35,176 nucleotides of DNA from Anaerolineae bacterium. Lineage in GTDB: Bacteria; Chloroflexota; Anaerolineae; Aggregatilineales; Phototrophicaceae. The position numbers were made by a program, and so were the translations under genes. Below the pieces are notes generated by a model. That model made no database searches, had not been told where the DNA came from, and saw only the letters and a list, made by a program, of their open reading frames with translations. The stretch lies in NCBI GenBank assembly GCA_013360465.1, contig JABWBO010000063.1:1-35176 (forward strand), read 5' to 3'. Below, piece after piece: positions 1 to 35,176 of this stretch. Each line of letters opens with the position of its first letter. Position 1 is the stretch's first letter.

Positions 1-93
1 CTCGACTACCAAACCCCCGCATCCGTCTATTTCAAGAAAGGAGAGCGACCCACTGATAAAAACGTCATTTTGCTGTCTTGACAATGGGGTACA
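1..93 (+). mobile_element. 3' end of an IS with an integrase-core (IS3/IS481-like) transposase, plus probable right terminal repeat
   Basis: Frame 1 is open from the window edge to a TGA at 79-81 and encodes 26 residues beginning LDYQTPASVYFKKG. The L-x-Y-x-TP-x-x-VY pattern is the usual last conserved piece of DDE integrase-core transposases of the IS3 and IS481 families, so this should be a transposase C-terminus. The stop sits inside a segment, about 74-93, that ends GGGGTACA. Read inward this begins TGTACCCC, a plausible TG..CA-type terminal inverted repeat. Immediately afterwards a WD40 reading frame resumes in mid-repeat, which fits an IS insertion into a WD40 gene. The left end of the IS and the other WD40 half lie outside the window. 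The exact family and terminus are inferred from one short end only. Confidence 0.45.
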
Positions 94-426
94 CCTTACA
101 CTGATGCTGTATGGAGCATCTCAATTACACCGGACGGCTCACATTTAGTAACCGCATCATCTGATAACTCATTGATATTGTGGGATCTGAATTCAGGTCG
201 CCCTCTCCGCAGGTTTATCGGTCACCAAGCTCTTGTTACCTCTGTAGCGATTGATTCGACAGGTACAGTGGCGATATCTGCATCGGGAGATAGCACACTT
301 ATTGTATGGCAACTTGAGCCATACCCTGGCGGTTTATATCCTTGGGTAACTCAGAACCGCTATCGACCTGATTTCACTTGTGAGCAACGACAGACATATC
401 AGATTGAACCGTTTTGCTCAGAGTGA
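94..426 (+). pseudogene. WD40-repeat protein, C-terminal fragment cut off by the IS
   Basis: The open frame from about 94 to the TGA at 424-426 reads as two WD40 blades. The first contains AVWSISITPDGSHLVTASSD and ends SLILWDL. The second contains GHQALVTSVAIDSTG and ends TLIVWQL. Spacing of the GH, D and WD-type positions is normal for the family. About 36 non-WD residues follow. There is no start codon with a ribosome binding site at the junction, and the frame enters straight from the presumed IS end, so this is the tail of a larger beta-propeller protein. WD40 proteins with many repeats are common in Anaerolineae. I infer that the fragment is no longer expressed as a functional protein. 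Confidence 0.6.
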
Positions 427-676
427 TTGGTCGGAAAATACTCGTGTTCAATCTGTAAATCATTTAGAAGCACTGATGAAAACACATTTACCCGTGCCAT
501 AACGAACCATCTTACATGCATTCCTAATGGGGCAAACTCTTCTTGTGATAGATTTTCGTTCCCTCGCACAACCGCCGGCGCGGCGATTCTACAGCGCGTG
601 ACCCCTTCCTATCAAACACCGGCAGGCAGTACGCTGCCCCCATCCCTTCGGGACGTGACCACCGAACTACCTGCCT

Positions 677-734
677 AAAAAGCCGACCCAAAGATCAACC
701 AACACGAAGCTGACCCATTTGGGTCGGCTTTTTT
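677..734. terminator. Bidirectional rho-independent terminator
   Basis: The arms at 677-692 and 718-733 are perfect 16-bp inverted repeats with core AGCCGACCCAAA/TTTGGGTCGGCT, separated by 25 nt. A run of six T follows on the plus strand (729-734). The left arm begins with five A, which gives a T run on the minus strand. It marks the left border of the element-like region and would insulate the sigma-like gene from the WD40/IS remnants. Confidence 0.8.
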
Positions 735-769
735 GTTTGACAGGCTCCTTCCCTGCGCTGTTTCGCGTG

Positions 770-789
770 GGTGAGCGGTTGCGCTCACC
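770..789. repeat. Perfect 8-bp hairpin upstream of the sigma-like gene
   Basis: GGTGAGCG, loop GTTG, then CGCTCACC form a perfect hairpin about 40 bp before the gene start at 828. It could be an operator or an mRNA 5' structure. No promoter hexamers are clear around it. Confidence 0.5.
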
Positions 790-827
790 TGCGCTGGCAG
801 TTCCAGCATGTGTGGGGAGTTGTCATG

Positions 828-1706
828 ATGTCTGACTTGAAGAATTCGTTTGATATTCGTCCGTATCCCCGTGTTGCCCACTATGCCACCGGATGGGCGG
901 GATGCCGCACGTTCGATGAGATTTACGCCGATCTCACACCTAACCTCAATCGCTTGCTGCGCTACTACGGTAATGCGGACATCGACATTCCCGATTTGGT
1001 CGCCCATGCCTTTATGCGGCTGTGGATGGAGTTGAGCGCCGATACGACCCTATTGGCAGGTGTGGACAAGGGCGGTGCGCTGAAACTGCTCTTGAACCGC
1101 ACCAATCCACAAATCTTTCGCAAGGTCTATCGCCACGAGGTTTACCTCGATGATCTTGCCACACGCAGTGGCGACCCGGATGAGTTCGTCATCGATGGAT
1201 TCGATCACGGTCACAGCAGCGGCTACGCTGAGTATGCGGAAGCCATTGATCTCCGGCTCGACATCGAGCGTGCAATTGGTGAGACTGCCGAGAAGTACAT
1301 TGACAGCTTGCCTCACCTCGCCGCACTTTACTACATCACGACCGAAGTTGGACCGGATGACGCTGCCGCGATTGCAGGCAAAGGCGGCACGAAGAAATGC
1401 TGGTGGCTGACGAGCGTCGTCAAGCCAATGCGAAGCGAGCTTTGTGAGAAACTGGAGTTGTTCGCACCGACCAAAGAGACTTGGCAAGATCGCTATCGTG
1501 CCGGAATTGAAGCGCCGCTGCTGCGCCTAGTTGATCGCTACGACGCGGAAGGCAATCTGCGGATGGTAGCGACCCTTCAAAGCATGGCGGCTTACGAGAG
1601 CTGCAAAAAGCTGATGCAGCGTCTTCAACTCCCCAAAAGTCATGTCCAGTATTTGCGGTTGGTCGGGCATCGTGAATTGAACAAGATATATCGCTGTGCA
1701 GCTTAA
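828..1706 (+). CDS. Sigma-70-like (ECF-type) regulator, about 292 aa
   Basis: The likely start is ATG 828 (MSDLKNSFDIRPYP), 8 nt after GGGGAG at 814-819; ATG 825 is possible, and the longer open frame back to 771 lacks a ribosome binding site. The segment with IDIPDLVAHAFMRLWMEL, near residues 50-70, resembles sigma-70 region 2 (D-L-V-x-x-A-F-x-R-L-W). A later segment, from about residue 150, ends with IAGKGGTKKCWWLTSVVKPM and resembles a region 4 helix-turn-helix with substitutions. About 80 further residues follow that are not typical of ECF factors. The gene is followed by its own terminator, so it is monocistronic. It may direct RNA polymerase to element promoters, but this is inference. 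Alternatively it is a sigma-derived DNA-binding protein that no longer binds core polymerase. Confidence 0.5.
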   Translation: MSDLKNSFDIRPYPRVAHYATGWAGCRTFDEIYADLTPNLNRLLRYYGNADIDIPDLVAHAFMRLWMELSADTTLLAGVDKGGALKLLLNRTNPQIFRKVYRHEVYLDDLATRSGDPDEFVIDGFDHGHSSGYAEYAEAIDLRLDIERAIGETAEKYIDSLPHLAALYYITTEVGPDDAAAIAGKGGTKKCWWLTSVVKPMRSELCEKLELFAPTKETWQDRYRAGIEAPLLRLVDRYDAEGNLRMVATLQSMAAYESCKKLMQRLQLPKSHVQYLRLVGHRELNKIYRCAA

Positions 1707-1717
1707 CAACTTCGTCT

Positions 1718-1750
1718 TGGCTGGGACGTTAAACCAGCCAGCTTTTATTT
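1718..1750 (+). terminator. Rho-independent terminator after the sigma-like gene
   Basis: TGGCTGG (1718-1724) and CCAGCCA (1734-1740) form a 7-bp stem with a 9-nt loop, followed by the T-rich run TTTTATTTT (1743-1751). It lies 12 bp after the stop codon. Confidence 0.75.
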
Positions 1751-1789
1751 TGCGATACCAGCCAAATTGATTGCACAACTCATCTTCAC

Positions 1790-1818
1790 TAAACTGCACT
1801 GTATGCACGAGTTATAAT
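1790..1818 (+). promoter_or_regulatory. Probable sigma-70 promoter of the defence operon
   Basis: A perfect TATAAT lies at 1813-1818, 56 bp before the helicase ATG. The hexamer at a 17-bp spacing is TAAACT (1790-1795), a weak -35. It is the only good promoter-like site between the terminator at 1750 and the helicase, so it is the likely start of the transcript for 1875-15432. Confidence 0.5.
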
Positions 1819-1874
1819 CAAGTGAAAAGATGGCTAAGTATCTGCATCTCACCTATCGAATCTATTGAGACATT

Positions 1875-4800
1875 ATGGCAACCCTTGAACAACTGAGACA
1901 GGGTACACAGATTCGCGGCATTTTGCCGGAACAAATCGTCACCTTAATTGCCGTGCAACCGCATGGCGCAAATGCTGTCGAGGTCGTGTTTCGCCATTCA
2001 GATGGTACCCTCGGTCAACAGTTGTTATTCCGCGAGAACGAGGCGCAACTTGAACTCATTGAAGCCGAGCGCTTGTGGGCGTTTGATGTCGATGGTGCGC
2101 TGCTTCGCCTTGTCTCTGAAGCCTATCGCATCCACCTAGCCCACCTGTTTGATCCTGTGCTTGCGGTACACACCTCCTTGATTGATCCCCTGCCCCATCA
2201 GATCACCGCTGTGTACGACGAGATGCTGACCCGTCAACCGCTGCGCTACCTGCTGGCAGATGATCCTGGTGCAGGCAAGACGATTATGGCAGGGCTGCTG
2301 ATCCGCGAACTGGTTGTGCGTGGGGATGTGCGCCGCTGCCTGATTTGCGCGCCCGGCAGCTTGACTGAGCAATGGCAGGATGAGATGTGGGCGAAATTCC
2401 AACTGGATTTCACCATCCTCACCCGCGAGATGGTCGAAACAGCACGCAGTGGCAATCCCTTTGCAGAACAGGACTTAATCATTGTCCGGCTTGACCAAGT
2501 GAGCCGCAGCGATGAACTTCAGGCACGCTTGCAGCAGACGGATTGGGATTTGGTGGTCTGCGACGAAGCCCACAAAATGTCCGCGTCATTTTTTGGTGGC
2601 GATCTCAAAGAGACGAAGCGCTACCGGTTGGGCAAGCTGCTGGGGGACATCACCCGTCATTTCCTGTTGATGACGGCGACGCCCCACAATGGCAAAGAAG
2701 AAGATTTCCAGCTTTTTCTGGCACTGCTTGATGCCGACCGTTTCGAGGGGCGTTTCCGCGATGGTGTGCATCGGGTCGATGTCTCTGACCTGATGCGGCG
2801 CATGGTGAAGGAGAAACTGCTCAAGTTCGACGGCAAGCCACTGTTTCCCGAACGCAGAGCGTACACCGTCAACTATCAGCTTTCGACGGAGGAAAGCACG
2901 CTCTACGATGCCGTCACCGAATATGTCCGTCAGGAGTTCAATCGTGCCGATCAGTTTGAAAATGATGGACGGAAAGGCACGGTTGGTTTTGCGCTGACCA
3001 TCCTACAGCGCCGCTTGGCTTCATCCCCGGAAGCGATCTATGTGTCACTGAAGCGCCGCCGCGAGCGGTTGGAAAAGCGGCTCAAAGAGGCGCAGCGCGA
3101 ACGTGCGCTGACTTTGCAGGATGAGGGCATGACCTTCAACGAGGAAGATTGGGACGACTTCGACGATGCCCCCGACGCGGAAAGCGAACGGATCGAGTCG
3201 GAATTGGTGGACAGCGCCACCGCCGCCCGTACCGTTGTGGAACTGGAAGCCGAAATTGTGAGCTTGCGTGCGTTGGAATCGTTGGCGCTAAAACTGCGCC
3301 GCAGCGGTACAGATCGCAAATGGATGGAACTACTGCGTCTGCTGCAAGACACGCCAGAGATGCACGATCCCGTGCGCGGGCAGCGTAAGCTCGTCATCTT
3401 CACTGAACACCGCGACACACTCAGTTATCTTGAGGAACGCCTCAAAACGCTCGTTGGGCGTACTGAGCCGATTGTGTGCATTCACGGCGGGATGGGGAGA
3501 GATGCGCGCCGCACGGTTGAAGACCAGTTTCGCAACAACCCGGATGTGTTCATCCTGTTGGCAACTGATGCGGCGGGTGAGGGTATCAACCTTCAGCGGG
3601 CGCACCTGATGGTCAATTACGACCTGCCGTGGAATCCCAACCGACTGGAACAGCGTTTCGGGCGGATTCACCGCATCGGACAGACGGAAGTCTGCCATCT
3701 GTGGAATCTCGTGGCGGGTGAAACACGCGAAGGCGCAGTTTATCAACGCTTGCTCAAGAAGCTGGAAGCGGAGCGCAGCGCCCTCGATGGGCAGGTGTTC
3801 GATGTGTTGGGCGAGTTGTTTCAGGACACGTCTCTGCGTAAGCTGTTGGTTGAAGCCGTGCGATACGGTGATGATCCCGATGTTCGCGCCCGCTTGGAAC
3901 ACGCGGTTGATAATGCACTTGACCGTGACCGCGTGCGTGACCTGCTTGAGCGCGGGTCATTGGCGCAAACGAGTATGGACACGACGCAAATTATGCGTAT
4001 CCGCGAGGATATGGAACGTGCCTCCGCCCGACGTTTGCAGCCGCACTATATCAAAGCATTTTTCCTGCAAGCCTTTGCGTTTCTGGGCGGCACGCTTTAT
4101 GAGCGCGAAAGCGGACGCTATACGATCAACAACGTCCCGGCGGTCATTCGGAATTGGGCGAAAGATCGCGGCTTAGGCGCAATCTCGACTAAATATGAGC
4201 GCATCTGTTTCGAGAAATCGCTGATTCACCTCTCGGATAAGCTCCCGGCGACGTTCGTCTGCCCCGGTCATTCGCTGCTGGATGCAACGATTGGGTTAAT
4301 GCTGGAGCGTGAACGCGAAACCCTCAAACGCGGTGGCATCTTGATTGACGAAACCGATCCCGGACGTGAACCGCGTGTGCTGTTCTATCTCGATCAGGCG
4401 ATCCAAGACTCGATCCCCGCCAAGAGCGGCGAACGCCGCGTGATTTCGCGCGAGGTGCATTTTGTAGAGATTGACAGCATGGGAACGGTACGCGAGGCGG
4501 GCGGCGCACCGTATCTCGATTACCGACCGGCTGATGCTGACGAAATTGCTCAGTTGAATGAGCTACTTGAGGAAGAGTGGCTGAGGGGCGAAAACCTCGA
4601 AAAGCGTGCCACCGCGTATGCAGTCGAAAATCTTGTTCCACGTCATTTAGAGCGCGTGCGCCAGCGCCGCATTGAACTCATCGACAAGACTGAAGCGGCG
4701 GTGCAAGAACGGCTGACCAAAGAAATCAACTATTGGGACTTACGCGCCGCCGAACTGCGGGCAGCGGAACAAGCGGGTCGGATCAACGCCCGCTTGAACA

Positions 4801-5351
4801 GCCAGCGCGCCCAAGAACGGGCGGATCGGCTAGCGGAGCGCCTGAAACAGCGTAAGGCACAGCTCGCGCAGGAGCGCCAGATTAGCGCTGCGCCGCCTAT
4901 TGTCGTTGGTGGCGCATTGATCATCCCCATCGGCTTACTGCTGGGTGAGAACACGCCGCCGGAAATTCTTGACCGCCGCATCACCGAACAGATCGCCATG
5001 CGTGCCGTGATGGACGCGGAAATTGCCCTGAATAACCATCCCCGCGATGTGAGCGCCCAGAACCTCGGCTATGACATTGAAAGCCGCGATGGGCAGACTG
5101 GACGGCTGCGATTCATCGAGGTCAAGGGACGACGTGTCGGTGCAGAGACGGTCACACTCACTTATAATGAACTATATCGAGCGTTGAACAGCCCTGAAGG
5201 CTTCATTCTAGCGCTGGTGGAAGTCGAGCGTGCGAACGCCCGACCGCCGCGTTATGTGCGGAATTATCCATTCCGCGAACCCGACCCGCTGGCATCTAGT
5301 GTCAACTTTGATTTAAAAGAACTGCTCTCCCGAAGCGAGGAAACGTATTGA
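1875..5351 (+). CDS. SNF2-family DEAH helicase/translocase with C-terminal DUF3883 domain
   Basis: A 1158-aa superfamily 2 helicase of the RapA/HepA (COG0553) branch. Visible motifs in order: I, DDPGAGKT (129-136); II, DEAH (230-233); III, TATPHNG (267-273); V, ATDAAGEGINLQ (about 563-574); VI, QRFGRIHRIGQ (about 592-602). A charged linker of about 70 residues (about 390-460) splits the two RecA lobes, and a long Glu/Arg-rich coiled-coil-like region (about 900-1010) follows. The last part (about 1040-1125), with GYDIES and RFIEVKGR, is DUF3883, which resembles a PD-(D/E)xK nuclease fold. The gene probably translocates on phage DNA and could hand it to a nuclease. ATG 1875 is the first start after the TATAAT box; its ribosome binding site is weak. 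The stop overlaps the next start by one base (TGATG). DrmD of DISARM is a similar helicase, but the other DISARM genes are absent. Confidence 0.9.
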   Translation: MATLEQLRQGTQIRGILPEQIVTLIAVQPHGANAVEVVFRHSDGTLGQQLLFRENEAQLELIEAERLWAFDVDGALLRLVSEAYRIHLAHLFDPVLAVHTSLIDPLPHQITAVYDEMLTRQPLRYLLADDPGAGKTIMAGLLIRELVVRGDVRRCLICAPGSLTEQWQDEMWAKFQLDFTILTREMVETARSGNPFAEQDLIIVRLDQVSRSDELQARLQQTDWDLVVCDEAHKMSASFFGGDLKETKRYRLGKLLGDITRHFLLMTATPHNGKEEDFQLFLALLDADRFEGRFRDGVHRVDVSDLMRRMVKEKLLKFDGKPLFPERRAYTVNYQLSTEESTLYDAVTEYVRQEFNRADQFENDGRKGTVGFALTILQRRLASSPEAIYVSLKRRRERLEKRLKEAQRERALTLQDEGMTFNEEDWDDFDDAPDAESERIESELVDSATAARTVVELEAEIVSLRALESLALKLRRSGTDRKWMELLRLLQDTPEMHDPVRGQRKLVIFTEHRDTLSYLEERLKTLVGRTEPIVCIHGGMGRDARRTVEDQFRNNPDVFILLATDAAGEGINLQRAHLMVNYDLPWNPNRLEQRFGRIHRIGQTEVCHLWNLVAGETREGAVYQRLLKKLEAERSALDGQVFDVLGELFQDTSLRKLLVEAVRYGDDPDVRARLEHAVDNALDRDRVRDLLERGSLAQTSMDTTQIMRIREDMERASARRLQPHYIKAFFLQAFAFLGGTLYERESGRYTINNVPAVIRNWAKDRGLGAISTKYERICFEKSLIHLSDKLPATFVCPGHSLLDATIGLMLERERETLKRGGILIDETDPGREPRVLFYLDQAIQDSIPAKSGERRVISREVHFVEIDSMGTVREAGGAPYLDYRPADADEIAQLNELLEEEWLRGENLEKRATAYAVENLVPRHLERVRQRRIELIDKTEAAVQERLTKEINYWDLRAAELRAAEQAGRINARLNSQRAQERADRLAERLKQRKAQLAQERQISAAPPIVVGGALIIPIGLLLGENTPPEILDRRITEQIAMRAVMDAEIALNNHPRDVSAQNLGYDIESRDGQTGRLRFIEVKGRRVGAETVTLTYNELYRALNSPEGFILALVEVERANARPPRYVRNYPFREPDPLASSVNFDLKELLSRSEETY

Positions 5352-5734
5352 TGTCTGAGAATCGTTTTGGTGACAAAGACACAATAGAGTATTTTTTGGT
5401 TTATAGTGCCTTAATTCAAGCGGCGCGGCTGCGAGGCACAGTCACCTATCAGGAATTGGCTCTGTTAACCGGACTGCCTTTGAGAGGTAATCATATGAGT
5501 GGCAGTTTGGGCTGGGTGCTTGGCACCATTTCCGAAAACGAAGTAAGTCAGAATCGTCCCATGCTCAGTGCGCTTTGTATCACCGTAAATGGAAAACCGG
5601 GAACGAGTTTTTTACCGTTCGCCCGTAAACTTGGACTTCTGGACAGCGACGATCCTGAGCGGGAACAAACTTTCTGGGAAAACCAGTGCAAAGCATGTTA
5701 TCAAGTCTGGCAACAACAATTCCCCAAGAAATAA
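5351..5734 (+). CDS. Small conserved protein of the helicase-methylase cluster, unknown function
   Basis: The protein has 127 aa, starting at ATG 5351, which shares its A with the helicase stop codon; this implies translational coupling. The TTG at 5348 is an alternative in the same frame. The first half (VTYQELALLTGLPLRG) has the look of a small helix-turn-helix or alkyltransferase-like fold. The second half contains RPMLSALCITVNGKPGTSFL and FARKLGLL. I recall similar small proteins of this pattern (a TY/PY-x-E-L-A start, then 'RPLLSALVV...G.PG.GF') beside restriction-modification and helicase genes, but no function is known to me. It has no catalytic motif, signal peptide or membrane segment. 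Being locked between helicase and methylase, it is likely an adaptor or regulator of the complex. Confidence 0.7.
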   Translation: MSENRFGDKDTIEYFLVYSALIQAARLRGTVTYQELALLTGLPLRGNHMSGSLGWVLGTISENEVSQNRPMLSALCITVNGKPGTSFLPFARKLGLLDSDDPEREQTFWENQCKACYQVWQQQFPKK

Positions 5735-5743
5735 GGAAGATTC

Positions 5744-8632
5744 ATGACCTACCGCAAAAAACTGATCGAAGTGGCGTTGCCGCTCGAAGCCATCAACGTT
5801 GCCAGCGCCCGCGAAAAATCTATCCGGCACGGACACCCCTCAACGCTGCATCTGTGGTGGGCGCGCCGACCGCTCGCCGCTGCCCGTGCTGTGATCTTCA
5901 CCTCACTGGTCGATGATCCCGATTCGCCTGATGCGCTGCCCGCTTTTGTGGAAGCCTGTAAGCAACTTCCGAAAGGCGCGAACGCCGCCGTCGAAGACAC
6001 GCCCCGGATGCGCCTGTTCGACTTCATCGAGCGCTTGGTGACGTGGGAAGCGACAACCGACGAAGCGATCCTCACCACTGCCCGCGAACTGATTATGATC
6101 GCCACCGAAGGCAACCCGCCACCGCTGCTCGATCCGTTCGCCGGGGGTGGCAGCATCCCGTTGGAGGCGCAGCGTCTCGGATTGGAGGCACACGCCAGCG
6201 ACTTGAACCCCGTCGCGGTGATGATCAACAAGGCGCAGATTGAAATCCCGCCGCGTTTTGCCAACATGCCGCCGATCAATCCCGATGCCCGTGCCGCCAT
6301 GTTCGGCGAAAATGCGAAATCGGATGCGGAATGGCGTAGTGCTGCCGGACTCGCTGCCGATGTGCGTTATTACGGCGCATGGATGCGCGAAAAGGCTTGG
6401 GAGAAGATCGGACACCTATACCCGACGCATAATGGTGAAACTGTTATAGCGTGGATTTGGGCACGGATGGTGAAGAGTCCGAACCCGGCAGTTAACGCCT
6501 ATGTCCCACTTGTCCGCTCCTTTGAACTGAACAAAAAGAAGGGGAGACGTGCATGGGTCGAACCAACAATTGATTTACTCAAGGACGATAATACAACTCA
6601 CGATATAAAATTTGTTGTTCGGCGCGAGGAAGATGGTTTCCCAACGAACTTTATAGAAACCACGATGAATCGGCAAGGGGCCCAATGCCTTATTTCAGGC
6701 GTACCAATCACTTGGGATTACATACGCGCACAGGGAAAAGCAAAAGCAATTCGCGCAAGATTAATTGCGATTGTTACTGAGGGTGCCAATGGGAGAAACT
6801 ATCACTCTTCCACAGACAGTCAGGAAAAACTAGCCAATTCGGCAAGACCAGACTGGAGACCGTCAGGCGAAATTCCCTATAACCAAAGTAATCCCGGACA
6901 AACGAATACAGTGCGTTACGGATTAGATGATTGGGGGGACCTTTTTACTGAGAGACAGGCTCTTGCGCTTGATACATTCAGTAGCTTGGTTCTTGAAGCC
7001 CGAGAACAAATCTATTCCGATGCGATCAAAGCAGGTTTCTCTGAACTTGGGCAAGGAATAACAAATGGTGGGAATGGCGCGAAGGCATATGCAGAAGCAG
7101 TTAGTGTATTTCTTGCCTTTGCGATTGATAAGAGCGCCAATCTATGGTCATCTGTAACAAGTTGGATGAATGATCGAGGTGCTTTTCGGGAGACATTCGC
7201 ACGACAAGCTCTTCCTATGGTATGGGATTTTGCAGAAGCTAATCCGTTTAGCGATTCTGGTGGGAATTTTTCTCTGTATATTGAGCGAATCAGTGATGCA
7301 ATAGAGTTCATTTATACAGGTGGTCAAGTCGGTCATGTAAAGCAGCAAGATGCGACAAAAATCCAGAGCAACTTAAATTACATGATTTCAACTGACCCAC
7401 CATATTACGACAATATCGGGTATGCGGATTTATCTGACTTCTTCTACGTTTGGCTTCGCCGAAGCATACGCGACTTGTACCCAGATATTTTTGGGACTTT
7501 GCTTGTACCAAAAGCCGCAGAGTTGATTGCGAATCCTTATCGATTTGGTGGCAATCGAAAAGCAGCAACAGAGTTCTTTGAAAATGGTCTCTATGCGACT
7601 TTTCTGGGGATGCGAAAGTATGTTGTCAACACATATCCAATAACTGTTTATTATGCGTTCAAGCAATCTGAGGAAGATCAGAATAGTAGTGAAAACTCAG
7701 CTGCTGTTGAACAAAGAGCATCTACTGGTTGGGAGACTCTTTTGTCAGGGCTGATTGGTGCTGGTTTCAGCATAAACGGAACGTGGCCAGTGAGAACTGA
7801 AGGTGCTGGCAGAATAATCTCACTCGGTACGAATGCCCTCGCCTCATCCATCGTTCTTGTGTGCCGTCCTCGTCCCGAAGATGCGCCCACTAGTAGCCGT
7901 CGCGCGTTTGTCGATGCCATGCGCCGTGAACTGCCCGCTGCGCTCAAGAATATGCAGTCCGGCAATATCGCCCCGGTTGATTTAGCGCAGGCATCCATCG
8001 GTCCCGGCATGGCGATCTACAGCCGCTATAGCAAAGTGCTAGAAGCGGACGGCTCACCTATGAGCATTCGTGCCGCGTTGGGGCTGATCAATCAGGAACT
8101 TGATGCCTATCTCGCGGAGCAGGACGGCGACATCGACGCCGATACGCGCTTCGCAGTCGCATGGTTCCAGCAGTTTGGCTTTAACGAAGGGGAGTTTGGT
8201 CTGGCAGACAATCTCGCCCGTGCCAAGAACACTAGCGTAGACGGCGTTTCGCGCGCAGGGATTGTCCAGTCCGGGCGTGGCAAGGTCAAACTGCTGCACT
8301 GGCGAGACTATGATCCCGGCTCATGGGATCCGCAGCAGGATAAGCGCCCGACGGTATGGGAAGCCACGCACCACCTGATCGAGCGGCTAAATACGCACGG
8401 CGAAACCGGATCGGCAGCGCTGATGACCAAAATGCCATCGGATATGGCGGCGGAAGCACGCACGCTGGCGTATCGGCTGTACAGTATTTGCGAGCGCAAA
8501 GGATGGGCAGAACACGCCCGAGATTACAACGCACTAGTGATCAGTTGGGCGGGCATCGGTGAAGAAGCCGCTCGGCTGAAGCAGGCACGGGAAGCTGGCG
8601 ACGCAACACAGCAGACTCGGTTGTTTGAGTAG
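5744..8632 (+). CDS. DUF1156-type DNA methyltransferase (N6-adenine or N4-cytosine)
   Basis: The protein has 962 aa and starts at ATG 5744, 5 nt after AAGGAA (5733-5738). The N-terminus (ALPLEAINVASAREKSIRHG, then LHLWWARRPLAAARAV) is the DUF1156 signature. DPFAGGGS at 130-137 is the SAM-binding motif I, and DPPYYDN at 551-557 is catalytic motif IV, so the enzyme should modify an exocyclic amino group of A or C. It would protect host DNA or mark it for the helicase and the DUF499 ATPase. The DNA between about 6430 and 7830 is clearly richer in A+T and in codons such as ATA, AGA and AAT than either flank. That central stretch includes the insert before motif IV, where the recognition domain would be, which suggests exchange by recombination. 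No restriction endonuclease gene is adjacent. Confidence 0.88.
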   Translation: MTYRKKLIEVALPLEAINVASAREKSIRHGHPSTLHLWWARRPLAAARAVIFTSLVDDPDSPDALPAFVEACKQLPKGANAAVEDTPRMRLFDFIERLVTWEATTDEAILTTARELIMIATEGNPPPLLDPFAGGGSIPLEAQRLGLEAHASDLNPVAVMINKAQIEIPPRFANMPPINPDARAAMFGENAKSDAEWRSAAGLAADVRYYGAWMREKAWEKIGHLYPTHNGETVIAWIWARMVKSPNPAVNAYVPLVRSFELNKKKGRRAWVEPTIDLLKDDNTTHDIKFVVRREEDGFPTNFIETTMNRQGAQCLISGVPITWDYIRAQGKAKAIRARLIAIVTEGANGRNYHSSTDSQEKLANSARPDWRPSGEIPYNQSNPGQTNTVRYGLDDWGDLFTERQALALDTFSSLVLEAREQIYSDAIKAGFSELGQGITNGGNGAKAYAEAVSVFLAFAIDKSANLWSSVTSWMNDRGAFRETFARQALPMVWDFAEANPFSDSGGNFSLYIERISDAIEFIYTGGQVGHVKQQDATKIQSNLNYMISTDPPYYDNIGYADLSDFFYVWLRRSIRDLYPDIFGTLLVPKAAELIANPYRFGGNRKAATEFFENGLYATFLGMRKYVVNTYPITVYYAFKQSEEDQNSSENSAAVEQRASTGWETLLSGLIGAGFSINGTWPVRTEGAGRIISLGTNALASSIVLVCRPRPEDAPTSSRRAFVDAMRRELPAALKNMQSGNIAPVDLAQASIGPGMAIYSRYSKVLEADGSPMSIRAALGLINQELDAYLAEQDGDIDADTRFAVAWFQQFGFNEGEFGLADNLARAKNTSVDGVSRAGIVQSGRGKVKLLHWRDYDPGSWDPQQDKRPTVWEATHHLIERLNTHGETGSAALMTKMPSDMAAEARTLAYRLYSICERKGWAEHARDYNALVISWAGIGEEAARLKQAREAGDATQQTRLFE

Positions 8633-8640
8633 GAATACCT

Positions 8641-9450
8641 ATGAGTGGAGCAATTGTAAAACTCGCTGACCGTCGAGAAGCGAAAAACGAGCTTGCAGAG
8701 CTTTTTAAGCGGGCTGAGACCACAAACCTTATTCACTATTCTTGCGAGAGCTTCTATGATCGAACAGACGGTAGTTCGCCTCGAATTACCTCTATTGCTG
8801 TGCGCAATCTCAACAATGCACAAACTGTATCCTTTTCGATTCACCAAATCGCTGAAGAGCAGCAAGTTCCTTCCAGCGAGATCGAAGCCAACTATGATGA
8901 TCTTGAGCGGAAAATGTTGGACGGGTTCTTTGAATTTGTCCATCGGAGAGATACTTATCATTGGATTCATTGGAATATGCGGGACATTAATTATGGTTTT
9001 CCTGCTATTAATCACCGCTATAAGGTGTTGGGTGGAATACCTATCCAGATTCCAGAAGGTAATCTGCATGATTTAGCGAGACTTCTAATCGCTATCTATG
9101 GAGCAAAGTATGCAGATCATCCCCGCCTAGAAAGCGTTGTTTCCATGAACCACATGACAAACATGGATTTCTTAACCGGGAAACAAGAGGCATTGGCATT
9201 TGAGAACAAGGAGTATGTCAAGTTGCATCAATCTACCTTGAGAAAAGTGGACATTTTGGCAGCTATTGCGCAGCGAGAAAATAGCAGCGACCTAAAGACA
9301 AAAGCTCGCCGAAGGGATATATACGGATTGAGTGTTATAGCATGGGTTGATGTTATATATGATCATTGGGTAGGGAAATTATTCGCACTTATTGGCGTGG
9401 TTGCAACCTTGATTGGAACCATTTTGACAATATATACACTTTTTCGCTAG
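8641..9450 (+). CDS. Membrane-tailed protein of unknown function in the defence cluster
   Basis: The protein has 269 aa and starts at ATG 8641 after AGGAA (8632-8636), 8 bp past the methylase stop. A soluble region of about 245 residues is followed by one hydrophobic helix at the extreme C-terminus (about 247-269, LFALIGVVATLIGTILTIY), so the protein should be tail-anchored with its body in the cytoplasm. The soluble part contains HWIHWNMRDINYGF and SPRITSIAVRNL, which faintly recall Exo II and strand elements of DnaQ-like exonucleases, but the acidic Exo I pair is not visible. I do not assign an enzyme. The gene is AT-rich compared with the methylase before it and the ATPase after it, so it was probably acquired separately. 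A small membrane effector or sensor is the best guess. Confidence 0.65.
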   Translation: MSGAIVKLADRREAKNELAELFKRAETTNLIHYSCESFYDRTDGSSPRITSIAVRNLNNAQTVSFSIHQIAEEQQVPSSEIEANYDDLERKMLDGFFEFVHRRDTYHWIHWNMRDINYGFPAINHRYKVLGGIPIQIPEGNLHDLARLLIAIYGAKYADHPRLESVVSMNHMTNMDFLTGKQEALAFENKEYVKLHQSTLRKVDILAAIAQRENSSDLKTKARRRDIYGLSVIAWVDVIYDHWVGKLFALIGVVATLIGTILTIYTLFR

Positions 9451-9468
9451 AGAGTCTTCGAGGGCTAG

Positions 9469-9561
9469 ACGGCAAAAATTAACCGTGATCACATGAGCAA
9501 TGTCGTTGACGCGCTAAAAGCAGGTTTAGGCAGGATTCTTGTATTGAAAGACATGGAGTAA
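9469..9561 (+). pseudogene. Decayed duplicate of the 5' end of the DUF499 ATPase gene
   Basis: Reading 9469-9543 gives TAKINRDHMSNVVDALKAGL and a few more residues. The ATPase at 10172 begins MAKSNRDRVSEVMDALKAGL. Fifteen of the first 25 residues match, and the DNA is also clearly similar (for example GGCAAAAA.TAACCGTGATC). The ATG has become ACG, similarity fades near 9540, and a TAA at 9559-9561 closes the frame. The toxin-antitoxin pair lies exactly between this remnant and the intact gene, so the pair arrived together with, or by recombination between, two copies of the ATPase start. Confidence 0.8.
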
Positions 9562-9563
9562 CG

Positions 9564-9866
9564 ATGGATACGATTATCAGCATCAACCTGATTTCGACCA
9601 ACCCTGCAGTACGCAGCGGACGACCTTGTATTGCCGGGACGACTATCGAAGTATCCGCTATTGTGATCGCCAAGGTCGTGCATATGCAAACGCCGGACGA
9701 AATTGCGGCAGACTATCATCTGACACTGGCGCAGGTGTATGCAGCGCTGGCTTATTACTACGATCACAAAGCGGAAATTGACGAGCAGATAGCGGCACAA
9801 AACGCGATTGCGGATGCCTTTAAGGAGAAACGCATTGGCAGCCGCCATTCGCCTCTATTTGGATGA
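9564..9866 (+). CDS. DUF433 antitoxin-like protein
   Basis: The protein has 100 aa; ATG 9564 follows GGAG at 9555-9558. The pattern ISTNPAVRSGRPCIAGTTIE, then a short helix-turn-helix-like region (QTPDEIAADYHLTLAQVYAA) and LAYYYDHKAEID, is the DUF433 family. These proteins are usually encoded directly before a DUF5615 PIN-like partner, and the two act as a type II toxin-antitoxin-like pair. The C-terminal tail would bind and block the partner, while the HTH may autoregulate. Its 3' end overlaps the next gene by 32 bp, which is normal for such pairs. It lies between the decayed and intact copies of the DUF499 gene start. Confidence 0.85.
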   Translation: MDTIISINLISTNPAVRSGRPCIAGTTIEVSAIVIAKVVHMQTPDEIAADYHLTLAQVYAALAYYYDHKAEIDEQIAAQNAIADAFKEKRIGSRHSPLFG

Positions 9867-10170
9867 AAATCTCACGCCCGCAATTGCCGAGCAGCTACGT
9901 CTACGAGGCATCGATGCTGTGAGTGTGCGCGATCTTGATGCGCTGGGAGAAAGTGACGCGAGTCATCTCAGACGCGCCGTTGAGATGGAACGTGCATTGG
10001 TCACGGCGGATACTGATTTGCTGGTGATGGCGTCCGAAGGTGTGGAACACTGGGGCATCATTTACGGCAAGCCAAATAAACATTCAATCGGGGATTGGGT
10101 GACGAAATTAGAACTCATCTGCTCCGTATACGACGCAGACGAGATGAAAAACCACGTGGAGTATTTATAG
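9835..10170 (+). CDS. DUF5615 PIN-like toxin
   Basis: The likely start is TTG 9835, 7 nt after AAGGAG (9822-9827), giving 111 residues that begin AAAIRLYLDENLTP. This is the usual beginning of DUF5615 (R-L-x-x-D-E-x). Further family marks are SVRDLDALGESDASHLRRA, ALVTADTDLLVMA and GIIYG. The family has a PIN-like fold with acidic residues that may cut RNA. It pairs with the DUF433 protein just upstream. The stop is one base before the ATG of the DUF499 gene, so the pair is transcribed with the defence cluster. Whether the pair stabilises the island or is a passenger cannot be told from sequence. Confidence 0.82.
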   Translation: MAAAIRLYLDENLTPAIAEQLRLRGIDAVSVRDLDALGESDASHLRRAVEMERALVTADTDLLVMASEGVEHWGIIYGKPNKHSIGDWVTKLELICSVYDADEMKNHVEYL

Positions 10171-10171
10171 C

Positions 10172-13100
10172 ATGGCAAAAAGTAACCGTGATCGCGTCAG
10201 CGAAGTGATGGACGCGCTGAAAGCAGGACTCGCGCCGTTTGTGGTGCGTGAATACGCTCGCGTCTATGGCAATAAACTGATCGCTGAAATCAATGACACG
10301 CTCACGACCGGCGCATACGGTGGGCTTGCCAGCACCAGCGCCGAAGGCGCAGCCCGCGAGATGGACGCGCAAGCCTGCTTGAACGCCATACAGCGCCGGT
10401 GGGAACAAGTCTTCAAAGCGCGGCTGGGTAAGTCGGAACGCTCATATGTCGGCGAACTGCAAGACGCCCGCGTCGCATGGGCGCATCAAAAGCCGTTCAC
10501 GAACGACGAAGCCTATCGTATCGTCGATACCGCCATGCGTCTGCTCGAAGCTGTCGGCGCGCCCGAACAGGCACAGATTCCGCGCGACATCGCCCAAGAC
10601 CTGTTGCGACTGCGCTTTGAAGCCGAACAGAAACAGTCCGGCAGGAAAACCGGATCGCTCGACATGATGGCAGTGCCGACGATGACCACTCCCGGTTTAC
10701 GCCCGTGGCGCATGATTGTCAAGCCGCATCCCGATGTGATGGAGGGACGCTACATCCTTGGGGATTTCGTCGCCAACATCGCCGATGTCATGCAGGGCAA
10801 GGCGGCGGTCGAATATGCCGATCCAGTCGAGTTCTTCCGCCGCACCTATCTGACTGAGGGTTTGCGGGATCTATTGGTGACAGGGGTACGCCGTCTCACG
10901 GGTCAGGGTGGCGACCCGGTGGTGCAGCTTCAGACGGCGTTCGGCGGTGGCAAGACGCACAGTATGTTGGCGCTCTATCACCTTTTCGGTGGGCAGATCG
11001 GCTTTAGCGAAATCCCCGGCGGCGAAACCATTACAAACGAGTTCCCGCAAATTGATGATCGTATCTACGCCAAGCGTGCGGTGATCGTCGGTCTCGACTT
11101 CAGCCCAACGCAGCCGCGCCAGTATGCCGACTGCACCACCCACACGCTGTGGGGCGAGATTGCCTATCAGTTGGGCGGACACGCCGCTTATCAGTTGGTC
11201 GAGAAAGACGATCTGGCGGCGGTCAACCCCGGCACAGAGACGCTGACGAAATTGCTGGAAGCTCACGGACCGGCGCTCATCATCATCGATGAACTGGTCG
11301 CCTTCGCACGCAACCTCTTTGGTGTGGGCGAACGGCTATCCGCCGGATCATTTGATAGTGTGATGTCGTTTGTGCAGTCGCTCACTGAAGCGGTCAAGCG
11401 TTCCAGCGATGCAATGCTGTTGGTGTCGATCCCGGAAAGTGACAACGAAATCGGGGGCGAGGGTGGGAAAGCGGCGCTGGACATCCTCGCCAAGACGATT
11501 GGGCGAATCGAATCGGTGTGGAAGCCCGTCACGGCGACCGAAAGCTTCGAGATCGTGCGCCGCCGCCTATTCTCGTCGGAGATGGATTATGCCGCCCGCG
11601 ATGCGGTGATCGCCGCCTTCCGCGAGATGTACGCAGGCAACAGCGGCGAATTTCCATCTGGCGTGGGCGAAGGCGACTACATGCGGCGCATGAAAGAAGC
11701 CTACCCCATTCACCCGGAATTGTTCGCTCGGCTGTATGAGGATTGGTCAACGCTCGACCGTTTCCAGCGCACGCGCGGTGTGCTGCGCTTGATGGCGACA
11801 GTGATCCATCGTTTGTGGAACGATAACGATCAATCACTGATGATCATGCCTGGGTCAATCCCATTGTTCGCCCCGGCGGTGCGTAACGAACTGCTGCGCT
11901 ATCTGCCCGATGGCTGGTCCGCTATCGTCGATGCCGATATTGACGGGCAAGGCTCAAAACCATATCAACTCGATACAAGCGTGCCGACGCTGGGGCAGTA
12001 CACCGCTGCCCGCCGTGTAGGGCGCTCTATCTTCATCGGTAGCGCACCGTCAGTCACCGGGCAGTCTGTGCGTGGTGTGGAAGAAGTTCGCATCCGGTTA
12101 GCGACGGTACAACCGGGCGAGCAGCTTGCCGCGTTCAACGACGCCCTACGCCGCATGAGCAATCAACTGACATACCTGTACAGCGACAGCAGCCGCTACT
12201 GGTACGATACCCGCCCGACTGTCAACCGCATGGCGCAGGATCGCGCGCAGAACATCCACGCTGATGAGGTGTACAAAGAGGCGATTGCGCGACTGCGCGT
12301 TGGCAAGCCGCGTCGCGAGGACTTCGCTGGCACACACGTCGCGCCGCAAACCTCCGGCGATGTCGCAGATGAATGGCGCACGCGGGTCGTCGTTCTCGCG
12401 CCAGAATACGCGCATAAGCGCGGCAATGGCATTTCTCAGGCGCAGCGGATGGCGCAGGAAATCCTCGAAAATCGTGGAAGTTCGCCGCGCCTGTATCGCA
12501 ACATGCTGGTGTTTATCGCCGCCGATGCCGAAAATGCCGAGGCATGGGAAAAGGCGCTGCGCGAGTATCTGGCGTGGAAGTCGATTAAGGACGAAGCCGA
12601 ACCGCTCAATCTGGACGCGCAGCAGCGGAAGCAGGTCGAGACGAACTGCAAGCGCACCGAGGAAACGCTACTCAGCCGCTTGCAGGAAACGTACAGTTGG
12701 TTGATCGTCCCGGTGCAGCCCGATCCGACAGGTGCAATTGAATATCAGACACATCGCATTGCCGGACAAGACAGCTTTTATGATCGGGCTGGGCGTAAAC
12801 TGCGCCAGAGCGAGATGCTCATCCCACGCTGGTCGCCCGACAATCTCCGCATGGAACTGGATCGGTTTCTCTGGCGCGATCAGGCACATCTGGGGCTGAA
12901 GCTGCTCTGGGAGTACCTTGCCCGTTATTGCTATCTGCCTCGGCTGTACGATGAGAATGTTTTGCTGGACGCTGTGCGCGATGGTATCGCCCGCGATGAT
13001 GCACCGTTCGGCTATGCCACGATGGTCGGTTTGGATGGAGCGTACAAAGGGTTGGTGTATCGACAGCCAGCGCCCAGCTTGTATTTCGATGATAACGACG

Positions 13101-13486
13101 TGTTGATACGCCCTGAAGTGGCAGATGCACAGATTGAGGCAGAGCAGCGTAAACGCGACTCGGCTTTGGGAGCCGCGCCATCAGCGACGAGCGAACGCCC
13201 GGTCAGCGGTTCTAGCGTGCTTCAGCCTACCATCCCCGCCAAGGCGAAACGCATCACCCGCTATCACGGCACGGTCGAGATCGACCCGCAACGGGGCAAT
13301 AAAGAGATGGCGACCATCGTTGAGGAGATCGTCCAGCGCCTCACCAGTCTGACCGGAACAGGCGTGACGATCACGCTTGAGATCAGCGCCGAACGCGAAG
13401 CCGGGTTCGACGATGCGACGGTGCGGACGATCAACGAGAACAGCCGAACACTGAAGTTTCGGGATCATGGGTTTGAGGGGGAATAG
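10172..13486 (+). CDS. DUF499 (COG1483) P-loop ATPase with N-terminal Swt1-like HEPN domain
   Basis: The protein has 1104 aa. Residues 1 to about 140 look like the Swt1-type HEPN domain. The diagnostic R-x4-H is at R100-H105 (RVAWAH), followed by FTNDEAYRIVDTAMRLLEAV. HEPN domains with this motif are usually metal-independent RNases. The ATPase core follows, with Walker A FGGGKTHS (about 257-264) and Walker B ALIIIDELVAF (about 367-377). The large C-terminal part is typical of DUF499 proteins, and the last 100 residues after a Ser/Pro-rich linker (about 990-1020) form a separate small domain. DUF499 ATPases, DUF1156 methylases and SNF2 helicases are known to occur together in defence islands. 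I infer an ATP-driven complex whose HEPN part attacks RNA after infection is sensed. The start is fixed by homology to the decayed copy at 9469. Confidence 0.88.
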   Translation: MAKSNRDRVSEVMDALKAGLAPFVVREYARVYGNKLIAEINDTLTTGAYGGLASTSAEGAAREMDAQACLNAIQRRWEQVFKARLGKSERSYVGELQDARVAWAHQKPFTNDEAYRIVDTAMRLLEAVGAPEQAQIPRDIAQDLLRLRFEAEQKQSGRKTGSLDMMAVPTMTTPGLRPWRMIVKPHPDVMEGRYILGDFVANIADVMQGKAAVEYADPVEFFRRTYLTEGLRDLLVTGVRRLTGQGGDPVVQLQTAFGGGKTHSMLALYHLFGGQIGFSEIPGGETITNEFPQIDDRIYAKRAVIVGLDFSPTQPRQYADCTTHTLWGEIAYQLGGHAAYQLVEKDDLAAVNPGTETLTKLLEAHGPALIIIDELVAFARNLFGVGERLSAGSFDSVMSFVQSLTEAVKRSSDAMLLVSIPESDNEIGGEGGKAALDILAKTIGRIESVWKPVTATESFEIVRRRLFSSEMDYAARDAVIAAFREMYAGNSGEFPSGVGEGDYMRRMKEAYPIHPELFARLYEDWSTLDRFQRTRGVLRLMATVIHRLWNDNDQSLMIMPGSIPLFAPAVRNELLRYLPDGWSAIVDADIDGQGSKPYQLDTSVPTLGQYTAARRVGRSIFIGSAPSVTGQSVRGVEEVRIRLATVQPGEQLAAFNDALRRMSNQLTYLYSDSSRYWYDTRPTVNRMAQDRAQNIHADEVYKEAIARLRVGKPRREDFAGTHVAPQTSGDVADEWRTRVVVLAPEYAHKRGNGISQAQRMAQEILENRGSSPRLYRNMLVFIAADAENAEAWEKALREYLAWKSIKDEAEPLNLDAQQRKQVETNCKRTEETLLSRLQETYSWLIVPVQPDPTGAIEYQTHRIAGQDSFYDRAGRKLRQSEMLIPRWSPDNLRMELDRFLWRDQAHLGLKLLWEYLARYCYLPRLYDENVLLDAVRDGIARDDAPFGYATMVGLDGAYKGLVYRQPAPSLYFDDNDVLIRPEVADAQIEAEQRKRDSALGAAPSATSERPVSGSSVLQPTIPAKAKRITRYHGTVEIDPQRGNKEMATIVEEIVQRLTSLTGTGVTITLEISAEREAGFDDATVRTINENSRTLKFRDHGFEGE

Positions 13487-13491
13487 ACGTC

Positions 13492-15432
13492 GTGCCGAAC
13501 CAGATTAATCCTACAATTGTAAGCCTTGCCATACTGAAAATTAACTGGGAAAACAAGAAGGATTATCTCGACATATTTGTCCCTTTGGTTGCCGAGACCA
13601 TCCGATTATCTCATGAAGACATTGTGACTGCCCCGACATTGCAGGAAGAAGTTCGAGCGAAATTCGGTTTGGTAATACCGCAGAATACATTGAAGACGAT
13701 TCTAAATCGTGTACGGAAGAATGGTTATATTCGACTTGAGAATCGCATCTATTACTGTAATCGTGAAGCACTTCGCGGATTGGAAGATAGTTTTTATCAA
13801 GTTCAACAGAATGTACTACGAGCATATGAGGACTTAGTTTATGAATTCACGGAATTCTGCGCGAATGTTCTACAAGTATCAATTTCAGTTGAAGAATCTG
13901 ATAGCATTTTTCAAGAGTATTTGCGCGAAAATGCCCTTATTTTAAAGGGTCAGAATGGAGGTACAGTTATTCCAAGCGCTCAAGAGCGACCATCGAAATC
14001 TCGACGATTCTACATTGGTGCTTTTGTTCAACATCTTGAGACAACGCATTCGTCTCATTTTGCCAGTTGGGAAACCATAGTCATAGGGAATATGCTGGCT
14101 AATTCCGTTTATCTTCCTGACACGACACACGCAAATAGACGCTTCCAGCGAACAAGTGTGTACTTTGATACTTCATTCCTGATCTATGCCTTGGGATACG
14201 CTGGAGATGCACGCAAAGCACCTTGCGAAGAGTTGTTGAATCTATTATATGAAGTCGGGGCAGATCTGAAGTGTTTCAAGCACACCGTCGATGAAGTCAG
14301 AGGCATACTGTCTGCATGTGCGAACAAAATTCGGCAAGGGCAACTGAAAGACGCCTATGGGCCAAGTATTGAGTATTTTCTTCTGAAAGGTTTTTCGGCT
14401 ACAGACATCGAATTATATATTGTGCAACTTGAGCGAGATTTACAATCGGTACGTATTGCCATTGTAGATAAACCCAATTACCGCGAACACGAATATGTAA
14501 TCGATGAGGTCAAATTAAGGGAAGCATTATCAGCTGAACTATACTACTTTAATCCGGACGGTCAAGCACTTGACCGGGACGTTGACTCAATCGCGGCAAT
14601 ACTTCGGCTAAGACAAGGAAGAATGCCGAATTTAATAGAAGATTGTGGAAATGTATTTGTGACTACGAATTCTGGTTTAGCAAGGATTTCACGAAACTTC
14701 TCTTTCGATCAGCGTTTTCCAGATTCTATTTCCCCTTGCATCACTGATGATATGCTGACTACCATATTATGGCTTAAGAATCCACATCAAGCAGCAAACT
14801 TGCCACGAAAGAGGATTATTGCGGACTACTATGCAGCCGTTCAACCTGACATAACCACAATAAAGCAGTACAACGCAGAGATAGAGAAACTATCTCAAGG
14901 TAAGGCAATAACACAAAATGATTATTATCTACTGCGTTATTCATCTGTAGCGAAGAACGGTCTAATGCAAGTGACCCATGGCGGCGAGGAGGCGGTAACA
15001 AATGTAACTGTAAAAGAGGTATTGGATATTGTTTATCAACAACTACGAGATGAAGATCGTCAAAAACTTGAGCAAGAGATCCGCCAACGAGAGGCATCAC
15101 GACTCGAAACAGAAGGTTTAAGAAACGCAGAAATTCAACGAGTCTCTCGTATTAAGTCAAGAGCACAAAAGTGGGCGTCTAGCATTACCAAATATCTTCG
15201 CTATATAGTCATCTTCCTGTTAGGAGTTGCGACTATTACAACCTTTCCCTGGAACTTGCCAGCTTTGGAAGAAGCGATACCGCAATACGCCTTTACTGTC
15301 TTATGGCTCATTCTATTTGTATTATCCATGATCAATCTACTTTTCGGAACACCTGTTGAGGAATATATACGCCGCTTCGAAAGCCGCTTATTCGCAGAAA
15401 TCGAGAGAGTAATGCTAGGATTGGGTAACTAA
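13492..15432 (+). CDS. Winged-helix/PIN-domain protein with two C-terminal membrane helices
   Basis: The protein has 646 aa and starts at GTG 13492, with GGGGGA 9 nt upstream. Residues about 25-90 look like a winged helix (TLQEEVRAKFGLVIPQNTLK, then ILNRVRKNGYI). The central part is PIN-like: VYFDTSFLIYALG (Asp226), HTVDEVRGIL (Glu268), DVDSIAAILRLRQG (Asp365 region) and VFVTTNSGLA (about 388-397) fall in the order of the PIN acidic residues. A charged, coiled-coil-like stretch (about 520-560) leads to two membrane helices (about 568-590 and 600-625). The protein should be a membrane-bound nuclease, either RNase or DNase, facing the cytoplasm. It is the last gene of the cluster. It is AT-rich, unlike the ATPase 5 bp before it, which suggests a swapped effector. 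I know no named system with this exact gene. Confidence 0.75.
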   Translation: MPNQINPTIVSLAILKINWENKKDYLDIFVPLVAETIRLSHEDIVTAPTLQEEVRAKFGLVIPQNTLKTILNRVRKNGYIRLENRIYYCNREALRGLEDSFYQVQQNVLRAYEDLVYEFTEFCANVLQVSISVEESDSIFQEYLRENALILKGQNGGTVIPSAQERPSKSRRFYIGAFVQHLETTHSSHFASWETIVIGNMLANSVYLPDTTHANRRFQRTSVYFDTSFLIYALGYAGDARKAPCEELLNLLYEVGADLKCFKHTVDEVRGILSACANKIRQGQLKDAYGPSIEYFLLKGFSATDIELYIVQLERDLQSVRIAIVDKPNYREHEYVIDEVKLREALSAELYYFNPDGQALDRDVDSIAAILRLRQGRMPNLIEDCGNVFVTTNSGLARISRNFSFDQRFPDSISPCITDDMLTTILWLKNPHQAANLPRKRIIADYYAAVQPDITTIKQYNAEIEKLSQGKAITQNDYYLLRYSSVAKNGLMQVTHGGEEAVTNVTVKEVLDIVYQQLRDEDRQKLEQEIRQREASRLETEGLRNAEIQRVSRIKSRAQKWASSITKYLRYIVIFLLGVATITTFPWNLPALEEAIPQYAFTVLWLILFVLSMINLLFGTPVEEYIRRFESRLFAEIERVMLGLGN

Positions 15433-15468
15433 GCGAAGTCTTCGGTCACCTAGTATTTGCCCAAAACC

Positions 15469-15551
15469 GGAATTTTACTTCGCCTGACTGGAAGATTCCC
15501 AACCCTAAACTGGAATATTCCGGGTTTTCCCCGTAGTGACTTTGATATGCT
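15469..15551 (+). promoter_or_regulatory. Element promoter 1: three activator-like decamers and -10 region
   Basis: Decamers GGAATTTTAC (15469, degenerate), GGAAGATTCC (15490) and GGAATATTCC (15512) are spaced 21 and 22 bp. After 17 bp comes ACTTTGATATGCTGA, with a TATGCT -10 at 15546-15551. The same layout occurs at 20694-20776 and 29654-29736. The proximal decamer lies just upstream of where the -35 should be, and there is no good -35 hexamer, which is typical of an activator-dependent promoter. It drives the leader ORF, the 65-aa gene and, past the terminator at 15854, the recombinase. Confidence 0.7.
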
Positions 15552-15580
15552 GAGTTCATCGGTAAAACCCGGAGCAAACG

Positions 15581-15649
15581 ATGAACCGGCAGCACCTTTT
15601 TTCTCAACAACTGAATAGCATTACGGGGACGAAGATCGATGCACGATGA
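15581..15649 (+). CDS. 22-aa leader peptide
   Basis: ATG 15581 lies 6 nt after GGAG (15571-15574) and opens a frame MNRQHLFSQQLNSITGTKID.. that stops at TGA 15647-15649. It begins about 30 bp after the -10 of promoter 1, so it is the first thing translated on that mRNA. The next gene starts inside it (ATG 15639), so the two are probably coupled. A control role for the terminator downstream is possible. It may also be a chance frame. Confidence 0.4.
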   Translation: MNRQHLFSQQLNSITGTKIDAR

Positions 15650-15836
15650 ACTGCGCGATACGTCCCTACCGCCCGAAGAACGCATCAATCTGGTGGATGT
15701 ATGCCGTCACATCCTGCGGATTGTTGCGCGATTGGAAACACAGTCTTATACTGATTCTATTGAACGCCGAACCGAGGTGGTGGTACACCCCGATCCGGCT
15801 GACCCCGCGAGTGCTGATGACACGCCGCAGGGCTAG
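15639..15836 (+). CDS. Small acidic protein upstream of the recombinase, unknown function
   Basis: The protein has 65 aa; ATG 15639 follows ACGGGGA (15624-15630). It contains LPPEERINLVDVCRHILRIV and an acidic C-terminal tail (HPDPADPASADDTPQ). There is no known domain. It lies under promoter 1 and before a terminator-attenuator, and could be a control protein or recombination directionality factor for the recombinase at 15930. That is a guess from position and size only. Confidence 0.5.
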   Translation: MHDELRDTSLPPEERINLVDVCRHILRIVARLETQSYTDSIERRTEVVVHPDPADPASADDTPQG

Positions 15837-15853
15837 ACGCATTGTATATCAAG

Positions 15854-15899
15854 CGCCTTGCTCTTGCCGTATTTTCACTCACGGGAGCAGGGCGTTTTT
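15854..15899 (+). terminator. Terminator/attenuator between the 65-aa gene and the recombinase
   Basis: CGCCTTGCTC (15854-15863) pairs with GAGCAGGGCG (15885-15894) through one G-U wobble, followed by TTTTT (15895-15899). The recombinase ribosome binding site starts 17 bp later, with no new promoter visible. Recombinase expression therefore seems to depend on read-through. Confidence 0.7.
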
Positions 15900-15929
15900 C
15901 GTTATCTAAACCGGGAAGGAGGAAACCAA

Positions 15930-18032
15930 ATGCCACGTCCATTGAAACGCCCTGAGCAGCCAATTGATCCGTACAAAGCACAGCCCTTGCCGCTTGGTCG
16001 CCCGGCAGCCGTGTACTATCGCCAATCGTCCGAGGGACAAATTGGCAATATCATGACGACGCTGCAAACCATCGACATGATTGAGCATCTGCTCCATCAA
16101 GGCTATGTGCGCGAGAATGTCGCCATGATCGACGCCGATGCTGCGGTCAGCGGGACGAAGAAAATCCGCGAACGCAAAGGCATGTCGCAGCTCTACGATC
16201 TGATCGAGGCGGGGCAGATTGGGTTGGTCGCGGCTCAGGACGTAGACCGCTTCTTCCGTGACGTGACGATGATCGAAACTAACCTGTTCATCGATGCCTG
16301 CAAACGCAATAACGTGCAGGTGATGACTCCGCGCATGGTCTACGACTTCGCTCACCCGGTCATGGGATCATCACACATCAAGATGTTCCGCGAGGAAGCG
16401 CAGCGCGCCGCCGACTACCTCGAATACCAGATTCGGGGGCGTTTGGTGAAGGCGCGGCACAGCCGGAGCGCAGGCGGTATGTGGTCAGGCAGAAAGATTC
16501 TGCCCGGTTTCATGGTGGACTGCCGCGCGAAGGTGGATGAACAGCGCAACCCCGATTTCCGCAAATACAAACGCTTCGATCTGTATGCGGATGTAACTCT
16601 GCGCTATTTCCAGTTATTCCGTGAGAACAACGGCAACTTGTACCAGACGTGGCGCTATATTGAGCATCACGGACCGTACTTCCCCGACATCGTGGAGGGA
16701 ATGGTGCCAGAGGGCTTCAAGGCGACCGAACATCTTGACCGTCGTTCCCTGATTACGGGAAAGTTGACTCCCTCAAGCACAGGACTGGAATACATGCTGG
16801 TCAATGTTGCCTACATCGGGCATTGGATTCACATGGGGGCGGTCGTGCAGTGGAACAATCACGAGCCAATCATCCCACTTGACCTGTTCATGTATGCCTT
16901 CAATCGTCTCTCACCGACCGACTTTCACGGCGAACCGAACCCGAACTACGTCCCCTACCGCCCGTGGATCCGGCACGATAAAGCCGAGCGCACGGCAACA
17001 CCACCCACTTACGCAAGCCTGGTGTATACCGACGATCTTCCCAATCATCCGCATAAGCGGTTGGCGACGATTTGGAGTGTGGTCGCTGACAAGTACGAGT
17101 ACCTGCTCAACGAATACCCCTACCGCTCGACGGTGTGGAAGCTGCGCGCCTTCATTCTGGATGGCATGGTTGACGAAATGTTATTGGAACGACTGCGCGA
17201 CACGACCATCGACGAAGCGGCTTGGGCGGCAGCGCTGGCAAGCGTCGAGAATGTTGATCAGGCGGAAGTGCGGCGGCTGAAGGCGGCGATCCGGCAGGCG
17301 GAGACATCGAAGGATAATATCATCGCCAATCTGGGACTGCTCTCGAACGCGGAAATGGTTGTCCGCGCTCAAGCGAAGTTCGAACAGGCTGACGGCGAGA
17401 TCGTTGAACTAAAAGCAGAACTCAACCGCATCCAATCGGGTAAGCAGCAGTCGAAATCGCTGGCGGATGCGCGTCCAGCGCTGGAAATGGTGATCGCACG
17501 TTGGAACGATGTACCCCCTGAAGAGAAACGGGCGCTGTTCGAGGCGTTCGCCCGCTACATCAAGGTCACGAAGGTGACACGGCACACAAAGCACATCACG
17601 GTGTTCTGGCGTGATGGCAGCACCTCGGAGCGCAGCACCACCCACAAGGCGCGCGGCTATTTCTGGGATGAGGCAGAACTGGAAACGCTGCGCGAGATGT
17701 TTGACAGCCATGTTGATCAATGGGAGATTTTGCGTGCTTTCCCTGACTATGCGTGGCGGTCGCTGCAAGAACGCTACGCCTATCGCTACGGAAATGGTTA
17801 CTATCCGAAGCACTATGCTGGAAAGAAACCCTATAACCGCCACACGCGCTGGCAAGACACGGCGGAATATCACGCGGAGATCAATGCGTCACAACTCGCG
17901 GTGAGTGGTGCATCCACTGATCGACCATCAAGGCTTTTTTGCGCCTCGTGCGGAACGTCTTCGCTGCCTCGATCAGGAAGTCCAAGAGCGACGGATGGCG
18001 CATCAGGCGGTAGACCTCATCGACGGCGATGA
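15930..18032 (+). CDS. Large serine recombinase
   Basis: The start is ATG 15930, 7 nt after AAGGAGG (15916-15922); the open frame before it includes the terminator. The 700-aa protein has the resolvase catalytic domain (VYYRQSSEG, Ser33 the likely nucleophile; a VDRFFRD element) followed by the Recombinase domain (SSTGLEYMLVNVAYIGHWI). A coiled-coil stretch lies near residues 440-520. The Cys-rich zinc ribbon of typical phage integrases is not evident. It should cut and rejoin element DNA at att sites or act as a resolvase. It shares a promoter type with the conjugation operons and so belongs to the same element. Its last 50 codons run through the 3' part of the convergent virB4-like gene, and the Ser/Arg/Gly-rich end looks like antisense reading rather than a folded domain. 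The original stop may have been lost. Confidence 0.88.
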   Translation: MPRPLKRPEQPIDPYKAQPLPLGRPAAVYYRQSSEGQIGNIMTTLQTIDMIEHLLHQGYVRENVAMIDADAAVSGTKKIRERKGMSQLYDLIEAGQIGLVAAQDVDRFFRDVTMIETNLFIDACKRNNVQVMTPRMVYDFAHPVMGSSHIKMFREEAQRAADYLEYQIRGRLVKARHSRSAGGMWSGRKILPGFMVDCRAKVDEQRNPDFRKYKRFDLYADVTLRYFQLFRENNGNLYQTWRYIEHHGPYFPDIVEGMVPEGFKATEHLDRRSLITGKLTPSSTGLEYMLVNVAYIGHWIHMGAVVQWNNHEPIIPLDLFMYAFNRLSPTDFHGEPNPNYVPYRPWIRHDKAERTATPPTYASLVYTDDLPNHPHKRLATIWSVVADKYEYLLNEYPYRSTVWKLRAFILDGMVDEMLLERLRDTTIDEAAWAAALASVENVDQAEVRRLKAAIRQAETSKDNIIANLGLLSNAEMVVRAQAKFEQADGEIVELKAELNRIQSGKQQSKSLADARPALEMVIARWNDVPPEEKRALFEAFARYIKVTKVTRHTKHITVFWRDGSTSERSTTHKARGYFWDEAELETLREMFDSHVDQWEILRAFPDYAWRSLQERYAYRYGNGYYPKHYAGKKPYNRHTRWQDTAEYHAEINASQLAVSGASTDRPSRLFCASCGTSSLPRSGSPRATDGASGGRPHRRR

Positions 18033-19776
18033 TGCGCGGTTGCTCATCGATCAGGCTGTCACGGCGAATCGCGCTCAAGACCTGCGTGTACGCCAGCGCT
18101 TGCAGGATCGGGTCGCCTTCCAGTTCGTGAAAGGAGAAAACACGGGGACCGATCCAGTCGCGTCCACCGCGTGTCAGATCGATGTTGGTTGTCCCGTTGA
18201 GAAATGCCGACCACGGTCCCGATCCGGTACACAGCCCGGCGATTTCGTCGGCGAGGTCGCGAGCGATGGCTTGCATGGCAGGTTTGTCACCCAGACTCCC
18301 CAGCACATCGCAGACCGTCTCACACGTCGGCGCAAGGTCAGGCGTAACGCGGCTGAGATCGGGGAACCCACGATAGAGCGTTTCCAGCGCCTCGCCGAGC
18401 AGTCCGCGTTCGAGATTCTCCCGCTGCCCGCCAGACAGCTGCCGTCCCAAGACTGTTTCGTACAAGCGCGTGGTGTGCGACACTTGCTCTAACAGCGTCG
18501 GGAACATCACATCCTGCGGGTTGAGCTTGGTCGCCTTCGCGCTCAACACATACCACGGCAGCCCGAAAGCATCAGCGATGTGCCGCCCATGTCCCATCGG
18601 TTCGAGAAAGTCGAACGAAATGCCATTCTCGGCGTACTCGCGGGTCAGGTAGCAGTTGAGCGCGAACGTCTTGCCATAGCCCGACTGCCCCACCCAGACT
18701 TCATGCGTCGCGCGTTTGTCCCGCCACGAGTTGTGAAAGACCGGATACGCCCCGCCCACCGCTTCCCCACGCAGCACCCCATCCGTCGTTGACAGTTTGC
18801 GGTAGCCGAGCGGCGCGAGCATGAGCGCTAGTTCGCGTGAGGTCACCGGCCATGTCGTGGTCGGCAGGTTGATGTCCTTCGTGCGATGCGCCGTGAAGAA
18901 CTCAACCGCTCGCGAGAGCAGTTCCCCGACTTCCTGACGCAGGCTGAACCATGCGCGTGTTTCATTGATGACCGCTGCAACGCGCTCTTTGAGCGTCTCC
19001 AGATCGTCCGCCGCAACAGCAACCGCGACCTGCACCAGATGCAGGGCATCGCCGTTGTTAATCTCCCCGAGCGCCCGGCGGCAGTCGGCGACGCGCTGTA
19101 CCGAGCGGCTGTCCTCGCCGCGCACGCCTGCCAGATGCACCTGGTACGCCTGAATGATGCTTTCAATCGCATCGATGGCAGCGTTGCGGTCATACGTCTT
19201 CGGGATGTCCACCGCCAGCGCCAGCGGGAAATTCAGCCGGAGCAGCGGCGGCAGCGGGCGGAAGAAATTCCACGTCGCTGGCGCAAATTCGTAGCTGGTC
19301 AGTACCGCCCAATAGGGACGACCACCCGGACGACCGGATGGCGCGAGATGCCAGAACGGGCGGTCGCGGAGTTCGTACTGCCCCTCGAAGAGCGCCGGTA
19401 ACGCGCCTTCGGTCACGGGTGTATCGAATGCCGATGACAATCCACCGGCAATGGCGCGGGGATTCTGGTCGTTCCACAGCACCATCCCGCACAGCGCGCG
19501 CTGGTACTCCGCCCCAGCGTTCATGCGCTCGTACTCGCGGCGGTACTCGATCAACAAATCACGCCGCTGCGCGTCCTCAGTCTGGATTTCTGCCTGATCG
19601 AGCGCCGCGATCTTGGCGTCCAGCGTGGCGGGCATCTGCCAGCACAAGAAACGCGCCTCACCGGACAGCGTGCGCAGCCACGTCGAGAAACGTGCCTGCA
19701 ATGCGGCGACGCCTTCCTCGGTGGCGTGCAGCATGATGTCGAACGGCTCGATCAGAAATGTGCAAACACTCGTCAC
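17881..19776 (-). CDS. virB4: VirB4/TraC-like conjugation ATPase, C-terminally short
   Basis: The likely start is GTG 19776 (VTSVCTFLIEP), which overlaps the stop of the VirB3-like gene (GTGA) and has AGGAG 5 nt upstream. It encodes 631 aa. The N-terminal domain is typical of VirB4 proteins that energise pilus assembly and substrate transfer at the inner membrane. Walker A is GQSGYGKT (about 362-369) and Walker B is IIAVDEVYRLM (about 581-591). Only about 40 residues follow Walker B (FLIEAAKTFRTRRKKALMVDQ, then unrelated residues to the stop). VirB4 proteins normally continue for another 100 or so residues that include a glutamine motif. The gene therefore appears truncated where it meets the convergent recombinase, and may be inactive. 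Confidence 0.85.
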   Translation of the reverse strand: MTSVCTFLIEPFDIMLHATEEGVAALQARFSTWLRTLSGEARFLCWQMPATLDAKIAALDQAEIQTEDAQRRDLLIEYRREYERMNAGAEYQRALCGMVLWNDQNPRAIAGGLSSAFDTPVTEGALPALFEGQYELRDRPFWHLAPSGRPGGRPYWAVLTSYEFAPATWNFFRPLPPLLRLNFPLALAVDIPKTYDRNAAIDAIESIIQAYQVHLAGVRGEDSRSVQRVADCRRALGEINNGDALHLVQVAVAVAADDLETLKERVAAVINETRAWFSLRQEVGELLSRAVEFFTAHRTKDINLPTTTWPVTSRELALMLAPLGYRKLSTTDGVLRGEAVGGAYPVFHNSWRDKRATHEVWVGQSGYGKTFALNCYLTREYAENGISFDFLEPMGHGRHIADAFGLPWYVLSAKATKLNPQDVMFPTLLEQVSHTTRLYETVLGRQLSGGQRENLERGLLGEALETLYRGFPDLSRVTPDLAPTCETVCDVLGSLGDKPAMQAIARDLADEIAGLCTGSGPWSAFLNGTTNIDLTRGGRDWIGPRVFSFHELEGDPILQALAYTQVLSAIRRDSLIDEQPRIIAVDEVYRLMRHPSLLDFLIEAAKTFRTRRKKALMVDQWMHHSPRVVTH

Positions 19777-20246
19777 AGGGACTCCTCTTCTAAGGGGGAA
19801 CCAACAAACACCAGCCCATCGCCCCGATCCAGATCGCGGGCACGGGCGAAAGTCACCCACTCTGACAAGTCCACCTCAACCAATCCGGCAGGCGGCGCGA
19901 ACAGACGGTGACCATCCAGCAAGGCGGCATCGGTTGGCAGGGACAGCATCTTTGCCAGTTCCGTCGCCATCCCGCTCGGATTCCCGGCAGCGGCGAGCAG
20001 GATCGAACCGCGCAGGTTGAGCCACAACCGCATCCAGAGCGGCAGCCCGCCACGCGGCGCGGTCAGCGCGATCAGCAGGATCGCCACGACGATGCCGACG
20101 GGAATAGCGATATCCGGCAGCCCGAAGCGGCACACGGTGTACGTGAAGCCGCCCGCGATCCCGCCGAACAGCAGCCGCTTGAACGGGATGCCGCCGAAGC
20201 CTTTTTCATCCCGGCTGAGGATGTGCGATTTGAAGTCTGCTGCCAT
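19773..20246 (-). CDS. VirB3/PrgI-like inner-membrane protein
   Basis: The start is ATG 20246 (MAADFKSHILSRDEKGF), with GGAGAG 7 nt upstream; the longer open frame has no ribosome binding site. It encodes 157 aa. Two adjacent hydrophobic helices (about 22-62, with IAIPVGIVVAILLIALTAP) are followed by a soluble domain of about 95 residues. This is the shape of VirB3- or PrgI-type subunits, which dock VirB4 to the membrane, and its place directly before the VirB4-like gene agrees. Sequence similarity alone is weak, so the call leans on gene order. Confidence 0.65.
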   Translation of the reverse strand: MAADFKSHILSRDEKGFGGIPFKRLLFGGIAGGFTYTVCRFGLPDIAIPVGIVVAILLIALTAPRGGLPLWMRLWLNLRGSILLAAAGNPSGMATELAKMLSLPTDAALLDGHRLFAPPAGLVEVDLSEWVTFARARDLDRGDGLVFVGSPLEEESL

Positions 20247-20267
20247 GCAGTCTCTCCATACAAAACA

Positions 20268-20295
20268 GCGCGGAGGTAGACGACTACCCCCGCGC
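20268..20295 (-). repeat. Hairpin between virB2-like and virB3-like genes, possible attenuator
   Basis: A 12-bp stem with one mismatch (20268-20279 against 20284-20295) has a 4-nt loop. In the direction of transcription (minus) it is followed by TGTTTTG. It could terminate part of the transcripts or stabilise the pilin mRNA, so that more pilin than VirB3/VirB4 is made. Confidence 0.6.
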
Positions 20296-20311
20296 TGGCG
20301 GACACGGCGAT

Positions 20312-20551
20312 TTAGGTGAAGGAGATCAGCGCGGTGACACTGGAGGCGAAGACGACGAACAGGAGACCGATGACGACCTGATTGGCGGCTTTCGGATTGT
20401 CCTTCTTCCAATCCCCGATCAAGGGCCAGCTTGAACCCATGTACATCACCCCCAGCCCGATAAAGCCGATGATGGCTGCGATGGGCGCGATGATCTGCGC
20501 CACATCCCGAATGTCGGTGAAAAGGTCTTGAATGGCTTGCGAAAGATTCAC
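20312..20551 (-). CDS. VirB2-like pilin or small two-helix membrane subunit
   Basis: GTG 20551, 8 nt after AAGGAG, opens a 79-aa frame starting NLSQAIQDLFTDIRD. It has two membrane helices (about 17-38, IIAPIAAIIGFIGLGVMYMG, and about 56-77, VVIGLLFVVFASSVTALIS) joined by a polar loop (IGDWKKDNPKAANQ). This matches VirB2/TrbC-type pilin subunits in size and shape after removal of any leader. It is the first gene of the VirB2-3-4 operon behind the decamer promoter at 20694. The untranslated leader is about 135 nt. Confidence 0.65.
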   Translation of the reverse strand: MNLSQAIQDLFTDIRDVAQIIAPIAAIIGFIGLGVMYMGSSWPLIGDWKKDNPKAANQVVIGLLFVVFASSVTALISFT

Positions 20552-20693
20552 GCGAGCAGCTCCTTGATGGATAGACAAACGCATCAGGGAGAAACGGACG
20601 TGCGCCATGACGTTTGGGCAGCCGCTCAGGGGCGGTGCGCTTGATCGTGTGGGGTCATCCGGCACGAGCAGTGCTTCACCCTGATACAGTCTC

Positions 20694-20776
20694 AGGGTAG
20701 CAAAGTAAGGGTGGCAAACTTCTGGAGGATTCCGGTTTTGGGTTGGGAAGATTCCGGGCAGCGATGGGAAGATTCC
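20694..20776 (-). promoter_or_regulatory. Element promoter 2: three decamers and -10 for the VirB2-4 operon
   Basis: On the minus strand the order is GGAATCTTCC (20776-20767), GGAATCTTCC (20755-20746) and GGAATCCTCC (20733-20724), spaced 21 and 22 bp. Then 17 bp later comes ACTTTGCTACCCTGA, with TACCCT as -10 (20699-20694). The layout is base-for-base the same as at 29654-29736. Confidence 0.75.
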
Positions 20777-21028
20777 GGGCGATACTACTCAACGAGAAAC
20801 TCGGAGCATTTCGTGTGTGCGATCCGGCACGACGATACTTCACCTTGGCATGTTCTCATGGCAGTAAAGTCGGGCCGCCAAAATTATTGAAGCTTCAATC
20901 TTGCGTTGGAACATTTCGAGACATGGAGCAGGGGAAAACTATGATAATTGTCACCACTGTAGTAAAAAACGCAGAGAGATATTTCTAAATCTTCCAAAAA
21001 GGGATTATTTACCTCGTTTGACGTGTGA

Positions 21029-21460
21029 ATGGAACAGAAACACAATAAAATGTCTTTATCTAGGCACACATACCCCAATGGATGGTATTACATGGGCGCA
21101 AATGACTTTGATGATCTGGTTCGAGGCATTCAGTCAAAAAGCGAAAAGTATAAGTCAACTGATTCAGATTTTGAGGAGACAGTAAATAAACTAAATCCGA
21201 CACTGGAAACTTCGAGAGGAAAAGGCAATCGTAGCAATAAACCACAAGTAACCGCGAAATGGCTTCTTGGGCGGTTTGTAGTGGGCGCGGTTGTATGTGT
21301 TGTTCTCTGTCTCTTTGGATGCAACTGGGTCTTGCTACGTCTATCAGTAGATTATCCAGACTACTTAGCTTTTCTTGGAGTAGTTTGTGGTGGGATTATT
21401 GGTGGATTTCTAAACATCGCTGCCGCACTCATCACAATTGGTGCAAAGGAACTAGGTTAA
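21029..21460 (+). CDS. Small membrane protein in the AT-rich insert
   Basis: The protein has 143 aa from ATG 21029; ATG 21050 is an alternative, and neither has a strong ribosome binding site. The first 75 residues are polar and Lys/Ser-rich. Two membrane helices follow (about 84-105, VVGAVVCVVLCLFGCNW, and about 112-138, YLAFLGVVCGGIIGGFLNI). It converges on the unknown gene at 21463, with 2 bp between the stops. I do not recognise a family. Its A+T-rich composition matches the GTPase pair and not the conjugation genes, so I place it in the same small insert, perhaps as the membrane effector. Confidence 0.55.
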   Translation: MEQKHNKMSLSRHTYPNGWYYMGANDFDDLVRGIQSKSEKYKSTDSDFEETVNKLNPTLETSRGKGNRSNKPQVTAKWLLGRFVVGAVVCVVLCLFGCNWVLLRLSVDYPDYLAFLGVVCGGIIGGFLNIAAALITIGAKELG

Positions 21461-21462
21461 AC

Positions 21463-22356
21463 TCATTTTCTAAGATTTAACTTGCGAAGGATTACACTGA
21501 AAGGATCATTATCCTCAGTTTGCTTTTTCGTCTTGGACGAACGGGTTTTACGTGGTGAGCCTCTCATCGAATCTACCATATTCTCAAAGTTAGGAGTGGG
21601 CGGTGCCTCGTTCTCTGTATTTTTTGCGCCTTCTTCGGATTTCAAAGCATTCGGAAGAATGATGGAGGAATTTCCCTTATCAATATTGCCATATGATCCT
21701 CCCAAGTACGAAACGAAATCTAGAGTTTCGAATTTATGCTTTTCAGAGCTTAATACCCCAAACGCAAACTGTTCAAGGTTAAGTCGAGTGTAGTTTGGAC
21801 TCGGATAAAGTGCAGCGAGGAGTTGCAAGTAACCCTGTTCATTGAATTCAAGAATTCGCTGTCTCTGATGTCTAGAATCCCCCGAAAAATCAATTGGCAA
21901 GGGGTTTGAGTTACTGACTAGACGCCCAAAATCGAATAAATATTCTGTCGATAGTTTTTCCCTTACTTGGTCCGCCTGATCAAAATCAACAGTTCCACTG
22001 CCCCAAACATCGAGAAGAGATCGATATTCGGTCAGCAACCAAGCTAGTGCGAACCGAAAATACCAAACAAATTCCCGTTCCACGTAGATTCCTTGAAGAG
22101 CATCAATTGCGCGCTTCTTTGTACTATCCGTGTAGTGCGTTCTTCGGAATTCTAGAAGAACAGAGCCTTTAACCAAATGAAAGCAGTAAGTTGGAGCGGT
22201 AAAGAGTTGTTCGGTCTCGATGTGGCTACGAAATGTATCTGACCAGAATAAATCCTCAAGGGTGCGAAGATCGTTTTTAGTTAACGCCGAGGGATAGATT
22301 AACCAGCGATAATCGATGTTTTCCGACCGTGAGTAAAGCAGTTGTTGATACTTCAT
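21463..22356 (-). CDS. Partner of the GTPase gene, possible GTPase-associated protein
   Basis: The protein has 297 aa and starts at ATG 22356, 4 bp after the GTPase stop, with GAGG about 10 nt upstream. The N-terminus contains ENIDYRWLIYPSALTKNDLR, and later YVEREFVWYFRFALAWLLTE. This recalls the N-terminal domains of 'GTPase-associated protein 1' described next to DO-GTPases in predicted conflict systems, but the match is from memory and weak. The C-terminal 70 residues are polar and probably disordered (KKTRSSKTKKQ region). There is no membrane segment. Its tight pairing with the GTPase says the two work together. Confidence 0.5.
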   Translation of the reverse strand: MKYQQLLYSRSENIDYRWLIYPSALTKNDLRTLEDLFWSDTFRSHIETEQLFTAPTYCFHLVKGSVLLEFRRTHYTDSTKKRAIDALQGIYVEREFVWYFRFALAWLLTEYRSLLDVWGSGTVDFDQADQVREKLSTEYLFDFGRLVSNSNPLPIDFSGDSRHQRQRILEFNEQGYLQLLAALYPSPNYTRLNLEQFAFGVLSSEKHKFETLDFVSYLGGSYGNIDKGNSSIILPNALKSEEGAKNTENEAPPTPNFENMVDSMRGSPRKTRSSKTKKQTEDNDPFSVILRKLNLRK

Positions 22357-22360
22357 CTAC

Positions 22361-23383
22361 TTAGTACCTCTTCGTCATCATCATGATCTTTTCCAAAGCC
22401 GGTTCTTCGAGCCGTTCCACGGCATCTCGTATCTTCAAAAGTTCTTGAATGTCTTCGCGACGTTCCCGGCGATGCTGAGCAAGTGCTTCGCCATCAGAAT
22501 AAACTCCACGCAATTGCTGATACGTCTTTTTTACAACACCCCACAGTCCTTTATACTTAGCATCTATTGACTCAATATCGCTCTCAATGGTGATAATGTC
22601 GTCAATGAGCTCATCTCGTCTGTTTCGCAATGTACTGCCCAAGCAATATGCTATAACATGTTCGATATTCATTGGTTTTGGAAAGCCAACAATATTCCCA
22701 TTGGCATCTACATTGCCAATACCCATGGTCGAGACCGGAATAATACCGCCACGCCAAGTTTTCTCCCGCTGTATAATTTCATGAATTGGTTGGAATACCT
22801 GCCTAGCATAGTCCATTAAGGGACGAAAATCAGAATTTGTTCCCATCCATTTTGATTCAACACCGTCAGCTTTTGTAAGAGCAATAATAAACGTTAAGTT
22901 ATTGCTCGGATAATTGCGAGAATATCCTTGAAGAATCTGCATAACGGCATCAGCACCTGAAACAAAACTTGCCTCATCTGGATCATCTGAAGTGACAAGT
23001 TTTTGTGCATCAGCGAACAAAATTACAGCATTGCTAGCTGCAATATTTGCATGTACTTCTGCGGCTTTCACCTCATCTAATTCCGGATCATCAAGAAAAC
23101 CACCACGGTAATCTATCCAGTCAAACATTACGATGCTTCGCCCATCATAAACCAGATTCAACGGATAGTACTTCGTTTCGGTGGTGCCTGGCGGCCACTT
23201 TTTAGCAGCAAGCATTTTGTAGTCTCTTGCAAACTTGTGAGACTCAAGGATTTCTTCGCTGAAATTCGCAGCTCTAGGAATAATGGCGAATTTTTCGAAT
23301 GTACGGCGCATCATTTTTCCATAAACGCCGGCAGAAAATACAGTTTTGCCACTACCGGAAGTTCCAACCATTGTAATCTTCAC
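22361..23383 (-). CDS. P-loop GTPase, DO-GTPase-like, of a probable conflict module
   Basis: The best start is GTG 23383 (MKITMVGTSGSGKT), 6 nt after GAGGAGA; the frame is open up to 23410. The 340-aa protein has G1 GTSGSGKT (7-14), a G3-like DWIDYRGG (about 88-95) and G4 TKAD (about 170-173), so it is a GTPase and not a generic ATPase. A helical, charged C-terminal third follows. The closest family I can name is the DO-GTPase group found in predicted NTP-dependent conflict systems, where the GTPase acts as a switch beside adaptor and effector proteins. It sits with the genes at 21463 and 21029 in an AT-rich block between two conjugation operons, which looks like a later insertion. Confidence 0.7.
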   Translation of the reverse strand: MKITMVGTSGSGKTVFSAGVYGKMMRRTFEKFAIIPRAANFSEEILESHKFARDYKMLAAKKWPPGTTETKYYPLNLVYDGRSIVMFDWIDYRGGFLDDPELDEVKAAEVHANIAASNAVILFADAQKLVTSDDPDEASFVSGADAVMQILQGYSRNYPSNNLTFIIALTKADGVESKWMGTNSDFRPLMDYARQVFQPIHEIIQREKTWRGGIIPVSTMGIGNVDANGNIVGFPKPMNIEHVIAYCLGSTLRNRRDELIDDIITIESDIESIDAKYKGLWGVVKKTYQQLRGVYSDGEALAQHRRERREDIQELLKIRDAVERLEEPALEKIMMMTKRY

Positions 23384-23604
23384 GATTTTCTCCTCAACCA
23401 CGATGTACACAGTTGCTTCTACAAATGGCTCGTTAGTACGGTACTGTGTTCCAGAGCTATACTTCTACATAGTGTGAAGCCTACCCTGACTATATTTATA
23501 CATCAATTCCCAACGAAAGGCATTTGGATCCCCTGATTGCACCCATATTAAACCCTAATCTAGGCATACGTTAACCTTGTTCAAGATAGCGCTACAATCA
23601 CACA

Positions 23605-25065
23605 TTATAATAAATGTCTGCTTGCTATTCGTGTGGCACTTTCCCTGCACACCGTCACGAGAGAAAATGAGCGATATGCAGGGGGATGAGCGGTTTTCGC
23701 CTTCGCAGAATCAGAATTGTAGGCTGAAGCGGTAGCCTCCGAGCGGTAGCCTCCGATCCCTAGACTCCCGAACGGTTCACCCGACCACAGCCAAACAACC
23801 GTCATGTCTGCTGCCTGACCGGGCAGCAGATCGAACGACATAAGTCCTTCCGCTGGTGTGCGCGGTCCCGGCGGATTCTCGACGTAACCCAACGCCAGCC
23901 ACACATCCTCCGGCGCGATCGGCAGGAGCGTATTCCCGCCGTTGTAAAGGCGCAGTCGCGTTGTGATCTGCCCCGTGCTCGTTGTCACGCTGATGATCTG
24001 CACATCCAGTCCGATGAACGGAATCGGTGTCGGCGTGGCGGTCGGCAACGGCGTGGGTGTGACCACGACGACCGATTGAGCCAGCGCGCCGATGAGTTCC
24101 CCCGCACGTCCCAATTCCTGCTCAACGGGATAGACGGCTGTAACCAGAGTGCGCGTACCCGTCGGCAGACCTTCTTCATCAGTTTCACCGAGCAAGAGCA
24201 AGACCAAGCCGGGATTGACCTGCCGGAAAATGCCCGTATCGCTGCGCCGCACCTCACGCTTGTCCTCAAAGGCGAACGTGAGAATCGCGCCGGTGTTCAT
24301 CTGCAAACGAAATTCCGCCTCTGCGCTGATCTGGTCAAACCATGCGGCATTCTCCTCCGACCATGGGATGCCGATCACCGGACGCACGCTCATCCCGTTG
24401 AGGAAGGATGCGGTATCCGGGTTCGGGTCGAAATTCCATTCCGAGGCACGCACTGCCCGGCGCTGCACCACCCACACGCGCGGCACGGTCTGGTCAGGGA
24501 GACTGATTTGCAGGTTGATCGGGTAGAACGGTGCGCGACTGGTGTCACCACCTTCAATTACCTCATCCTGCGCTTCAAGCGCGAGCGGTGTGGGGATGAT
24601 CCCCGGCGGAAGTGTGGCGGTCACATCGACTTCGACGGTCGCTTCCGCTGACCCGCTGGTTCCGCCGCCGCGCAGCAGGACGAGTACCAGCATCAGGATC
24701 ATCAACACGCCGAACACCGCGATGACTTTACCTGAGGGTTTGCCGGTTTTCGCGGCGACTTCGGCTTCCGACATGTCGAAACTTTCACCGCGCTGTGCCG
24801 CCTCCTGCACGCGCTTCGGCGCACGCGCCCAGCGCAATCCGACCGGGACGAGCGCCGCCTCGTGATAACGCTTGAGCAAGGCGAGAGCGATCTTGCGTTC
24901 TTTCGCATCCGAGCCTTCCGCGCCGGCCGTCTTGACTTCGCGGTCATATGCCGCGCGATAGGCGCGTTGGCGGTCGGTCGGCACCAGTTCCCAGAGGGCG
25001 CGCAGCTCGTCGAGTGAGAGCGCCCGCAGGTCTTGCAGAGTGTGATAGTGAAGACTGTCGCTCAT
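23605..25065 (-). CDS. Bitopic conjugation-operon protein; C-terminus altered by a 14-bp duplication
   Basis: The protein has 486 aa; ATG 25065 overlaps the VirB6-like stop (ATGA) and has AGGAGGAAC upstream. A cytoplasmic part of about 115 residues is followed by one membrane helix (about 115-133, VIAVFGVLMILMLVLVLL) and an exported part of about 340 residues. The exported part has a Thr/Pro linker (TPTPLPTATPTPIPF) between two beta-rich domains. Topology and position suggest a VirB8-like or channel-scaffold role, but no domain is recognised. The last 40 residues (after GGYR) are a frame-shifted read-through caused by the tandem repeat at 23728-23755. Without the second copy the frame would end GGYRFSLQF at a TGA (complement of 23711-23713). 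Confidence 0.7.
   Translation of the reverse strand: MSDSLHYHTLQDLRALSLDELRALWELVPTDRQRAYRAAYDREVKTAGAEGSDAKERKIALALLKRYHEAALVPVGLRWARAPKRVQEAAQRGESFDMSEAEVAAKTGKPSGKVIAVFGVLMILMLVLVLLRGGGTSGSAEATVEVDVTATLPPGIIPTPLALEAQDEVIEGGDTSRAPFYPINLQISLPDQTVPRVWVVQRRAVRASEWNFDPNPDTASFLNGMSVRPVIGIPWSEENAAWFDQISAEAEFRLQMNTGAILTFAFEDKREVRRSDTGIFRQVNPGLVLLLLGETDEEGLPTGTRTLVTAVYPVEQELGRAGELIGALAQSVVVVTPTPLPTATPTPIPFIGLDVQIISVTTSTGQITTRLRLYNGGNTLLPIAPEDVWLALGYVENPPGPRTPAEGLMSFDLLPGQAADMTVVWLWSGEPFGSLGIGGYRSEATASAYNSDSAKAKTAHPPAYRSFSLVTVCRESATRIASRHLL
23728..23755. repeat. Perfect 14-bp tandem duplication at the 3' end of a coding gene
   Basis: AGCGGTAGCCTCCG occurs twice, at 23728-23741 and 23742-23755. Fourteen is not a multiple of three, so the duplication shifts the frame of the minus-strand gene and replaces a 5-residue end (FSLQF) by about 41 residues. 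Confidence 0.95.
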
Positions 25066-27668
25066 TCTGTTCCTCCTAAGACCGCACTGCTGCCGCTCAT
25101 CGACGCGCTTGACCGCATCGCTTCGTCATAATCCGAGTCCGAGTCTTCGCCGTTGTTTTCCGCCGCCTCGACGGTGATGATCGGTTCGACCTTGACTTCC
25201 GGCGCGACGGTGATGGATGGCACGGGCATGGAGCCGTAAGCGGTCATCTCGTTCGGGAGCAACCGCGCGGCGATCTCCAAGCGGTTGACCTCCCGTTCCG
25301 CTTCGTCCCGCGAACGCCCTGCCGTAATCGCGCCGTCGATCAGTTCATTCCGAGTCGTTTCTGTCAGCCGTCGATCCGGCGTTTCCTTGACTTCACGCCC
25401 GACCTGCTCGGTTTGTTCCGGGGACAAGCCCAGGCGCGCTGCGCCGTCGATGAACATGCCGAAGCGGGCGAGATCGTCGCGCACCGGGGGACGACCATCG
25501 TTTAGGGGTGTCACACCAACCGCCTGCGCCATCAAACCGCCGACGGTGAGGTGATCGACACCATTCGTGCCGCGACCACCGAGCAAGCGCATCACGTCGC
25601 CCATCACGCTCGTCACGTCAGCAGTTCCAGCGACGCGCAGACTGCCCGTGAGCGACCCGGCAGCTCGTTCGAGCGCTTCGGCACTCCGTTCCAGCCGTCC
25701 AGCAGCGCCTTCGCTGCGATCCGCGTCCGACTTGCCGCTGCCGCTGCCCACTGCCGACTGCGTGACTTCGGAAATGTGCTGTTCCATCTCTTCGCCGCGC
25801 ATGTCATCGGCGTAGGTTTCGCGCTCGCGGGCAAGTTCTTCATCGGCGGATGCTTCCGTTGGCGTGGGCGCGACGGGCGTAAACGTCCCCATGCGCTTGC
25901 GCTTGACGGGGGTGAAACCGGGGTACAGTTCGCCATCATCGTCCTCGAACCAGTCGAATTCCCCATCGAGTTCATGCCGCTGCTGCGGACGCTTGCCGCG
26001 CGGATAGGTGACCGCTTCCAAGCCTTCCCCGACCGCCGGGACGAGCATCGGTCGCCCGATTAGCCGTCCCTGCTTGTCATACGCTGCTTTCTCCGGGTCA
26101 TAATCGGTGAGCAGTGTCGCGCCGAGCATGGGTCCGAGCGTGCGTCCGTAGCCGGGAACATCGCGGGCCACCCGGCGCACGGTCGCTCCTTCCATGAACT
26201 GCTCCGCCGTGTCTCCGAGTGCAGTGCCGCGCAGAGTCGGAAGCCGCGTGATCGCCCGCGCCGCTTCTGCCAGCGGTTGCACGCCGCCGAAGGTCAAGCC
26301 CGCCGCCTGAGCAGGCGTCGCCCCGCTTTGCAGCGCTGTCATGCCTGCCAGCGTGTTCGAACCGACACTGACGGCACTCCCCGCCACCGAGGAAACGAGT
26401 GCGCCTGCCCCGGCTGCGATCCCTACCGCACCCACCGCGCCTGCTGCCGTCATCACGGTTGCCGCGCCGGGGCTGATGACCGCGCCGCCCGTTGCCTGAC
26501 CGAAGGCAGTGAACAGTCGGTTGAACGAATTCCAGACCGCTTTCACGCCGCTGAACAGCACGATCACCATAAAGATCAGGCAAATCAAACCCACGCCCAA
26601 AACAACGATGCCGTTGCCGCTCGCCGTTCCCGCAAGGAAGAAGGTGACGACGAGCGACTGAATCAGCGCGATCACCACCGTCTGGATGATGAGTTCGATC
26701 CACAGGTCGATGATCGAGCGCGCGATGACTTCGGTTTTCTTGAAGAACGCGAACAGGATCGCTACGCCAAACGAGATGAAGGTCAGCCCCTGCGCGATGG
26801 TGAGGAGCAGATAGACGAGCTGCTCGGTCACACCAAACAGGATCAGTGGCCACGCCGTGAGCAGCCGCCCCTGTGCTGCCGATGCCATCGCAATCGAATC
26901 GGCGCGCTCAAGCGCGGTCATCAGTGAGAAGAAGACCGGATCGCGGTCATTGGCGAAGAACGATCCCGGTCGCCGCCACTCCCACGGCAGGCTGCCCGCC
27001 GTCCATAAGCCCGTAGCCGGGTCAGGCGTGTGCGGTTGGCAGTACGGGTCGCGCGGCGTGGACGGGTAGCCCATCAGGTCGATGCCGTCGGCGCGCAGAT
27101 ACGCCAGCGCCACATCCAGCCCGTCAATCGTGTAGTTCCACACGGGCATGTACGAGCCGAAGTTGTCGCACAGGTTGAGAATCCCCATGTCGCTGCTGCT
27201 CACGCTGGAAAGCGAGTCAAACGCGCTCCCGGTCGCAGCCGACAGCCCACTCAGACTGCTGGCGTAAAACGCGCTCGACAGCGTGCGGCGAAAGTCGCTC
27301 ATGCCCTGATACAGGCTCGGACCCAACGAGAAGAACAGTGCGCCTGCCAAGTACCAGGCGATAGCATTTTTCGGCTCGACCACGCGCATCCGGGCGAAAG
27401 CGGCGAGCAGATAGGTGATGCCTAAGACCAGCAGCGCAACCACGAAGGATAGACTCACCGCCACCTGCAAACTGGCATTCGTCTGGGTAATCAGCGGCGT
27501 GAAAGCGTTGTCCACCAGCCATTGGTTCATCAGTTCGATGGTATAACCCATCATCAGAAAGGCGCGCTGCAAGCTCCAGCCCATGCCCGCCAGCGAGAAG
27601 AGCAGGTTGTACCACAGGGTATCAATCTGGATTTGCAGCCCGTTCAACACATCATCGACGATTGGCAT
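25062..27668 (-). CDS. VirB6/TrbL-like polytopic channel protein
   Basis: The protein has 868 aa; ATG 27668 follows AAGGAG. The first 125 residues hold a short amphipathic start and two or three membrane helices (LSFVVALLVLGITYLLAAFA; AIAWYLAGALFFSLGPSLY). An exported Ser-rich loop of about 150 residues follows. Then come four or five helices (about 265-400, including LILFGVTEQLVYLLLTIAQ and IVVLGVGLICLIFMVIVLF), an Ala/Gly-rich stretch (about 410-460) and a long soluble C-terminus. This is the usual build of VirB6/TrbL proteins, which line the type IV secretion channel. It is the third gene of the minus-strand operon that starts at 29621, and its stop overlaps the start of the next gene. Confidence 0.78.
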   Translation of the reverse strand: MPIVDDVLNGLQIQIDTLWYNLLFSLAGMGWSLQRAFLMMGYTIELMNQWLVDNAFTPLITQTNASLQVAVSLSFVVALLVLGITYLLAAFARMRVVEPKNAIAWYLAGALFFSLGPSLYQGMSDFRRTLSSAFYASSLSGLSAATGSAFDSLSSVSSSDMGILNLCDNFGSYMPVWNYTIDGLDVALAYLRADGIDLMGYPSTPRDPYCQPHTPDPATGLWTAGSLPWEWRRPGSFFANDRDPVFFSLMTALERADSIAMASAAQGRLLTAWPLILFGVTEQLVYLLLTIAQGLTFISFGVAILFAFFKKTEVIARSIIDLWIELIIQTVVIALIQSLVVTFFLAGTASGNGIVVLGVGLICLIFMVIVLFSGVKAVWNSFNRLFTAFGQATGGAVISPGAATVMTAAGAVGAVGIAAGAGALVSSVAGSAVSVGSNTLAGMTALQSGATPAQAAGLTFGGVQPLAEAARAITRLPTLRGTALGDTAEQFMEGATVRRVARDVPGYGRTLGPMLGATLLTDYDPEKAAYDKQGRLIGRPMLVPAVGEGLEAVTYPRGKRPQQRHELDGEFDWFEDDDGELYPGFTPVKRKRMGTFTPVAPTPTEASADEELARERETYADDMRGEEMEQHISEVTQSAVGSGSGKSDADRSEGAAGRLERSAEALERAAGSLTGSLRVAGTADVTSVMGDVMRLLGGRGTNGVDHLTVGGLMAQAVGVTPLNDGRPPVRDDLARFGMFIDGAARLGLSPEQTEQVGREVKETPDRRLTETTRNELIDGAITAGRSRDEAEREVNRLEIAARLLPNEMTAYGSMPVPSITVAPEVKVEPIITVEAAENNGEDSDSDYDEAMRSSASMSGSSAVLGGTE

Positions 27669-27687
27669 TCAGATCATCTCCTTTCAA

Positions 27688-28401
27688 TTACGGAGGCGGC
27701 AGCGCACCAGCGGGCGGATCGGCAATCGCGGCGCTGCAATACGGGTTGGTGTCCATCCGCCAGACGAGCGCGTTACTCCCCGGCAGGCGCGGCGGCGGAG
27801 TCGGTCGCGTGGTCGGATCGAGCATGAAGATGATGCGATCCGGCGCTGCACCATACGGGATGAAGCCTGCCAGCGTGAAGCTGCGGGTTTCGTTCGGCGC
27901 GAGGCTGATCGCTTCATAGGTGGCAGTCAGCCCAGCATCGGCTGCCGCATTGGTCGAAGCGCCCCAAGCTCCGGTTGATCCACCCACGAGCTGACTGACG
28001 TAGCTCTGATAAGCGGGGAACACGTCATAGCCGCTCCCACTCAGGTTCTTGATCTCTAGTTCCCAGACCGCAACGGTGCGTCCGGCAGGCGTATTGATCA
28101 CCGACACATTCACCAGCCGAAAGCGCGCCGATTGCGGACTGCGCGTGAACACGGCATCGCCGCGATAGAACGCCGACGGTGGACGAATGGCATACGGTGT
28201 GACCGTCGGCGGTGGCAGCGCGGTCGGGAATGGGACGAGCGTCGGGTAGCCGGGGATCGGCACGAACGTCGGCAGCGGCGTCGGTGTGAAAACAATCGGC
28301 GTCGGACAGACGTAGACCGGCGCGCCGGTGATCGCGGTCAGCGTCCCGGTACACGCCAGCACTGCAAGCAGAAGTGGCGCGAACAAGAGCAATGTCTTCA
28401 T
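27688..28401 (-). CDS. Exported lipoprotein of the conjugation operon
   Basis: The start is ATG 28401 (MKTLLLFAPLLLAVLACTGT), with GAGGTG 5 nt upstream; the longer frame has no signal peptide. The 237-aa protein has a lipoprotein-type signal (VLA|C at about residue 17), a Pro/Thr-rich linker (about 32-66, with TPTPLPTFVP) and then a beta-rich domain. That domain contains VNVSVINTPAGRTVAVWELE and LAPNETRSFTLAGF and resembles DUF4352/FxLYD-like extracellular folds. It would sit on the outer face of the cytoplasmic membrane, perhaps as a VirB7-like stabiliser. The function is inferred from position only. Confidence 0.65.
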   Translation of the reverse strand: MKTLLLFAPLLLAVLACTGTLTAITGAPVYVCPTPIVFTPTPLPTFVPIPGYPTLVPFPTALPPPTVTPYAIRPPSAFYRGDAVFTRSPQSARFRLVNVSVINTPAGRTVAVWELEIKNLSGSGYDVFPAYQSYVSQLVGGSTGAWGASTNAAADAGLTATYEAISLAPNETRSFTLAGFIPYGAAPDRIIFMLDPTTRPTPPPRLPGSNALVWRMDTNPYCSAAIADPPAGALPPP

Positions 28402-28409
28402 GGTCACCT

Positions 28410-29621
28410 CTAGGGGATCAAGCCCGGTTGGTTGCCCGGTGTGAGCAGGAGCGTGTAGGCAGGCGCGGCACTGTTTCCCCCGCGCTGCACCGTCCATGTC
28501 TTGCCGAAATACGGGACGACGATCTGCGCGGGCGCATCGGTCACAACTTCAAACGACACATACCCGCGTTCATCAGTGAACCTGCTGGCAATGACGCGAT
28601 TGGTGTTGATCTCAACGACGCGCACGGAAATCCCGGCGACGCCTTCCGCCGGATCAACGGTACGGTTGCCGTTCTCGTCGTAGGCAATCACGACTTCGGC
28701 AGTCAGGACGCGCGGCGGGATGGGCGTACCGGTCGGCTGAAGCGTGGGCGGCGCGCCAACCAATTCAATCCGTGCGGCGGGCTGCGGTTGGGGCGTTGGA
28801 GTATTTGTGATCGACGGCGGTGGGAGGATCAGCGTGTGAGCATCGCCGCGAAACACCTGAATGGTGTCCAGTCCGATCACGTAGCCTTCGCTCGCGTTGT
28901 TCTTCTGCCCGATCCCGCGCAGTTCGAGGCGATGTGTCCCGTTGCCGACGAAGTACACGTCAGTGACCGGAAAACGGAGTTCGTCCGCATAGGCATCGAT
29001 GGTGTCCAGCACTGCGCCATCGACGACGATCTCGAATCTGCCCATGTTCTGTGCTGCGACATAGCACACACGCAGACCTTCGCCCTCAAACATGAAAGTG
29101 GCGGTATCGTATGCGCCTTCAGTGCGGTGATACTGCCCCCGGCTGGCGAACTGCGACAGACGCGGTGTCCACGGCGGGGAATAGCGGATCGTCGGATAGT
29201 CCGACTCGAAACTGTACCAACCGAAGAACGGCGGCGCGGTGTCGGTCGCATCTGGGAGCGGTTCAATGGGATTAGGCGGCGCGGGCAGGAGGATCGTCCC
29301 CGGCGGAAACGGCGTGAGCGTGGGCGGGACGTACACGCCGGGCATGACCACCGCGATCTCCAAGACGCGCTCGCTCAACGTCGGCAAGAGCGTAGGTAAG
29401 GGTGTATCCGTCGGTGCAGTCGTCGCCGTCGCTGTCAACGTCGCTGTGAGCGATGGTGTTGAGGTTGGCGCAGGTGTGTCCGTCGGCGTGAGCGACGGCA
29501 GCACCATCAAGGTGGGAATTTGAACATCATTTGCGCCGGGTTGGGCGCGGATCAAGAAGAAGGCGGCAGCCCATGCCGCAAGGCAGAGCGCCGCCAGCAC
29601 GGGCAGCACCAATCGTCGCAT
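28410..29621 (-). CDS. Exported Thr/Pro-linker protein with SdrD B-like domain, first gene of the VirB6 operon
   Basis: The protein has 403 aa from ATG 29621. An N-terminal hydrophobic signal or anchor (LVLPVLAALCLAAWAAAFFL) is followed by a low-complexity linker (about 43-90, TPTDTPAPTSTPSLTAT). A middle domain of about 150 residues (FEIVVDGAVLDTIDAYADE, HRLELRGIG) resembles a carbohydrate-binding-like beta sandwich. The C-terminus has a calcium-loop repeat (AYDENGNRTVDPAEGVAGIS, then VIASRFTDERGYVSF) as in SdrD B-like or CNA-B folds. Such surface domains are used in adhesion, so a role in mating contact is plausible. It lies about 26 nt downstream of promoter 3. Confidence 0.68.
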   Translation of the reverse strand: MRRLVLPVLAALCLAAWAAAFFLIRAQPGANDVQIPTLMVLPSLTPTDTPAPTSTPSLTATLTATATTAPTDTPLPTLLPTLSERVLEIAVVMPGVYVPPTLTPFPPGTILLPAPPNPIEPLPDATDTAPPFFGWYSFESDYPTIRYSPPWTPRLSQFASRGQYHRTEGAYDTATFMFEGEGLRVCYVAAQNMGRFEIVVDGAVLDTIDAYADELRFPVTDVYFVGNGTHRLELRGIGQKNNASEGYVIGLDTIQVFRGDAHTLILPPPSITNTPTPQPQPAARIELVGAPPTLQPTGTPIPPRVLTAEVVIAYDENGNRTVDPAEGVAGISVRVVEINTNRVIASRFTDERGYVSFEVVTDAPAQIVVPYFGKTWTVQRGGNSAAPAYTLLLTPGNQPGLIP

Positions 29622-29640
29622 GTCGTCACTCCGGGTTTGT

Positions 29641-29660
29641 TTACGCTGGTTTCAGCGTAA
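29641..29660. repeat. Perfect inverted repeat over the -10 of promoter 3
   Basis: TTACGCTG, loop GTTT, CAGCGTAA. The right arm contains the complement of the -10 hexamer TACGCT. It could be a repressor operator. The other decamer promoters do not have this palindrome. Confidence 0.6.
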
Positions 29661-29736
29661 CAAAGTGGGGTAAGCGAACGACTGGACGATTCCGGTTGAG
29701 GGTTGGGAAGATTCCGGGAAACGATGGGAAGATTCC
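29654..29736 (-). promoter_or_regulatory. Element promoter 3: three decamers and -10 for the VirB6 operon
   Basis: On the minus strand the order is GGAATCTTCC (29736-29727), GGAATCTTCC (29715-29706) and GGAATCGTCC (29693-29684), spaced 21 and 22 bp. After 17 bp comes ACTTTGTTACGCTGA, with TACGCT as -10 (29659-29654). Only 3 bp separate the distal decamer from the end of the upstream regulator gene. Confidence 0.75.
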
Positions 29737-29739
29737 GGG

Positions 29740-30378
29740 CTAATCGGGTAGGCGCATAAAACCTTCGGCTACCGCCCGGCTAATCAGGTGTTCGTTGGTC
29801 GTCGCGCCGAAACGGGAGCGCATCTTTTCAGTGACCCAGTACACGCGGCGGCGTTTCAGGCGCATGTGCGCGGCGATCTCGCGGACGGTGCAGCCGCGCG
29901 CCAATAGACGCAGCACCGCGCGGGCTTCCGCGTCCAATTTCCAATCACGGCTGCTGCTCTGCATGGCGATTAGGTATTCAGCATTCGCCGTTGGGGATAA
30001 GTAGGGGTGTTCACGCAACACCGTATCGACTGCCGTAAGCAGGCAGGTTGAGAGATCATCCCCCACCGCCAAATATCCGCACATCCCCATGGTGAACAGG
30101 TCGCGGATGACCAAGCCGTCGGTCGTGTTTCCCATCACGATAATGCGTCCTGCCGGTGCCGCCTGAATCAACCGTTCGACCAGTGTCACGGTCTCGAACA
30201 GCGGATCGAAGCGGTCGCCCAGCAGAATAATATCGGGTTGGTTAATGCCTGCCAGCCGGAGGAGGTCATCCCCATTCTCAGCGGTGGTAAGAACAGTGTC
30301 GGCGCGTGCCCTGAGCAGCGTTTCCGCGCCAACCACAGCTAGACTGCTGCCATCTGCTATCAGGATATGCGTGGTCAT
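29740..30378 (-). CDS. NarL/LuxR-type response regulator with atypical receiver (second of pair)
   Basis: The likely start is ATG 30378 (MTTHILIADGSSLAVVGAE); the open frame back to 30501 is an AT-rich leader. The 212-aa protein has a receiver domain with Asp9 and a candidate phospho-acceptor Asp55 (IILLGD). The conserved Lys after strand 5 is missing (GYLAVGD where GYLxK is usual), so normal phosphorylation is doubtful. A LuxR-type HTH lies at about 150-195 (LLARGCTVREIAAHMRLKRR). The gene ends 3 bp before the decamers of promoter 3, and no histidine kinase is nearby. It is a good candidate for the activator of the decamer promoters. Confidence 0.8.
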   Translation of the reverse strand: MTTHILIADGSSLAVVGAETLLRARADTVLTTAENGDDLLRLAGINQPDIILLGDRFDPLFETVTLVERLIQAAPAGRIIVMGNTTDGLVIRDLFTMGMCGYLAVGDDLSTCLLTAVDTVLREHPYLSPTANAEYLIAMQSSSRDWKLDAEARAVLRLLARGCTVREIAAHMRLKRRRVYWVTEKMRSRFGATTNEHLISRAVAEGFMRLPD

Positions 30379-30429
30379 GTTCTTTTGCCCTCTCGGATTC
30401 TCCCGTCTCAGCCTAGCACAGACGGAAAG

Positions 30430-30508
30430 GATGAGAACGCAAAAAAATCGCATATCGATGCAAATAATTGCCTTTGTGATGAGAATATTTTGCGTGTCCA
30501 TCAGTCAA
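30430..30508 (-). promoter_or_regulatory. Possible promoter and AT-rich repeats before the second regulator
   Basis: On the minus strand TTGACT (30508-30503) and TATTCT (30487-30482) are 15 bp apart. The second lies inside CGCAAAATATTCTCATCA, which is similar to the repeats at 31338-31366. A second TTCTCAT is at 30437-30431. The regulator gene may thus have its own start site and share a control protein with the gene at 31469. Confidence 0.4.
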
Positions 30509-31139
30509 GCTGCTTGCGTACCTTCAGAATCTGATGCGCCATCAGCACAAGTTGAGGGACGTTTTGTGCATTGTAAGTCCGCAGCAGCCGGTTGATAGTG
30601 CGATTGATCACACCATACGTTACCCCCAAGTGAGCGGCAATTTCTTTCGTTTCCATCCCATCGGTCAGTAGTTGCAACGTGTCGAGATCGCGCTGGGTGA
30701 TCTTCGCCGGCAGCGCTACCGATTGATCCAGAAACTCTGCCATAAGCGGTGAAATCGTCATGTTGCCTTTGATGGCTGTCTGAACCGTGTAGTTCAGGGT
30801 GTTTCCCAAATCATCGTCCTTGTGCAGCAGTGCCCGCACGCCGAGTGCAATCAATTTCTGAGCGACGCTGGCGGTCGGACGCTGCATGACTAGGATGGTG
30901 ACCAATCCTGGATGCACCTCCATCAGCCGCTTCAGCGCTTTGACCATATTCGCCGTATGCAATGCTTCATCCGTAATCAGCACCCGTGCGTTATGGCTGT
31001 TCAGGAATGCGTCCGCTTCCGTCAGGCTATCGAACAAGCCTGCGACCTCGATCTGTGTCCCCGACTGGGTGATAATCTCTTTCAAGCCTGCGCGAGTCAG
31101 CGCAGTCGCAGAGACGATGACGACCTGGATATTCGCCAT
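30501..31139 (-). CDS. NarL/LuxR-type response regulator with atypical receiver (first of pair)
   Basis: The protein has 212 aa; ATG 31139 follows GGAGGGATAGG. The receiver domain runs from about 1 to 120, with Asp57 (VLITDEA) as possible phospho-acceptor and Lys in ALLHKDDD. The acidic pair normally found at the end of strand 1 is replaced (VIVSATAL instead of V-D-D-H-x-L). It therefore probably cannot bind the magnesium ion and may work without phosphorylation. The LuxR HTH is at about 150-200 (LLTDGMETKEIAAHLGVTYG). It has its own sigma-70-like promoter at 31223-31253 and precedes its paralogue at 29740. The pair likely controls conjugation genes. Confidence 0.82.
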   Translation of the reverse strand: MANIQVVIVSATALTRAGLKEIITQSGTQIEVAGLFDSLTEADAFLNSHNARVLITDEALHTANMVKALKRLMEVHPGLVTILVMQRPTASVAQKLIALGVRALLHKDDDLGNTLNYTVQTAIKGNMTISPLMAEFLDQSVALPAKITQRDLDTLQLLTDGMETKEIAAHLGVTYGVINRTINRLLRTYNAQNVPQLVLMAHQILKVRKQLD

Positions 31140-31185
31140 ATCCTATCCCTCCTTTTCTATCCAATTCACTCTCGTAGTTGACCGT

Positions 31186-31207
31186 AGACCATCAGAACAC
31201 ATGGTCT
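31186..31207. repeat. Palindrome downstream of the regulator promoter, possible operator
   Basis: AGACCAT (31186-31192) and ATGGTCT (31201-31207) are perfect inverted repeats with an 8-nt loop. They lie about 15 bp downstream of the predicted -10 of the minus-strand regulator promoter, in a position for repression. Confidence 0.5.
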
Positions 31208-31222
31208 GTGTTTGAAATGCCC

Positions 31223-31253
31223 ATTGTATTACAAAAATTCAACCTCGAGTCAA
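31223..31253 (-). promoter_or_regulatory. Sigma-70-like promoter of the regulator pair
   Basis: On the minus strand TTGACT (31253-31248) and TAATAC (31231-31226) are separated by 16 bp; TACAAT (31228-31223) is an overlapping alternative -10. It is the clearest consensus promoter in the window and lies about 85 bp before ATG 31139. Confidence 0.65.
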
Positions 31254-31315
31254 GTCCTGACCGTTAGAACTTCCATACTTTTTGTAGAACATGTGTTTTC
31301 TTCTCTCAAGTGGCG

Positions 31316-31437
31316 CAAATTTTTCTCATCGGCTTGGAAAATATTCTCACCACGCAAAAGATTCTCATGGCAATGCAAAAGATTTTCGCACAAATGTAAT
31401 AATTTTCTGTCCTGCGCCGCGCCATTTCGATTACGCT
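31316..31437 (+). promoter_or_regulatory. Tandem A-rich repeats and -10 before the gene at 31469 (promoter 4)
   Basis: Variants of AAAAGATTCT recur: AAATTTTTCT (31317), AAAATATTCT (31338), AAAAGATTCT (31356), AAAAGATTTT (31377) and AATAATTTTC (31398), with spacings of 21, 18, 21 and 21 bp. From the last copy it is 24 bp to TACGCT (31432-31437), the same distance as from decamer to -10 in promoters 1-3, and the -10 is identical to that of promoter 3. The centre AAGATT equals that of GGAAGATTCC, so a related regulator may bind. This 329-bp intergenic stretch otherwise holds only the regulator promoter and its palindrome. Confidence 0.55.
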
Positions 31438-31468
31438 GGTAGCTCATTGAGTGACCAGGAGAGCGCAC

Positions 31469-31660
31469 ATGAATCGAGATGTACCATTTGCGGCAAAGAT
31501 CGCCTTCCGGCTGCCGCAGTCGCTTTACGACAAATTGGATGTGTGGTCGGAGGAGGAAGACCGCCCTCTTGCCAATTTGATTTACACCATTGTCAAGCAA
31601 GCCGTGACCGAACGTGATCTTGAGCGTCACACAGCCCAACTGAACAAGGAGAGCAACTGA
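31469..31660 (+). CDS. Ribbon-helix-helix-like small protein
   Basis: The likely start is ATG 31469, 5 nt after AGGAGAG (31457-31463); a frame from 31451 lacks a ribosome binding site. The protein has 63 aa: FAAKIAFRLPQSLYDKLDVW then DRPLANLIYTIVKQAVTE. The order of a beta strand with alternating residues, a helix and an 'R-P-L-A-N-L-I' second helix fits the RHH/CopG DNA-binding fold. It should be a small repressor, possibly of its own operon, which continues into the two small genes and the two recombinases. The stop overlaps the next ATG by one base. Confidence 0.68.
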   Translation: MNRDVPFAAKIAFRLPQSLYDKLDVWSEEEDRPLANLIYTIVKQAVTERDLERHTAQLNKESN

Positions 31661-31923
31661 TGGGATACCACGACTCCAAACTGACCCTGATCGATCTACG
31701 TGATCTGGTCGAAGCCCATTTGGGCAAGCCGCTTGCCGCCAGCACCCATGCCGGATTGTGGCGCTGCCCAGCCTGTTCACCCGAACATCACGGACTGCTC
31801 CTTGTGTCGGCGGACGAGTACAAGTGCTTGAGCGGATACGTATGTGATGGTGGAGCCAGTGAGTGGATGCAAAACATTGACCAAGCACCGGACGAGCCGC
31901 TCATGATCGGAGTGCCGGCATGA
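31660..31923 (+). CDS. Small CHC2-like zinc-finger protein
   Basis: The protein has 87 aa; ATG 31660 follows AAGGAG. The core LWRCPACSPEHHG and then YKCLSGYVCDGGASEWM gives C-x2-C-x3-HH, then C-x5-C followed by G-x-x-x-x-W. This resembles the zinc-binding CHC2 domain at the start of DnaG primases (C-x2-C, then C-x4-5-C and a 'GD-x-x-x-[FW]' end) but without any primase domain after it. It may bind single-stranded DNA during transfer or regulate the recombinases. It overlaps the next gene by 4 bp (ATGA). Confidence 0.6.
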   Translation: MGYHDSKLTLIDLRDLVEAHLGKPLAASTHAGLWRCPACSPEHHGLLLVSADEYKCLSGYVCDGGASEWMQNIDQAPDEPLMIGVPA

Positions 31924-32123
31924 GCGATTCGCAGGGTGTAGTGACGGCGGAAGACGCCCCCGGTACGATGATCAAGCGGGTGTTCCACATCGCAAAAATC
32001 CTTGCTGTGGTCACGAATGTTCACGAGATCGAGCGCGGAGCGGTAGAAAATCGCGTCAAAAATCAGACCGCGCTCGATCTGCGGTATTGTGAAGCTGAAG
32101 CGACGGTACCACAGCCTAAGTGA
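31920..32123 (+). CDS. Small hypothetical protein before the tandem recombinases
   Basis: The protein has 67 aa; ATG 31920 overlaps the preceding stop by 4 bp. It contains MIKRVFHIAKILAVVTNVHE and no known domain. Translational coupling on both sides makes it a probable real gene of the 31469-34867 operon. Size and place would also fit a directionality factor, but there is no sequence support for that. Confidence 0.5.
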   Translation: MSDSQGVVTAEDAPGTMIKRVFHIAKILAVVTNVHEIERGAVENRVKNQTALDLRYCEAEATVPQPK

Positions 32124-32132
32124 GGATTTTCA

Positions 32133-33077
32133 ATGACAGCACCTAATCGGAAGAACCAAGTCCCTCCCCCACCGAAACCGGGGTGGGCAATCTATTTGCG
32201 GACAAGCGGCGACGAAAACCAGAAACCGGAACTCTCGCGGGAACGGCAGCGCACCATGATTCAGATGAGCTTCTTAGAGTCATCTGACCTGCCGATTTAT
32301 GACGAGTACATCGACGTGCTGACAGGCAAAGACCCGCGCCGCAAAGCGTATCAACGGATGTTGTCCGATGCCCATGCGGGCAAGTTCTCGCATGTTGTGG
32401 TGGAACGCGCCGACCGTTTTGGGCGTAACGATACCGAAGCATTGCGAGCGATTGACGAGCTGAACGCATGTGGGATCGCCGTGCGCTTTGCGAATGCGCC
32501 CGATCTTGATCCCATCGACCCGGATGATCGGGTTTTGGTCACCCTGACATTTGTTCTCGCTCGCCGCGAGTCGGCATTGATGGGTATACGGGTGAAAGGC
32601 GGTTTGAAGGCAAAGCGTCAAAGCGGTGGCTACGCTGGACGCGCACCCGATGGCTATCTCAACATGCGCGGACAAACCGAACTTGATCAGCGCAGCGAGA
32701 TGGGACGCATCAGCTATTGGATCGAACCTGATCCGACGCGGGCGCATATCTGGAAGGAAGCGTGGGCGCTGCTGCTGACGGGTGCGCTGTCAGTGGGCGA
32801 AATCGCTGAAGCTCTGCACGCGAAAGGTTACTGCGCCCGCAACGGCAAACCATTTGTAATCGTAGGCAAAACAGGCACGCGGCGACCACTCACGGATAAG
32901 CTGCTGCGTGCCTTCCATGACTGGACATACGCCGGATGGGTGGTGAGCGAATGCGATAACATCGCACCGAAGACCATTCGCGGGAAGTGGGAACCGCTCG
33001 TTTCCACAGAGGACTTTGAAACCGGGCTAGCCATCTTGCAGCGGCTTCTGAATGAGTCGGATGAGCAGGCATCATGA
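32133..33077 (+). CDS. Serine recombinase, short form without C-terminal zinc-ribbon region
   Basis: The protein has 314 aa; ATG 32133 follows TGAGGA. The resolvase domain has AIYLRTSGDE (Ser25 the likely nucleophile) and the VVERADRFGRNDTEAL segment; FVLARRESALMGIRVKGGL leads into the long helix. The Recombinase domain continues to about residue 300 (TYAGWVVS), and the protein then ends, so it lacks the zinc ribbon and coiled coil of large serine integrases. It is clearly paralogous to the next gene, with which it overlaps by ATGA. It may act as a partner subunit, in the way paired recombinases do in some elements, or be a truncated copy. Both catalytic Ser and Arg motifs are kept. Confidence 0.85.
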   Translation: MTAPNRKNQVPPPPKPGWAIYLRTSGDENQKPELSRERQRTMIQMSFLESSDLPIYDEYIDVLTGKDPRRKAYQRMLSDAHAGKFSHVVVERADRFGRNDTEALRAIDELNACGIAVRFANAPDLDPIDPDDRVLVTLTFVLARRESALMGIRVKGGLKAKRQSGGYAGRAPDGYLNMRGQTELDQRSEMGRISYWIEPDPTRAHIWKEAWALLLTGALSVGEIAEALHAKGYCARNGKPFVIVGKTGTRRPLTDKLLRAFHDWTYAGWVVSECDNIAPKTIRGKWEPLVSTEDFETGLAILQRLLNESDEQAS

Positions 33078-34867
33078 GTGGGTATCGACGTAAGAAGGAT
33101 CCACCCGCCCCACCCCAACCAGGTTGGGCGGTTTACCTGCGTACCAGCAGCGAGGATCACCAGAAGCCCGAGCTGTCTCGCGCACGGCAGCGCTCTCTCA
33201 TCGATGGCAACGTGTTGGAGCACTCCGATCTGCCTGTCATTGACGAGTACGTCGATGTTCTGACAGGCAGGACAGCCAACCGTACAGGCTATCAGCGGAT
33301 GCTGGCAGATGCGCGGGTCGGCAAATTCTCGCATGTGATCGTTGAGCGTGCGGACAGGTTTGGACGCAATGACTCAGAGGCGCTGCGGGCTATCGACGAA
33401 TTGAACGAGTTCGGAGTATCGGTGCGGTTTGCCAACTCCCCCGATCTGGATCCGATGGACCCGGATGACCGGATACTGGTCGCGCTTTCGTTTACACTTG
33501 CACGGCGCGAATCAGCGCTGCTCGGCATCCGCACGCGCGGCGGGCAGCAGGCGAAGCGCAAGAGCGGTGGTTACATCAGCCTTGCGCCTGACGGCTACAG
33601 GAACGTGACAGCGCGAACCGACATCAAGAAGAAGACCGATCTGGGGCGATGGGACAAATGGATTGAGATTGACCCGGAACGCGCACCGATTTGGCGTCTA
33701 GCATGGGATATGCTGCTGGAAGAGAAATGGACACTCGCCGATATAGCGGAACGACTGCACGAGCTTGGCTTTCGGCATCGCAGCGGTCGCCCTTTTGTTG
33801 AAGTCAGTCGGCAAGGTAAGCGTCGTGCCAACATCACTACCTTGTCGCACGCCTTCCATAATTGGGCATACGCCGGCTGGGTGGTTAGCCTCAAAAACGG
33901 AGTCTCGCCCAAAACGGTGCGTGGAAACTGGGACCCGATTGTCACGACAGCGGAATTCGAGCGCGGGCTTGCCATTTTAGAAGAACGAAACCGGAGCCGT
34001 GCCGCAAAGCGTAAGCGGGAGTATCTGCTCAAGAGCATTATCAGCTATATCGATGCAGACGGGACTGAATGGAAGCTAACGTGTTCAACTCCGAACGCGA
34101 GCCGTTCGGGAGGTGGCACGCCGTATTACTGCGTGCCGCGCAGCAATATCAATTTTATGTGCGAGAAAATCGACTCCCAGATACCCGATGAGCTGTGCGC
34201 TATCCAGATCGACCCGGCACATTTGCCCATCATTCGAGCTTACTACAAGCACGACTTGGCGGAGAAGCTCGGTATTGCACGTCCCGACGAGCGCAAACTG
34301 ATGACCGATGCTCTCACCGCTATCGACCAGGAAGAAGCTCGTATGGCGCGGTTATTGGTGAGTGGCAAGATCAGCGAAGAGATCTGGAACGGGTTGTGGG
34401 CGGAGTGGCAGGAACGGCGCAATCGGCTGCGCTCAAACTTAGATAGCGTCGCACAGCAGCAGGAATTTCATATCGACAATCTGGAAACAGCACTTGGAAT
34501 TATCGCGCAAGTAGGATCGCTGTATAATCGTCTTGAAGTCAGCGCTCAACGAGAACTGCTGCTTCACATGGTCAGACAGGTGGTTGTCAACACGGACGGC
34601 GAAATCGTCTTGGAATTGAATGCTCCGTTCGCGTATCTGAAGGACTTATCGGATAGAGCGAAACGAGGGCAGCGAGTGAACCCCTCAGAAATGCAAACAT
34701 CCAGCGCCTTTGAGGGTGCTGGATGTTCGGACTGGCTCCAATCTAGCTCCACTAACTGGACAAAACTCGAACAATTGAGCGGTGAAAAAGTCGTCCAGTT
34801 CTTCCAAGTCATTACCTTTCCTCAGCGCGAACTCTGTGCGCGCTACTCCACGGTGAACTCCAACTAA
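33074..34867 (+). CDS. Large serine recombinase, full-length paralogue
   Basis: The protein has 597 aa; ATG 33074 overlaps the stop of the shorter paralogue. The catalytic domain has VYLRTSSEDHQ (Ser25) and IVERADRFGRNDSEAL. The Recombinase domain ends near AYAGWVVS. A Cys-containing segment follows (LTCSTPNAS, PYYCVPRS, FMCEKID at about 336-375), a reduced zinc-ribbon, and then a charged helical region (about 415-470) of coiled-coil type. This is the layout of integrases that join element and chromosome att sites. It is the last gene of the operon, and 165 bp later a ParA-type gene begins, so the element's right end may lie in or near that gap. Confidence 0.9.
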   Translation: MSGYRRKKDPPAPPQPGWAVYLRTSSEDHQKPELSRARQRSLIDGNVLEHSDLPVIDEYVDVLTGRTANRTGYQRMLADARVGKFSHVIVERADRFGRNDSEALRAIDELNEFGVSVRFANSPDLDPMDPDDRILVALSFTLARRESALLGIRTRGGQQAKRKSGGYISLAPDGYRNVTARTDIKKKTDLGRWDKWIEIDPERAPIWRLAWDMLLEEKWTLADIAERLHELGFRHRSGRPFVEVSRQGKRRANITTLSHAFHNWAYAGWVVSLKNGVSPKTVRGNWDPIVTTAEFERGLAILEERNRSRAAKRKREYLLKSIISYIDADGTEWKLTCSTPNASRSGGGTPYYCVPRSNINFMCEKIDSQIPDELCAIQIDPAHLPIIRAYYKHDLAEKLGIARPDERKLMTDALTAIDQEEARMARLLVSGKISEEIWNGLWAEWQERRNRLRSNLDSVAQQQEFHIDNLETALGIIAQVGSLYNRLEVSAQRELLLHMVRQVVVNTDGEIVLELNAPFAYLKDLSDRAKRGQRVNPSEMQTSSAFEGAGCSDWLQSSSTNWTKLEQLSGEKVVQFFQVITFPQRELCARYSTVNSN

Positions 34868-35032
34868 ACCGGCTTTTGCGGTGAAAGGGAGAGGTGCCCC
34901 CTCCCCCAGTCACCTTGAAGCTCGCTGCCCGTGCCAGCAAAGCCCCCTCAGAGAGTTTACACCACCTCTGAAAAGTCTTTGCCAGCCACAGCGAATTCGA
35001 CAGTTTGTTGGGTTACTGAGAGGAAATGGCAA

Positions 35033-35077
35033 ATGACTCGCGTTTTCGTATTCACCAACCACAAAGGGGGTGTCGGT
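35033..35077 (+). CDS. parA: ParA/Soj-type ATPase, first exon (15 codons) before a group II intron
   Basis: ATG 35033, about 9 nt after GAGAGG (35018-35023), opens MTRVFVFTNHKGGVG. This is the characteristic N-terminus of ParA/MinD-family ATPases, with the deviant Walker A KGGVGKT. The motif is cut after KGGVG; the next bases begin GTGCG, the 5' end of a group II intron, so the Lys-Thr codons should lie in exon 2 beyond the window. ParA proteins position plasmids or chromosomes, and many integrative elements carry one. Whether this copy belongs to the element or to the chromosome is open. Confidence 0.7.
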
Positions 35078-35176
35078 GTGCGCCCGTAAAGGCGTTTTCA
35101 TGTACTGCCTCGAAGGAGGTTACGGGTAGTGAGAACCCGTATGGTCAACTGACTCACCGGAGGTGGAAACACCGCA
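35078..35176 (+). ncRNA. Group II intron, 5' end (start of domain I)
   Basis: The sequence starts GTGCGCCCG, matching the GUGYG 5' consensus of bacterial group II introns. Within 100 nt it forms several hairpins of the kind found in domain I: CCTC-GAAG-GAGG, TACGGGT-AGTGAGA-ACCCGTA, and GGTG-GAAA-CACC with a GAAA tetraloop. Without splicing, the ParA frame would end after KGGVGVRP at the TAA at 35087-35089. The rest of the intron, including any reverse transcriptase, is outside the window. Confidence 0.75.

What the first reader, a model, noticed from the sequence alone, without database searches (positions are those of the whole stretch)
35033..35176. Group II intron inside the Walker A motif of a ParA gene
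The exon ends after KGGVG and the intron begins GTGCG, exactly within the KGGVGKT codons. Targeting the most conserved DNA of a gene family lets an intron spread across all parA genes, but makes the ATPase fully dependent on splicing. Hairpins including a GAAA tetraloop support a real domain I.
Basis: partly seen in the sequence, partly recalled or inferred. Interest (0 to 1): 0.7.

Follow-up and report, generated by a model that had tools for sequence, protein, structure and literature searches.

The report
Self-splicing intron inside ParA's ATP-binding motif
A self-splicing mobile intron sits exactly inside the most conserved part of a DNA-partition gene, repeats at the same codon boundary in at least seven such genes of this genome, and has relatives at that spot in the chromosomal copy of other bacteria, so ParA there should need RNA splicing to be made.

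Summary
Confirmed and extended. The window is a whole contig that ends 99 nt inside a group II intron, which starts right after codons KGGVG of a parA gene. The same intron start, 100% identical, is on 7 contigs of this assembly, always after KGGVG or KGGVA. The matching 3' end is on 4 other contigs, each followed in frame by Lys-Thr/Ser. Two paralogous parA genes are empty at that point. A site-pattern scan of a collection of 84,980 genomes gave 54 loci: 23 read as ParA with an intron at this boundary, in Chloroflexota and Bacillota. All 16 whose exon 2 was held have domain V and a Lys-Thr exon 2. EBS1 in the intron covaries with wobble bases of the Walker A codons. In the family of Laceyella, 13 of 23 genomes match the site; 11 of those 13 have a Noc-like gene upstream, and intron divergence tracks Noc divergence. 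13 of 16 introns lack the YADD motif of reverse transcriptase, yet keep a maturase-like ORF (dN/dS 0.20-0.47 in the four pairs that could be measured), resembling plastid MatK. Splicing was not tested, and the interior of the window's intron is missing from the assembly.

The parts
35033..35077 (+). parA exon 1: MTRVFVFTNHKGGVG
   Evidence: Read directly. Paralogues on C115 and C29 continue KSTSATN... without interruption.
35072..35077 (+). putative IBS1 (GTCGGT), bases -6 to -1 of exon 1
   Evidence: Position fixed by EBS1-IBS1 covariation in 23 related introns. The EBS1 of the window's own intron is beyond the contig end.
35065..35070 (+). putative IBS2 (bases -13 to -8)
   Evidence: By homology with relatives, whose best pairing window lies near intron nt 190 (17 of 23 perfect). 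Weaker than IBS1: that segment hardly varies, so pairing is shown but not covariation.
35078..35176 (+). 5' end of group II intron (first 99 nt, start of domain I); contig ends here
   Evidence: 100% identical start on 7 contigs. 63-82% identical to the 5' ends of 16 complete ParA-site introns.
35122..35140 (+). hairpin ACGGGT/ACCCGT in intron domain I
   Evidence: 4 of 6 pairs have compensatory changes in an alignment of the window with 7 relatives.
35162..35173 (+). GGTG-GAAA-CACC hairpin (GAAA tetraloop) in intron domain I
   Evidence: Each of its 4 pairs has one row with both sides changed; 2 of 8 rows were cut before it by my choice of coordinates, and one further row breaks the outermost pair.
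32133..33077 (+). serine recombinase gene upstream of parA (same mobile-element backbone)
   Evidence: Pfam Resolvase. Similar ORFs precede the intact parA on C115 (by eye).
33074..34867 (+). large serine recombinase gene directly upstream of the interrupted parA
   Evidence: Pfam Resolvase + Recombinase. Its 3' part and the spacer match C115 at 76% up to the insertion point.

Best explanation
The window ends in a mobile group II intron inserted between the two halves of the Walker A (P-loop) motif of a ParA-type ATPase gene, KGGVG | KS/TT. It belongs to a family of introns specialised on this spot, whose intact encoded protein is nearest to LtrA among solved structures. The intron RNA recognises the target by base pairing EBS1 (and probably EBS2) with the codons for Gly-Gly-Val-Gly, whose first two bases are nearly invariant in ParA genes. 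In this genome the intron has recently spread to at least seven parA genes, five on related serine-recombinase element backbones and two in other surroundings, presumably by retrohoming. ParA can be made from these genes only if the intron splices out. In other bacteria the same-site intron sits in a parA gene with the neighbours of chromosomal soj. There most copies lack the reverse-transcriptase motif but keep a constrained maturase-like protein, and in one family they diverge together with the host gene next door, so they look like immobile introns that only splice. Shown by sequence: site, ends, empty sites, family, EBS1-IBS1 covariation, constraint on the ORF, co-divergence with noc. Inferred: splicing, retrohoming, and an RT ORF inside this particular copy.
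For: Seven identical 5' ends, all at KGGV(G/A)|. Four 3' ends, all |K(T/S)T, 3 of 4 over Rfam's group II cut-off. The intron ends are 100% identical in every pair, while 200 bp upstream are 60-92% identical and exon 2 62-74%. Two empty sites in the same genome. Exon 2 begins at position 15-16 of Pfam AAA_31. 23 of 54 pattern loci read as ParA exon 1 followed by a stop soon after the boundary, and all 16 with exon 2 held have domain V. EBS1 tracks the wobble bases: 27 of 38 Watson-Crick pairs at -1/-4 in 19 distinct rows, against a mean of 10.0 and a maximum of 22 in 20,000 permutations. ParA-site ORFs are one side of a branch, 100/98 support, against 10 introns at other sites. LtrA is the nearest solved relative of the L060 protein, E 1e-123. 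In the family of Laceyella 13 of 23 genomes match the site pattern, 11 of 13 with a Noc-like ORF upstream, and intron divergence follows Noc divergence, Mantel r 0.85.
Against: No contig of this assembly joins the 5' and 3' halves; their pairing, and the RT ORF, are taken from relatives. No 3' half can be assigned to the window's own parA. No RNA data exist here. The six uninterrupted Walker A sites show that the target is not saturated. EBS1 pairing is poor in one relative (L059, 2 of 6), and 8 of 23 introns have at least one unpaired EBS1 position. The permutation test ignores relatedness, although identical rows were merged. The shared intron start of the relatives is partly by construction, because the scan pattern asked for GTGCGNCC. 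The tree used only ten other-site introns as outgroup, and several degenerate ORFs have long branches. 10 of 23 genomes of the Laceyella family do not match the pattern and were not examined.
Confidence: 0.88

Rival explanations
1. The intron entered one ancestral parA, and the copies in this genome arose by duplication of the interrupted element or by gene conversion, without repeated retrohoming.
For: Five of the seven 5' halves (C57, C75, C81, C212, C225) lie on related backbones, 71-92% identical in 200 bp.
Against: The intron ends are 100% identical while the surrounding DNA is only 60-92% identical (5' side) or 62-74% (exon 2). C13 has unrelated upstream DNA and a different ParA (KGGVA). 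Intact paralogues of the same element exist.
Confidence: 0.1
2. The insertion simply inactivates parA; the genes are dead and nothing is spliced.
For: Unspliced, the frame stops 3 codons after KGGVG. Intact ParA-type sites also exist in this genome, so loss could be tolerated.
Against: Exon 2 stays open over 240-262 codons in all 4 own 3' halves. In other bacteria the interrupted gene has the neighbours of soj and persists over large divergence. EBS1 tracks exon wobble bases. Four pairs of maturase-like ORFs show dN/dS of 0.20-0.47.
Confidence: 0.06
3. The pattern is a metagenome assembly or binning artefact: one intron from one organism glued to parA genes of several populations.
For: All seven 5' contigs end 75-99 nt inside the intron and the four 3' halves start 77-96 nt before its end, as expected at a collapsed repeat. 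Reported contamination of the bin is 4.27%.
Against: Each junction is precise at the same codon boundary. The arrangement occurs unbroken on single contigs of named isolates such as Dictyobacter vulcani, Laceyella and Clostridium algidicarnis. Empty sites in the same bin have similar upstream DNA.
Confidence: 0.04
4. The site is reached again and again by unrelated group II introns because Walker A codons are a good target (convergence), and there is no single ParA-site family.
For: Degenerate ORFs have long branches and only ten other-site introns were used as outgroup. The scan pattern itself asked for GTGCGNCC, so the shared start is partly by construction. The window intron's 3' end is also 82% identical to a Subdoligranulum plasmid intron whose 5' end I could not place.
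Against: All 16 complete introns end CCTAC, which the pattern did not ask for, and their ORFs form one side of a branch with support 100/98.
Confidence: 0.15

Closest known systems
Ll.LtrB / Ef.PcfG group II introns in conjugative relaxase genes (PMC5072309, PMC6003770: passages seen by 'find', starts of abstracts in listings)
   Same: Nearest solved relative of the intron protein (LtrA, E 1e-123 with L060). Interrupts a conserved catalytic motif of a mobile-element gene family and spreads among its members, with intron identity far above exon identity.
   Different: Target is the Walker A of ParA/Soj, not a relaxase histidine motif. Relatives sit in a soj-like gene in two phyla and mostly lack the YADD motif.
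Plastid trnK intron with MatK (described in PMC4424553, passages seen)
   Same: Intron in a housekeeping gene; encoded protein with decayed RT and retained maturase part; vertical inheritance (the last recalled for plants).
   Different: Bacterial, in a protein gene, and in one family with RT-intact members at the same site. Splicing function of the ORF is untested here.
Inteins at Walker A sites, e.g. MCM-a and the archaeal VMA-b intein (PMC10643990, passages seen)
   Same: Selfish element placed in the ATP-binding motif, so that only precise removal restores the protein and homologous genes offer the same target.
   Different: Protein splicing and DNA homing, not RNA splicing and reverse transcription; other host genes.
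Thermosynechococcus elongatus group II intron families (PMC2882425, passages seen)
   Same: Group II introns multiplied within a genome; EBS sequences diverge to new target sites.
   Different: [quoted passage not shown] here one codon-level site is shared by a gene family.

Membership tests
Group II intron | GUGYG 5' end and AY 3' end | tested here: met
   GTGCG start on 7 own contigs...CTAC end on 4. 16 of 16 complete relatives the same, the start being asked for by the scan pattern.
Group II intron | Domain V | tested here: met
   RF00029 over cut-off on own C252, C36 and C72; C155 is truncated and missed; C36 was just under the cut-off. 16 of 16 complete relatives. Not inside the window itself.
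Group II intron | EBS1-IBS1 pairing with the 5' exon | tested here: met
   In relatives only: 15 of 23 perfect 6/6 pairs including G-U, with covariation at wobble positions. The window's EBS1 is not in the assembly.
Group II intron | Intron-encoded RT/maturase | tested here: inconclusive
   RVT_1, maturase and HNH domains in L060; none recoverable for the window's copy. The other own RTs lie in other elements.
Group II intron | Splicing | not testable with these tools
   No RNA data.
LtrA-type (mitochondrial-like, IIA) lineage | Maturase closest to LtrA | tested here: met
   Relative L060: LtrA E 1e-123, next solved RT E 2e-46. The IIA assignment is recalled knowledge, supported by a T directly 5' of EBS1 in 22 of 23 that can pair with the +1 A of exon 2.
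ParA/Soj Walker-type ATPase (host gene) | AAA_31/CbiA fold with deviant Walker A KGGVGK(T/S)T | tested here: met
   Exon 2 of C252 and C36 hit AAA_31 at E 7e-49 and 3e-24, starting at profile position 15-16; empty-site paralogues read KGGVGKST.
MatK-like splicing-only maturase intron (relatives, not the window) | RT active-site motif lost, protein still constrained, host-linked inheritance | tested here: met
   13 of 16 lack Y(A/V/I/M)DD in any frame. dN/dS 0.29, 0.20, 0.47, 0.23 in the 4 RT-dead pairs; the other 4 of 8 pairs computed had saturated dS. Mantel r 0.85 with Noc in 11 loci. The predicted fold of one (L065) matches LtrA best.
MatK-like splicing-only maturase intron (relatives, not the window) | Protein needed for splicing of its own intron | not testable with these tools
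   Needs deletion or in vitro splicing. Whether another RT in those genomes helps in trans was not tested.

The most novel reading that the evidence does not exclude
There is a bacterial counterpart of the plastid matK intron: a group II intron long resident in the Walker A codons of the chromosomal partition gene soj (13 of 23 genomes of one family match the site), with a private RT-dead maturase kept only for splicing. The window's genome shows the still mobile state of the same family spreading through parA paralogues. Because EBS1 follows the codon wobble bases while the other bases are fixed by the protein motif, the intron parasitises a protein motif rather than a particular gene.
Probability: 0.55. 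Interest if true: 0.85.

Novelty: new variant of a known kind. Interest (0 to 1): 0.72.

Why it matters
Group II introns in bacteria are said to avoid housekeeping genes, and non-mobile derivatives are said not to persist long (PMC4424553 and PMC6003770, passages seen). Here a same-site family sits in a soj-like partition gene in two phyla, mostly without the RT motif and, in one family, co-diverging with the neighbouring gene, while a sister intron is multiplying in ParA genes. That gives a natural series from mobile retroelement to dependent, splicing-only intron in culturable bacteria. The matK-like transition, and the question why an intron in a core gene is tolerated, become testable outside plants. 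If splicing limits ParA level, it would also be a hidden control point in chromosome and element partition.

Tried and rejected
Exact 17-mer of the intron 5' end in viral contigs: 3 loci, all unrelated beyond the word. A 22-nt 3' end: none. Junction patterns in viral contigs: 2 and 1 loci, all chance matches by translation. The phage collection was not searched. Plasmid collection with the window's last 144 nt: no match; with the 3' end: 25 records, of which three were opened (L037, L038, L039) and a fourth record through its RT (L113). In these nine loci no exon looked like ParA, but both ends were placed only for L113 and L115; for the others only a 3' end or doubtful ends were read. The first 99 nt were sought in 98 genomes of the host family: only the own genome has it, so no complete copy of this intron was found. 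The RT at C250 was considered as the intron's RT and rejected by eye, because it is followed by a Cas1-like gene; C19 and C132 carry other introns. LAGLIDADG was considered for the short ORFs and not supported: they align with the maturases, and L065 matches LtrA by sequence and fold. That fold used an alignment holding RT-intact relatives, so it leans towards an RT shape. Of 54 pattern loci, 31 were dropped as chance (no ParA exon 1); of 6 phylum loci outside the own genome, 2 were dropped (L045, L046). Reversed control patterns also hit: 2 of 400 genomes for the 5' pattern, 7 of 400 for the 3' pattern with one mismatch allowed. Of 24 introns listed for the EBS scan, L055 was left out as too short; L042 and L072 are probably the same genome and were merged as identical rows.

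Papers: ten searches. Listings were complete for (6; 3; 0; 11; 9), and partial for 33 (20 of 70), 34 (20 of 359), 41 (20 of 33), 67 (12 of 164) and 104 (8 of 37). No listed title or abstract start describes a group II intron in parA or soj. Passages were seen in 12 papers; none was read whole. The library lacks most subscription journals, so this is not proof of novelty.

Full report
What is in the window. The window is the complete contig C75 of a 5.93-Mb assembly in 256 contigs. Its last 144 bases hold an ATG (35033), the codons MTRVFVFTNHKGGVG, and then GTGCGCCCGTAAAGGCG..., cut by the contig end at 35176. Read on without splicing, the frame gives VRP and stops. Rfam finds nothing in the window itself, as expected for 99 nt of domain I.

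The other half is in the same assembly. The 25-nt intron start (up to 3 mismatches allowed) is found 7 times in the genome, always perfect, with no hit for the reversed control pattern. Every copy lies directly after KGGVG (six) or KGGVA (C13), and every such contig ends 75-99 nt into the intron, as a collapsed repeat does. The 3' end is on C252, C36, C72 and C155. Each time ...CTACCCTAC is followed in frame by KTTTAIN (C252) or KSTSATN (the other three), open over 240, 259, 262 and 259 codons. Rfam's group II model is over its cut-off on C252, C36 and C72; C155 holds only 77 nt of intron and is missed, and in the whole-genome search only C252 of these was over the cut-off. Exon 2 of C252 and C36 matches Pfam AAA_31 from profile position 15-16, so exon 1 supplies the missing start of the domain.

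Empty sites and recent spread. C115 and C29 carry paralogous parA genes that read ...CACAAAGGGGGTGTCGGT|AAATCGACATC... without a break. This fixes the insertion point. C115 shows ORFs in the order recombinase, recombinase, parA, as in the window, and then a ParB-like ORF (the C115 ORFs were named by eye, no family search was made for them). The intron's first 75 nt are identical in all 21 pairs of loci and its last 77 nt in all 6 pairs, while 200 bp upstream are 60-92% identical and 700 bp of exon 2 are 62-74% identical (about 60% is what unrelated DNA gives in that measure). An intron present since the paralogues diverged would have diverged with them, so insertion (or conversion) is recent and repeated. 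In this genome 7 sites are interrupted and 6 sites of the exact pattern KGGV(G/A)K(S/T)T are intact. None of the other 97 genomes of the host's family has the 99-nt start.

A family of introns at this spot. A pattern for the 5' junction, AARGGNGGNGTNGSN + GTGCGNCC, was scanned over genome contigs (84,980 genomes): 54 loci. By translation, 23 are a ParA exon 1 followed by a stop 3-21 codons into the intron, and 31 are chance matches in other frames. In 16 of the 23 the held flank reaches exon 2: introns of 1687-2570 nt, all ending CCTAC, all followed by KTT, all with domain V. Hosts of these 16 by record title: Dictyobacter vulcani, Ktedonosporobacter and Ktedonobacteria brp13 (Chloroflexota); Laceyella (two), Thermoactinomyces, Baia, Seinonella, Shimazuella, Kroppenstedtia, Paludifilum and Paenactinomyces (Thermoactinomycetaceae); Clostridium algidicarnis and simiarum; and two Bacillota MAGs. 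For the other seven, among them Dictyobacter arantiisoli, Thermoflavimicrobium (two) and two heliobacteria, only the 5' junction was held. In 400 genomes of the host phylum the 5' pattern hits 7 genomes, own included, 2 of them chance, with 2 hits for the reversed control; the 3' pattern hits 7, own included, one of them (G376) with a mismatch, with 7 hits for the control, which like the pattern was allowed one mismatch. Four genomes (G119, G221, G375, G448) have both junctions on one contig, 2.2-2.5 kb apart. The window intron's ends are most like those of the three Ktedonobacteria (5' 79-82%, 3' 84-87%) and Shimazuella (76%, 86%).

How the site is recognised. In an alignment of 23 intron starts the best window for pairing with exon bases -6 to -1 lies near intron nt 280 (mean 5.5 of 6 pairs, 15 of 23 perfect with G-U allowed), and for -13 to -8 near nt 190 (mean 5.7 of 6, 17 of 23 perfect). 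At the two codon-wobble positions (-1, -4), which the scan pattern left free, 27 of 38 pairs are Watson-Crick in 19 distinct rows; 20,000 permutations gave a mean of 10.0 and a maximum of 22. One row, C-G at -2, even follows the Gly-to-Ala change of KGGVA (L058). The base before EBS1 is T in 22 of 23 and the first exon-2 base is A in all 16. Permutation ignores relatedness; the result against the reading is L059, which pairs at only 2 of 6. For the window's own intron EBS1 is not available. Within the last seven bases the seven own exons differ at -1, -2, -4 and -7, so its EBS1 must tolerate mismatches or wobble.

From mobile to immobile. Only 3 of 16 complete introns (L060 Dictyobacter, L077 Shimazuella, L087 Ktedonosporobacter) keep a YADD motif; 13 lack Y(A/V/I/M)DD in any frame, yet have a long ORF. 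Eight ORF pairs were compared; the four RT-dead pairs gave dN/dS of 0.29 (Laceyella), 0.20 (Thermoactinomyces/Baia), 0.47 (Clostridium) and 0.23 (Kroppenstedtia/Paludifilum), and in the other four dS was saturated. In an alignment of 14 of the 16 ORFs the C-terminal maturase-like part is well conserved (by eye). L065 matches the Pfam maturase domain just below its cut-off; L054 and L081 match no Pfam family. An AlphaFold model of L065 (mean pLDDT 77) matches LtrA best, E 1e-17, with the caveat that its alignment held RT-intact relatives. L060 has RVT_1, maturase and HNH domains, and LtrA is its nearest solved structure.

Where the gene is. Of eight loci whose neighbours were listed, the interrupted gene lies between noc-like and spo0J/parB-like genes in Laceyella, Shimazuella, Paenactinomyces and Clostridium algidicarnis, and is followed by a parB-like gene in brp13 and UBA8153; in Dictyobacter and Ktedonosporobacter the held flank does not show it (read by eye from translations). 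That is the arrangement of chromosomal soj; 'chromosomal' is inferred from it. In the family of Laceyella sediminis (genome of L065; the tool names no family) 13 of 23 genomes match the 5' junction pattern; 11 of the 13 have a Noc-like ORF upstream (longest upstream ORF with the motif YQPR), and intron and Noc distances correlate (Mantel r 0.85, reached by 1 of 5000 permutations). That points to vertical inheritance. The other 10 genomes were not examined, so the intron is not shown to be fixed in the family.

One origin. In a tree of 16 ParA-site ORFs and 10 ORFs of introns at other sites, the ParA-site rows are one side of a branch (100/98; 98% of bootstrap trees), with long-branch warnings for L075, L076 and L108. 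The nearest RT in the plasmid collection (Subdoligranulum, 62% identity) lies in another gene. The shared intron start is partly by construction of the scan; the shared end is not.

Known or new. Introns in conserved motifs of mobile-element genes are known: Ll.LtrB and Ef.PcfG in histidine motifs of relaxases (PMC5072309, passages). Inteins at Walker A are known (PMC10643990, passages). Degenerate intron proteins in bacteria are described as few and non-mobile derivatives as not persisting long (PMC4424553, passages), and introns in bacterial housekeeping genes as rare (PMC6003770, passages). Ten full-text searches listed no paper on a group II intron in parA or soj; five of the listings were partial. 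I therefore rate it a new variant of a known kind.

What remains open. No contig spans the window's intron, its interior is unknown, 3' halves cannot be assigned to 5' halves, splicing and retrohoming are inferred, and whether RT-dead introns are helped by an RT elsewhere in their genomes was not tested.

Noticed in passing
window 1875-13486: Hma anti-phage defence system: HmaA (1875-5351, 1641 bits), HmaB (5744-8632, 1165 bits) and HmaC (10172-13486, 1059 bits; Pfam DUF499 and a Swt1-like HEPN domain) by PADLOC and Pfam.
   Followed up: partly
window 15858-18032, 32133-33077, 33074-34867: Three serine-recombinase genes; the last two stand in tandem directly upstream of the interrupted parA, as similar ORFs do on C115 (by eye).
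   Followed up: partly
L014 (C250 of the same genome): A reverse transcriptase ORF of 320 aa directly followed by a Cas1-like gene, apparently a CRISPR-associated RT (by eye).
   Followed up: no
L017, L018, L019 (C67, C209, C143 of the same genome): Three further reverse-transcriptase genes of 373-403 aa on three contigs, only weakly similar to the intron RT of Dictyobacter (E 2.5e-10 to 5.8e-6).
   Followed up: no
L113 2905-5402 (Subdoligranulum variabile plasmid): An intron whose RT is 62% identical to that of Dictyobacter's ParA-site intron interrupts a different protein gene (...IIKHTDD|GETQIETPE...), which suggests target switching in this lineage.
   Followed up: partly
L054, L095 (Clostridium algidicarnis, C. 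simiarum): Very eroded RT regions, with no recognisable SHGFRP or YADD motif but a maturase-like end, in a parA gene; in L054 it stands between noc-like and parB-like genes.
   Followed up: partly
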